Of a stretch of 64,000 nt of DNA, positions 1-64,000 are shown piece by piece; position 1 is the stretch's first letter; every line of letters starts with the position of its first letter. The translations under genes and the position numbers were made by a program. The stretch covers positions 62,001 through 126,000 of the forward strand of contig JASAMV010004766.1 of NCBI GenBank assembly GCA_030248065.1, written 5' to 3'. A model generated the notes under the pieces. The model had not been told where the DNA came from, made no database searches, and saw only the letters and a program-made list of their open reading frames with translations. Source of the stretch: Rhynchonema sp. JSB1_4 (taxonomy: Eukaryota; Nematoda; Chromadorea; Monhysterida; Xyalidae).

Positions 1-280
1 ACAGCCAGTTGAGATGTTATCTGCAGGAACAGAGACGGATTGAGTTCATATCGCTCAAAATGAAGTCGAGCATCCGATATTTTGAGAATTTCGAGGTTCC
101 GTTTCGCTGCCTCAACGCCACTCAGCAGGCTGAACGACGGCGACGACGGATGCAGAGTGATGGTCAATGAGACGTTATTTGGGATCAAGCGATCTGGAAC
201 AGGGTGAATAACAAAAACAGTGCACAACTTAATATAGTGGTGACATACCTTGATGAGAAATCTCAGTGTCCAGCATAAAG
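1..280 (-). pseudogene. Inverted partial copy of the Polinton capsid gene
   Basis: This stretch is the reverse complement of about 1062-1341, i.e. the end of capsid exon 2, the small intron after it and most of exon 3. It differs from that region by scattered substitutions and a few indels. It points outward to the left edge, so a second, head-to-head capsid gene or a foldback fragment begins here. Bases 281-446 between the copies are the capsid gene's own upstream region; I see no recognisable element there. Confidence 0.85.
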
Positions 281-446
281 TAATCCCGTTGAATAGACTA
301 ATCCCGTTGATGTGGGATATTCTCGTGCAATCGGTAGCAATTTCGAAACACAAGAAAACAAACAAGAAGAAATCAAAGCCGAAACCAAAGCCAAAGAAAC
401 CAAAGTATCAAGAACGAGTCGCCATCGACAATCCTCTCGTATAACA

Positions 447-2129
447 ATGCCTCCAAAGAAACGCACCAAGGTTGTCCAGGAAGAACCGGCTGTCACGCAG
501 CCTGTGGCGGAACTGAACTCGTTGAACTCGTTCTCACGTGAAGCAGTTCAAGCATCAGTGGTCAATCAGTACCCACAGTACGTGCTTCCCGTTAGCCAGT
601 ACTCGGCCAATTCGGTGATCGTATTCGAAATCAGTGCCAGTTCTACTCTGTTCACTGGACCACAGTTTTATCTGGAGATTTCTGTGAAAATCGTCAATGG
701 CGATTCCACTCCGCTTAACGACAAGGCTGAGGTCGCGCCATGCTCAAACTTTGGGCAAGCCATGTGGTCAGACATTGAGGTATGCGGACGGTTAAGCTCC
801 AATTTTTGCCAACTGATAAAAATAATGAAAAATTGAGGTCCGAGCCAACAACATGCTTCTGACCCAACGTGCCGGCTTGCACGCGTACAAAAGCTGGATT
901 AACACTGCCGTACTGACCAGCGCTGAAGAACTGGAAGGGCTGAACGTGCCGGGCATGATCTTCTTGGTCGATCCCAACAAGTTCGACACGTTGAAAGATG
1001 ATGACAACCCAGCATACGCCGAGCGAAAAAAGTTGTTCGCACGTTCAAGAACGAATCAGTTGTACTTTATGCTGGACACTGAGATTTCTCATCAAGGTAT
1101 GTCACCACTATATTAAGTTGTGTACTGTTCTTGTTATTCACCCTGTTCCAGATCGCTTGATCCCAAATAACGTCTCATTGACCATCACTCTGCATCCGTC
1201 GTCTCCGTCGTTCAGCCTGCTGAGTGGCGTTGAGGCAGCGAAACGGAACCAAATTCTCAAACTATCGGATGCTCGACTTCATTTTGTACGATACGAGCTC
1301 AATCCGTCTCTGTTCCTGCAGATAACATCTCAACTGGCTGTGTCACCGTACCGGTACGTTGCAGTGGATGTTTCTGACCGGTTTTTTTAATTGACTTTTA
1401 CTCACAGAATCCCACTACGTCGTGTGCAAATGCTCACCTTCCAACGATCGGCTGGAGTGTCAACCATATCTGAGACAATATGTTCAAATGCGATTCTCCC
1501 GACAACAGTCTATGTGATGAGTGTCCCATCAAAAACGTTCATGGGCTCGTACTCTCACGAGTATGCACAGAGCAGCACTCTCGGCATGAATGCGATATAT
1601 ATCGTTTCCGAAGGATTGACATTTCCCGCTACACCTCTGGTGATGGACACGTCAACACCGAAATATGTTCGCAGCTATGCTAATTTGCTGCAGGTATGTT
1701 TACACAGCAACTATGGCCGACAGGAACAGCATTCATTTCGTTTACAGGTAGCCGGATGGACCAATTCAAAAGCCTCATGCCCAGTCACTGCAAGAGCGTT
1801 CATGGGCGGGTACTCTATAGCCGCCATAAATTTGTCACGTCTTGCATCAAACGAAGTGCGCTCGCTTCCAAAGTTCGGTTCCGCTGCCTTGCACATTTCG
1901 TACACCACTCCACCTTCAGAATCGGTGACGTATGTTGTTTACGCGGTTAGTTTAAAGTGCAGCCTTGCGTCGTGGAAATTTTTTAATTTTCATGGTTTTC
2001 AGGTGTACGAAAATCAAGTCATGATTGATGCAAGTTACAGGTTAGTTTGTGCCTCTCACCGATGTCCTTTCATTCTTAGATTTTTGGTTTTTTTTCAGAC
2101 TGACCTCCGATTTCGCCTTCTTTGCGTGA
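447..2129 (+). CDS. Polinton/Maverick major capsid protein (double jelly-roll type), 7 exons
   Basis: Likely major capsid protein of a Polinton. Exons read as 447-779, 838-1096, 1152-1353, 1408-1693, 1748-1945, 2003-2040 and 2099-2129, with introns of 54-58 nt that all start GT and end AG. The phases join into one frame of about 448 codons, somewhat short for the family. The N-terminus is basic (MPPKKRTK). Exon 1 ends in a short segment of the type that precedes the first jelly-roll strands in Polinton capsids. Exon 4 carries the family-typical pattern of an RRVQMLTF start, a hydrophobic strand and a GSY turn. The ATG at 447 is chosen because it follows a lysine-rich region that looks non-coding and precedes the basic start. 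The stop overlaps the protease start (TGATG). Capsid identity is by pattern recognition from memory of the family; a profile search would settle it. Confidence 0.72.
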
Positions 2130-2656
2130 TGGAAAGTCGCCAGCTGGAGAAAGTTTTGCGCTGGAATGTACATACACGCCCATGGTTTATCGGTTGCTTT
2201 CTTTCATCCAACCTCCAGCATGTACAGATACATGATCCACTTGTATTTCTTGTCATAAATACATTGACTGAATCGGATGTTCGCCAAAATAAATTGGGTC
2301 ATTTTATACCAGTTGTGATTACATCATCATACGTGTACTTTTATGACAGTTTTGGAAGCCCTGTACTTGATTTTGACCAGCCTGTTCGTGATTTCATAGA
2401 CGTTTTGTGTGCTACTGGTCGTATTCTTGTTGAAAACACAGTAAAAATTCAGTCGGATTCGAGCTGTACCTGTGGTTTGTTTGCCATTTATGTGCTTGAC
2501 TTCTACGCCACCCACTCCTCAATGCAGGGTGTTCTTCAAGCATTTTCCATCCATGACCATCGCTTAAATGATTTGAAATTGTTGGAATATTTCTCAATCC
2601 GTTATCCGATTTATAGTCAAAACTTGAATTCTGCTCAACTGTTGCGTTGCGAATAA
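2129..2656 (+). CDS. Adenain-like cysteine protease of Polinton (PRO)
   Basis: A 175-residue cysteine protease of the adenovirus type (peptidase C5-like), expected to mature the capsid proteins. Visible hallmarks: an aromatic-rich N-terminal turn (WFIGCFLSSNL, residues 19-29), the catalytic histidine in GHFIPVV (H58), an acidic partner in YFYDSFG (D73), the oxyanion glutamine (Q108), and the nucleophile in CTCGLF (C115, followed by G and F as in the family). The length fits Polinton proteases. The gene is a single exon. Its ATG overlaps the capsid stop by one base, and the stop lies 4 nt before the ATPase ATG. All expected catalytic residues are present, so the copy looks intact. Confidence 0.88.
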   Translation: MESRQLEKVLRWNVHTRPWFIGCFLSSNLQHVQIHDPLVFLVINTLTESDVRQNKLGHFIPVVITSSYVYFYDSFGSPVLDFDQPVRDFIDVLCATGRILVENTVKIQSDSSCTCGLFAIYVLDFYATHSSMQGVLQAFSIHDHRLNDLKLLEYFSIRYPIYSQNLNSAQLLRCE

Positions 2657-2660
2657 AATA

Positions 2661-3861
2661 ATGGAACAAATTGAGTCTGGTCGGTTGCTGTTTGCTCACC
2701 CTGCACGCATCCTGATCTGTGGTGCAAGCGGGTAAGTGGTTTTAGACATGACAAGCAATCACCACGTTGGTCGTAGATTTCCCTTGTTTGTAGGAGTGGC
2801 AAAAGCTATCTCATGGAACGTTTGGTCCGCAGCATGCATCAGGAAACACCTTTCCGCAAGATTTTGTTGCTATACCGATACGATCAGCCCATCTATCACA
2901 GTTTGGCTGAATTTGTTGGACCAGTGCTGCATGCAAGCACATGCGTTTCCGACAAGGAGGAACAACTTTTCGATTCTGACCTGGACAAGTCACGGCCTGG
3001 ACTTATAATTATCGATGACATGTGGGACATGTGCGAAAGTGACTTTTTACAAGCTCTACTTCTTGGCAGCAGTCATCATCTCAAGTACGTTTTCCTGTGC
3101 ATCATGCCTGCATGTGCATTTTTACCGGAATTTCGGTATAAAAAATACCAGTTTGGACACACACACACACACACCTTATCAGTAGAGTGTATCATGCCTG
3201 CATGTGCATTTTTACCGGAATTTCGGTATAAAAAATACCAGTTTGGACACACACTCTCGACACAGACACACTCTCTCCTTATCAGTACAGTGTATCATGC
3301 TTGCATGTGCATTTTTACCGGAATTTCGGTATAAAAAATACCAGTTTGGACACACACACTCTCGACACAGACACACTCTCTCCTTATCAGTACACACGCT
3401 CAGACGCACATGATTATTCTTGTTTCAGCGTGACTGTGTTGGTGATGACTCAGAGCTTTTTCATGAGCACCAAAGCCAAATGGAAGAATGTGACACGTAA
3501 CGCCAGGTAAGTTTCGCAATACATGACAATCCTGTCCCTAATTGAATGTCATGCTTTTCAGTGTGTTGATCTTCATGAGATGTATGAACGACAAACATGC
3601 ATTGCATTGCTGTGCTCGCATGTTGTACCCTGGCAAGTCGAGTGCGTTCATGCGTGCTCACGATTTGAGCATGGAACACAATCGTGCTTTGAACGATAAT
3701 AATTTTGGGTAATTTTTATACCATTTTTGCGTTGCTCCCGGCTAAGCTTTCAATGTCATTTCAGTTACATGTGCGTTGATCTGCAAATGGACCGCAAACC
3801 AGAATGGTCACTGCGTACTGGCGTCTGCAATGGTGAAACCCCAATTGTGTACAAAATATAA
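2661..3861 (+). CDS. Polinton genome-packaging ATPase (FtsK/HerA superfamily), 5 exons
   Basis: Packaging ATPase that would pump DNA into the capsid. Exons read as 2661-2731, 2794-3084, 3429-3506, 3562-3708 and 3765-3861, giving about 227 residues, the usual size. The Walker A motif GASGSGKS (about residues 21-28) is split by the first intron inside a glycine codon. Walker B is LIIIDDMWD (from about residue 94). After the long second intron comes the sensor-like segment VLVMTQSFF, typical of these ATPases, and near the end YMCVDL. Three introns are 55-62 nt, but the second is 344 nt and filled by tandem repeats. The stop TAA overlaps the next ATG (TAATG). All splice junctions are GT-AG and keep frame. 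Confidence 0.85.
3085..3428 (+). repeat. Tandem repeat filling ATPase intron 2
   Basis: Three copies (about 3100-3180, 3187-3290 and 3294-3395) of a unit with ATCATGCCTGCATGTGCATT, a palindromic ACCGGAATTTCGGT, a TATAAAAAATACC stretch and a CA-rich tail. It makes this intron six times longer than its neighbours. The TATAAA inside each unit could act as a promoter, but this is only a sequence resemblance. Confidence 0.85.
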
Positions 3862-4298
3862 TGGATCAATTGTGCTCGTGCGAACATTATCTTCGAATAT
3901 TACTTGATTCTGATGCTCGTCTATTCAATTCTGTAATTCGATACGCCCATGAGGATTTGATTGCATGCCTGTGCGCATGTGCATTGAACATTTTGCTGCG
4001 AAACGTGAACGTTTCCGATAAAGAGCTTGCCACAATCAAACAACATCGGAGAGATTTGTACAGATTAGCTGACAAAACTCAGTCGCGCAAACTGAAGACA
4101 CGATTTCTGGTTACGAACAACGGACGAAATCTGGTTCAGCTTATTCTGCCGCCAATTTTGCGGGCATTTGACAACGGCCTGTTCAAATATGTCGAATGTG
4201 AGAAGTTACGCCCTGGTCGAGCCTCAAGTGCTCAAGGCACTGCGACGAAACGCAAAACACTTTGGAAACCTTCAACAAAACCGAGTCCTACAGCTTGA
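3861..4298 (+). CDS. Small basic Polinton late protein with hydrophobic C-terminal segment
   Basis: A 145-residue ORF starting on the last base of the ATPase stop. The N-terminal half is cysteine-rich. The middle is basic (repeated K/R between residues 60 and 95). It is followed by a glycine/asparagine turn and a hydrophobic stretch (LVQLILPPILRAF). This layout, a basic helix region then a hydrophobic patch, recalls a small conserved protein that sits beside the ATPase in many Polintons and adintoviruses. The last 37 codons overlap the next ORF in another frame, so the true protein may effectively end near the hydrophobic segment. Function is not established; a virion or membrane-active role is inference. 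Confidence 0.55.
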   Translation: MDQLCSCEHYLRILLDSDARLFNSVIRYAHEDLIACLCACALNILLRNVNVSDKELATIKQHRRDLYRLADKTQSRKLKTRFLVTNNGRNLVQLILPPILRAFDNGLFKYVECEKLRPGRASSAQGTATKRKTLWKPSTKPSPTA

Positions 4299-4929
4299 TG
4301 AAGAGATTGAACGTGTTTTGAGCGACCGAAAAGTAAATCCGTCGAATGCCGCTGCTGCCGTCGGACAAAAGCTAATTGATATGTACATTCAAAAACAACA
4401 ATTGAACGATCAGCGTGCTCCCCGCCAACCACTGCAGTCTAATGCTGCTGCACAAACGGAACCGCCAATTAAAGATGAGTCTATCGATGAAGAACTGGAC
4501 TCGGACTTTATTGATGCCCAAGAAGTTCCAAAAGACGGCCCTGAAGAACAAAAGCCCGTGGTTGAAGTAGAACAAAAGGCCACAGTTTCAACACAGGGAG
4601 ACCATATGGAGGGTGAGCAAGCACGTGCGATCGAAGAGTTTATTTCTACTCTCCCTACACGTCAACAAGTCGCAGCAAAAGACGCGTACAGCGTTTTACA
4701 TCAGTTGCCCAGTGATTCATTCAAAATTATGCCTGACTATTCTGTTTCTGTTGGTGATAAACATTTTCCCAAGTCTAATGTGACAGATATTTTGCGTCGT
4801 GTCTTTTCTGGTGTGCAGCGTGGTGTTCCCTCGCCGGCTGGTCTTAAAGAAACGTTGAATCTTTTAAACGAAACCAGAAATCCTGGTCTTGTCAATCCGT
4901 TTGTGCCCGTGCATGAGTTGCCTGATTAA
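4189..4929 (+). CDS. Polinton-type conserved hypothetical protein (SxxxLVxP N-terminus)
   Basis: A 246-residue ORF from the ATG at 4189; the frame is open a little further upstream but without an ATG. The start SYALVEPQVLKALRRN resembles the 'LVP...Y..LL' opening of a protein family found with capsid genes in many animal Polintons. The middle is acidic and low in complexity (about residues 85-145). The C-terminal part is compact, with a predicted helix-rich segment and a NPGLVNPF motif near the end. It overlaps the preceding gene by 110 bases and is the last gene of the cassette. No catalytic motif is visible; I would not assign a function. No Polinton polymerase B or integrase lies in this window. 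Confidence 0.55.
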   Translation: MSNVRSYALVEPQVLKALRRNAKHFGNLQQNRVLQLDEEIERVLSDRKVNPSNAAAAVGQKLIDMYIQKQQLNDQRAPRQPLQSNAAAQTEPPIKDESIDEELDSDFIDAQEVPKDGPEEQKPVVEVEQKATVSTQGDHMEGEQARAIEEFISTLPTRQQVAAKDAYSVLHQLPSDSFKIMPDYSVSVGDKHFPKSNVTDILRRVFSGVQRGVPSPAGLKETLNLLNETRNPGLVNPFVPVHELPD

Positions 4930-4935
4930 AATATC

Positions 4936-5416
4936 GAACCGTTGCAGTGCCCAGGCTTCTATATCGCTTCACAAAGCCTCGAATGTGGTACTACCCCAAG
5001 AAGGGTATCCACACGCAATATGCATTGATCACACACAAGTACATGGCACGTACTAGCGTCAGCTAACGCACTTCCTTGTTGACAAGCATTCATGGGTACC
5101 AGAAATAATACATACATAGTTATCAGTTGGGTACCATGCTGTGCCATGGTGACGGTATGTTGCAACATATATTGTATATAATGCATGTACATTGGATACC
5201 ATGTATGTATGTATGTATGTATGTATGTATGTATGTATGTATGTATGTATGTATGTATGTGTGTATGTATGTATGTATGTATGTATGTACGTACAGTATG
5301 TATGTATGCATCTACGTATGTATGTATGTATGTATGTAGGTACCATAGGTACTTTGGGTGCTGTAGGTACTTTGTAACAGTCTGACGGAGTAAAATAATC
5401 TATGTGCCAGCACGGG
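4936..5416. repeat. Repeat block B next to the Polinton genes, with (TATG)n tract
   Basis: Begins just after the last Polinton stop. It matches, with divergence, about 42250-42660 and the reverse complement of about 21070-21480. Shared landmarks are CAGCGTCAGCTAACGCACTT-like sequence, CATTCATGGGTACC and GGAGTAAAATAATCTATGTG. The middle here is replaced by an almost pure TATG tract (5203-5340), whereas the other copies carry GGTACC-containing minisatellite. Bases 5417-5500 are a short junction with nothing recognisable. Confidence 0.8.
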
Positions 5417-5499
5417 GTAAAATAATCAAAGTACCCGCCTATTCCCACGTGTATTGGACACAGTTTTTGGCTGAACCAAACACCTCCTCCATAGACGAC

Positions 5500-8400
5500 G
5501 ACGTGGGTACCCCGTGGGTACCATGTTGGGTGACCAGATTAATTTTGCTGTTGCTGCGAGTGTTCTCATGCCTCATTCAGTCAATCAAGTGAAGTGTTAA
5601 GCCGATCGACCATTCATTCACAGCGCGACAGTAGCAAGCGAAGTCATACCCACAAAAGTGCATACCATCCGTATGCATGAAAGAAAGTGTTGTTTGTTTG
5701 CCCGAATGAACCTGAATTATCAGGGTGCGCGCCAGACCTGGTCAACGCTGGGCATAATAAAGGAACCTGGCTTAGGCTTGTGACCAGCTTACTTTTGTTG
5801 TTGTTCCGCTTGTTCTCTTGACTCAATCATTCAATCAAGTTAATTGTTAAGCCGATCGACCATTCATTCACACCAGCGACAGTTGCAATCCAAGTCACAC
5901 CCACAAAAGTGCATACCTCCGTGTGCATGCAAGAAAGTGTTGTTTGTTTGTCTGAATGAACCTGAATTATCAGGGTGCACGCCAGATAAGCCGATCGACC
6001 ATTCATTCACCACAGCGACAGTAGCAAGCCAAGTCACACCCTGGGTTAGACTAGTGACCAGATTAATTTTGTTGTTGCTGCGAGTGTTCTCATGCCTCAA
6101 CCAGTCAATCAAGTTAAGTGTTAAGCCGATCGGCCATTCATTCACAGCGCGACAGTAGCAAGCGAAGTCATACCCACAAAAGTGCATAACATCCGTGTGC
6201 ATGCAAGAAAGTGTTGTTTGTTTGTCTGAATGAACCTGAATTATCAGGGTGCGCGCCAGACCTGGTCAGCGCTGGGCATAATAAAGAAACCTGGCTTAGG
6301 CTTGTGACCAGCTTAATATTGTTGTTGTTGCGCTTGTTCTCGTGCCTCAATCAATTAATCAAGTGAAAGATTAAGCAGATCGACCACACAGGAAAAAATC
6401 ATAATCTAGGTGCGTTTAGGCACAGTGTTGTTTGTCTGTTTGTCTGAATGAACCTAATTATCAGGGTGCACGCCGGATAAGCCGATCACATTCATTTACC
6501 CAGCGACAGTAGCAAGCCAAGTCACACCCTGGCTGAGACTAGTAACCAGATTAATTTTGTTGCTGCTGCGAGTGTTCTCATGCCTCAATCAGTCAATCAA
6601 GTTAAAGATTAAGCGACATACATTAATTCTCACAGCGACATTAGCAAGCCAAGTCACACCCACAAAAGCGATACCATCCGTTGCATGCAAGAAAATGTTT
6701 TTGTCTGTTTGTCTGAATGAACCTGAATTATCAGTGCACGCCAGAAACGATCGACCATTCATTTACCCACGACAGTAGCAAGCCAAGTCACACCCTGGCT
6801 GAGACTAGCGACCAGATTAATTTTGTTGTTGCTGCGAGTATTCTCATGCCTCAACAGTCAATCAAGTTGAAGATTAAGATCGACCATTCATTCTCACCAG
6901 CGACAGTAGCAAGACAAGTCACACCCACAAAAGCGCATACCATCCGTGTGCATGCAAGAAAATGTTGTTTGTCTGTTTGTCTAATAACCTAATTATCAGG
7001 GTGACGCAGATAACCATCGACCATTCATTTACCCAGAGTAGCAAGCCAACACACTGCTAGACTAGCGACCAATTAATTTTTTGTTGTGAGTATTCTCATG
7101 CCTCAATCAGTCAATAAGTTAGATTAAGCCGATCGACCATCATTCTCAAGCGACAGTAGCAAGCCAGTCAACCCACAAAAGCGCATACATCGTGTGCGTG
7201 AAGAAGTGTTGTTTGTTTTCGAATGAACTAATATCAGGGTGCGCGCACTGGTCAACTGGGCATAATAAAGGAACCTGCTTAGTCTTGTGACCAGCTTAAT
7301 TTTGTTGTTGTTCCGCTTGTTCTCGTGCCTCAATCAATAATCAAGGAAAGATTAACATCGACCACAAGGAAAAAATGCATAATCTAGGTGCGTTTAGGAA
7401 CAGTGTTGTTTGTCGGTTTGTCTGAATGAACCTGAGTTATCGGGGTGCTGGCCAGATAAGCCGATCGCCATTCATTTACCCCAGCGAAGTAGCAAGCCAA
7501 GTCAACCCGGCTGAGACTAGTGACCAGATTAATTTTGTTGTTGCTGGAGTATTCTCATCCACTCAATCAATTGATCAAGTTAAATTAAGCCGATCGACCA
7601 TTCATTCACACCAGCGACATAGCAAGCCAAGTCAACCACAAAAGCGATACCATCGTGTGCATAAGAAAGTGTTGTTTGTCTGTTTGTCTGAATAACCTAA
7701 TTATCAGGGTGCACGCCAGATAAGCCGACGACATTCATTTACCCCAGCGACAGTAGCAAGCCAAGTCACACCCTGGCTGAGATAGTGACCACATTAATCT
7801 TGTTGTTGCGCGAGTGTTCTCATGCCTCAAAGTCAATAAGTTGAAGATTAAGCCGATCGACATTCATTCTCACAGCAAGTAGCAAGCCAAGTCACACCAC
7901 AAAAGCATACCATCCGTGTGATGCAAGAAAGTGTTGTTTGTTTGTCTAATGAACCTAATTATCAGGGTGACGCATAAGCGATCGACCATCATTCACCACG
8001 AGTAGCAAGCAAGTCACACCACAAAAGAACCATCCGTGTGCATGCAAGAAAGTGTAGTTTGTTTGTCTGAATGAACCTGAATTATCAGGGTGCGCGCCAG
8101 ACCTGGTCAACGCTGGGCACAATAAAGGAACCTGGCTTAGGCTTGTGACCAGCTTAATTTTGTTGTTTTTCCGCTTGTTCTCGTGCCTCAATCAATTAAT
8201 CAAGTGAAAGATTAAGCCGATCGACCATTCATTCACACCAGCGACAGTAGCAAGACAAGTCACACCACAAAAGCGCATACCATCCGTGTGCATGCAAGAA
8301 AGTGTAGTTTGTTTGTCTAATAACCTAATATCAGGTGCGCGCCAGACCTGGTCAACGCTGGGCATAATAAAGGAACCTGGCTTAGGCTTGTGACCTGCTT

Positions 8401-10900
8401 AATTTTGTTGTTGTTCCGCTTGTTCTCGTGCCTCAATCAATTAATCAAGTGAAAGATTAAGCCGATCGACCATTCATTCACACCAGCGACAGTAGCAAGA
8501 CAAGTCACACCCACAAAAGCGCATACCATCCGTGTGCATGCAAGAAAGTGTAGTTTGTTTGTCTGAATGAACCTGAATTATCAGGGTGCGCGCCAGACCT
8601 GGTCAACGCTGGGCATAATAAAGGAACTTGGCTTAGGCTTGTGACCTGCTTAATTTTGTTGTTGTTCCGCTTGTTCCCGTGCCTCAATCAATTAATCAAG
8701 TTCATTCACACCAGCGACAGTAGCAATCCAAGTCACACCCACAAAAGTGCATACCATCCGTGTGCATGCAATAAAGTGTTGTTTGTTTCACGTGATGAAC
8801 CTGAATTATCAGAGTGCACGCCAGACCTAGTCAGCGCTGAGCATAAATGAGGAATCTGGCTAAGACTAGGGACCAGATTAATTTTGTTGTTGCTGCGAGT
8901 GTTCTCATGCCTCATTCAGTCAATCAAGTTAAGTGTTAAGCCGATCGACCATTCATTCACAGCGCGACAGTACTAAGCGAAGTCATACCCACAAAAGTGC
9001 ATACCATCCGTGTGCATGCAAGAAAGTGTTGTTTGTTTGTCCGAATGAACCTGAATTATCAGGGTGCGCGCCAGACCTGGTCAACGCTGGGCATAATAAA
9101 GGAACCTGGCTTAGTCTTGTGACCAGCTTAATTTTGTTGTTGTTCCGCTTGTTCTCGTGCCTCAATCAATTAATCAAGTGAAAGATTAAGCCGATCGACC
9201 ATTCATTCACACTAGCGGCAGTAGCAATCCAAGTCACACCCACAAAAGTGCATACCATCCGTGTGCATGCAATAAAGTGTTGTTTGTTTCACGTGATGAA
9301 CCTGAATTATCAGAGTGCACGCCAGACCTAGTCAGCGCTGGGCATAAATGAGGAATATGGCTAAGACCAGGGACCAGATTAATTTTGTTGTTGCTGCGAG
9401 TGTTCTCATGCCTCAATCGATTGATCAAGTTAAAGATTAAGAAGATCGACCATTCATTCACACCTGCGACAGTAGCAAGCCAAGTCCACACCCACAAAAG
9501 CGCATACCATCCGTGTGCATGCAAGAAAGTGTAGTTCGTTAGTCTGAATGAACCTGAATTATCAGGGTGCACGCCAGATAAGCCGATCGACCATTCGTTC
9601 ACCCCAGCGACAGTAGCAAGCCAAGTCACACCCTGGCTAAGACTAGTGACCAGATTAATTTTGTTGTTGCTGCGAGTGTTCTCATGCCTCAATCAGTCAA
9701 TCAGTATTCAAGATCGACCATCATTCAAGCAAGTAGCAAGAAGTCATACCACAAAGTGCATACATTTTGAGGTTTTTTTTTCATTAAATTATCAGAGTCA
9801 CGCCAGACCTAGTCAGCGCTGGGCATAAATGAGGAATCTGGCTAAGACTAGTGACCAGATTAACTTTGTTGTTGCTGCGAGTGTTCTCATGCCTCAATCA
9901 ATTAATCAAGTTAAAGATTAAGCCGATCGACCATTCATTCACACCAGCGACAGTAGCAAGCCAAGTCACACCCACAAAAGCGCATACCATCCGTGTGCAT
10001 GCAAGAAAGTGTTGTTTGTTTGTCTGAATGAACCTGAATTATCAGGGTGCACGCCAGACAAGCCGATCGACCATTCATTCACCCCAGCGACAGTAGCGAG
10101 CCAAGTCACACCCTGGGTTGAACTGGTGACCAGATTAATTTTGTTGTTGCTGCGAGTGTTCTCATGCCTCAATCAGTCAATCAAGTTAAGTGTTAAGCCG
10201 ATCGAAAATTCATTCACAGCGCGACAGTGGCAAGCGAAGTCATACCCACAAAAGTGCATACCATCTGTGTGCATGCAAGAAAGTGTTGTTTGTTTCACGT
10301 GATGAACCTGAATTATCAGAGTTCACGCCAGACCTAGTCAGCGCTGGGCATAAATGAGGAATCTGGCTAAGACTAGTGACCAGATTAATTTTGTTGTTGC
10401 TGCGCGTGTTCTCATGGCTCAATCAATTAATCAAGTGAAAGATTAAGCCGATCGACCATTCATTCACACCAGCGGCAGTAGCATCCCCTTTACCGTTTTT
10501 TTTGTTGTTTTCTCTCTATTAGTTAATTAAGCCATCTACCATCATTCACAGCCAAGTAGCAATCCAAGTCACACCCACAAAAGTGCATACCATGCGTGTG
10601 CATGCAAGAAAGTGTTGTTTGTTTCACGTGATGAACCTGAATTATCAGAGTGCAATCCAGACCTGGTCAGCAGCGCCGGGCATAAATGAGGAATCTGGCT
10701 AAGACTAGTGACCAGATTAATTTTGTCGCTGCTGCGAGTGTTCTCATGCCTCAATCAATTGATCAAGTTAAAGATTAAGCCGATCGACCTTTCATTCACA
10801 CCAGCGACAGTAGCAAGCCAAGTCACACCCACAAAGGCGCATACCATCCGTGTGCATGCAAGAAAGTGTTGTTTGTTTGTCTGAATGAACCTGTTTCGGG
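5500..10900. repeat. ~245 bp satellite array with shorter variants
   Basis: Tandem copies of a unit recognisable by GCCGATCGACCATTCATTCA, CATACCATCCGTGTGCATGC, GAACCTGAATTATCAGGGTG and ATTAATTTTGTTGTTGCTGC. For example, successive units start at 8216 and 8461 (245 bp). Longer and shorter variants alternate, giving higher-order groups. One variant carries a piece of the TTTAGGTGCG minisatellite (about 6400 and 7380, also at 18085). Between about 6400 and 8340 and around 9700-9790 the copies carry many single-base deletions relative to clean copies, as in uncorrected reads. Copies at 10480-11025 are increasingly degraded. No gene is supported here. Confidence 0.95.
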
Positions 10901-11025
10901 TGCTCGCTGTACCATCACTTCTTTCCCGTGACGTAGCATGCCATGTACACCCTGGCTGAGTTGCCGTTTTTTGTTGCTGCCTGCGTGTTCTCTGCCTCTC
11001 CGTCTCGTTTCCCTCTTCTCAGCGG

Positions 11026-13800
11026 TTCAAGTTCAAGTTCAAGTTTTTTATTGCATCAGAAGCAACATGGTAACGTCAACAACACGCATAAGCTGGACAG
11101 TAACGACGAAACCATAAATAATTACAAGTGTTTAGTGGGCCAGTGGATAGTTACGGATCGAGAGATGTAGATGATGATAAGGAGCAAAAAACACAGAAAA
11201 CACAGAAACACAGCATGATCGGTCAATTACATTTCACACACGGACGGAATAAATTTCACTGGCAGCAATCGCAATTTGTACAACAATTCAACAATCAAGC
11301 TTTGCGAACGAATGACTCCTTTGAATGTGCCCATTCGCAGGAAAACAGCAAAATCAGGTAAAGCATTGTAAAGATGGGACATGATAACAATAGCACTGGT
11401 AGCGAGAATATGAGTTTTAGCACGTGGGATACAAATGGCACGAGAATGATTAAGACGAGAACTGGAGCGAGAATTGGAATCAGAAATGAACGAAATAGAG
11501 TCAACAGGAGCAGCACGAATACCAAGAACATAAGAATGCATCAATCTCAGACGACGTTTCATGACAGTGACACCCACATAATCAACACCAAACATTGAAC
11601 ACAACTGCGAATATGACACAGACCGATCATAATTGCCAGAGAACATGCGAATAATGGATTTTTGTGTTCTTTCCAACAAATTACGTGAATAGTCATGAAT
11701 AGGATAGGTCACCTCACACGAATAGTACATGACAGAGCAAATCAAGGTTTGATACAGATAACGCATGACAGACACAGGTAGATCATTACGAAAGGTACGG
11801 TACAATGAACCAGCAATTTTCTTCACTTTCACAGACGTGGCAGTAGTATGCAGACCAAAATCAAACTTGGAATCAATAACAGCACCCAGATATTTGTTTG
11901 CATCGACAACATCAATCAGACATTCATCAATCACAATAGCAGGGACAGCGGGACATGAACTTGAGCGAGCAAATTGTTGAAGTTTTGTTTTGGTAGAATT
12001 AATGGAGAGAAGTTTGTGTTTGGAGAAGTGCTCGACAATCAAGTTCACATCCTCTTGCAAATGCTTTTCACAGTCAGGTGTACACATGAAGTGAATCAGT
12101 ACCAGATCATCAGCATAGAGAATAATACGAGAACACGGAGAGAAATGCAGTTTTGCAACAGAGTTGACGTATGCGAGAAACAATAACGGTCCTAATACAC
12201 TGCCCTGCGGCACACCAGAGAGAACAGACAAGAAATCAGAACACACACCATTTACATTCACACATTGGGTTCGATCAGACAAATAGGATTGAATCAACAA
12301 CAATAAATCGGGTGGAACATTGAAATCGTCTTGTAACACACGCAATAATAGATTGTGAGGAACGGTATCGAAAGCCTTTCGAACATCAAAATACACAGCA
12401 ACAACAGAATTTGAAACATCAAGAGCACGAGTGACTGTAGTATTGAAATGCAACAGGGCCTCAGTTGTAGACCGACCTCCACGAAAACCGAACTGCGTTT
12501 CTGAGAGTTTGGGGGCAATGAACCCGTTCAGGATGTTTCGAACGTGCTTCTCAGCGATTTTTGAGCACAGCGGTAATTTGGAGATGGGGCGGAAGTCCGA
12601 TGGGTTTTGAGGGGTCTTGACTTTCGGCACGGCAGTGGCAACGGCCCGTTTCCAACCCGACGGCCACGTGTGTTCGTCTATCGATCGATTGATGAGCACA
12701 GCGAGAGCCGGAGCGATCACGTGGGCACAGTTCTTGAGCATTTCGCCGGTGATGCCATCGATGCCACTGGCCTTGCGAGGGTCGGCTGTGATGAGACTGT
12801 AAAGCACGTGTGAAACATCAGTGTACCATTCGGGTGGCACGGGACCGGTTGAGTTCAGAACCAGTGCCTCAACGTCATTGACGTTCCATACACTGGAGAA
12901 ATGTGTTGATAACAGTGCAGCCAAACCAGCACTGTCAGCAACGCACTCCCCATCAGTGTTGGCCAGAGACACTTGTTCTGTGCTGCTCCGTCCCGTGTAC
13001 TTATTCAGCTTTTGCCAGTAGTCAGACAGATGAGCTATTTTACCAAACGTTTTGATGGCATAGTCACGTCTGGCTGCCCGTGGCTGCCTTGACGCTCACC
13101 AAAACAAAGTACTTTTCATACGTTCCTTTGTCACCGGTCTGTTTCCACTTCCGCAATCGCTCTTCTTCCGACGAGCGCTTGACGGCGTCACCCACGCGGC
13201 ACGTGGTCTTGGCGAGCGGACGACAGGAAACTAGCAGCACAACACTTTGACAGGTCCAGCTGATCACCAGATCAAAACCGTTTACAGTGTAGGCGAGAGC
13301 AAACGTTCATCAAGTCCCATCGCCTTTGTACGCAAAGCAGCGGACTCGGAGGAGACTGGGTGCTGGAAATATCGAATGTTACGATGTCATGTGATGGTAG
13401 TTTTGATTGGTGCAAGAGTTCGATGTACGCAGAGTCAGGCACAAAGAAATCAATTAATGACTGTGATCGGTTCAGTGATGACGAAAGGAGAGTATTTCCA
13501 GGTTTTTAACAGACCAAACACACATGTTTACATACCCGAAACAATAATGTTGTCAAACTTTCTGTTTGTGACAAAGCAACCACGAGTATACAAATGCTTG
13601 TTGAGGTTGTAAAGGAAAGCAAGTGAGAGAGAATTCAGATAAGGAATTTGAGCATAGTATGGGTTGTGATGTTTTAATGAAACCACAGTGTGAGTTGGTT
13701 CTGGAAGAACGAAATTGGATCTTGAAATCGTCAAGATTGATCGTCACGGTTCTGACGAAGATGGTGGACGTTGCAAAGAGATCATACAAATGTGTTTAGT
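11026..13800 (-). pseudogene. CR1/L2-like LINE, inverted left copy (reverse transcriptase)
   Basis: Antisense copy of the LINE at 14860-17456. The region 11227-12972 is an uninterrupted 581-codon frame whose sequence is almost identical to the right copy (a handful of differences). It includes the RT motifs FDVRKAFDTVPHN, SGVPQGSVLGP and YADD. The 3' end lies at 11026 with an AATAAAAA-like signal and a short (CTTGAA)n tail. Upstream of the RT (13000-13520) the match to 14880-15500 continues but with frequent single-base losses. 13520-13800 reads as broken endonuclease-like sequence. Confidence 0.85.
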
Positions 13801-14098
13801 TGAACATCAACAAGATGAAAAAGAAAAAATGGACATGAAATGTAAAAGAAAGATACAAAAGAAGAAAGAAAGATGGGTGAGATGAGGGGTGAAGAAGAAA
13901 AGAGGGGAATGGTTGTGAAAACGGGTTACGGTAATGCAAAAAATTGAAGGGGTTGGAAGGAAATTGTTTGTAAAAAAATAATATAAAAAATAATATTGAG
14001 TAAAATAAAAATTAAAATTTTATGGAGATGAGGGAATTTATTGGATTACCGATTTTATAGAGAGTGATGTTGTTCATCAAATAAAATAAAAAAAAAAA

Positions 14099-14133
<35 letters not shown>

Positions 14134-14145
14134 GTTTTTTTGTTT

Positions 14146-14209
<64 letters not shown>

Positions 14210-14859
14210 TTTTTTTTTTAAATTTTTTTTTTTTATTTTTTTTTTTTTTTTTTTGTGTTGCCTTTTTTAGGTGCAGTCGGCTTTCACCTTTTTTGTCGTT
14301 CTGCTTGTTTCTGGTTCATTTTTGCTCATTTTTTTGGTCTTTATATTCTTCCCAACTTTTGTGCTTAGCTTGTTTCCATTCCTGCTTATAAATTCGGTAT
14401 TAATTTTTTTTTTTTTTTGTTATTTCTGGCCATCTCCACACCTTTTTCAACGCCGTTTTCGCGATTTAAGGTCATTCTGTTTGGTTTTTAAGTAGTTTTA
14501 TGTATTTAGCTTTTTGTTTTTTAAAAATTTAGCCTTCCCACCTGTATTTTTTGATTACCGTAACGTTTTCACAACATTCCCGCGGTCGGTTTTCTGTTGC
14601 AGCCTATTACCTGTGTTGGTGTTTTGCGTTGTGTTGTTGTTGTTTACATTTTTATTATTCTGTGTGTGTGCAAGTGAAGGAAGGTTAGCAACAAAACAAA
14701 GAAACGGATTGTGAAGTAGCGGTGTTAAGAAAAAGGGACGATAAGGACATTAAGACCAAAACGATTCGAAGAAATGTAAAAGAACAGTCAAACCCAAAGA
14801 GCGTCAAAATCGAAACAGAAACCCGCGCTACAATTAAGAAAAGATAAAAACAAACAAAG
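13801..14859. other. Low-complexity spacer between the two LINE copies (poly-T)
   Basis: Purine-rich sequence to about 14105, then an almost pure T tract (14106-14260), then T-rich sequence to about 14650 and an A-rich stretch to 14860. Reading frames here are homopolymer products. No feature other than the low complexity can be supported; the length of the T tract is unlikely to be exact. Confidence 0.8.
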
Positions 14860-17265
14860 TTGACAAATGTAAAAAAGCTGAGTTCAAAACCAAACTCTAA
14901 TCAATACAATCTCGCCCAGGTCATCACTGAACCGACTCACAAGGGTCGATTAATTGATGTTACATTTGTGCCTGACCATCTGGCGGTACAATACGAACTC
15001 CTTGCACCAATCGAAAACTACCATCACATGACATCAGTAACATTCGATATTTCCAGCACCCAGTCTCCATCCGACGCTCCGCTGCGCCGTGTCTGGCAGT
15101 ACAAGAAGGCCGACTGGGACTTGATGAACAGTTTGCTCATCGCCTACAACCTGGTAAAACAGGTTGTTGATGCAGTAGACGTGAATCAGGCCTGGGACGC
15201 AATCAGTCAAACGATCGTTGGTGCTGCTACGAATGCCATTCCTGTCCGATCCGCTCGCCCAAGACCACAGAATGACCAGCCGTGGGTGACGCCGAAGGTC
15301 AAGCGGCTCAGTCGGAAGAAGAGCGATCTGCACAGGAAGTGGAAACAGACCGGTGACAAAGGAACGTATGAAAAGTACTTTGTTTTGCGTGAGCAGTCAA
15401 GGCAGGCCAACAGGGCAGCCAGACGTGACTATGCCATCAAAACGTTTGGTAAAATAGCTCATCTGTCTGACTACTGGCAAAAGCTGAATAAGTACACGGG
15501 ACGGAGCAGCACAGAACAAGTGTCTCTGGCCAACACTGATGGGGAGTGCGTTGCTGACAGTGCTGGTTTGGCTGCACTGTTATCAACACATTTCTCCAGT
15601 GTATGGAACGTCAATGACGTTGAGGCACTGGTTCTGAACTCAACCGGTCCCGTGCCACCCGAATGGTACACTGATGTTTCACACGTGCTTTACAGTCTCA
15701 TCACAGCCGACCCTCGCAAGGCCAGTGGCATCGATGGCATCACCGGCGAAATGCTCAAGAACTGTGCCCACGTGATCGCTCCGGCTCTCGCTGTGCTCAT
15801 CAATCGATCGATAGACGAACACACGTGGCCGTCGGGTTGGAAACGGGCCGTTGCCACTGCCGTGCCGAAAGTCAAGACCCCTCAAAACCCATCGGACTTC
15901 CGCCCCATCTCCAAATTACCGCTGTGCTCAAAAATCGCTGAGAAGCACGTTCGAAACATCCTGAACGGGTTCATTGCCCCCAAACTCTCAGAAACGCAGT
16001 TCGGTTTTCGTGGAGGTCGGTCTACAACTGAGGCCCTGTTGCATTTCAATACTACAGTCACTCGTGCTCTTGATGTTTCAAATTCTGTTGTTGCTGTGTA
16101 TTTTGATGTTCGAAAGGCTTTCGATACCGTTCCTCACAATCTATTATTGCGTGTGTTACAAGACGATTTCAATGTTCCACCCGATTTATTGTTGTTGGTT
16201 CAATCCTATTTGTCTGATCGAACCCAATGTGTGAATGTAAATGGTGTGTGTTCTGATTTCTTGTCTGTTCTCTCTGGTGTGCCGCAGGGCAGTGTATTAG
16301 GACCGTTATTGTTTCTCGCATACGTCAACTCTGTTGCAAAACTGCATTTCTCTCCGTGTTCACGTATTATTCTCTATGCTGATGATCTGGTACTGATTCA
16401 CTTCATGTGTACACCTGACTGTGAAAAGCATTTGCAAGAGGATGTGAACTTGATTGTCGAGCACTTCTCCAAACACAAACTTCTCTCCATTAATTCTACC
16501 AAAACAAAACTCCAACAATTTGCTCGCTCAAGTTCATGTCCCGCTGTCCCTGCTATTGTGATTGATGAATGTCTGATTGATGTTGTCGATGCAAACAAAT
16601 ATCTGGGTGCTGTTATTGATTCCAAGTTTGATTTTGGTCTGCATACTACTGCCACGTCTGTGAAAGTGAAGAAAATTGCTGGTTCATTGTACCGTACCTT
16701 TCGTAATGATCTACCTGTGTCTGTCATGCGTTATCTGTATCAAACCTTGATTTGCTCTGTCATGTACTATTCGTGTGAGGTGACCTATCCTATTCATGAC
16801 TATTCACGTAATTTGTTGGAAAGAACACAAAAATCCATTATTCGCATGTTCTCTGGCAATTTTGATCGGTCTGTGTCATATTCGCAGTTGTGTTCAATGT
16901 TTGGTGTTGATTATGTGGGTGTCACTGTCATGAAACGTCGTCTGAGATTGATGCATTCTTATGTTCTTGGTATTCGTGCTGCTCCTGTTGACTCTATTTC
17001 GTTCATTTCTGATTCCAATTCTCGCTCCAGTTCTCGTCTTAATCATTCTCGTGCCATTTGTATCCCACGTGCTAAAACTCATATTCTCGCTACCAGTGCT
17101 ATTGTTATCATGTCCCATCTTTACAATGCTTTACCTGATTTTGCTGTTTTCCTGCGAATGGGCACATTCAAAGGAGTCATTCGTTCGCAAAGCTTGATTG
17201 TTGAATTGTTGTACAAATTGCGATTGCTGCCAGTGAAATTTATTCCGTCCGTGTGTGAAATGTAA
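14860..17265 (+). CDS. CR1/L2-like LINE ORF2: endonuclease C-terminus and reverse transcriptase
   Basis: Open frame of about 800 codons without a convincing ATG (it opens at a TTG), so the element is 5'-truncated. It begins in the C-terminal part of an APE-type endonuclease (QVITEPTHKGRLIDVTF). It continues through the basic linker (WVTPKVKRLSRKKSDLHRKW) into a complete RT domain with RPISKLP, FGFRGGRSTTEA, FDVRKAFDTVPHN, SGVPQGSVLGPLLF, YADD (about 16375-16386) and KYLGAVID. No RNase H domain follows. The Jockey-superfamily order and missing RNase H point to the CR1/L2 group. The 3' UTR runs to 17456 with AATAAAAAACTTGAACTT at its end, where it joins satellite DNA. The frame is intact, so the insertion is young or the sequence recently duplicated. 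Confidence 0.88.
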   Translation: MTNVKKLSSKPNSNQYNLAQVITEPTHKGRLIDVTFVPDHLAVQYELLAPIENYHHMTSVTFDISSTQSPSDAPLRRVWQYKKADWDLMNSLLIAYNLVKQVVDAVDVNQAWDAISQTIVGAATNAIPVRSARPRPQNDQPWVTPKVKRLSRKKSDLHRKWKQTGDKGTYEKYFVLREQSRQANRAARRDYAIKTFGKIAHLSDYWQKLNKYTGRSSTEQVSLANTDGECVADSAGLAALLSTHFSSVWNVNDVEALVLNSTGPVPPEWYTDVSHVLYSLITADPRKASGIDGITGEMLKNCAHVIAPALAVLINRSIDEHTWPSGWKRAVATAVPKVKTPQNPSDFRPISKLPLCSKIAEKHVRNILNGFIAPKLSETQFGFRGGRSTTEALLHFNTTVTRALDVSNSVVAVYFDVRKAFDTVPHNLLLRVLQDDFNVPPDLLLLVQSYLSDRTQCVNVNGVCSDFLSVLSGVPQGSVLGPLLFLAYVNSVAKLHFSPCSRIILYADDLVLIHFMCTPDCEKHLQEDVNLIVEHFSKHKLLSINSTKTKLQQFARSSSCPAVPAIVIDECLIDVVDANKYLGAVIDSKFDFGLHTTATSVKVKKIAGSLYRTFRNDLPVSVMRYLYQTLICSVMYYSCEVTYPIHDYSRNLLERTQKSIIRMFSGNFDRSVSYSQLCSMFGVDYVGVTVMKRRLRLMHSYVLGIRAAPVDSISFISDSNSRSSSRLNHSRAICIPRAKTHILATSAIVIMSHLYNALPDFAVFLRMGTFKGVIRSQSLIVELLYKLRLLPVKFIPSVCEM

Positions 17266-17456
17266 TTGACCGATCATGCTGTGTTTCTGTGTTTTCTGTG
17301 TTTTTTGCTCCTTATCATCATCTACATCTCTCGATCCGTAACTATCCACTGGCCCACTAAACACTTGTAATTATTTATGGTTTCGTCGTTACTGTCCAGC
17401 TTATGCGTGTTGTTGACGTTACCATGTTGCTTCTGATGCAATAAAAAACTTGAACT

Positions 17457-18745
17457 TAAGCTTGTGACCAGCTTACTTTTGTTGTTGTTCCGCTTGTTCT
17501 CGTGCCTCAATCAATTAATCAAGTAAAAGATTAAGCCGATCGACCATTCATTCACACCTGCGACAGTAGCAAGCCAAGTCCACACCCACAAAAGCGCATA
17601 CCATCCGTGTGCATGCAAGAAAGTGTTGTTTGTTTGTCTGAATGAACCTGAATTATCAGGGTGCACGCCAGATAAGCCGATCGACCATTCATTCACCACA
17701 GCGACAGTAGCAAGCCAAGTCACACCCTGGGTTAGACTGGTGACCAGATTAATTTTGTTGTTGCTGCGAGTGTTCTCATGCCTCATTCAGTCAATCAAGT
17801 TAAGTGTTAAGCCGATCTACCATTCATTCACAGCGCGACAGTAGCAAGCGAAGTCATACCCACAAAAGTGCATACCATCCGTGTGCATGCAAGAAAGTGT
17901 TGTTTTAAAAAAAGAATGAACCTGAATTATCAGGGTGCGCGCCAGACCTGGTCAACGCTGGGCATAATAAAGGAACCTGGCTTAGTCTTGTGACCAGCTT
18001 AATTTTGTTGTTGTTCCGCTTGTTCTCGTGCCTCAATCAATTAATCAAGTGAAAGATTAAGCCGATCGACCACACAGGAAAAAATGCATAATCTAGGTGC
18101 GTTTAGGCACAGTGTTGTTTGTCTGTTTGTCTGAATGAACCTGAATTATCAGGGTGCACGCCGGATAAGCCGATCGACCATTCATTTACCCCAGCGACAG
18201 TAGCAAGCCAAGTCACACCCTGGCTGAGACTAGTGACCAGATTAATTTTGTTGCTGCTGCGAGTGTTCTCATGCCTCAATCAGTCAATCAAGTTAAAGAT
18301 TAAGCCGATCGATACATTAATTCTCACCAGCGACATTAGCAAGCCAAGTCACACCCACAAAAGCGCATACCATCCGTGTGCATGCAAGAAAATGTTGTTT
18401 GTCTGTTTGTCTGAATGAACCTGAATTATCAGGGTGCACGCCAGATAAGCCGATCGACCATTCATTTACCCCAGCGACAGTAGCAAGCCAAGTCACACCC
18501 TGGCTGAGACTAGCGACCAGATTAATTTTGTTGTTGCTGCGAGTATTCTCATGCCTCAATCAGTCAATCAAGTTGAAGATTAAGCCGATCGACCATTCAT
18601 TCTCACCAGCGACAGTAGCAAGCCAAGTCACACCCACAAAAGCGCATACCATCCGTGTGCGTGCAAGAAAGTGTTGTTTGTTTGTCCGAATGAACCTGAA
18701 TTATCAGGGTGCGCGCCACACCTGGTCAACGCTGGGCATAATAAA
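17457..18745. repeat. Satellite array (same ~245 bp family)
   Basis: Clean copies of the satellite found at 5500-10900. The group at 18060-18660, with the embedded TAGGTGCGTTTAGG segment, is a clean version of the degraded 6370-7000 group. It is joined to the LINE 3' end at 17456 and to a gag fragment at about 18746. Confidence 0.93.
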
Positions 18746-19505
18746 GGACCCTTCGTCTTGCACAGGTATTATAAAAGATTTGCTTTTGTCAAACTTTTTG
18801 AATAAACTCCGAAACGACATTTCGTTCCACGATTCTGTCCAAAACCCAATCAGTTTTGAGGCAGCATTAGATTTAGCCAGACTAACAGAAAGCCAACTTA
18901 TTTTGGGTAAAATTTGGAGCAACACTAACGCCTCAGTGAATTATTTGATGGGGCCTTCCGAAACTAAGGAAAAGGATAAAGAGGACCGACTTATGAATAT
19001 TGAACGCACTCTGAAGAATTAGGTACAAATTTTGGGCATGAAGGAAAAAAACATCTGGTACCAATCGCTCATTTTCCCTGGATAATTACGAATTATGCAG
19101 ACGTTGTCAAAGACCGGACCATTTTGCTAGGGAGTGCCCAGAGGCAGGAAATGTGGTGTCATCACATTAGGCACCCCGAACAAACACACAGTACAGGTCC
19201 CAAAATTATCAACCCCGCAATAATTTGTGTTTTAATTGCCATAGCCCGACACATTTTTGGAAAGAATGCCCTCACATTGAACCATCAGAGGCTCACAATG
19301 CCAATGGCACACATCATGACCACACTATCAGACAACAAGATTGTTTTAATCAGCCTTTGATGGTTGAAATTAATCAACTAAAGGAACAATTACGAGAGCT
19401 TAAAGAGCATTTACCCCCAACAAAGATCGACTACGTCAGATCAATTTTTTGCCAGAAGCACAACAAATCGCCGTTGTTATTTGTGTCGCGAGATAGGCCA
19501 TGAAG
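18746..19505 (+). pseudogene. Ty3/gypsy-like gag fragment with two zinc knuckles
   Basis: Abruptly joined to satellite at a CCCTTCGTCTTGCACAGG junction. Encodes the C-terminal part of a Gag (NFLNKLRNDISFH, then an EAALDLARLTESQ helix). After a stop replacing a sense codon at about 19020 come two CCHC knuckles: CRRCQRPDHFAREC near 19095 and CFNCHSPTHFWKEC at 19225-19270. The fragment is broken by that stop and by a frame change between the knuckles. It is closely related to the longer gag at 23115-23960. Confidence 0.75.
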
Positions 19506-20172
19506 CTAAAATGTGCCAGGCATCAACAGAAAATTAATAAAAACCTGTTTTCCCTTTTCAGTAGGTTTTCGGCATTCAACTTCTGTTTTTTTGGATGTCT
19601 CTGAGCATATGCTTAACCGTGTATAGATTTTTTCCGACATTGATTTTTCCTGGAGAGTGATTGCTTTGCAATTGTATCGACGTCTGTGTGACATATTTTC
19701 ACTGAGCCTGGAGTTTTTTCTTGTGGTCTGTGTGACGCTTCTTTTTCTTATCAGTTCCGTTTTTTTTTCCTTTTTTACAACCCGTTTCCACCATTTTTTC
19801 GACCAACTTTAATTTGTTCAGCTAACTTTATTTCTTTCGCTCTTAGTTTAAGTTCTTTACAAATTCATTTCCAGACATTTTCTGCGCCCACAAAACCCAA
19901 AGCCACTGTAGACATTTCATGTACCTTAACCAGGACTATCTTCAGACGAGCGCACTAAAATTGTCTGGCATCACTAAATTGCATGCTGGTGGGTTTTAGG
20001 TTTCGGTGTCCTGCAAGTATCTGTTGGATGTCAGAGGGCTTACCCCGTTTCTACAGTAATTAGCTGACCACCCGCTGGCCTAGCCTAATCAATCTAACTA
20101 ACTTTTAACATTGTCTCTTCCTGTTCTTTTCCTTTGCGGGCCGCATGGTTAGAGCCAATCGCCCCTAAGAAC
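19506..20172. repeat. Dispersed repeat R1, copy 1
   Basis: About 500 bp of it (from ACGTCTGTGTGACATATTTT at about 19680 to CCAATCGCCCCTAAGAACTT) recurs in direct orientation at 27105-27625 and in the right arm. No ORF of note. T-rich start, conserved CACCCGCTGGCCTAGCCTAA landmark. It may be part of the 3' end of an LTR or other retroelement because it follows the gag remnants, but this is inference. Confidence 0.8.
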
Positions 20173-20515
20173 TTACACAGCAAAAAATGCAATATTTAGG
20201 TGCGTTTAGGTCCGTTTAGGCCTATGTATAAGCATATAACCGCTTAAATGCACCTAAACGCACCTAAATGCACCTAAACGCACCTAAATCCAAAACGCAC
20301 GCAAAAAATTTAGGCGCATTTAGGCGTCCCTGCTTGCTCTCTTAAAATTTAGGTGCATTTAGGCCCTCACTCAAAATTTAGGTGCATTTAGGCGCCCCGG
20401 CCGCGCTCACTCAGAATTTAGGTGCATTTAGGCATCCCGGGCACGCGTGCACATAATTTAGGTCCAATTAGGCGTCCCGCTGTGTGGACATGAGAATTTA
20501 GGTGCACTAGTGCTG
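20173..20515. repeat. TTTAGGTGCR minisatellite, in both orientations
   Basis: Array of 10-12 bp units TTTAGGTGCG/A on one strand, switching to CACCTAAACGCACC in 20240-20290 and back. GC-rich spacers separate later units. It is inserted just after the AAGAACTT end of repeat R1, which at 27620 continues with different sequence, so the array is an insertion with foldback character. Confidence 0.85.
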
Positions 20516-21060
20516 TATCGTGCCCATGAGGTTTGGGTGACAAGTTTATTTCCTTACTCATGGAAGTAGCAATTTCGTGCACAGCCATTAACGTATAGCA
20601 TTAGCATAATCAAATCAGTTGTAGTCCGCTCCAAAGCCATTTCACGACCACGAAGGTTCACTTTAGACACATGCATGCAAAAAGGTGTTGTGCGAATATG
20701 TATATGTATGTATCTGAATGGCTCTAATGCAACAAGATGTGCAGCATGGTGTGACACCGATAGGCCTACACGCGGAATATGGGCTCAGATTCATAGTCAG
20801 CTAATCAACGCACGCTGCTTCGTCACGATAGATGACGCAATCACTTGCTTAGTCAATGAATCACATCAGTTTTAGTCCATCCAAAGCCATTCCACGTCCA
20901 CGAAGGTTCACTTTAGCCACATGCATGCAAAAAGGTGCTGTGCGAATGTGTATATGTATGTATATGTATGTATGTATGTGGCTGATGTTTTCCAAAATGT
21001 TTCATGTTAGACCTGTTGATGTTTCACCAAATTGTACTGGGTAACCAATGATTAAGGAAT
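20516..21060. repeat. Two tandem copies of a ~250 bp unit
   Basis: CACGAAGGTTCACTTTAG followed by CACATGCATGCAAAAAGGTG occurs at about 20650 and again at about 20898, each followed by TATGTATATG runs. A matching but rearranged version lies at 42680-43200. No coding frame is supported. Confidence 0.8.
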
Positions 21061-21490
21061 TCCGTGGTGGCACATAGATTATTTTACTCCGGCACGCTGA
21101 TGTTACAATCACGCTTCGGTATCCAAAATACCTATGGTACCCAACATACGCGGTACCCAATGTACCTACGGTACACAATATATACGGTACCCAAAATACG
21201 TGCTACCCAATATACCTACGGTACCAACACAATGCAATATAATGTACAGTCACCGTGGTACCGCCTGGTACCCAATTGATAAGTGTGTATGTATTATGTC
21301 CGGTACCCATGAATGTTTGTCAACAAGGAAGTGCGTTAGCTGACGCTGGCACATGCCATGTACATACATGTGTGATTAATGCATATTGTGTGGAGACCCG
21401 TCTTGGGGCAGTTCCCCAACCCGCGGGTTTTTTGAGGCGATATACTAGAACCCTGGGCGCTGTAACGGTTGGAGAAAATTTCATTCACAC
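21061..21490. repeat. Repeat block B (reverse orientation) with GGTACC minisatellite
   Basis: Reverse-complement relative of 4936-5416. The segment 21120-21230 is a run of imperfect ~18 bp units, each with TACGGTACCCAATATACC-like sequence. The opposite end has TTCATTCACACAATGAATTA next to the 168-codon ORF. Confidence 0.85.
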
Positions 21491-21496
21491 AATGAA

Positions 21497-22003
21497 TTAA
21501 TAGTCAAAATCATAGTCACCAGAATCACGGTCAAACATTAAATGACTAAAGAATTCCAGAGAATGATCACCATAAGAGGGGCGCACGTGTTCGCGATACC
21601 ATTGATCCATGAGGAACCTGCGATGATGACATGCAGCAATGTCCAGCAGGATTTGTTGTTCCAGCAGCAGGGAAATGAGTGGGTCATTCGAGATGAATGT
21701 TGCATGCATCATTTCGGATGATATACAGATGCACACAGTGACGAACAGCACAAGTTTTGGAACATGATTACTATCACACATGAGACAGTCCCCTTCATCT
21801 GGTTGTTCGCCTGGTCCTATGATACGGTCCCTATGGCACCTGTTCACCGGTCCCATCAAAGTGTGCGTTTGCCCCGAACGGCGCTTGAGTGACAAGGCGT
21901 GGGATCCGCGAGAGGCAGCGAACGCAAAGACGTCATGCACAAGGCGTTTGAGTGACAGGGCGTGGGCTCCGCGTGAGCTGCCATGACTGTAAACAACTCT
22001 CAT
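21497..22003 (-). CDS. Unrecognised 168-codon ORF (left-arm copy)
   Basis: Intact frame starting MRVVYSHG. The first 45 residues are a two-copy repeat (RGAHALSLKRLV / RGSHALSLKRRS). A CDSNHVPK-containing middle is followed by a hydrophobic stretch (LVLFVTVCICISS) that could be a membrane segment. The C-terminal part is charged (FLMDQWYREHVRPSYGD) and ends in an acidic DSGDYDFDY tail. I do not recognise the family. The frame is maintained in both arms and, truncated, in two further copies. It sits directly beside repeat block B, which also borders the Polinton genes, so it may be cargo of a related element. Confidence 0.45.
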   Translation of the reverse strand: MRVVYSHGSSRGAHALSLKRLVHDVFAFAASRGSHALSLKRRSGQTHTLMGPVNRCHRDRIIGPGEQPDEGDCLMCDSNHVPKLVLFVTVCICISSEMMHATFISNDPLISLLLEQQILLDIAACHHRRFLMDQWYREHVRPSYGDHSLEFFSHLMFDRDSGDYDFDY

Positions 22004-22740
22004 GCAATTTTTGGGCTAATGTGATATTGAAAAAGTAGTAGTACCCAACTTTTAAAGTTTCCGACCTTAAAGCTGTTTTGATCCTCCACCTCTGACCTTT
22101 TAATTGTGATGCTATTTTGAGATTGTTGTTTATCTCACTTAAAGTTCAGATCTTGAGTATTTAAAGGATTCTTTTGTACTTTCGTGGCTCATTCCGATTA
22201 AGGGCTCATTTCGATTTGGGGCTTGACTCGATTTATAATTGTCTTGACTTTAATTTGAACCATTTCTCATTTGGTGACTCAGTCAGATTTTGGCGCTTTG
22301 ACAAACTTTCGGAACTAAATTGAGAATAAAAGTGACACATAGAAATTTGGGGAGCTTTACTTTGTCCTTTGTGCTAGGAAAACGAAGCTTTCAGAAGAAA
22401 ACATTCGACATAATCAAGAGCTCACACTGTCGATTCGGTGCGATCGACCAGCAAAGCAACACGCAATTCCGCTCGCGCTGACATGGTCGCATCGAACGAC
22501 AGCAACTGAGGTCGGTTACACTTTCTTTTATATTGTTTCGCATGGGTATTATTATCTGGTTTATTCTATTACTGTGAATTTTTGTCATTGAAACTTTTGG
22601 ATTTTGCGCCAAAAATCATGGCCCTTCGCGAAAACTCGGCACATTCTAGAAATTCTGCGCCTGCATTAGATGTAAATTCGAATCCGCCGAATACAGCAAT
22701 TTGTACTTGCAACTCGGGTGATTGTCTAACTTGTTTATTC
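21640..22740. repeat. ~1.1 kb direct repeat flanking gag region, copy 1
   Basis: Recurs at about 23990-25060 in the same orientation, with gag-type ORFs between, so it behaves like a long terminal repeat. Shared landmarks include GTACCCAACTTTTAAAGTTT, CTGACCTTTTAATTGTGATG and TTTGGGGCTTGACTCGATTT. The borders differ between the copies and no clean TG...CA ends were found, so the LTR reading is tentative. Confidence 0.6.
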
Positions 22741-22914
22741 AATGGAATGAGCATAGCTTTAGGAGACATGACATTTAGATTGGGCGAAATGAAATGGTTC
22801 ATGGATGAGATAAGTGATAAAATTAATGAGAAACCAGATCAAATGCTACAAGTAACAATACACGCAAACTCACAAAATACAAACACAGATAATGTTTCAC
22901 ATGCAAGTGTATAA
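22618..22914 (+). CDS. Small retroelement ORF upstream of gag (98 aa)
   Basis: ATG at 22618 opens a 98-codon frame. It starts MALRENSAHSRNSAPALD, has a short cysteine cluster (CTCNSGDCLTC) and then an amphipathic helix region with DMTFRLGEMKWFMDEI. The frame is intact in both arms. It is the first of three ORFs in a row ahead of and into gag, separated by 17-18 nt. Family unknown. Confidence 0.45.
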   Translation: MALRENSAHSRNSAPALDVNSNPPNTAICTCNSGDCLTCLFNGMSIALGDMTFRLGEMKWFMDEISDKINEKPDQMLQVTIHANSQNTNTDNVSHASV

Positions 22915-22931
22915 TTCGAGTTTAAAAATTC

Positions 22932-23096
22932 ATGACAACGAAAGGTCCATTACCTATTGAAGACGATATTAGCGACTTAGCCCTTTCGGGAACGGTAACA
23001 GAAAGGCACTTTAGATACATTGTACGCGAATTAAGGAAACACATTGTTCAACACGCTCAAAATCATAAACAGATTTTGGAAAATCAAACTGATTAA
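22932..23096 (+). CDS. Very small ORF between two retroelement ORFs (54 aa)
   Basis: ATG at 22932, stop at 23096. Begins MTTKGPLPIEDDISDLAL and continues with a basic, helix-like segment (RYIVRELRKHIVQHAQNH). Too short for confident naming. Its intact frame in both arms and its tight spacing (17 nt before, 18 nt after) support a real coding sequence or a uORF of the gag mRNA. Confidence 0.4.
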   Translation: MTTKGPLPIEDDISDLALSGTVTERHFRYIVRELRKHIVQHAQNHKQILENQTD

Positions 23097-23114
23097 AATA
23101 CAATAAATAATTCA

Positions 23115-23960
23115 ATGGCAGACAAAGTAGCGAGCCCATTCAATACAGTGATGGAGTTACCAGTGTTCAGAGGATCTACCGACGAAGATTTCGATTCTTT
23201 CTTTAGTCTTTATCAAGTCATTAGTGCCGCACAGGAGCACGATGATGCCAAAAAATTAAAAACCTTTCCAAGCTACCTACGGGATCAGGCATTGGTTGTG
23301 TATGAAAATCCCCTATGACGAGAGGAGAACCTTTACGGAGTTGATTGAGATTTTCCAAAAAAACCAAGGGACCCATATAGCCATCGCAGTAAACAAATTA
23401 TTTTGGAGAATAGACGGCAACGGCCGGATGAAACTGTCGAATCCTTTGCGAATGAACTGCAACGTCTAGTTAAAGCGGCCTACCCTTCGTCTTCCCCAGG
23501 TATTATAAAAGATTTGCTTTTGTCAAACTTTTTGAATAAACTCCGAAACGACATTTCGTTCCACGTTTCTGTCCAAAACCCAATCAGTTTTGAGGCAGCA
23601 TTAGATTAAGCCAGACTAACAGAAAGCCAACTTATTTTGGGTAAAATTTGGAGCAACACTAACGCCTCAGTGAATTATTTGATGGGGCCTTCCGAAACTA
23701 AGGAAAAGGATAAAGAGGACCGACTTATGAATATTGAACGCACTCTGAAGAATTTGGTACAAATTTTGGGCATGAAGGAAAAAAACATCTGGTACCAATC
23801 GCTCATTTTCCCTGGATAGATACGAATTATGCAGACGTTGCCAAAGACCAGACCATTTTGCTAGGGAGTGCAAAGAGGCAGGAAATGTGGTGTCATCACA
23901 TTAGGCACCCGGAACAAACACACAGTACCGGTCCCAAAATTATCAACCCCGCAATAATTT
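23115..23960 (+). pseudogene. Ty3/gypsy-like gag with frameshifts
   Basis: Starts MADKVASPFNTVMELPVFRG. It has a typical gypsy Gag pattern: a FRGSTDEDFDSFFSLY opening, a LRDQALVVYENPL helix, then DETVESFANELQRLVKAAYP and the NFLNKLRNDISFH and EAALDLA helices. A zinc knuckle CRRCQRPDHFAREC follows near 23830. The frame is broken after VYENPL (about 23318), by a stop near 23608 and again near 23819. No protease, RT or integrase follows. It is cut at about 23985, where the second copy of the 1.1 kb repeat begins. Confidence 0.75.
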
Positions 23961-23989
23961 GTGTTTTAATTCCCATAGCCCGACACACA

Positions 23990-25060
23990 GGATTTGTTGT
24001 TCCAGCAGCAGAGAAATGAGTGGGTCATTCGAGATGAATGTTGCATGCATCATTTCGGATGATATACAGATGCACACAGTGACGAACAGCACAAGTTTTG
24101 GAACATGATTACTATCACAGATGAGACAGTCCCCTTCATCTGGTTGTTCGCCTGGTCCTATGATACGGTCCCTATGGCACCTGTTCACCGGTCCCATCAA
24201 AGTGTGCGTTTGCCCCGAACGGCGCTTGAGTGACAAGGCGTGGGATCCGCGAGAGGCAGCGAACGCAAAGACGTCATGCACAAGGCGTTTGAGTGACAGG
24301 GCGTGGGCTCCGCGTGAGCTGCCATGACTGTAAACAACTCTCATCAATTTTTGGGCTAATGTGATATTGAAAAAGTAGTAGTACCCAACTTTTAAAGTTT
24401 CCGACCTTAAAGCTGTTTTGATCCTCCACCTCTGACCTTTTAATTGTGATGCGATTTTGAGATAGTTGTTTATCTCACTTAAAGTTCAGATCTTGGTATT
24501 TAAAGGAGTCTTTTGTACTTTCGTGGCTCATTCCGATTAAGGGCTCATTTCGATTTGGGGCTTGACTCGATTTATAATTGTCTTGACTTTAATTTGAACC
24601 ATTTCTCATTTGGTGTCTCAGTCAGATTTTGGCGCTGTGACAAACTTTCTGAAAGTAATAAAAGTGACACGTAGAAATTTGGGGAAACTTTGTCCTTTGT
24701 GCTAGATAAACGAAGCTTTCAGAAGAAAACGTAGACATAATAAAGATAGCTATCGAGATCGGTGCGATCGACCAGCCCAGCAACACGCAAACCCGCTCGC
24801 GCTGACATGGTCGCATCGAACGACAGCAACTAAGGTCGGTTACACTTTCTTTTATCTGTTTCGGATCGGGTATTATTCTGGTTTATTCTCTCTGAATTTT
24901 TGTCATTGAAACTTTTGGATTTTGCGCCAGAAAATCATGGCCCTTCGCGAAAAATTCGGCACATTCCAGAAATTCTGCGCTTGCATTAGATGTAAATTCG
25001 AATCCACCGAATACAGCAATCTGTACTTGCAACTCGGGTGATTGTCTAACTTGTTTATTC
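23990..25060. repeat. ~1.1 kb direct repeat flanking gag region, copy 2
   Basis: Second copy of 21640-22740. It contains a truncated version of the 168-codon ORF on the minus strand (23943-24347, ending in unrelated residues) and the promoter-like segment. A third, short fragment of the same segment follows at 25062-25220 (TGATCCTCCACCTCTG repeated twice). Confidence 0.7.
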
Positions 25061-25220
25061 TGATTTGATCCTCCACCTCTGTTTTGATCCTCCACCTCTG
25101 ACCTTTTAATTGTGATGCTTTTGGTTGTTTATCTCACTTAAAAAGTTAGGATATTTAAGATATTAAAGGACTCTTGTGTACTTTCGTGGCTCATTCCGAT
25201 TAAGGGCTCTCTCTGCTCTG

Positions 25221-25699
25221 CTGTGAATTTTTCACTTCTCTGCTCTTCAGAAATGCGTCCACTTGTTCCGACCTGTACGTTGATCAATATTTCGCATTGT
25301 TTGATTGAAGTTACATCAATCTGAAATTCTGCTTGTTCTTTTCACAAATCGTCACCAAAATTCATTCAATCAACGCGTCAGAATCTCAAAAATTCAATTT
25401 CGACTTTCGACGCTGATTGGCGAGCACCATCTGTGTCAACCGACAGTCACTGATTCCGGTACCGAACAACACAGTAATAGACAAGAGAACCAGAACGCAA
25501 CTGTGAACAGTGTGGCTACAAGAAAAAAATTATACTTTACACTCTTGGTCTTCCCTTGCTTGCTTTGTTTTGTGCTGTGCAGTGTTTTTCCTGCCTGCCT
25601 GCACGTATACCTGCGTCGACACGTGCCATACCTACATAGTGGGGTGATAGGCACTGTCTAAACTCCCCATATCCACAATGTACGCACAGGATGGGGTTC
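25221..25699. other. Unassigned sequence with one short ORF
   Basis: A 118-codon frame (25305-25661) ends in a cysteine/leucine-rich stretch. It has no recognised motif, and the right-arm copy is broken by an indel, so I do not call a gene. I see nothing else. Confidence 0.4.
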
Positions 25700-26578
25700 A
25701 CCAACTACCCATTGGTATATGGATAGTATGAAATATATATATATGATTGAATATGGACTGGAGCAAAGGATTGACCAACTGACTCATGATGAACGATTGA
25801 TTGATGTCCTTTTTGTGTCGCGAACAACTAGCGACTACGGTAATCCTGAAGGCACCTATAGAGAAATGTCATGCTACCGTGTCAGGGAAAATTACAATCC
25901 CGGATGAATCTTTGCAATTTACAAAAATTGTTCGTGTGCCGTAATACCAAGATGCCAATTGGCCACACATAAACGACGAACTGTCTTCTTAGAACTTGGC
26001 ACAAATAGTCACTGAGGCACCATATGTTGATGCTGCGCTGGAGTATGTCGATGCTACTTTGCACCACGTTTTAAACACCTATGGGAAATACAAAACGTTT
26101 CGCGTGTCGAACAAGCCGAAAAAGGCAGGGTGGTGCTCGAAAGAGCTGATACGACTAGAAACGAAGATGGATAACGTCTATCGCAACTGGCTTACCCGCT
26201 ACAAACAGGGACAAGCAATCTCCAAAACTTCACACGTACAAGAAATTGAAAAAAAAACAGTACAATAAGTTGGAGACGCAGTGCAAAAAAGCTTTCTATG
26301 CAAGAAAGTTTGAATATAGGCCTAGACATGAGTTCTGGGAACACGAGAGAATACTAAGAGGTAAAGTTAAAACTGACATGCCTCCATTGTGCAACTCAAC
26401 TGGGAAACTGATATCTGACAAAATGGAAAAAGCCGAGCAATTTGCAGAGCATTTTAGCAGCGTGTGGAACAAAACTGATATACAAGTGCCAACACCAGAT
26501 CGTGAATTGAATCAAAACTTTGTAACCGATAAAGTAGGAATTTTTAAAGTTCCAATGATTCCATCAATCGACGTGTGA
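25700..26578 (+). pseudogene. LINE fragment: endonuclease end and linker before RT
   Basis: Short frames read like the end of an APE endonuclease (DERLIDVLFV) and the linker of a CR1/Jockey-type LINE (basic, KKAGWCSKELIRLETKMDNV, then FWEHERILRGKVK and AEQFAEHFSSVWN just before where RT should start). It is truncated before the RT domain at about 26578. A frameshift near 26210-26250 is absent from the right-arm copy, where 194 codons are continuous. Confidence 0.65.
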
Positions 26579-27104
26579 TCCGATGAACTGTAACGTGTGT
26601 CTTTCTCTAGTCATAACACCATTTCCCTTTTCAGGACATGATCGGTTTGTTTTACCGTGACATACACACGTTCAGGCCCATATCCCATGTCCCATCGGAT
26701 CAGGTATGTATAATTCACGATGTTTCATTGACAAAACAAGTGTTCATTTTTATTCAGTTCCAGGCTAACTACGACCTTTGCCCATCAAACAACCTGCTTT
26801 GTGTTGAATAACTGCTAGCTGAATGACAATGTTATTATTACTCTTTCTTTTACTGGACACTGTTGTCAGCATTACTGGACATTTTGCTGTGTCTTTTTGT
26901 ACATACGTTTCGTATGACAATCCGTTTCTGGACACCTGACCATTCAAATCGCAAACTGTGAGACTGAACTGCGATAATCTCAAACGTTTTATTGCTAGTA
27001 TAAGGTTATGCGATCTATTTTATCAATGATTATATTGATGTTGCACATGCCTTGTGGTTATAACCAAGAAAAGTAAAACGAAACGAAACGAAGGGCTCAT
27101 TTCG
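26579..27104. other. Sequence without recognisable genes
   Basis: AT-rich sequence shared with the right arm (36600-37130). It includes TGTCCAGTAATGCTGACAAC-type text on the reverse strand. No ORF or element ends could be supported. Confidence 0.5.
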
Positions 27105-27640
27105 ATTGTATGGACGTCTGTGTGTGACATATTTTCACTGAGCCTGGAGTTTTTTTCTTGTGGTCTGTGTGACGCTTTCTATTTCTTATCAGTTCCGTTT
27201 TTTTCCTTTTTTACAACCCGTTTCCACCATTTTTTCGACCAACATTAATTTGTTCAGCTAACTTTATTTCTTTCGCTCTTAGTTTAAGTTCTTTACAAAT
27301 TCATTTCAAGACATTTTGTCACCAATTGGAGTCCACAAAACCCAAAGCCACTGTAGACACTTTATGTACCTTAAACAGGACTATCTTCAGACGAGCGCAC
27401 TAAAATTGTCTGGCATCACCAAATTGCATGCTGGTGGGTTTAGGTTCGGTGTCCTGCAAGTATCTGTCGGATGTCAGAGGGCTTACCCCGTTTCTACAGT
27501 AATTAGCTGACCACCCGCTGGCCTAGCCTAATCAATCTAACTAACTTTTAACATTGGCTCTCCCTGTTCTTTTCATTTGCGGGCCGCATTGTAAGAGCCA
27601 ATCGCCCCTAAGAACTTCAGAGCGCCTCTGAGGCAGCGCT
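27105..27640. repeat. Dispersed repeat R1, copy 2
   Basis: Direct-orientation copy of about 19675-20172, sharing the CACTGAGCCTGGAGTTTTTT and GGCATCACCAAATTGCATGC landmarks. After AAGAACTT it continues into short palindromes (CAGAGCGCCTCTG) instead of the minisatellite seen at copy 1. Confidence 0.8.
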
Positions 27641-29960
27641 GCTTAGATGAAACCCAAAAGGTTTCAGGGTTAACCTTGAGATCTAGGTTCCCATATTTTT
27701 TATAACTTTTCGCACCTCTATACCAGGTTTCGTCTTGACCACACTAAATTTTCTCGTATTTTTGTCCATAATTTATTTATCCGCTCTTGCAAGCTTCTTC
27801 TTTTATACTTCTTCATTTTTTTCAAACGGACTGAATGTTTTATTTGAGGTTGTTCTGTGTGACCACCGCGTGTGTGGAGTGATAATTATAAATGTGATAA
27901 TAGATTGTAAATCTAATAATAGATTACATATGTGCAAATTTTCGTTTATCGTTGGGACTCACCTGTGAGGCACAAAATGCGATTGGGATTCTACACTTTA
28001 TGCAAGAAAAACTTTCTCTTTTGAAATTCAGTCACAATAGATTTTATCAATTGAACCCCGATTTATTCATTTATTTTTTTCTCATCTTGTATGGCCAACA
28101 GATGAGCTAAAGTCTAAAAAATCCAAAATCCAAACAATCAAATCCATCCAAATGCTATTTTCTGTTCCTTTTGCATTTTTATTGCTGCCTGTTCCACCAC
28201 AGTAGAAAATAAATGCCACGTTCTTGAGTGTTAGCGCTATGTGGCTGGCCAGAGAACGAAGTGAAAAATTTCTGTGTGAATTATGCTTCTGTGTGATGTT
28301 TTTTAATTAGCCCCAAGACAAGTCTTGTTTTGTTTCTTCCTGGCATATTATTTTTTCCTTGCTTTTTTACCATGTATTATCAGTACCTTGTTCTTGAAAT
28401 GTTGAGCGTAGTGCCAGAAAATACTTTGGATTTCAAACCGTACACTTCATTGTCATCATCGAATTACCTAGCTAATTCTGGTATCATTCTGGCAGCAACC
28501 AATTGCTCAATTTTGCTGGGCTTGTGCTTCGCTGATTCAATTGTTCAACAGCAATGTGTTTTTAACTTTGCAGAAAAAAACAGCTCAGAAAAACATCAAA
28601 GAAATATTTTGTCATTTTCATTCATGCTCTTATTTGGAAACAGTGCGCGCGTTATATTTCCCTCCGCTCCTTTGTCATTGTGTTACAATAGGAATTGTTT
28701 CATGCACGTATCGGTTTTTTCTTTCATTTTTCTTTCTACTTCGTGGTATAACCCCGTTTTTTGTTATTTATTTTGGTTACTATTTCTTTTGTATATTGTC
28801 GTTCTTCTACCGACGTGGTGTGATCCTGCGATTTGGTAAAAGCCCCATTTTCTACCGTTTTTCCTATGTATCATGTGTTTTCGTGCTAATATTTCGTTCC
28901 TCCGCAGCTGTCGAAATCCAGCTGTCGGCTTGTCCGACAGCTCCCTGCGTCGTATTCTCGATATTATCGTTATTACATATTACATTTCTTCGGTATTTCG
29001 TGTGTGAGTGGCCGATTTGGAACCGCGTACGAGCCGCTGGTTCACATGTGGTGAGCCTCGACAACGATTGGACAACTTGCAGCGCGACAAGCGACGAAGG
29101 AGTGGTCGTTTGTAGAGTGTGGGGGCGACACGAAATCGGCATTTTGAAAGATCAGCTGAGCCGAAAGTTTGAAAGACTGTTTTTTGACGATTTTGGACCA
29201 GTTTTTTTAGCTTTGAAGGGGCAGTTCTACTTCTCTCTGCTTTCTACGTTCTGGAATCCGATTCGACATCGTACCTTACAACTAGTACAACAAACAAAAT
29301 ATAATGTTCGTACGAATTGCTGCAGTTTGAAAAAATAATAAAAATTGATATATCTCGTCTGGGGGATTCCCCATAGTTAAGGATTTTTGCGAACTTTGTC
29401 AAGGTGATTGTGTTGTGTTGTGACGACTTGGAGACAGCAACGACATATCAAAAGAACCGCCGTAGGACGCTCTATAAGCCGATACCGGACTCATCGCATC
29501 AACTTCAAAATTGACGATTTCCGACCACTTCGCAAATTCGACAAAAAAGTCAACTTTTGATCTCAGTTTTCCGGCGGAAACGACCAGTAAAAGTGATTGT
29601 GTTTTGTTTGACGCTTGGATAACATCAGTCTCTAATTATTCAGAGTGCGCTTGTAAAAAGCTTGGAGCGATTCGGACCAATTTCGACGAAAATCCGATTT
29701 TTCCGAGATATCCACAAAAATTTGACATCCGTGCTGAGCATCGGTCAACGCGTCCCGTTCTACAATATATTGATTTTTGAGTGTGGATAAAGCTTGGCAC
29801 GTGCGAAATAAAGATCAATTGTGCCAAGACCAGTGATTTCTATCGTATTTTGTGTTTTGTTTGTTCTGTGTGACCATCGAGTGGACCTTGAGAGTGACAT
29901 CGCCGGCGATCTACAACTGTATCAGCGCCTCAAAAGCAACGCAACAGACATCGCGTCGTG
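27641..29960. other. Uncharacterised arm segment with long overlapping frames
   Basis: Contains two plus-strand open frames, 28330-28839 and 28541-29338 (169 and 265 codons), plus a 92-codon frame on the other strand. All three are kept in the right arm. The predicted proteins are rich in F, C, Y and S with no domain I recognise. The composition (T-rich on the plus strand) can produce such frames by chance. It ends with two AT-rich blocks around 29340 and 29780. It could be the 5' region of an LTR element leading into the zinc-knuckle ORF at 30050. Confidence 0.4.
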
Positions 29961-30004
29961 ACGTCAATCTTCGTGTACGTCACAGTTCACCTATTTCCGG
30001 CGCC

Positions 30005-30585
30005 GACCACAAAACCTAGGGGGGCTTTTTTTTTTTTAGGGCCGTTTTTTTGTGGGTTGGGGGGAAAACAGCAGCCGCCAGGGCAACAAACACCATGAGG
30101 GGGGCCCGCCCCCCCCACGTTCAGCGCGCCCCCCCCCCCAGCCAACGGAACATCGGGGCCAGGATTGCCCAACAAATAATAAGGGCCCACGAAAAAAAGC
30201 CCGGAAATATCCTCCCGGACCTGCCCCCTTCGGGTGGACACAAAACCGACCGCCCACGGGCGGCCGGCGCCCCAACACCGACCAGGAAGAGGGGGACCAG
30301 GCCCGCCGAGGGGGGGGGGAGAAAATACCAGGAGAACGAGGCAGCACCCACTTTGGGAAAAAAAAACACAGGAGATAGAGGCGGCGGGGGGGGGGCGAAC
30401 CCATGAAGCAAGGCAGAAAAAAAAACAAGCAACAAACAACCACCACCCAGCGAGTACAGTGAATGCCCCACCACCACCACCACCCCCCCCCCCGCCCCAG
30501 CCCCGGAACGAACAACAACACCACCCCCCGCCCCCCCCGCACCGCAGGCGGCAGCAAAAACACCCACGCCGGAAAAAAACAACAA
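30005..30585 (+). pseudogene. Corrupted copy of a zinc-knuckle (Gag/nucleocapsid-like) ORF
   Basis: Aligned base by base, about 30005-30320 is the right-arm sequence 33406-33720 (reverse complement), but with inflated C, G, A and T runs and many T-to-G or A-to-C type changes. GGAACATCGG and CCAGGATTGCCCAACAA survive. The pattern looks like bad base-calling, not natural decay. The very GC-rich frames on both strands here are artefacts of it. 30321-30585 has no counterpart in the right arm. Confidence 0.7.
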
Positions 30586-30879
30586 TGTCGAGCAGAAGAC
30601 GAAATAGTGGCCACAATAGGATATATTTTATGCACTGAGAATTATTGTACGGTGTGGAAAATGGAAGGCTGTAAATCACATGATTCCTGTCGTTCACGTA
30701 ACACCGACCAGCTGACTGACGAACAGTCACAGAAACACACACAAGCACAAATGTGCACAATCACCGATAACACATGCCGCACAGAATCACATGTTCATAA
30801 GCTTTAGCTGTAGCCTAAACATTACGCTAGGAAATTGGGTTTGCACAAAACCGTTCGTTGGAGAACAGGTCGTTCTCCA
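30586..30879 (-). repeat. 3' LTR of the BEL/Pao-like element
   Basis: 294 bp direct repeat, essentially identical to 33112-33405. It contains a GCTAAAGCTACAGCT-like inverted region in the LTR and ends in the TG...CA dinucleotides on the minus strand. Confidence 0.9.
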
Positions 30880-30890
30880 CACTCCCCCTC
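30880..30890 (-). promoter_or_regulatory. Polypurine tract
   Basis: GAGGGGGAGTG on the minus strand, abutting the TGGAGAAC start of the 3' LTR, the expected position for plus-strand priming. Confidence 0.75.
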
Positions 30891-31084
30891 AAAATACAGA
30901 ATGAACGTCCGAATGAAGAGAGTTAACTATTGCTCACTTATGCCGAATTGATGGTAGGTAACCCCATGCGAATTGGTTTGGTAACCGAAAATTGAGTCCG
31001 AAAAACTACATTACAGTGAACCATATTATGTCTGTTCGCTACCGAATACGAAATAGCTGTTTTCTGGCCAAAGTTACGAAAGAG

Positions 31085-32989
31085 TTAGAAACTGTTAAGG
31101 TTTACGCTTTGCTGTAGTAAATACAAGAGTCCGTGCCCAAAATTCACTGGGCGCTTGTCATGATCACCGGTTCGACTGTTCGACCGTTCCGCCCGATTGT
31201 TGCCATCGATCGATTTCGAACTGTTCGCACCGTTGCACTGACTGTTCGCGTTCGTCTCACCGTCACGCACTTTCGACCAGTTGTTGGGTGCCGATTTCGC
31301 CAGCTGTCGTTCGAATCGCCGTTGTTGTAGCTGTCGATCGGATGGAGAACAGAACGTCAAGTCCTGTCGCTGCTTGGTCTCCAGCAGCTCTGCAATGACT
31401 TCTGCAAGAAGGTGAATTTTGTCTTGCTCTGCCGCACCGCCTACTTGACTGGATATCTTCGACTCAACCGAACCGAAAATCTCTGAGCCGACCGTATCGG
31501 ACTTATTTGACTCAACTGAACCACCAAACGACTTTGAGTCAACCGAATCGTCTTTCGCTGCACACACTACCGCCGCCTCGTTGTCAGGCGCCTGCTCGTG
31601 CACACCTGATTCTCGATCACAAACATCAACGAAATTGTGCGAACGCCGTTGCCCGCGACATTTGTGGCTGCTGCTCCGTTGTACGCCACCGTCCTTGGGA
31701 GCAACAACCACAGGCACCGAAGAACAGCCGATAGTTGGTGCCTGTGTCTGAATATGGTAGTTTTCACGACCAACCGATTGTCGACTTGAAGAACACCGCT
31801 GCCCACATTTAACCGATGGTGCCCGGGGCTCAGATTTGACCGACTGAGCTTGCAGCTCAGGTTTGACCGCACCAGTAGTAACGTGTGTACGTATTGAAAC
31901 ATCACCGACCGCTTTGTGTGCGCCGAGAGAGGCCGCATGCGGTTTGATGCCGATTTGCGGACTCGTCAGCCCGCTGCCGACGCATTTGGGAATTGCCGAA
32001 ATCCCAAAATTGCGTTTTTGTTCGGTTGTTGCCGCAACCGATTGCCGATATCGAAGTCCCTCCGTGGGATTCGATTGCCGCCGAAGCCGATGTCCTTCCG
32101 TAGGACCCTCCCCCTTTGACCGAAAAGAGCGAAGCGGGGGTTTGGCTTTTGTCGCGCCAAATACATTTGGGCATAATGCACTCGGATGCCCAAAATCGCG
32201 ACAGTACGTACACAGACTGGGCGGCTTTTTGCATTTAGCCGCGATGTGCTTCGACCCCAAACACGAAAAACATCGACCCAAACGTTTCAAGATGGCTTTG
32301 CGGTCATTCAACGTAAACACAAGCTTGCACCCCGAACTGTAGTGGCTCTTGTCACAGAATAAACAATGCAAAGCATCTTTCGAGGAAACCGACTGAGCTT
32401 TGAGCTCAGAGTTTACAGTGGTGGTACCCAACGTAACCTCTGGACTGGTCACTTGTTTGCCGAACGATACCATCACCGATGGGGCTAGCACAACATTTGA
32501 ACCAAATTGTGTTGTCACCGCGTCTCCGCGTGGCTGTTGGTCGTCAGTTGCAGGTGGCACTTTACGTTGCACCGTAGATCCGCCGGACTTGAGATCGGAA
32601 ATGCCGGGACCGTAGGCCGTCAGCTGTGGACTGGAACACTCGGGAAACAATCGTTTAGAGACCAATACCTTGGTCTTCAATGAGATGAGCACCTTATGTG
32701 ACTCGCCAAGTACATCAAAAATGCGACAGCACTCGGCGTCCGATGATTTGGCTACCCCAAATTTGACGGAAATAGTTGCTTCCCTCTGCTTTTTCAAAGC
32801 ATCAATAAGACCACTAGCCTTCGCCAGTTTCACCGAAAGCTCACCAGCAACGTCAGAACGTGAATCAGCCGTTGTTGACAACATCTGGTGCATCAGCGCA
32901 TCCATACCGTACATCCAGTTTGTGGCGTCTTTCACAACCAGTTTGAGTTTGTCGCACTCGCTCAGTGCGTTCCGAAGGATTGTGGCCAT
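31085..32989 (-). CDS. gag: BEL/Pao-type Gag polyprotein
   Basis: Intact 634-codon frame from the ATG at 32989. The N-terminal ~130 residues are helix-rich (LSECDKLKLVVKDATNWM ... KVLISLKTKVLVSKRLFP). The centre holds the BEL/Pao-style array of cysteine motifs at about residues 210-275: CLFCDKSHYSSGC, then RCFSCLGSKHIAAKC, then CTYCRDFGHPSALC. The remainder is low-complexity, Q/S/R-rich sequence with repeats (AQSVKSEP). Gag would build the particle and bind element RNA. The frame ends 205 nt before the 3' LTR without a pol gene. The element is therefore non-autonomous but with an unbroken gag, which suggests recent selection or recent insertion. Confidence 0.88.
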   Translation of the reverse strand: MATILRNALSECDKLKLVVKDATNWMYGMDALMHQMLSTTADSRSDVAGELSVKLAKASGLIDALKKQREATISVKFGVAKSSDAECCRIFDVLGESHKVLISLKTKVLVSKRLFPECSSPQLTAYGPGISDLKSGGSTVQRKVPPATDDQQPRGDAVTTQFGSNVVLAPSVMVSFGKQVTSPEVTLGTTTVNSELKAQSVSSKDALHCLFCDKSHYSSGCKLVFTLNDRKAILKRLGRCFSCLGSKHIAAKCKKPPSLCTYCRDFGHPSALCPNVFGATKAKPPLRSFRSKGEGPTEGHRLRRQSNPTEGLRYRQSVAATTEQKRNFGISAIPKCVGSGLTSPQIGIKPHAASLGAHKAVGDVSIRTHVTTGAVKPELQAQSVKSEPRAPSVKCGQRCSSSRQSVGRENYHIQTQAPTIGCSSVPVVVAPKDGGVQRSSSHKCRGQRRSHNFVDVCDRESGVHEQAPDNEAAVVCAAKDDSVDSKSFGGSVESNKSDTVGSEIFGSVESKISSQVGGAAEQDKIHLLAEVIAELLETKQRQDLTFCSPSDRQLQQRRFERQLAKSAPNNWSKVRDGETNANSQCNGANSSKSIDGNNRAERSNSRTGDHDKRPVNFGHGLLYLLQQSVNLNSF

Positions 32990-33094
32990 CGAATAGAATT
33001 CACGAGGAATTTCGGGTCAGCCAGGAATTGGATTGTTATTTCACATCAGCGATGTGAATCGGGTGCAGCGAAGAACAAAGTTCAGGCGCGAGTT

Positions 33095-33111
33095 CAGTCC
33101 GTAGGATGCCA
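33095..33111 (-). promoter_or_regulatory. Primer-binding site
   Basis: TGGCATCCTACGGACTG on the minus strand, starting on the first base after the 5' LTR. The leading TGG pairs with the CCA end of a tRNA. The tRNA species was not identified. Confidence 0.65.
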
Positions 33112-33405
33112 TGTCGAGCAGAAGACGAAATAGTGGCCACAATAGGATATATTTTATGCACTGAGAATTATTGTACGGTGTGGAAAATGGAAGGCTGTAA
33201 ATCACATGATTCCTGTCGTTCACGTAACACCGACCAGCTGACTGACGAACAGTCACAGAAACACACACAAGCACAAATGTGCACAATCACCGATAACACA
33301 TGCCGCACAGAATCACATGTTCATAAGCTTTAGCTGTAGCCTAAACATTACGCTAGGAAATTGGGTTTGCACAAAACCGTTCGCTGGAGAACAGGTCGTT
33401 CTCCA
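33112..33405 (-). repeat. 5' LTR of the BEL/Pao-like element
   Basis: 294 bp, same as 30586-30879. The downstream side has the primer-binding site. Confidence 0.9.
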
Positions 33406-33633
33406 CGTACTGGCTGCACCTTGATCCTGACTCGATGTTGACGCTGCAGTCGCCTGTGGTCGCTGAATTGTATGTCGACCAAACGGAGACAGTCCGTGCA
33501 GAATATTCGCAGCTATTTGTCGTGGGCCCCTATTAATTGTTGGGCAATCCTGGCTCCGATGTTCCGTTGACTGGCAGTAGGTGCACGCTGAACGCTGGTC
33601 GGGTCGGTCACCGTCATTGGTGTTAGTTGCCAT
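33406..33633 (-). CDS. Short zinc-knuckle protein, cut by the BEL LTR
   Basis: ATG at 33633 opens a frame beginning MATNTNDGDRPDQRSACTYC. It includes one canonical CCHC knuckle, CTYCQSTEHRSQDC (C-x2-C-x4-H-x4-C), then RGPRQIAANILHGLSPFGRH and a Q/S-rich stretch. The frame then runs into the LTR at 33405 and its natural end is missing. Probably the nucleocapsid part of another retroelement interrupted by the BEL insertion or by the palindrome junction. Confidence 0.55.
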
Positions 33634-36094
33634 GGCGACTGCTGTTTACACACCAACACACAAACAAACGGCACTAAAACAAACAAAGCCCACGTAGGTT
33701 TTGTGGTCGACGCTGAAAATAGGTGAACTGTGACGTACACGAAGATTGAAGTCGCGACGCGATGTCTGTCGTGCTGCGTTTGAGGCGCTGATACTGTTGT
33801 AGGTCACCGGCGAAGTCACTCTCAAGGTCCACTCGACGGTCGCACAGAACAAACAAAGCACAAAATACGATCAAAAGCACTGATCTTGGCACAGATAATC
33901 TTTATTTCGCACGTGCCAAGCTTTATTCACACACAAATATCAATATTTTGGCGAATGAGACGCGTTGACCAATGCTCAGCACGGATGTCAAATTTTTGTG
34001 GATATCTCGGAAAAATCGGATTTTCGTCGAAATTGGTCCGAATCGCTCCAAGCTTTTTACAAGCGCACTCTGAATAATTAGAGACTGATGTTATCCAAGC
34101 GTCAAACAAAACACAATCACTTTTACTGGTCGTTTCCGCCGGAAAACTGAGATCAAAAGTTGACTTTTTTGTCGAATTTGCGAAGTGGTCGGAAATCGTC
34201 AATTTTGAAGTTGATGCGATGAGTCCGGTATCGGCTTATAGAGCGTCCTACGGCGGTTCTTTTGATATGTCGTTGCTGTCTCCAAGTCGTCACAACACAA
34301 CACAATCACCTTGACAAAGTTCGCAAAAATCCTTAACTATGGGGAATCCCCCAGACGAGATATATCAATTTTTATTATTTTTTCAAACTGCAGCAATTCG
34401 TACGAACATTATATTTTGTTTGTTGTACTAGTTGTAAGGTACGATGTCGAATCGGATTCCAGAACGTAGAAAGCAGAGAGAAGTAGAACTGCCCCTTCAA
34501 AGCTAAAAAAACTGGTCCAAAATCGTCAAAAAACAGTCTTTCAAACTTTCGGCTCAGCTGATCTTTCAAAATGCCGATTTCGTGTCGCCCCCACACTCTA
34601 CAAACGACCACTCCTTCGTCGCTTGTCGCGCTGCAAGTTGTCCAATCGTTGTCGAGGCTCACCACATGTGAACCAGCGGCTCGTACGCGGTTCCAAATCG
34701 GCCACTCACACACGAAATACCGAAGAAATGTAATATGTAATAACGATAATATCGAGAATACGACGCAGGGAGCTGTCGGACAAGCCGACAGCTGGATTTC
34801 GACAGCTGCGGAGGAACGAAATATTAGCACGAAAACACATGATACATAGGAAAAACGGTAGAAAATGGGGCTTTTACCAAATCGCAGGATCACACCACGT
34901 CGGTAGAAGAACGACAATATACAAAAGAAATAGTAACCAAAATAAATAACAAAAAACGGGGTTATACCACGAAGTAGAAAGAAAAATGAAAGAAAAAACC
35001 GATACGTGCATGAAACAATTCCTATTGTAACACAATGACAAAGGAGCGGAGGGAAATATAACGCGCGCACTGTTTCCAAATAAGAGCATGAATGAAAATG
35101 ACAAAATATTTCTTTGATGTTTTTCTGAGCTGTTTTTTTCTGCAAAGTTAAAAACACATTGCTGTTGAACAATTGAATCAGCGAAGCACAAGCCCAGCAA
35201 AATTGAGCAATTGGTTGCTGCCAGAATGATACCAGAATTAGCTAGGTAATTCGATGATGACAATGAAGTGTACGGTTTGAAATCCAAAGTATTTTCTGGC
35301 ACTACGCTCAACATTTCAAGAACAAGGTACTGATAATACATGGTAAAAAAGCAAGGAAAAAATAATATGCCAGGAAGAAACAAAACAAGACTTGTCTTGG
35401 GGCTAATTAAAAAACATCACACAGAAGCATAATTCACACAGAAATTTTTCACTTCGTTCTCTGGCCAGCCACATAGCGCTAACACTCAAGAACGTGGCAT
35501 TTATTTTCTACTGTGGTGGAACAGGCAGCAATAAAAATGCAAAAGGAACAGAAAATAGCATTTGGATGGATTTGATTGTTTGGATTTTGGATTTTTTAGA
35601 CTTTAGCTCATCTGTTGGCCATACAAGATGAGAAAAAATAAATGAATAAATCGGGGTTCAATTGATAAAATCTATTGTGACTGAATTTCAAAAGAGAAAG
35701 TTTTTCTTGCATAAAGTGTAGAATCCCAATCGCATTTTGTGCCTCACAGGTGAGTCCCAACGATAAACGAAAATTTGCACATATGTAATCTATTATTAGA
35801 TTTACAATCTATTATCACATTTATAATTATCACTCCACACACGCGGTGGTCACACAGAACAACCTCAAATAAAACATTCAGTCCGTTTGAAAAAAATGAA
35901 GAAGTATAAAAGAAGAAGCTTGCAAGAGCGGATAAATAAATTATGGACAAAAATACGAGAAAATTTAGTGTGGTCAAGACGAAACCTGGTATAGAGGTGC
36001 GAAAAGTTATAAAAAATATGGGAACCTAGATCTCAAGGTTAACCCTGAAACCTTTTGGGTTTCATCTAAGCAGCGCTGCCTCAGAGGCGCTCTG
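33634..36094. other. Right-arm counterpart of 27641-29960
   Basis: Reverse-complement copy, including the 265-codon (34375-35172) and 169-codon (34874-35383) minus-strand frames and the 92-codon plus-strand frame at 34571-34849. No family recognised. Confidence 0.45.
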
Positions 36095-36610
36095 AAGTTC
36101 TTAGGGGCGATTGGCTCTTACAATGCGGCCCGCAAATGAAAAGAACAGGGAGAGCCAATGTTAAAAGTTAGTTAGATTGATTAGGCTAGGCCAGCGGGTG
36201 GTCAGCTAATTACTGTAGAAACGGGGTAAGCCCTCTGACATCCGACAGATACTTGCAGGACACCGAAACCTAAAACCCACCAGCATGCAATTTGGTGATG
36301 CCAGACAATTTTAGTGCGCTCGTCTGAAGATAGTCCTGGTTAAGGTACATAAAGTGTCTACAGTGGCTTTGGGTTTTGTGGACTCCAATTGTGCAGAAAA
36401 TGTCTTGAAATGAATTTGTAAAGAACTTAAACTAAGAGCGAAAGAAATAAAGTTAGCTGAACAAATTAATGTTGGTCGAAAAAAATGGTGGAAACGGGTT
36501 GTAAAAAAGGAAAAAAACGGAACTGATAAGAAATAGAAGCGTCACACAGACCACAAGAAAAAACTCCAGGCTCAGTGAAAATATGTCACACAGACGTCGA
36601 TACAATCGAA
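36095..36610. repeat. Dispersed repeat R1, copy 3
   Basis: Reverse-complement counterpart of 27105-27640, beginning at AAGTTCTTAGGGGCGATTGG. The 36611-37131 segment beyond it mirrors the gene-free 26579-27104. Confidence 0.8.
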
Positions 36611-37131
36611 ATGAGCCCTTCGTTTCGTTTCGTTTTACTTTTCTTGGTTATAACCACAAGGCATGTGCGCAACATCAATATAATCATTGATAAAATAGAT
36701 CGCATAACCTTATACTAGCAATAAAACGTTTGAGATTATCGCAGTTCAGTCTCACAGTTTGCGATTTGAATGGTCAGGTGTCCAGAAACGGATTGTCATA
36801 CGAAACGTATGTACAAAAAGACACAGCAAAATGTCCAGTAATGCTGACAACAGTGTCCAGTAAAAGAAAGAGTAATAATAACATTGTTATTTAGCTAGCA
36901 GTTATTCAACACAAAGCAGGTTGTTTGATGGGCAAAGGGCGTAGCTAGCCTGGAACTGAGAAAATGAAAGCACTTGTTTTGTCAATGAAACATCGTGAAT
37001 TATACATACCTGATCCGATGGGACATGGGATATGGGCCTGAACGTGTGCATGTCACGGTAAAACAAACCGATCATGTCCTGAAAAGGGAATGGTGTTATG
37101 ACAAGAAAGACACACGTTACAGTTCATCGGA

Positions 37132-38019
37132 TCACACGTCGATTGATGGAATCATTGGAACTTTAAAAATTCCTACTTTATCGGTTACAAAGTTTTGATT
37201 CAATTCACGATCTGGTGTTGGCACTTGTATATCAGTTTTGTTCCACACGCTGCTAAAATGCTCTGCAAATTGCTCAGCTTTTTCCATTTCGTCAGATATC
37301 AGTTTCCCAGTTGAGTTGCACAATGGAGGCATGTCAGTTTTAACTTTACCTCTTAGTATTCTCTCGTGTTCCCAGAACGCACGTTCTTGAGGCCTATATT
37401 CAAACTTTCTTGCATAGAAAGCTTTTTTGCACTGCGTCTCCAACTTATTGTACTGTTTTTTTTTCAATTTCTTGTACGTGTGAAGTTTTGGAGATTGCTT
37501 GTCCCTGTTTGTAGTGGTAAGCCAGTTGCGATAGACGTTATCCATCTTCGTTTTTAGTCGTATCAGCTCTTTCGAGCACCACCCTGCCTTTTTCGGCTTG
37601 TTCGACACGCGAAACGTTTTGTATTTCCCATAGGTGTTTAAAACGTGGTGCAAAGTAGCATTGACATACTCCAGCGCAGCATCAACAGATGGTGCCTCAG
37701 TGACTATTTGTGCCAAGTTCTAAGAAGACAGTTCGTCGTTTATGTGTGGCCAATTGGCATCTTGGTATTACGGCACACGAACAATTTTTGTAAATTGCAA
37801 CAATTCATCCGGGATTGTAATTTTCCCTGACACGGTAGCATGACATTTCTCTATAGGTGCCTTCAGGATTACCGTAGTTGGTAGTTGTTCTGACACAAAA
37901 AGGACATCAATCAGTCGTTTATCATGAGTCAGTTGGTCAATCCTTTGCTCCAGTCCATATTCAATCATATATATATATATCATACTATCCATATACCAAT
38001 GGGTAGTTGGTGAACCCAA
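37132..38019 (-). pseudogene. LINE fragment: endonuclease end and linker (right-arm copy)
   Basis: Cleaner version of 25700-26578. Codons 37716 to 37132 are continuous (194 residues), with the linker motifs KKAGWCSKELIRLKTKMDNV and EQFAEHFSSVWN. A second frame (38019-37768) carries the endonuclease end. It stops just before the RT domain, so the LINE is truncated at its 3' side, as in the left arm. Confidence 0.65.
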
Positions 38020-38499
38020 TCTGTGCGTACATTGTGGATATGGGAGTTGAGACAGTGCCTATCACCCCACTATGTAGGTATGGCACGTGTCGACGCAGGT
38101 ATACGTGCAGGCAGGCAGGAAAAACACTGCACAGCACAAAACAAAGCAAGCAAGGCAAGACCAAGAGTGTAAAGTAAAATATCCCTCTCGCACCACACTG
38201 TTCACAGTTGTGCTCGGTTCTCTTGTTGATCACTGTGTTGTTCGGTACCGGAATCAGTGACTGTTGGTTGACACAGATGGTGCTCGCCAATCAGCGTCGA
38301 AAGTCGAAATTGAATTTTTGAGATTTTGACGCGTTGATTGAATGAATTTTGGTGACGATTTGTGAAAAGAACAAGCAGAATTTCAGCTTCAGATTGATGT
38401 AACTTCAATCAAACAATGCGAAATATTGATCAACGTACAGGTCGGAACAAGTGGACGCATTTCTGAGCAGCAGAGAGGTGAAAAATTCACAGCAGAGCA

Positions 38500-39785
38500 G
38501 AGAGAGCCCTTAATCGGAATGAGCCACGAAAGTACACAAGAGTCCTTTAAATACTCAAGATCTGAACTTTAAGTGAGATAAACAACAATCTCAAAAAAGC
38601 ATCACAATTAAAAGGTCAGAGGTGGAGGATCAAAACAGAGGTGGAGGATCAAATCAGAATAAACAAGTTAGACAATCACCCGAGTTGCAAGTACAGATTG
38701 CTGTATTCGGTGGATTCGAATTTACATCTAATGCAAGCGCAGAATTTCTGGAATGTGCCGAATTTTTCGCGAAGGGCCATGATTTTTGGCGCAAAATCCA
38801 AAAGTTTCAATGACAAAAATTCACAGTAATAGAATAAACCAGATAATAATACCCATGCGAAACAATATAAAAGAAAGTGTAACCGACCTTAGTTGCTGTC
38901 GTTCGATGCGACCATGTCAGCGCGAGCGGGTTTGCGTGTTGCTGGGCTGGTCGATCGCACCGAATCGACAGTGTGATCTCTTTATTATGTCTAATGTTTT
39001 CTTCTGAAAGCTTCGTTTATCTAGCACAAAGGACAAAGTTTCCCCAAATTTCTACGTGTCACTTTTATTCTCAATTTACTTTCGAAAGTTTGTCAAAGCG
39101 CCAAAATCTGACTGAATCACCAAATGAGAAATGGTTCAAATTAAAGTCAAGACAATTATAAATCGAGTCAAGCCCCAAATCGAAATGAGCCCTTAATCGG
39201 ATTGAGCCACGAAAGTACAAAAGACTCCTTTAAATACCAAGATCTGAACTTTAAGTGAGATAAACAACTATCTCAAAATCGCATCACAATTAAAAGGTCA
39301 GAGGTGGAGGATCAAAACAGCTTTAAGGTCGGAAACTTTAAAAGTTGGGTACTACTACTTTTTCAATATCACATTAGCCCAAAAATTGATGAGAGTTGTT
39401 TACAGTCATGGCAGCTCACGCGGAGCCCACGCCCTGTCACTCAAACGCCTTGTGCATGACGTCTTTGCGTTCGCTGCCTCTCGCGGATCCCACGCCTTGT
39501 CACTCAAGCGCCGTTCGGGGCAAACGCACACTTTGATGGGACCGGTGAACAGGTGCCATAGGGACCGTATCATAGGACCAGGCGAACAACCAGATGAAGG
39601 GGACTGTCTCATCTGTGATAGTAATCATGTTCCAAAACTTGTGCTGTTCGTCACTGTGTGCATCTGTATATCATCCGAAATGATGCATGCAACATTCATC
39701 TCGAATGACCCACTCATTTCTCTGCTGCTGGAACAACAAATCCTGTGTGTCGGGCTATGGGAATTAAAACACAAATTATTGCGGG
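38500..39785. repeat. Right-arm copies of the 1.1 kb LTR-like repeat (copy 2 and fragment)
   Basis: Mirror of 23990-25220. Includes the truncated plus-strand version of the 168-codon ORF (39386-39790, whose C-terminus is replaced at the gag junction). Confidence 0.7.
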
Positions 39786-40618
39786 GTTGATAATTTTGGG
39801 ACCGGTACTGTGTGTTTGTTCCGGGTGCCTAATGTGATGACACCACATTTCCTGCCTCTTTGCACTCCCTAGCAAAATGGTCTGGTCTTTGGCAACGTCT
39901 GCATAATTCGTATCTATCCAGGGAAAATGAGCGATTGGTACCAGATGTTTTTTTCCTTCATGCCCAAAATTTGTACCAAATTCTTCAGAGTGCGTTCAAT
40001 ATTCATAAGTCGGTCCTCTTTATCCTTTTCCTTAGTTTCGGAAGGCCCCATCAAATAATTCACTGAGGCGTTAGTGTTGCTCCAAATTTTACCCAAAATA
40101 AGTTGGCTTTCTGTTAGTCTGGCTTAATCTAATGCTGCCTCAAAACTGATTGGGTTTTGGACAGAAACGTGGAACGAAATGTCGTTTCGGAGTTTATTCA
40201 AAAAGTTTGACAAAAGCAAATCTTTTATAATACCTGGGGAAGACGAAGGGTAGGCCGCTTTAACTAGACGTTGCAGTTCATTCGCAAAGGATTCGACAGT
40301 TTCATCCGGCCGTTGCCGTCTATTCTCCAAAATAATTTGTTTACTGCGATGGCTATATGGGTCCCTTGGTTTTTTTGGAAAATCTCAATCAACTCCGTAA
40401 AGGTTCTCCTCTCGTCATAGGGGATTTTCATACACAACCAATGCCTGATCCCGTAGGTAGCTTGGAAAGGTTTTTAATTTTTTGGCATCATCGTGCTCCT
40501 GTGCGGCACTAATGACTTGATAAAGACTAAAGAAAGAATCGAAATCTTCGTCGGTAGATCCTCTGAACACTGGTAACTCCATCACTGTATTGAATGGGCT
40601 CGCTACTTTGTCTGCCAT
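39786..40618 (-). pseudogene. Ty3/gypsy-like gag with frameshifts (right-arm copy)
   Basis: Mirror of 23115-23960 with the same breaks: frames 40618-40415, 40330-40124 and 40096-39914. The shared breaks mean the gag decayed before the arms were duplicated (or the arms are one sequence read twice). Confidence 0.75.
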
Positions 40619-40636
40619 TGAATTATTTATTGTATT

Positions 40637-40801
40637 TTAATCAGTTTGATTTTCCAAAATCTGTTTATGATTTTGAGCGTGTTGAACAATGTGTTTCCTT
40701 AATTCGCGTACAATGTATCTAAAGTGCCTTTCTGTTACCGTTCCCGAAAGGGCTAAGTCGCTAATATCGTCTTCAATAGGTAATGGACCTTTCGTTGTCA
40801 T
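40637..40801 (-). CDS. Very small retroelement ORF (54 aa, right-arm copy)
   Basis: Mirror of 22932-23096, frame intact (starts MTTKGPLPIEDDISDLAL). Confidence 0.4.
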   Translation of the reverse strand: MTTKGPLPIEDDISDLALSGTVTERHFRYIVRELRKHIVQHAQNHKQILENQTD

Positions 40802-40818
40802 GAATTTTTAAACTCGAA

Positions 40819-41115
40819 TTATACACTTGCATGTGAAACATTATCTGTGTTTGTATTTTGTGAGTTTGCGTGTATTGTTACTTGTAGCATTTGATCTGGT
40901 TTCTCATTAATTTTATCACTTATCTCATCCATGAACCATTTCATTTCGCCCAATCTAAATGTCATGTCTCCTAAAGCTATGCTCATTCCATTGAATAAAC
41001 AAGTTAGACAATCACCCGAGTTGCAAGTACAAATTGCTGTATTCGGCGGATTCGAATTTACATCTAATGCAGGCGCAGAATTTCTAGAATGTGCCGAGTT
41101 TTCGCGAAGGGCCAT
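40819..41115 (-). CDS. Small retroelement ORF (98 aa, right-arm copy)
   Basis: Mirror of 22618-22914, frame intact, beginning MALRENSAHSRNSAPALD. Flanked on its upstream side by the right-arm copy of the 1.1 kb repeat (about 40990-42090). Confidence 0.45.
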   Translation of the reverse strand: MALRENSAHSRNSAPALDVNSNPPNTAICTCNSGDCLTCLFNGMSIALGDMTFRLGEMKWFMDEISDKINEKPDQMLQVTIHANSQNTNTDNVSHASV

Positions 41116-41725
41116 GATTTTTGGCGCAAAATCCAAAAGTTTCAATGACAAAAATTCACAGTAATAGAATAAACCAGATAATAATACCCATGCGAAACAA
41201 TATAAAAGAAAGTGTAACCGACCTCAGTTGCTGTCGTTCGATGCGACCATGTCAGCGCGAGCGGGTTTGCGTGTTGCTGGGCTGGTCGATCGCACCGAAT
41301 CGACCGTGTGATCTCTTTATTATGTCTAATGTTTTCTTCTGAAAGCTTCGTTTATCTAGCACAAAGGACAAAGTTTCCCCAAATTTCTACGTGTCACTTT
41401 TATTCTCAATTTAGTTCCGAAAGTTTGTCAAAGCGCCAAAATCTGACTGAATCACCAAATGAGAAATGGTTCAAATTAAAGTCAAGACAATTATAAATCG
41501 AGTCAAGCCCCAAATCGAAATGAGCCCTTAATCGGAATGAGCCACGAAAGTACAAAAGAATCCTTTAAATACTCAAGATCTGAACTTTAAGTGAGATAAA
41601 CAACAATCTCAAAATAGCATCACAATTAAAAGGTCAGAGGTGGAGGATCAAAACAGCTTTAAGGTCGGAAACTTTAAAAGTTGGGTACTACTACTTTTTC
41701 AATATCACATTAGCCCAAAAATTGC

Positions 41726-42232
41726 ATGAGAGTTGTTTACAGTCATGGCAGCTCACGCGGAGCCCACGCCCTGTCACTCAAACGCCTTGTGCATGACGTC
41801 TTTGCGTTCGCTGCCTCTCGCGGATCCCACGCCTTGTCACTCAAGCGCCGTTCGGGGCAAACGCACACTTTGATGGGACCGGTGAACAGGTGCCATAGGG
41901 ACCGTATCATAGGACCAGGCGAACAACCAGATGAAGGGGACTGTCTCATGTGTGATAGTAATCATGTTCCAAAACTTGTGCTGTTCGTCACTGTGTGCAT
42001 CTGTATATCATCCGAAATGATGCATGCAACATTCATCTCGAATGACCCACTCATTTCCCTGCTGCTGGAACAACAAATCCTGCTGGACATTGCTGCATGT
42101 CATCATCGCAGGTTCCTCATGGATCAATGGTATCGCGAACACGTGCGCCCCTCTTATGGTGATCATTCTCTGGAATTCTTTAGTCATTTAATGTTTGACC
42201 GTGATTCTGGTGACTATGATTTTGACTATTAA
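41726..42232 (+). CDS. Unrecognised 168-codon ORF (right-arm copy)
   Basis: Same length and sequence pattern as 21497-22003: N-terminal SLKR-repeat pair, hydrophobic middle, acidic YDFDY end. The stop is followed within a few bases by repeat block B, exactly as the last Polinton gene is at 4929. No family recognised. Confidence 0.45.
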   Translation: MRVVYSHGSSRGAHALSLKRLVHDVFAFAASRGSHALSLKRRSGQTHTLMGPVNRCHRDRIIGPGEQPDEGDCLMCDSNHVPKLVLFVTVCICISSEMMHATFISNDPLISLLLEQQILLDIAACHHRRFLMDQWYREHVRPSYGDHSLEFFSHLMFDRDSGDYDFDY

Positions 42233-42235
42233 TTC

Positions 42236-42675
42236 ATTGTGTGAATGAAATTTTCTCCAACCGTTACAGCGCCCAGGGTTCTAGTATATCGCCTCAAAAA
42301 ACCCGCGGGTTGGGGAACTGCCCCAAGACGGGTCTCCACACAATATGCATTAATCACACATGTATGTACATGGCATGTGCCAGCGTCAGCTAACGCACTT
42401 CCTTGTTGACAAACATTCATGGGTACCGGACATAATACATACACACTTATCAATTGGGTACCAGGCGGTACCACGGTGACTGTACATTATATTGCATTGT
42501 GTTGGTACCGTAGGTATATTGGGTAGCACGTATTTTGGGTACCGTATATATTGTGTACCGTAGGTACATTGGGTACCGCGTATGTTGGGTACCATAGGTA
42601 TTTTGGATACCGAAGCGTGATTGTAACATCAGCGTGCCGGAGTAAAATAATCTATGTGCCACCACGGAATTCCTT
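42236..42675. repeat. Repeat block B with GGTACC minisatellite (right arm)
   Basis: Same orientation as 4936-5416. Five to six imperfect units of about 18 bp with GGGTACCGTAGGTATATT-like sequence lie at 42505-42610. It ends GGAGTAAAATAATCTATGTG. Confidence 0.85.
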
Positions 42676-43209
42676 AATCATTGGTTACCCAGTACAATTT
42701 GGTGAAACATCAACAGGTCTAACATGAAACATTTTGGAAAACATCAGCCACATACATACATACATATACATACATATACACATTCGCACAGCACCTTTTT
42801 GCATGCATGTGGTTAAAGTCAACCCTTCGTGAGACCGTGGAATGGTTATTCCATAAACTTTGAGCTGATGTGATTTCATTGACTAACAAATGATACGTCA
42901 TCTAGTAGTGACCAAGCAGCGCTGCGTTGATTAGCTGATATCGATCTGAGCCCATATTGCGCGTGTAGACCTTTATCGGGGTCGAATCATGCTGGACATC
43001 TTGTTGCATTAGAGCCATTCTGATACATACATATACATATTCGCACAACACCTTTTTGCATGCATGTGTCTAAAGTGAACCTTCGTGGTCGTGAAATGGC
43101 TTTGGAGCGGACTACAACTGATTTGATTATGCTAATGCTATACGTTAATGGCTGTGCACGAAATTGCTACTTCCATGAGTAAGGAAATAAACTTGTCACC
43201 CAAACCTCA
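42676..43209. repeat. Right-arm copy of the ~250 bp tandem units
   Basis: Mirror of 20516-21060. The first unit (42790-43000) is more diverged than elsewhere in the arms, with different text around TTATTCCATAAACTTTGAGC. Confidence 0.7.
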
Positions 43210-43560
43210 TGGGCACGATACAGCACTAGTGCACCTAAATTCTCATGTCCACACAGCGGGACGCCTAATTGGACCTAAATTATGTGCACGCGTGCCCGGG
43301 ATGCCTAAATGCACCTAAATTCTGAGTGAGCGCGGCCGGGGCGCCTAAATGCACCTAAATTTTGAGTGAGGGCCTAAATGCACCTAAATTTTAAGAGAGC
43401 AAGCAGGGACGCCTAAATGCGCCTAAATTTTTTGCGTGCGTTTTGGATTTAGGTGCGTTTAGGTGCATTTAGGTGCGTTTAGGTGCATTTAAGCGGTTAT
43501 ATGCTTATACATAGGCCTAAACGGACCTAAACGCACCTAAATATTGCATTTTTTGCTGTG
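43210..43560. repeat. TTTAGGTGCR minisatellite (right arm)
   Basis: Mirror of 20173-20515. Units of 10-12 bp in both orientations with a switch near 43440-43500. Confidence 0.85.
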
Positions 43561-44235
43561 TAAGTTCTTAGGGGCGATTGGCTCTAACCATGCGGCCCGC
43601 AAAGGAAAAGAACAGGAAGAGACAATGTTAAAAGTTAGTTAGATTGATTAGGCTAGGCCAGCGGGTGGTCAGCTAATTACTGTAGAAACGGGGTAAGCCC
43701 TCTGACATCCAACAGATACTTGCAGGACACCGAAACCTAAAACCCACCAGCATGCAATTTAGTGATGCCAGACAATTTTAGTGCGCTCGTCTGAAGATAG
43801 TCCTGGTTAAGGTACATGAAATGTCTACAGTGGCTTTGGGTTTTGTGGGCGCAGAAAATGTCTGGAAATGAATTTGTAAAGAACTTAAACTAAGAGCGAA
43901 AGAAATAAAGTTAGCTGAACAAATTAAAGTTGGTCGAAAAAATGGTGGAAACGGGTTGTAAAAAAGGAAAAAAAAACGGAACTGATAAGAAATAGAAGCG
44001 TCACACAGACCACAAGAAAAAACTCCAGGCTCAGTGAAAATATGTCACACAGACGTCGATACAATCGCAAAGCAAACACTCTCCAGGAAAAATCAATGTC
44101 GGAAAAAAATCTATACACGGTTAAGTATATGCTCAGAGACATCCAAAAAAACAGAAGTTGAAAGCCGAAAAACTACTGAAAAGGGAAAACAGGTTTTTTA
44201 ATTAATTTTCTGTTGATGCCTGGCACATTTTAGCT
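43561..44235. repeat. Dispersed repeat R1, copy 4
   Basis: Mirror of 19506-20172; starts at TAAGTTCTTAGGGGCGATTG. Confidence 0.8.
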
Positions 44236-44995
44236 TCATGGCCTATCTCGCGACACAAATAACAACGGCGATTTGTTGTGCTTCTGGCAAAAAATTGATC
44301 TGACGTAGTCGATCTTTGTTGGGGGTAAATGCTCTTTAAGCTCTCGTAATTGTTCCTTTAGTTGATTAATTTCAACCATCAAAGGCTGATTAAAACAATC
44401 TTGTTGTCTGATAGTGTGGTCATGATGTGTGCCATTGGCATTGTGAGCCTCTGATGGTTCAATGTGAGGGCATTCTTTCCAAAAATGTGTCGGGCTATGG
44501 CAATTAAAACACAAATTATTGCGGGGTTGATAATTTTGGGACCTGTACTGTGTGTTTGTTCGGGGTGCCTAATGTGATGACACCACATTTCCTGCCTCTG
44601 GGCACTCCCTAGCAAAATGGTCCGGTCTTTGACAACGTCTGCATAATTCGTAATTATCCAGGGAAAATGAGCGATTGGTACCAGATGTTTTTTTCCTTCA
44701 TGCCCAAAATTTGTACCTAATTCTTCAGAGTGCGTTCAATATTCATAAGTCGGTCCTCTTTATCCTTTTCCTTAGTTTCGGAAGGCCCCATCAAATAATT
44801 CACTGAGGCGTTAGTGTTGCTCCAAATTTTACCCAAAATAAGTTGGCTTTCTGTTAGTCTGGCTAAATCTAATGCTGCCTCAAAACTGATTGGGTTTTGG
44901 ACAGAATCGTGGAACGAAATGTCGTTTCGGAGTTTATTCAAAAAGTTTGACAAAAGCAAATCTTTTATAATACCTGTGCAAGACGAAGGGTCCTT
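44236..44995 (-). pseudogene. Ty3/gypsy-like gag fragment (right arm)
   Basis: Mirror of 18746-19505, with the same two knuckles, the same stop and the same satellite junction. Confidence 0.75.
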
Positions 44996-46464
44996 TATTA
45001 TGCCCAGCGTTGACCAGGTGTGGCGCGCACCCTGATAATTCAGGTTCATTCAGACAAACAAACAACACTTTCTTGCATGCACACGGATGGTATGCGCTTT
45101 TGTGGGTGTGACTTGGCTTGCTACTGTCGCTGGTGAGAATGAATGGTCGATCGGCTTAATCTTCAACTTGATTGACTGATTGAGGCATGAGAATACTCGC
45201 AGCAACAACAAAATTAATCTGGTCGCTAGTCTCAGCCAGGGTGTGACTTGGCTTGCTACTGTCGCTGGGGTAAATGAATGGTCGATCGGCTTATCTGGCG
45301 TGCACCCTGATAATTCAGGTTCATTCAGACAAACAGACAAACAACACTTTCTTGCATGCACACGGATGGTATGCGCTTTTGTGGGTGTGACTTGGCTTGC
45401 TACTGTCGCTGGTGAGAATTAATGGTCGATCGGCTTAATCTTTAACTTGATTGACTGATTGAGGCATGAGAACACTCGCAGCAGCAACAAAATTAATCTG
45501 GTCACTAGTCTCAGCCAGGGTGTGACTTGGCTTGCTACTGTCGCTGGGGTAAATGAATGGTCGATCGGCTTATCCGGCGTGCACCCTGATAATTCAGGTT
45601 CATTCAGACAAACAGACAAACAACACTGTGCCTAAACGCACCTAGATTATGCATTTTTTCCTGTGTGGTCGATCGGCTTAATCTTTCACTTGATTAATTG
45701 ATTGAGGCACGAGAACAAGCGGAACAACAACAAAATTAAGCTGGTCACAAGACTAAGCCAGGTTCCTTTATTATGCCCAGCGTTGACCAGGTCTGGCGCG
45801 CCCCCTGATAATTCAGGTTCATTCGGACAAACAAACAACACTTTCTTGCACGCACACGGATGGTATGCACTTTTGTGGGTATGACTTCGCTTGCTACTGT
45901 CGCGCTGTGGATGAATGGTCGATCGGCTTAACACTTAACTTGATTGACTGAATGAGGCATGAGAACACTCGCAGCAACAACAAAATTAATCTGATCACTA
46001 GTCTAACCCAGGGTGTGACTTGGCTTGCTACTGTCGCCGGTGTGAATGAATGGTCGATCGGCTTATCTGGCGTGCACCCTGATAATTCAGGTTCATTCAG
46101 ACAAACAAACTACACTTTCTTGCATGCACACGGATGGTATGCACTTTTGTGGGTGTGACTTGGATTGCTACTGTCGCTGGTGTGAATGAATGGTCGATCG
46201 GCTTAATCTTTCACTTGATTAATTGATTGAGGCACGAGAACAAGCGGAACAACAACAAAAGTAAGCTGGTCACAAGCCTAAGCCAGGTTCCTTTATTATG
46301 CCCAGCGTTGACCAGGTCTGGCGCGCACCCTGATAATTCAGGTTCATTCGGGCAAACAAACAACACTTTCTTGCATGCATACGGATGGTATGCACTTTTG
46401 TGGGTATGACTTCGCTTGCTACTGTCGCGCTGTGAATGAATGGTCGATCGGCTTAGTGTCAACA
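44996..46464. repeat. ~245 bp satellite array (right arm)
   Basis: Mirror of 17457-18745 as far as about 46285. The array then continues cleanly to 46464, where on the left the LINE is attached instead. This marks the LINE insertion or junction point within a GGCTTAGGCTTGTGACC sequence. Confidence 0.93.
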
Positions 46465-47620
46465 CATGATGTGACTAATATGCCTGATCACTAAACACAC
46501 AGGCTGGATAGGTTAGTCCACCAACTAACGGCACGAAATGCATGGGGTAGTCCGACAATTAACGTCACAAAATATACAGGCTAGTCCCCCGACGAACGGG
46601 CAAGACTGACGGGCAAGGGCGATCTCCGTCGACGCGTTGCGTCGCCGTCGATGCCCTTGAGTTTCAACACATAACGTGGCAAGTATGCCTAATCACTAAA
46701 CACACAGCCTGGATTGGTTAGCGCACCAACTAACGGCACGAAATGCACAGGCTAGTCCAGTGGTGTCGTTGGGAAATCAAAAAGTCAGGATACCGGATAC
46801 CCAAAATCCAAAATTTTCGGATACCGGATACCCAAAATGAAAAATGTCGGATACCAGGGGGGGGGGTTGCTCCCTAAAATAAAAAATCTCGGATACCCAG
46901 GGGGGGTTGTTCAAAAAAGGTCAATTTTTTAAGAGGAAAATCGAGCAAAATCGGTGTTGAAAGCGCAAAAAAATGGTCATTTTGGGGGTTATGCTTGCGC
47001 TAGCAAGCGATCTTGAGCATTTTGGAGGTAAAAATGGGCGATTTTCCGGTTTTCGGAAAAATTTTATGGCAGGATACCCCTGGACAAAAAGTCAGGATAC
47101 CGGATACCCCTGGGTGAAAAAATCAAGATACCGGATACCGGATACTAGGGGGGGGGGGCCCCCCCCCGGCCCCCCCCCCCCAACCACACCACTGGGCTAG
47201 TCCGACAATTAACGTCAAAAAATATACAGGCTGGTCCCCCGATCAACGGGCAAGACTGACGGGCAAGGGCGATCTCCGTCGACGCGTTGCGTCGCCGTCG
47301 ATGCCCTTGAGTGTCAATACAAGACATGACTAATATCTCTAAACACAAAACACACAGGCTGGATTGGTTAGTCCAACAACTAACGGCACGAAATGCACAG
47401 GCTAGTCCGACAATTAACGTCATAAAACACAGATTGGACAGGCTGTTGATTGACTGTACACAATACAACATTAGAAGTACTGGCTGGCGTCACAAAAAGG
47501 ATAGTCCCTCAACTAACATCACAAAACGCAGGCTGGACAGGCTACTCCTCCAACTAACGGGCAAAAGCGATCTCCGTCGGCTCGCTGCGTCGCCGTCGAT
47601 AGCACTTGGCAAAATAGAAA
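46464..47620. repeat. ~205 bp satellite B
   Basis: Three imperfect units starting near 46464, 46669 and 47313. Each has AACTAACGGCACGAAATGCA, a CAGGCTAGTCCGACAATTAA segment and a GC-rich CGTCGACGCGTTGCGTCGCC palindromic end. The second unit is split by a MITE, the third has an extra partial duplication. 47621-48179 beyond it shows nothing recognisable apart from a repeated ACGAAATCGCTTA. Confidence 0.9.
46758..47194. mobile_element. hAT-type MITE with perfect 8 bp target duplication
   Basis: 437 bp element with ends CAGTGGTGTCGTTGGG and CCAACCACACCACTG, flanked on both sides by GGCTAGTC (46750-46757 and 47195-47202). The intact empty site is present in the neighbouring satellite unit near 47400. 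Subterminal arms are runs of GGATACCGGATACCC in opposite orientations, and G/C homopolymers lie near the right end. No transposase. Confidence 0.93.
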
Positions 47621-48179
47621 TTATCCATGATTTGTCTTCTTAATTTCATAAAAAGACTCGGCTTCAATCAGAAAGCCATAACTTTACGAAACCCGCACCA
47701 AATAAAACAAACAAGAATGCACAGCATGATCAAGCGTGAGAAAAATCACACATAATAATAAACTTTCACACGCGCAACTTTCCCACGGGGGATTAACAAA
47801 GCTTATCACAACCAATCAGCTAAGAGATTAGTGTCGCGCAAAGAAATGGGAGCGCGGCAGTTGAAATCATGCGCTTATATGCACGAAATCGCTTATATCA
47901 ATTTACACACCTTTCACGAAATCGCTTACAACGACCACACATGCTTTTAAGTCCGACCTACGCTCGGGAATTCAAATTAACACATGTGAAACGATCCATT
48001 ATAAGCATACTTTCAGTTTTAACGTGACTCTCACGTAGCTCTCAAACTCTCAAAATCAAAACTGTCAAGCTGCAAACCAGCCACGCTCAGTCCAACACAG
48101 CCGCCGCACACTTATTCGAAAACAATCAAACTATCACACAAAATCAACTGAATCCTGAATCGCACCCAAATTCCACCGT

Positions 48180-48770
48180 TTTTGGGTGACCCAAAAACCC
48201 GTTTTTACACGGTGGACCGATCTGAATGTTTCACACTTCTTTGACCTGCAGACGTACTCTCAAAAACAATCAAAACATCGCTCAACGCAATCCACATTAA
48301 GCCGTGCCAACCTCGCAAACCTGAACTCGAGCACAAATTTTACCACTTTGTGGGTGACCCAAAAACCGGATTTTACAAGGTGGACTGATCTGAAATTTCC
48401 ACACTTCATTAACCTCCAGACGGACTCACAAAAACAATCAAAACACCACTCAACACAAACCACGTTAAACCACGCCAACCTCGCGAACCTGAACTCGAAC
48501 ACAAATTTCACCGCTTTTTGAGTGACCCAAAAAACCGGTTTTTACAGGGTGGACCGATCTGAACTTTTCACACTTCTTTGACCTCCAGACAGACTGAAAA
48601 ACAGCGAAAACATCGCTCAACCCAAACCACATTAAACCACGCCAACCTCGCAAACCGGAACTCGAACACAAATTTTAGCACTTTTTGGGTGACCCAAAAA
48701 CCCGTTTTTACAGGGTGGACCAATCTGAAGTTTTCATCACTTTCAAACCCGCAGACAGGCTCTCCAAACC
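48180..48770. repeat. ~168 bp satellite C
   Basis: GGGTGACCCAAAAA recurs at 48184, 48351, 48519 and 48686 (167-168 bp spacing). Each unit has GGTGGACCGATCTGAA and CCAACCTCGCAAACC segments. A period divisible by three (168) explains the open frames on both strands. Confidence 0.93.
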
Positions 48771-48774
48771 AATC

Positions 48775-49090
48775 AAACTATCAACCAAAACAAGTCACAC
48801 ACGGTCAGAATAATGCTCACAAAAACACTAGTTGTCCGACTAACCACCAAAAACTAAGTGAAACTTCACCGGCCGTTTTCTCGCGATAGAAGCGATATTA
48901 TTTTTTTGTACATAGATAGCCGCGCTCCCCACGACTAGACGAATCGAACGATACATGGTCATCGAACGACTAGACGAATCGAACCACACACGGTCAGAAT
49001 AATGCTCACAAAAAATAGTCGTCCGGCTAACCACCAGTGAAACATCACCGGCCGTTTTCTCGCGATAGAAGCGATATTAATTTATGGTAC
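48775..49090. repeat. Two tandem units with CACCGGCCGTTTTCTCGCGA
   Basis: ACACGGTCAGAATAATGCTC through GCGATAGAAGCGATATTA occurs at about 48787-48900 and 48970-49080. 49091-49553 resembles a diverged version of the satellite C flank, then non-repetitive sequence with no gene. Confidence 0.8.
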
Positions 49091-49553
49091 ATCGTGGCCG
49101 TCCTGACCCACCACTAGACGAATCGAACGATATACGACTTGCCCGGCCTGATTCAGGATCCTTAGCGCGGTTGTCAACTGTCGCACTTTATGTTGCCGCC
49201 GGACACACGATTTTTCGGGTGGCTGAAAAACACCTTTCCACTGGGTGGATCGAGCTGAAATTTTCAGCGTTTTGTAACGGCTGGACTCCCACTCCAAAAC
49301 AATCAAAACATCATTAAAAACCAATCACACGTCACCACGCCAGAACCCCCGTTTTTAACACACAAGGTATAGGCAAAAACCACTAAATCCAGCCTGGTGA
49401 TGTTTCACTTGAGAATTTCGAAAAAAATTTCCGCGGTCTCTCATCCTATCGAACTGTCCTTCCGATAGACATATTACTAACCCCGCAACGCAAAACCGCG
49501 ATCGTTCGGTTCCCAACCAAGGTATACGGAGGCTAACGGCCGTTAACCCCGTG

Positions 49554-49805
49554 ATACCCAATACCCAATACCAATACCAACCCAATACCCAATACTCAAT
49601 ACCAATACCAACCCAATACCAAACCCAATACCAGGCACTTCAGTAGTATTGATCTGGTATTGGGTATTGGTTGGTATTGGTATTGGGTCTCACCCGGTAT
49701 TGGTATTGGGTATTGGTATTGGGTCACCAATTTGGTATTGGTATTGGGTATTGGTACAGGGCCGGTATTGGTATTGGGTATTGGTATTGGGTGTCAAAAG
49801 TGGTA
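49554..49805. repeat. Palindromic (GGTATTG)n array
   Basis: Units of CCAATACC/CCCAATACC to about 49645, then the same motif as GGTATTGGTATTGGG to 49805, with the turn near 49650. A single strand of this array would fold on itself. Confidence 0.9.
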
Positions 49806-49816
49806 TTGTGCCCAGG

Positions 49817-50340
49817 CCTAATACTGATCACTGACTTGCTGAATCCGTCAGAAATTTTAGTATTTTTGACAAAAAACCCCACTTTTTCAGTAAAATAAGT
49901 CACTTCAGAAGCTTCGGGCCGGGGTGCCCGGCCCGGCCCGAGCCAAAAGCCCAAAATCGCGGCCCGGCCCGGCCCGAGCTCGGGCCGGCCCGATTGCGAC
50001 CTCTGGTTGATTGCAGGCAGGCTTTTTTGGTGGTACAGTAGTAGGTTGATTGCTGCAAAGCAAAGGCCTGGGTATGGGTAGCTACTGCTTCTTTCTTCAA
50101 AACGATGACTGAAAAGATCAAGAACTAGGAAATGTTATTGCGCGAAGCGCAAAAATTTTGAAAATTTTGGTTCAAAAAATGGTAATTTCGTTCAAATTTA
50201 GGCATACCGGGCCGGGCTGCTCGGCCCGGCCCGGCCCGGTCCCCCCAAATCTCCGGCCCGGCCCGGCCCGGTCGACCAACTCCAAAATCGCGGCCCGGAT
50301 CGGTACCCGGGCCGGCCCGTTTCCGATCTCTGGTTGACGC
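49817..50340. repeat. GGCCCG-rich MITE fragments
   Basis: Two GC-rich blocks, 49909-49999 (ends CAGAAGCTTCGGGCC and ATTGCGACCTCTG) and about 50205-50335 (ends near GATCTCTGG). Both are made of GGCCCGGCCC repeats in inverted orientation. The left flank (CTGATCACTGACTTGCTGAA) recurs at the foldback 55093-55372. No target duplication seen. Confidence 0.75.
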
Positions 50341-50387
50341 GATGCGGATGCGGAGATAGAATTCACACAAACGGAATCCAATCCAAC

Positions 50388-50794
50388 CAGTGTAGTTCCT
50401 GGGGGGGGGGAGGGGGGTCCCCCCCTAAGGTACACTAACCGCCGCGACCAAGGTACACTAGTACACTAACCGCCGCGCCAGGTACACTAACCGCCTCAAT
50501 TTTTGCCCAAAATAGACATTTTTAGGCCTAAAATGGGCATTTTTAGGCCTGAAATGGGTGATTTTTAGGTCAATGTTGTCAAAAGTCGCCAAAATACCCT
50601 TTTTATGGAGAATTTTTTCCAAAAAAAGGTAAAAAATCGGTCAAATTTTCTACCTCAAAAAGTGACTTTTTCCTGATTTTGGGTCTTCCCCCAACCCCCC
50701 CCCCCCTTCCTCCCCCCCAGGGAGGTACACTAACCGCCGCACGGAAAAAAGGGGTAGGTACACTAACCGCCGCGCCGGACCAGGAACTACACTG
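50388..50794. mobile_element. hAT-like MITE 'CAGTGTAG' copy 1, with 8 bp target duplication
   Basis: 407 bp, terminal inverted repeats CAGTGTAGTTCCTGG / CCAGGAACTACACTG, flanked by AATCCAAC at 50380-50387 and 50795-50802. The interior has several GGTACACTAACCGCCGC units near both ends and a central AT-rich part with AAATACCCTTTTTATGGAGA. Confidence 0.93.
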
Positions 50795-51084
50795 AATCCA
50801 ACTGACGCGAAACCGCCGTATCCTAATTGTGTTCAGGTCTCGTTTCAGGCTTTAAATTAGGCGTGGACATGAGCAGTGTAGTTCCTGGTCCGGAGGGGGA
50901 ACAGGCGGTACCCCCCTTTTTTCGGAGGGGGAACAGGCGTACCGTATTGTCGGAAATAGAACCCCCCATTAATTGACCCCCCATTAATTGAACCCCCCTA
51001 AATGGCTCGAAATCAAAAATAGAACCCCCATTAATTGACCCTCATTAATAGAATAGAACCCCACCCCAACCTTCGCCGTACCAC

Positions 51085-51440
51085 TAGCGTTTTCAGCATG
51101 AACGAGGTCAGACTTATTGGTCTAAACGATTTTGCCTGAGAGTAATCTTCCTTACCGGGTTTTGGTATGAAGATTACTTTTGCTTTTTTCCACATTTTTG
51201 GCATGTATGCCCATGCCAAACATGATTGAAACATCAAAGTGAGTGTAGGTTTCAGTTCCACCAGTCCTTGTTGTAAAAGAGCTGGAAAAATCCCATCCTC
51301 ACCTGCAGCTTTATATGGCCTGAATGTTTTTATCGCCCATTCGACTTTGTTTTCGCTCACAATTTCCTCTGCCAGCCTCCAGTCGTCCGAGCGACCGAAT
51401 TCTGAAGTAGGAGTGGGCGGTACAGCTTCATAAGAGAGAA
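51085..51440 (-). pseudogene. Inverted 5' segment of the LINE (start of RT domain)
   Basis: On the minus strand it encodes the region just before and at the start of the RT: EWAIKTFRPYKAAGEDGIFP, MPKMWKKAKVIFIPKPGK and SFRPISLTSFMLKTL. This should directly precede the plus-strand HPNQHAYQAGKSTETALH at 51462 onward. A few codons between the two pieces are missing. Confidence 0.88.
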
Positions 51441-51444
51441 TGTT

Positions 51445-53502
51445 TTGAAAAACATTCCGATACATCCGAACCAACATGCTTACCAGGCCGGTAAATCCAC
51501 AGAAACAGCACTTCACTGTGTAGTTTCTAGATTGGAACAAGCGGTCATGGTAAAAAAACAATACTGTATTGGAGCTTTCATAGATGTGGAGGGAGCGTTT
51601 GATAACGCGCCCTTCGCGCTGATCAAATCTGAGCTCAAACGGAGACATGTTCCCAGCCCTATCAGAGCGTGGATTGCTCAGATGCTGGAAACAAGAACAG
51701 TCCAGGTTGAATTAAATGGTGAAAAATTAGGAGCTATAACCACAAGGGGATGCGCACAGGGAGGAGTCCTGTCACCCCTGATCTGGTGTTTAATAATGGA
51801 CAAGCTTATTCTTGAAATCTTGACCAAAACCAACCTCTATATCCAAGCCTATGCTGATGATGCAGTCCTGCTAGCAAGCGGCACTGATCTTTCGCAACTA
51901 TGTGCTGATATGCAGGAAGGACTAAACGTTGCAGCTACATGGTGTCACAATAACGGGTTCAGAGTGAATCCTGATAAAACAGAAGTGGTCGTTTTTACCA
52001 AAAAACGACTACGCATCGGCATACAGCCGATAAAAATTGGAAACAAAGTGATAAAAATGACAGAAACCGTAAAGTTTCTGGGCATAACCATAGATAGTAA
52101 GCTAACCTGGCGTCAACACATAGAAAAACAGTGTAAAAAAGCAACCATCAGTTTGTTTCAATGCAGAAGGATTGCTAGTGGAAACTGGGGATTGCAGCCA
52201 AGAGTATGCCTCTGGGTGTATAACTGTGTCATAAAACCTATGCTGCTATATGGCTCGGTCGTATGGTGGCAAAGAACGAACTTAATCACTGTGAAAAAGC
52301 TGCTAGGGAAGGTGCAACGCCTAGGCTGCCTTTTCATTACAGGTGCTTTCAAATCAACACCGACGGCTGCGCTTGAAACATTACTGTGTCTGGCGCCGCT
52401 GGATCTGGTCGCAAAATCACAAGCGATGCTGTGTGCGTCGCGGCTGGTAAACACAGGTATGTGGGATACGGTGACTGGGGCAAAAACTAGTCATACCTGC
52501 ATAGTAGACGAAATAGCCGAGAATGTTCCAGTCCTGGGTATGCCCAGGGACAGGATGGTTAAAAAACTAAATTTCCATGATGCCTACAAAGTAGACATCA
52601 GAGACAAAGCGTTTTTCGAAGAATATGGTGCCAATTGGGTCGAAAATCATGCGGGCATTAAGGTTTTTACCGATGGTGCGAAGCACATGATAAATGGGTG
52701 CACTGGAGCGGGAGTAGCGCTTCGGGACACTAACAAAAGCTTCGGCCTGGGGCAAAATGCAACTGTCTATCAGGCTGAAACATTTGCCATTCTGAAGGCT
52801 GCAGAACAGCTGCAGAGCCAACTAATTAGGCGCAACGAAATAACGATCTTCAGCGACTGCAGATCTGCTCTACAATCCCTAAAACGATGTGAAACAACAT
52901 CGAAATTGGTGCAAGAATGTCGTGATAAGCTGAACGAGGTTGGTTCAGAGAATCACTTGTCCTTGAAATGGATACCGGGGCACTCGGGCATCGAGGGAAA
53001 CATGAGAGCGGATGAATTGGCCAGGAAAGGCCGGTACAAACCGCTCCAAGGACCAGAGCCAGCCCTAGGTTTGGCTTCGAGCGTATGCAAGAGGAGCGTA
53101 AAACGCTGGCTCCTGGAGGGCCTGCAAAACAAATGGATGTCTGAGTCCAGATGCAGACAGAGCAAACTGTTTATTAAAAATGTTGATATCTATAAAACAA
53201 AGGCCCTGCTGTCCCTAAACAGACAACAACTCAGGAACATGGTGGGGGTGTTCACGGGACACTGTGCTGTGAGTAAACACCTGCACATAATAGGTCTTGC
53301 GGACAGTCCGACCTGCGATGCATGCGGGCTCGATGCAGAGTCAGCCGAACATTATATCTGCACATGTCGCACGTACAGGCATATCCGAGCAGAATTGCTT
53401 GGTGGTCAAACAGTGACTTGTGAAGATGTACAAGACATGAAAGTGCAGTATATTGCAGCTTTTATAAAGCGAACAGAGCGTTTCGAACAAGCAGAGGAAT
53501 AG
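51445..53502 (+). pseudogene. LINE ORF2 remainder: RT, RNase H and C-terminal zinc motif
   Basis: Open for 685 codons with no proper start, because the 5' part is inverted. RT motifs: HAYQAGKSTETALH, FIDVEGAFDNAPF, GCAQGGVLSPLIW, YADD (51850-51861), and KFLGITIDSKLTW. An RNase H domain follows: KVFTDGAK (about 52663), AETFAILKAAEQL, FSDCRSALQSL, and WIPGHSGIEGNMRADELA. A C-terminal CDACGLDAESAEHYICTC zinc motif ends the protein. RT plus RNase H places it in the I/Jockey-related group (I, LOA or R1 type) and sets it apart from the CR1/L2-like LINE at 14860. The frame is intact, so the insertion is young. Confidence 0.9.
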
Positions 53503-54377
53503 ACAACCTAATCCTTTGAAGCAACTGGCGCAAAAACATAGCTCTTGTATTTTTCACTTCATTTTACAGGATCAACGCAGCCATTTTCTTATGGGCAAGG
53601 TGCAATAATCGCAAACTAACGCGATTCAAGCATTTGAAAGTGCAAACTTTCTGGCCCAATGAAACTACTACTACTCGCCGTACCACAGATTAGTGGTACG
53701 GTAAGGCTGTGTTGTTGTGTCAATGTCAAACGTTGTTTAAGCTTGCGTACACAACAGAATACTGCTTTTTAAGCATAATAGCCGCTGTTAAAGTTAGAAA
53801 ATACCGAAAACAAGCCATTTTTAGGGGCATTATTAACAATGATTTTTTTCGTCGGGGGGCCAAATGAAAAATATAACCCCCCAATAATTGACCCCCCCAT
53901 AAATTGAACCCCCCGACCCCAGTGAAAAAATAGGCCCCCCCGGGTTCTATTTCCGACAATACGGTACCCACCTGGGGGGGGAAGGGGGGGAGGACCCAGA
54001 TTTGGAGAAAAGTCATTTTTTGAGGTCGAAAATTTGGCTCATTTTTGCCCCTTTTAGGAAAAAAATTTCAATAAAAAGGGTATTTTGGCGATTTTTGACG
54101 ACATTGACCGAAGAATCACTCATTTTATGCCTAAAATTAAAAATGCCTATTTTAGGCCAAAATTTGCCTATTTTAGGTAAAAATTGGGGGAGCAGACGTA
54201 CCCGGAGGGGGAACAGTGGGGCAGGCGTACCATGGAGGGGGAACAGACGAACCCGAGGAGGGGACCCCCCTCCCCCCCAGGAACTACACTGGACATGAGA
54301 AATGTGCATAGGTATTGGTCTTTCTGGCTGGGGCTCAGGGCAAAGGGCGCAATCGGGCCGGGCCGGGTCCCGGGTCG

Positions 54378-54766
54378 CAGTGTACTTCCTGGGGGGTCCC
54401 CCCTAAGGTACTCTAACCGCCGCGACCAAGGTACGGTACACTAGTACACTAACCGCCGCGCCAGGTACACTAACCGCCTCAATTTTTGCCCAAAATAGGC
54501 ATTTTTAGGCCTAAAATGGACATTTTTAGGCCTAAAATGGGTGATTTTTAGGTCGATGCTGTCAAAATTCGCCAAAATACCCTTTTTATGGAGAATTTTT
54601 TCCAAAAAGGGCCAAAAATCGGTCAAATTTTCTACCTCAAAAAGCGACTTTTTCCTGGATTTGGGTCTTCCCCCCTTCCCCCCCCAGGGAGGTACACTAA
54701 CCGCCGCACGAAAAAAAGGGGTAGGTAAGGTACACTAACCGCCGTGCCGGACCAGGAACTACACTG
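54378..54766. mobile_element. hAT-like MITE 'CAGTGTAG' copy 3
   Basis: 389 bp, ends CAGTGTACTTCCTGG and CCAGGAACTACACTG. The interior closely follows copy 1 (GTACACTAACCGCC units, AAATACCCTTTTTATGGAGA). The flanking 8-mers do not match, so one side has been rearranged, possibly by the GGGCCGGGCC block just before it. Confidence 0.88.
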
Positions 54767-54939
54767 CTTGGTAGTGGTGTACAGGTACATTTATGCACGT
54801 TTGTTGTTCGTTCAGAGCACATAATACGCCTCCTACTGACGAATAGACACGAATAAATGCGATTACAAGCGAAAAGACATCCTTTCAAACCCCTTTCTGG
54901 GGGTTTTTGGGGGGTATTTCTGGGAATAATTTTTCAGGT

Positions 54940-55060
54940 TCGGGTCAGTGAATTAATAGAGGCCCCCCCCCGGAATAGAGCCCCCTGTAATAGAGCCCCC
55001 CAAAATGGGGTCAGTGAGTTAATAGAGCCCCCTTCTATTTAGGTTTTTACGGTAATCTAT
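54940..55060. repeat. ATTAATAGAGCCCCC repeats
   Basis: Four to five short units such as GGGTCAGTGAATTAATAGAG and AATAGAGCCCCCTGTAATAG. They resemble the subterminal repeats of the TA-flanked element at 50942-53964 and may be a remnant of it. Confidence 0.65.
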
Positions 55061-55092
55061 TTTTTGGTTGAAAACTCATTGTTTTCCATGAA

Positions 55093-55372
55093 AAAGTCGT
55101 CAGATAGACAATAACTGATCACTTACTTGCCGAATCCGTCAGAAATTTTAGTATTTTTGACAAAAAAATCCGTCACTTCAGAACAGAGGTCGCAATCGGG
55201 CCGGCCCGACCTCGGGCCGGGCCGGGCCGGAGATTTGGAGGGTCGGGCCGGGCCGGGCACCCCGGCCCGAAGCTTCTGAAGCGACTTATTTTACTGAAAA
55301 AGTAGGGTTTTTTGTCAAAAATACTAAAATTTCTGACGGATTCAGCAAGTAAGTGATCAGTATTGTCCAGTG
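55093..55372. mobile_element. Foldback element with GGGCCGG core, just upstream of SCAMP
   Basis: Long terminal inverted repeats (CTGATCACTTACTTGC, then TCAGAAATTTTAGTATTTTT on both sides in opposite orientation) around a GGGCCGGGCC core with ends CAGAGGTCGCAATCGGG and CCCGAAGCTTCTG. The core looks like a separate MITE inserted into the foldback. It lies about 215 bp upstream of the SCAMP start codon. Confidence 0.8.
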
Positions 55373-55585
55373 GTGTGGCTACCCAGGCGTGCAATCAACC
55401 ACCAGAAAGGCCTGCAATCAACCTACCTGCAGTTTTCTATACTTAAGCGTGGATGTGGACTTAGGTTGTAAACTCTTAAACTCGAGACGAGATCTCCACT
55501 CCCTCCAGGTGTTCTTTTCAGTTGTTGGATTGGATTCTCAACAACGCAAACAAAGGAGAATCGTCAGTCAAGCAAACGGTCGAAG

Positions 55586-58500
55586 ATGGCAAATTTGAAC
55601 GACAACCCATTTGGAGACCCTTTTTCGGTTGGTTTTTTACCATGTTAGTTTACTTTGCATTTGGAGGTGCCAAAGAGAAAATAAATTGCCGGTAATTTTT
55701 TCGGGCAACTTGTGTAATCGAAAATTACTGGGTAAAACAGACTACAAACGCACTTGGAGCTTACAAACTGCTCATTTAGAGCTGTTTAGCACTGATTTAC
55801 GGTGGTTTTGACAACATTATTTCGCGACGTTGGAAAGTTTCTCGGGAATTTTTGAAAAAACCGTTTTTTCCAAAAGTTGTCACCTGGGAAAATTGCCGGG
55901 AAAACAAAAACGTATTTTTCCTGGCCTCGGAAAAAACGGTTTTTTTCGAAAAAAAGCTTTTTTTTCGGCCTGCAAGTATAGCTGGCCTGGATTGTCAGAG
56001 TCGGGGCAGGTGTCGCAATCAGGGCCGCGCCGGGTTTGTGCCGGCTGGCTTAAATCTCCGCCCCGGCTCGAACCAAAAGCCCAAATTCGCCGCCCAATGG
56101 CGAGCGACCTCTCATTTGGGGACGATTGTGCCGGCCGTCCGAAAAGACCCGACATCACCAAAATTATTGAAAAATTGACGGTTGTTGGTCTTGTGTTTTG
56201 TGTTGTTAGCTGTTCTAAACCGCGACATTATCATCAAAAACCGTCACCTTTGAAACAAAAAAATTGGCCTCAGCGACGGTTTGTAAAGTAAAACTACGCC
56301 AACACGAGCCCGATTTCGGAGCTGGCAAAATGGTGAAACATTCATGACGTGGCTGCTGATTTGGGAAACGTTACACGTTGTGGCATACAACGTGGAGCAT
56401 GATGATTTTCTCTTTCTTTGCGTTTTGCAAGTTCACCACCTCCGAAATCGGGCTCGTGTTTGCGTAGTTTGCCTATATATAAAAATCGACACAAAAAAGG
56501 TGTGGTGACAAGACTACGCCAACACGAGCTCGATTTCGGAGTCGGCGAATCAGTGAAACATTGATATGTGGCTTGGCTGCTGATTTGGGAATCGTTACAC
56601 GTTGTGGAATGCAACGTGGTGCATGAGGGGTTTTTCGTTCTTTTCGTTTTGAGCACACAGCACCTGCGAAATCGGGCTCATGTTGGCGTAGTTTGGCTTT
56701 ACGTCGGGCCGAGTGCTCTTGTGGGAAGTGAGCGAGAGCGGAGTTTGAAACTCTGGCCGCGCCGTGATGTTCGACTTTGTGATCGGGCGGGGCGGCGGGT
56801 CAGCGTCGGGCCAAGTTTCAATTGAACGACAGTTGCCGTAAGCCCGTAAATATTCAGCGCCAAACTTCGGGTCTGTTGAGCGCTGATCATGGGCCATAAT
56901 TTGGCACATGTTTTCACGTGAACAGAGAAATGCTCATTTTTTTTATTCATATTTCAGGATCCAAGTGTGCAACAAGCAGCTCGTGCCAATCAGGGCACTG
57001 GTGTCGATGAATACAATCCGTTTGCGGACAACAATCGGCCGGCTGGAGCTACGGTGGGTTCGACCGGCTTTTTGTGTGACTGAGCACGATTATGGTGGGC
57101 AAGTGAATATTTTTTCGACCTTGAATGCCCAAAAATCGCGCGTAATCATGCACGAAAAGGAAGTTTTTGGCCAAGGTGATGTAAAGTGCTCCTTTCTTGC
57201 CCATTTTTAGGTAAAATTGTATGAAAAGGACACCCAATTTTCTACTTTTGAAGTGAGTATGTATCTGGTATCTTGCACGACAAGGCTATCTTCCTGCACC
57301 GTGATGCTGTTTGCTAGATACGACCTACTATTGCCAGTTAGCTCTTTGTTATCGTATTATACGTACACAGCTCTCCCTTCTCTTTACATGCATGTCAGCT
57401 TTTGAACAGGTTTAGAAATCCCGTCCGGAATTCCATAATTATCGAGAGTTTCGTTAAAGACTCTTGGATTGGATTTGTAATAATGTCTTTATTTTGGGTA
57501 CTGAGACAGTCAGCTGGCCGTTTTTGGGTCTCGCAAGCCCAAGACCAGTAACAAAAAAACACCAGCTCAGCTTATTTACTAACTTGCTTGATCATGAGCT
57601 GCCTGTTTTATGTCCACTGCATACAATACAATACGCGCTCGCACAAAACGTCACTGTGTGCGTGCACATACGTAGTAGCTCCTGTGCCTGTGTGTGGGAC
57701 TATGGTGTATTTACTTTTGCACAGAACTGCTTTGCTGGCGGGTAGCTTTCTAGCTATTGCTCTCCAAGCCCGTACCAAAGTAATATTCCGGGGAGCGTGT
57801 ATACATACATACACGTGTGTTCAAGTTCATGTGAAGCTTAGCAAGCAGCACGGTAAATCTTGCACTGGATTGTGTTTAGCCCCGAAGCATCAGATCAGGA
57901 ACGCATGATATCACTTCATGTGCTTCCGTGCACCATTACTTTCAGCTCCTGCCGGTCTGCCTTTATTTCGAAACTTGTGCCTGTGGCACAGCGCATCAAA
58001 GTTTTTTTTATGAATAGCGTTCTTGTTGCCAGGCGCTGTACAATGTGTTTTTTCTGTAACGTACTTACTGGTTGCATTGCACAAGCTCTCTATTTCACAG
58101 TTTACAAGGGACTTCTTTACACGGCAGACTAAGCCACTTTTTTCAAAAATGAACCCGGTACCGCTTGCACATATACAATCCAGGTTCGAATTGCATCTTT
58201 CCCGCCAATTTACGAGTGCAACCTAACGATCCTCAGGTGCTATACACAGACAGTCGCCAGGAAGCACAACAACACTAATCCCAGTCAAACATAAATCCAA
58301 CATATTCATTCACCGAAAATCGCAGGGTGTGCGCGGCGCGAGCAACCCCCCACCGGTGATGCAACCGAGCGCGCAGCCACCGTCCTATCAAGCCAACGCC
58401 GCACAACGACCTGGTGGCAATCAGGATGACCTGCTCAGACGTCAGGAGGTATTTTCTTGGTTTGGTTTTTTGTTATTATTTTTGTCTTATTTTTTTAAAT

Positions 58501-61500
58501 TTTATCATCCCAGGAACTCGAACGGAAAGCGGCCGAGCTCAAACGCCGCGAGGAAGAGCTGGAACGACGCGCACAGCAGGGCGGTGGAGGTTGGTTGTTT
58601 ATTAAGAGTTATGACTTATGAAGCTGAATTCTCGATAGCGATAGAGAGCGACCATCTTATTGGGGAACCTCCCCTACCCCTTCTTATAGTGCATATTCTG
58701 TGAACGTTATTCTGGTCCCTAACTTGCCGTTAGTCTCCCACTCGAAAGGTGACTTGATGAATATTCTTTAAATTGAGCGAAAATGCCGGGTCCCAATTAT
58801 GTGGAAAAGAACGCACATTTTTCACTAAAACGTATTTTGTCGTTTTCGCGCAGAAAGAAAACAATTTTCACTTTCTTTGCAGCGCCAGCCAACAACTGGC
58901 CCCCGCTGCCCTCTTTCATCCCGCTGCAGCCGTGCTTTTACATGGACATCGAAGTGGAGATACCCAGTGAATTTCAGAAGACCGTCCGTTACGTCTACTA
59001 TCTATGGCTAAGTCAGTTGAATTCTTGCTGAGTTTTATTCAGAATCAAAAGACTAAGCTAAACAATGAAGTTAACTCAAGTTTGTCGACTAGATTGGGCT
59101 CGATCAGATCGAAAATTAGGATTTTCACTGGCGTAAAAATGTTTGTACGAACTTTTACGCTGGTCGAAATGAGAACTAATTATGGAAGCTAAATAAACCA
59201 AACAAATAATTAATATTTTTTGGGGAACGTAGAGTGCCAGTGGTAGAACGGTTGATGTCAGCTTTTTACTACCGTAGATTCCCGTCTAGAATGTGCTGCA
59301 TGGAGGCCACGGACAAAGACCTCTATCGGGAATGGTTGCATACGATGTGGTTACTGTAGCTATTCTACGATCGGCACTCTACGGTCCAAGTTTTTTTGCA
59401 CAAAACAATTGCTCAATATATTGCAGTTTACGTCCTGACGCTGCTGTTGAATGTTCTGGGCGCAACGATCTACTGGTTCTGGGGCGCGGCCGACACTATG
59501 TCCGGTGTTGGCCTGTTCTTTCTCACATTGCTGCAAGTGGCCATCTTCACGCCATGCTCGTTCCTGTGCTGGTATCGACCGCTCTACAAAGCGTTCAGGC
59601 GAGTGCTTTGCCTGTTCGGGTGTAAACTTTGTTTGGGGCTGGGGGGTTTGTCATTTCTTTGGTAAACGCGCAGCAGGCGCAGTTTGTAAAAAAAAACTAA
59701 TTTGTGGCGCGTCATTGTGTAATTATGTTACAATTTTATTACAATTATGTTGTAATTTTGTAACTATGTAATTATAACTAAAGAACTCACTAAAACTCTG
59801 ATTTGAGCAAGAAAACCATGAGCCCAATGAATTACGACGTTTTAGAGACGACAGTTCGTTCAATTTCATGGTCTACTTCTTCATGTTCATGATACACATA
59901 CTGTTGATATCAGTGCAAGCCATCGGGCTATCGCACTCCAGCGGTGCTTGGTCCGTAAGAGATATTGTACTGTACATCGACGTCGTACTTGTATTTGTGC
60001 TGCACCCACCAGTCTGTAGCGTGGCCAGGATTAGGATGTCGAATTCGGTGATCGGATCGGATCTGTGTTTTGGTCACGTGACTTTTTGTATTGAATATGT
60101 TTCTAGGGTTACTGTTGCTTTAATTTTAAATCACGTGCAGGTTGATCATTTGAGGTGTTACCAAACAGATAACGAATAACCGCTATGCTGTTCGACATCT
60201 GTGGCCAGAGTAAATCTCGAAATGCCCTCAATTGTTAAAAATAAAGCCAAAAGTCCAAGACAAATCAAATCCGATTCGATCATCGAGTTTCAAGCATGCA
60301 CATACGTGAATTTATAGTGCGGTGCCGTGTGAGTGATGGTGGCAAGCTGGCTGATGTTTCACATGCACAATATGTGTCGATGTTGTGTTGTTGTGCTCTT
60401 TCAGAAACGATTCGTCCGTCCAGTTCGTCGTGTTCTTTTTCTGCATGTTTTTCCAAATCATATTCTGCTGTCTATTCGCTATCGGCGTGCTCGGATGGAG
60501 TTGGTAAGTGGGCTGGTATTCAATGTTTCACTTCACTCACTGTTTTGGTACTTTGATGTTTCGTATTAGTTCGTGTGTACTGGTGGGCTTTTGGTTGCTT
60601 TGGGTTTGGTGTCAACATAAATACGTTACTGCAGTCCGACTTGCGGTGACTTGAGTGAACGTTTATGCTGTGCAGACAAATTTTCGTATTGAGCAATTTG
60701 GAATGTTCCTATCCGGGCTTTTTTGACATTCATATTAGGGTTAGAGAGATGTCGGGTGTCGGGTGCCAAAAAAGTGTAGGTGTCGGGTGTCGGGTACCCC
60801 CAGATGTCGGGTGTCGGTTTTCTTGGGACCCGACAGCCGACACCCGACACTTGCGGTTCAAAACATCAGTTTTGCTGAGATAAGAATTTTGAGAGAATAT
60901 TTTCTTCGAACCAAATGTTTCCGAAGACGCAGAATGTGACATTTTGGTGTTTATTTCTTTTTGAAAATACTTGAATTCAGTAACTTGAGCCAAAAAAATG
61001 CGCTAATGATGCAAATGAGCAAAAAATTGCCTGTTTTTGGTCCAAAAACGGGTGTCGGGTGTCGGTTTTTTTGCAACTGTCGGGTGTCGGCTTTTTTTCT
61101 CAGATGTCGGGTGTCGGGTACCCCACGACCTCTAACCCTAATTCATAAATCTCACTTTCGATTCAGAATTGGCCGTCTTTTCGCGAAGTACAAATCGCCA
61201 AAATGTGCAATACCACACCACTTAGTTGCTCAATATGAAAACCCGATAAGTACGAACGAAACGATTGATTTCAAGATACACAATTTCTCTGAAATCGGTC
61301 GAGGTCGTAAAAGCATGATAGAATGCGTCCTCAAGTTATTCTAAATTGATTGAGCACTTGCCCCCGCCCATATTGCAGCGGTTGGTTGAACGTGTCGACG
61401 CAGTTCAGCCACGGCAAGATCTTCGCCGGCATCGTGATGCTGTTGCCCGCTGCTGGATTCACATTCTGCGCTGTCGCTATGATTCTCGTGTTGATGAAGG

Positions 61501-62813
61501 TTAATTTGATTATGTGTTTATCTCTGTCTGTCTTCTGTGATTGCCGTTTTCGTGAAATTCACCAGTCTTCATGTCTGAAAACCGTTGACCGCCAATTTGC
61601 AGCTATGACCAGACCACGACTGCGATTTGACAATGGAAATGTCTGTTTTGCCCTTGTTTTACGATAGGGTTTGTTGGAGCATTTATTTCGACCAGCGTAA
61701 GAGGCACAATGAACAACTGTTACGCTCGTCGAAATTAGTGCCCAAACTCTATCACTAAATTCGGCTCAAAGTTGTAGTGCACAACCGCAGTCCTGGTCGT
61801 CCTAGCCACGAGCGCAACTAAACACGATAATATAATCATGGTGTACGCAAACCACACCAACATGAGCTCGATGTCGCAGCTGGCAGAGTAGTGAAACATT
61901 CTGGCGTGGCTGCTGATTTGGGAAACGTCACACGTTGAAGAATACCAAGTGGATATACTGGCAGGCGGAAAAAAAACCGGTTTTTTTCCGAAAAAAAAAC
62001 CGAAAAAAAACCGTTTTTTTTCCGAGACCCGAATACTTTTCCATTTATTTTTCCGTGTGTACCTTTCTAAAAAAATTTTTTCATTTCAAAAAAATAACAA
62101 CAAATATATTTTAAAAAATAAACAAACAACACAAAAAAAAACAAAACTCCTACCACTCAACACACTCTTCCCTCAAAATTTACAATATTTATTTTTTTTA
62201 TTTTTAAAAAAAATTTAAACTTTATTCCGACACCCGAATACTTTTCCATTATTTTTCCTGGTACCTCACAGAAAAAGCACAAAAAAAAAAAGAAAAAGGC
62301 ACAAAACACGGCCCAAAGGGCCAAAAGGGAAACCAAGTCCCCCCCCCCAGCCCTCCCCACAACACAAACAACAACAAAAAAAAAAAAAAAAAAACCCAAA
62401 AAACCAAGTGGAGCATGATTATTTTCTCTTTCTATCCGCTTTGAATACACACCATCTTCGAAATTGGGCTCGTGTTGGTGTAGTTTGCCTTTACATACCC
62501 GTTCCAAAAGTGCTGCAACTATTTTGCATGATAATACGGGTCATAAAAATTTTGTCGATATCGAATCGTTAGTGGTCCTGGTCACAGTGCTTGCCCGCAA
62601 AGTTGATTCAACACTGAAAAGTGCAACCCTGAATGAATTCATCAGGTGCACGGCCTGTATCGTTCGTCGGGTGCGTCATTCGCCAAGGCGCAGCAAGAGT
62701 TCCAATCTGGTGTGATGAACAACCCGGATGTACAAAGTGGTATGGCCAGTGCTGCTAGTGCGGCGGCGCGAAGTTCGTTTAATGCCGCGGCAGGGGCTGG
62801 CGGGCGATATTGA
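55586..62813 (+). CDS. Scamp: Secretory carrier-associated membrane protein (SCAMP), nine coding exons with alternative exon 7
   Basis: SCAMPs are four-pass membrane proteins of post-Golgi and endosomal vesicles. Exons: 55586-55627, 56958-57053, 58326-58448, 58514-58589, 58883-59011, 59427-59598, exon 7 (59846-59950 or 60405-60503), 61379-61499, 62646-62813. All phases join; the product is 343 or 341 residues, normal for the family. The N-terminus has NPF motifs ([16 protein letters not shown]) that bind EH-domain proteins. Exons 3-4 give a proline-rich part and a coiled coil ([19 protein letters not shown]). Exons 5-6 hold NNWPPLP, the first two membrane spans and the 'E peptide' [10 protein letters not shown]. 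Exons 7 and 8 give spans 3 and 4. The C-terminus is [19 protein letters not shown] followed by an alanine-rich tail. Introns are GT-AG except intron 6, which starts GC. The ATG follows an AAG context; the promoter was not located. Confidence 0.95.
56290..56472. mobile_element. Foldback/MITE family F, copy 1 (SCAMP intron 1)
   Basis: About 183 bp with terminal inverted repeats ACTACGCCAACACGAGCC / GGCTCGTGTTTGCGTAGT (extending through CCGATTTCGGAG). Interior GGCTGCTGATTTGGGAAACG. Confidence 0.88.
56512..56694. mobile_element. Foldback/MITE family F, copy 2 (SCAMP intron 1)
   Basis: Same orientation and length as copy 1, separated by 39 bp, with about 80% similarity by eye. The rest of intron 1 (55628-56289) has a degenerate GGCCCG-type block near 56000 and no other feature. 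Confidence 0.85.
57054..58325. other. Scamp: SCAMP intron 2
   Basis: 1.27 kb, GTGGGT...GCAG. No repeats or ORFs of note; short runs of ACATACATACACGTGTG. Introns 4 and 5 (58590-58882, 59012-59426) likewise show nothing recognisable. Confidence 0.6.
59846..59950 (+). CDS. Scamp: SCAMP exon 7a (alternative third membrane span)
   Basis: 105 nt. Completes the arginine codon left by exon 6 and continues [20 protein letters not shown], the expected SCAMP pattern after the E peptide. Ends in TG before GTCCGT. Phase in and out equals that of exon 7b. The donor is weak compared with GTAAGT at 7b. Confidence 0.88.
60405..60503 (+). CDS. Scamp: SCAMP exon 7b (alternative third membrane span)
   Basis: 99 nt, encoding [20 protein letters not shown] and ending ...GVLGW plus a split codon, then GTAAGT. 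Homologous in position and pattern to 7a but clearly diverged. Joining 7a to 7b would make TG+A, an immediate TGA stop, so only one can be used at a time. Skipping both keeps the frame but removes a membrane span. Confidence 0.9.
60735..61141. mobile_element. MITE with TTAGGGTTAGAG ends (SCAMP intron 7)
   Basis: About 407 bp with ends TTAGGGTTAGAG / CTCTAACCCTAA, flanked by TTCATA on both sides. Subterminal arms are GTCGGGTGTCGGGT runs facing each other. The centre is AT-rich. No coding capacity. Confidence 0.85.
61846..62490. mobile_element. Foldback/MITE family F, copy 3, split by an insertion (SCAMP intron 8)
   Basis: Left half 61846-61954 and right half about 62402-62490 match family F (GGCTGCTGATTTGGGAAACG; AAATTGGGCTCGTGTTGGTG). 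The insert 61955-62401 is bounded by ACCAAGTGG on both sides, an 8-9 bp target duplication. The insert begins with inverted AAAAACCGG/CCGGTTTTT arms. Its right half is A- and C-homopolymer sequence of doubtful quality. Confidence 0.8.
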
Positions 62814-63854
62814 TTGATTTGGAATATGGAATTATGGATATGATGGGCGATTGATTGATTTTTATAGAGTTGTGGCTTTGGCACATCACCGCGAGTGTTT
62901 TGTATTTTGTCTTCTCATTGTTGTACGCTCTGTTTGTGTCCGCTCTCTTTCTGGCTCTCAACAATGTTCTTTTTTATTTCTATTGAAAATTGAATTTCTA
63001 TTTTAATTATGATCCTTTTTTTGTTTTCTGCGCATGAATGAATTCATTGTCATTACGGTGTACTGCACTGCTGTTCTGTTTGTTGCTTGTTCGATGTTTC
63101 ACTGTGTGTATGTGAATCTTTATTGGATCGCTGTGGTTAATCAGATTTTAACCTGAACCTATTTATGCGAGTTCATAGAAAGTCACCTATTTTGTCCTAT
63201 CATGTTTTCTTCCCAATATTCTGTGAATTTTGTGTTATTTATTGAGAAAAAACGTTTATAATGACCACCTGCTCCTGAATCACTACCACGAACGCAAATA
63301 ATGATCTATGGATCAGCACACAAAAAAAAAAAAAAAAATGTCTGCTTGGTAGCATCCCAGAAGCACCAAAAACTCCACCCTATTTTTTTCTTTTCATTTC
63401 ATTCTCTCCCTGGGTTCTCCTCACACCCAACAGTATCAGCTTCAGCCCCCTTCGCCAGCTTCCCTAATCCCCTCCCTCCCCCACCATATAAAAACAAAAG
63501 ACAAAAAAAACACAAAAAAACAAAAACACGAAACAAACCATCAAAAAAACAAAATAATAACAAAAAACAAAAAAAAAAATAATCATACAAACACCATATG
63601 ACCACAGGGTGACGACAACAAAAAAAGCCAGACAACGAAACGAACACAGAACGAAAGCGCCCCCACCAAGACACCCCCCGATAGCCAAACACCTTCAGCT
63701 ACCCCTCTGCCGCGAAGCCACCAGCCACACCACCCCCAGCGAACATCAGACAAAGCACACAACCGAGAAAAAAACACCATACATGGCCAGATAGCGGTGC
63801 GGTCAGTACTTAAGAGCGGTGCGGTCGGTGGAGCGCGATGTGCAACCCCCATTT
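62814..63854. other. SCAMP 3' flank and low-complexity sequence
   Basis: 62814-63300 is the likely 3' UTR and flank; I saw no clear AATAAA. 63300-63800 is A- and C-rich with long homopolymers and no coding signal. Confidence 0.5.
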
Positions 63855-64000
63855 TGGTGGAGCGCCATGTTTTTTTGTGGAGCGCCATGTTTTTTTGTGG
63901 AGCGCCATGTTTTTTTGTGGAGCGCCATGTTTTTTGTGGAGCGCCATGTTTTTTGCGGAGCGCCATGTTTTTTGTGGAGCGCCATGTTTTTTTGCGGAGC
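63855..64000. repeat. 20-21 bp minisatellite GTGGAGCGCCATGTTTTTTT
   Basis: Seven tandem units from about 63855 to the window edge, varying only in T-run length and GTGG/GCGG. The array continues beyond the window. Confidence 0.95.

Follow-up and report, generated by a model that had tools for sequence, protein, structure and literature searches.

Structure of the SCAMP gene

The window, by which we mean the whole 64,000-nucleotide stretch of DNA analyzed here, carries a complete SCAMP gene on the plus strand at positions 55586 to 62813. SCAMPs function in exocytosis and membrane recycling. In the spliced frame, the gene opens with coding exon 1, which contains an NPF repeat (55586 to 55627), followed by exon 2 with a second NPF (56958 to 57053), exon 3 (58326 to 58448), exon 4, which encodes a charged stretch (58514 to 58589), and exon 5 (58883 to 59011), which was also recovered with an exon profile. 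Exon 6 (59427 to 59598) runs to the E peptide and ends at a GC donor, CAG/GCGAGT, where the slash marks the exon boundary. It is followed by exon 7a (59846 to 59950) and, after an intron of 454 nt (59951 to 60404), by exon 7b (60405 to 60503), both of which encode span 3. Exon 8 (61379 to 61499), which starts with CGW and encodes span 4, was located in the spliced frame and with the exon profile, and the coding part of exon 9 (62646 to 62813) ends with the stop codon TGA. An earlier, sequence-only reading of this DNA had proposed a SCAMP gene with two tandem versions of exon 7, bounded by an exon 6 end at 59598 and an exon 8 start at 61379. The identity of the gene and every one of these exon coordinates proved exact, and each copy of exon 7 is SCAMP-like by both Pfam and a span-3 profile.

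The predicted protein has the hallmarks of the family, namely, N-terminal NPF repeats and an E peptide between spans 2 and 3. It matches Pfam PF04144 with 191.4 bits when exon 7a is included, 187.9 bits with exon 7b, and 126.5 bits with neither (cut-off of 27). Span 3 is hydrophobic in both versions (best 19-residue Kyte-Doolittle mean of 2.2 for 7a and 2.8 for 7b, with hydropathy run on span 3 alone), and both SCAMP forms would have a four-span topology. The swapped segment lies immediately 3′ of the E peptide in the spliced frame, as had been noted; the role of this peptide is treated in PMC8721997.

Exons 7a and 7b have identical phases. Each completes a split arginine codon (AG/A), and each ends with TG, which exon 8 completes to TGC (cysteine). 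Their lengths of 105 and 99 nt are both multiples of three. Splicing of exons 6-7a-8 yields a protein of 343 amino acids, and splicing of exons 6-7b-8 yields one of 341 amino acids. When 7a is joined to 7b, a TGA arises right at the junction, and the 6-7a-7b-8 product ends there at 247 amino acids. The suggestion that this stop codon is a built-in safeguard of exclusive use holds in one direction only: double inclusion is blocked, but double skipping stays in frame because both exons are multiples of three, giving a 308-amino-acid product without span 3. The TGA itself had roughly an even chance of arising, since 7a ends with TG and the arginine codon can be completed only if 7b starts with A or G, and it is not a sign of design.

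When 123 SCAMP proteins were combined into a span-3 profile, it picked out 7a (E = 2.5e-13) and 7b (E = 5e-12) among the 345 open frames of 55001 to 64000. The remaining rows had E values of 0.59 or worse, so the profile search found no third copy of exon 7 above noise in this interval; neither did it find second copies of exons 5, 6, and 8 above noise there. The two exon 7 peptides are 41% identical over 29 amino acids (BLASTP E = 6.4e-8) and show no likeness at the DNA level. Exons 7a and 7b are thus confirmed as a real tandem exon duplication rather than chance open frames.

Splice sites of exons 7a and 7b

Splice sites were scored with donor and acceptor matrices built from 22 junctions of two HSC70-type genes and EF-1 alpha plus six SCAMP introns (n = 28); 25 reference junctions had been reconstructed in the same genome, and 3 were dropped as unreliable owing to wrong exon pairing or poor alignment. 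The reference donors have G at −1 in 26 of 28 cases, G at +5 in 25 of 28, and T at +6 in 23 of 28, with positions +3 and +4 loose. The acceptor of 7a, CGTTTTAG, scored 1.8, which is under all 28 references, and its in-frame donor, TTG/GTCCGT, scored 4.6 and exceeds 2 of the 28 real donors. The acceptor of 7b, TCTTTCAG, scored 6.5 (above 7 of 28), and its donor, TTG/GTAAGT, scored 7.0 (above 10 of 28). Exon 7a is therefore the weak member of the pair, and 7b is stronger without being outstanding.

The sequence GTAAGA lies four bases 3′ of the 7a donor and would be a frame-shifting alternative to it. On plain U1 pairing it could outcompete the in-frame donor, but it is disfavored as the site used by 7a by the genome's own matrix, where it scored −1.3 versus 4.6. 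No acceptor for exon 8, whether further upstream or displaced, that could restore the GTAAGA frame was seen by eye. The GC donor of exon 6, which is noncanonical, is common to 7a and 7b splicing, and is present in both haplotypes (see below), scored 3.7 and exceeds a single one of the 28 references.

A second haplotype copy of the locus

A profile search of the genome (204 Mb, 5747 contigs) returned eight SCAMP matches at two loci, on contigs C2918 and C5237. The two loci are nearly identical, and we read the C5237 locus as the haplotype copy of the locus in the window. Both haplotypes retain 7a, 7b, their phases, the flanking splice sites, and the double-inclusion TGA. The copies of 7a differ at 2 of 105 bases, both of which change the amino acid (Ile/Met and Ala/Ser), the copies of 7b at 0 of 99 bases, and the other SCAMP exons at 3 of 928 bases, so that two of the five differences in coding sequence fall in 7a. 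Introns other than intron 6 differ at 73 of 5151 aligned bases (∼1.4%), which is close to the rate in 7a; in intron 6, an insertion and a misaligned stretch add 43 more differences. The excess in 7a over the other exons involves few changes (Fisher P = 0.083) and is weak evidence that 7a is currently under less constraint than they are. Comparison of 59692 to 59805 with the sequence L009 indicated by eye that the intron 6 copies differ by an insertion in L009 with an inverted repeat; the insertion is likely to be a small transposable element.

Origin of the two copies

A SCAMP protein set was assembled by scoring 7991 candidates, of which 1579 matched; the best 120 matches were retained, and 123 proteins were used. 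The motif searched for in this set was present in 122 of the 123. Among the matches listed, P0003 is by far the closest protein, with 67% identity to isoform a, and it lies on a contig of 1240 bases that includes the entire coding sequence and is hence transcript-sized. Outside exon 7, the window and P0003 are 77% identical. The span 3 of P0003 is of the 7b type and is the sole sequence of this closest relative. A region search with 7b returned five matches, of which P0003 is the only one of the 7b type, the other four being ordinary by eye. In a tree calculated without exon 7, the window and P0003 are sisters (100/99) inside the nematodes (100/100), and they adjoin, with modest support (80/60), a group containing Toxocara, Acrobeloides, Ditylenchus, and Aphelenchus/Aphelenchoides, all of which we take to be Chromadorea. 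The host is a nematode, probably of an early-branching lineage.

In a tree of exon 7 peptides (38 rows), 7b groups with P0003 (98/98), while 7a is placed together with 11 nematode exons in a group of 12 (99/96), and a topology test rejected sisterhood of 7a and 7b (p-AU = 0.022). The alignment behind these results has only 33 columns, the branches of 7a and P0003 are long, and the bootstrap values had not yet stabilized. A span-3 profile made from 122 SCAMPs, with P0003 left out, scored 71.5 bits for 7a, 59.3 bits for 7b, and 57.3 bits for P0003. By raw identity over the 123 proteins, 7a and 7b are alike (mean of 43% each, with 47% for exon 6 and 37% for exon 8); 58 proteins are closer to 7a, 46 are closer to 7b, and 19 tie. 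The profile and the tree, and not raw identity, thus favor 7a as the ordinary version. Because 7b groups with P0003 and 7a with ordinary nematode exons, we conclude that the duplication is older than the split from the species of P0003 and that 7b is the derived copy. We also conclude that 7a has stayed SCAMP-like since before that split, which would amount to long-term maintenance.

The residues that set 7b apart were counted in 118 proteins, with P0003 and the alternative-type proteins P0054, P0057, P0058, and P0059 set apart from the 123. A glutamine late in span 3 is found in 106 of the 118 and is kept in 7a; the position is phenylalanine in 7b and P0003. In addition, DSSF has become DSSV in 7b, and three cysteines have been gained.

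The same segment is swapped in bivalve SCAMPs

An all-pairs scan of the 123 proteins for pairs that are nearly identical except in exon 7 yielded five pairs. Three are from Crassostrea/Magallana (P0031 with P0054, P0058, and P0059, across two species names), and two are from Mytilus (P0057 of M. edulis paired with P0038, also of M. edulis, or with P0105 of M. galloprovincialis). Pairs from Ostrea and Saccostrea came from a further search with the oyster alternative as the query. Differences are concentrated in the span-3 segment: 10 of 32 residues inside and 0 of 310 outside for Ostrea edulis X7/X8, 12 of 32 and 0 of 360 for Saccostrea echinata X3/X4, 7 of 32 and 0 of 301 for the Mytilus edulis pair, and 10 of 32 and 1 of 310 for C. 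angulata X6 versus M. gigas X7. P0055/P0128 of S. cucullata was rejected as a clean pair, with 12 of 32 differences inside but 50 of 320 elsewhere, the latter number matching the 50 residues by which their lengths differ. In the Ostrea, Saccostrea, and Mytilus edulis pairs, the longest contig is equally long in both members. Crassostrea/Magallana clusters with lgn-source contigs hold both span-3 forms (P0031 on one side and, on the other, P0054, whose longest contig has 1531 bases, and P0058, whose longest contig has 1402), which is consistent with expression of both forms.

The bivalve isoforms resemble 7a and 7b in that they swap the same segment between KAFR and GW, with flanks that are identical or nearly so, and the oyster alternative resembles 7b in lacking the span-3 glutamine, which is replaced by methionine in the oyster and by phenylalanine in 7b. 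In contrast to the nematode gene, the oyster models swap span 4 too, and the Mytilus alternative retains the glutamine. Since it does so and since 8 of the 118 ordinary proteins also have methionine at this position, loss of the glutamine is no rule. The exon layout of the bivalve genes is deduced from proteins. Because the oyster alternative P0054 falls among non-nematode exons in the exon 7 tree and 7b among nematode exons (separation of 76/94), the bivalve duplication was probably independent of the nematode one. Overall, the comparison favors genuine alternative use of the two exons, given an old duplication, the retention of both copies, and bivalve isoforms that swap the same segment.

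Span 4 showed variation of its own in molluscs. In the oyster models P0130 to P0132, the span-4 segment is swapped (GWINSL... versus GI(F/I)NG... with an insert), and P0126 (M. gigas) and P0130 (C. angulata) differ at 31 of 48 residues inside this segment and at 1 of 320 in the rest. A Mya arenaria model, P0140, seemingly has three tandem span-4 copies in a row. Some of the SCAMPs P0117, P0125, P0144, and P0147 (gastropod or unnamed) have a span 4 of the GIIAGL, GIIGGL, or GVISGL type where others have GWINGL, and this is probably the oyster span-4 alternative.

How one exon might exclude the other

Two means of exclusion were ruled out, steric exclusion by the 454-nt length of the 7a-7b intron and incompatible U12 splice sites by eye, as there is no U12-type donor sequence. 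Competing intron pairing gave no clear signal in the three intron pairs compared, where 2, 9, and 6 of 60 shuffles equaled or exceeded the real pair in stability; for pairing of 7a with 7b, all 60 shuffles did so. The duplex program used for intron pairing returned whole-length duplexes.

In Caenorhabditis elegans, exons 7a and 7b of unc-32 are mutually exclusive and are regulated by UNC-75/CELF and RBFOX; 7a, with its weak sites, is thought to be skipped by default, and the downstream 7b is readily used, while in neurons UNC-75 binds UUGUUGUGUUGU in the 7a-7b intron and represses 7b (PMC3585155). At 60380, the SCAMP 7a-7b intron contains ATGTTGTGTTGT, one mismatch away from the UNC-75 site and present in both haplotypes. 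This match makes up the first 12 bases of a GU-rich element on the plus strand, ATGTTGTGTTGTTGTG (60380 to 60395), just upstream of the 7b acceptor, and ends 13 bases upstream of exon 7b. It was the best match in the last 60 bases of 33 introns (9 SCAMP introns and 24 reference introns, the latter from 24 of the 25 reference junctions with the 3 unreliable ones not removed), the next best having two mismatches in the references and three in SCAMP. The element was noticed post hoc, and the window holds four UNC-75-like matches with at most one mismatch versus 1.24 expected. We regard 60380 to 60395 as a candidate CELF/UNC-75-like regulatory element, which is the best mechanistic lead that the analysis offers. 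In a difference from unc-32, UGCAUG is absent from the plus strand of the 7b-8 intron, where a single GCATG occurs at 61313. In the whole window, TGCATG occurs 103 times on both strands versus 57 expected, and many of the occurrences follow one another at regular intervals between about 5.9 and 10.9 kb.

The SCAMP pair thus resembles unc-32 as a tandem exon pair in a nematode membrane-protein gene with a weak upstream copy and a better downstream copy; it differs in belonging to another gene and family and in being known here from DNA. The C. elegans gene let-2 alternates exons 9 and 10. The GC donor of SCAMP exon 6 recalls the GC-AG intron that reportedly regulates let-2 (Farrer et al. 2002, as cited in PMC7242645), in which the weak GC donor is required for regulated splicing. 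The GC donor of let-2 is in intron 10, whereas that of SCAMP lies upstream of both alternatives.

Interpretation

We consider it likely, on the whole of the evidence, that 7a and 7b are a mutually exclusive functional pair. The span-3 exon was duplicated in tandem before the split from the closest sampled relative, after which 7a retained the ordinary sequence, including the span-3 glutamine, while 7b diverged, exchanging the glutamine for phenylalanine and gaining three cysteines. The pre-mRNA would be spliced as 6-7a-8 or 6-7b-8 to give two four-span SCAMPs that differ in span 3 only and may differ in function. With its better splice sites, 7b would be the probable default. Exon 7a would probably be expressed where an activator represses 7b, possibly a CELF/UNC-75-like protein bound upstream of 7b, and mRNAs containing both exons would stop at the TGA and be degraded.

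The strongest competing explanation, which we nevertheless think unlikely, is that 7a is a dying relic, an ancestral exon superseded by 7b that is no longer spliced in frame and has lately been freed from constraint. It would account for an acceptor weaker than all 28 references, a donor that outscores just 2 of 28 and has GTAAGA four bases 3′ of it, two nonsynonymous differences between the haplotypes at a rate similar to that of the introns, and a closest relative whose sole sequence is of the 7b type. However, 7a is open, in phase, and free of stop codons in both haplotypes, it scores higher than 7b against the family profile despite the age of the duplication, and weak sites are also seen in a regulated exon such as unc-32 exon 7a (PMC3585155). 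Considerably less probable is the idea that 7a is a poison exon, whose inclusion in 6-7a-7b-8 would lower SCAMP levels via nonsense-mediated decay without any 7a protein being made. The TGA at the 7a/7b junction is present in both haplotypes, as this idea predicts, but a poison exon would not need a span-3 sequence, matching phases, and a length that is a multiple of three, all of which 7a has, and the corresponding bivalve forms have been deposited as complete isoforms of full length. Mis-assembly, or one exon being a chance open frame, has nothing in its favor and can practically be dismissed, short of a single assembly error common to both contigs, as the same arrangement is found on both C2918 and C5237 and the exon-profile E values are 2.5e-13 for 7a and 5e-12 for 7b.

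The functional pair that we favor would share homologous exons, the enrichment in transmembrane proteins, and convergent events across phyla with published tandem-exon pairs. The type of mechanism is known, and SCAMP is, as far as we found, a new gene for it. The sequence-only reading knew of no description of the arrangement for SCAMP. This stands for papers, as titles and abstract openings, which for the largest set of matches were those of 30 out of 715, yielded no published account of a SCAMP span-3 exon pair in a search with most subscription journals outside its scope, but not for databases, where deposited molluscan isoform models already hold an equivalent swap. The word SCAMP is absent from the main texts of two tandem-exon papers, and “splice” does not occur in a fly SCAMP paper.

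A broader proposal, which is possible but which we hold to be rather doubtful, is that span 3 of SCAMP is a convergent switch. An early nematode lineage and the bivalves would each have duplicated its exon on their own. One version in the nematode and in oysters, although not in Mytilus, would replace the conserved intramembrane glutamine with a hydrophobic residue, and the choice would be made by tissue-specific splicing, of the CELF type in the nematode and perhaps neuronal. We rate the proposal slightly lower than we otherwise would, given that the glutamine is still present in the Mytilus alternative. If it is true, a vesicle protein would alternate between two membrane cores directly behind the E peptide that regulates fusion. 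To our knowledge, the contribution of the SCAMP membrane core has been little explored, and the exchange of one span with the rest identical would be a natural experiment on its role. That oysters and mussels show a parallel swap suggests a purpose rather than the accident of one animal, and the molluscan isoform models in the databases would represent a splicing switch that we found described in no paper.

Other features of the window

The rest of the window contains sequences resembling mobile elements. By eye, the stretches at 1391 to 2656 and approximately 2660 to 3860 resemble a cysteine protease of the adenovirus type (SDSSCTCGLFAIYVLDFY) and an ATPase of the packaging type, and they may represent a Maverick/Polinton element; Pfam assigned no family to 1391 to 2653 or to 4168 to 4926. 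Reverse-transcriptase open frames occur at 11227 to 12972 (minus strand), 14860 to 17265 (plus strand), and 51445 to 53502 (plus strand). Pfam found RVT_1 in 11230 to 12972 and in 51445 to 53499, the latter with RNase H as well, and by eye 14860 to 17265 is a near letter-for-letter repeat of 11227 to 12972 on the opposite strand. A gag-like frame with CCHC, to which Pfam gave no family, lies at 31085 to 32989 (minus strand). Identical-looking open frames of 265 amino acids lie inverted at 28541 to 29338 (plus strand) and 34375 to 35172 (minus strand) and perhaps form a large inverted repeat on either side of the gag-like frame.
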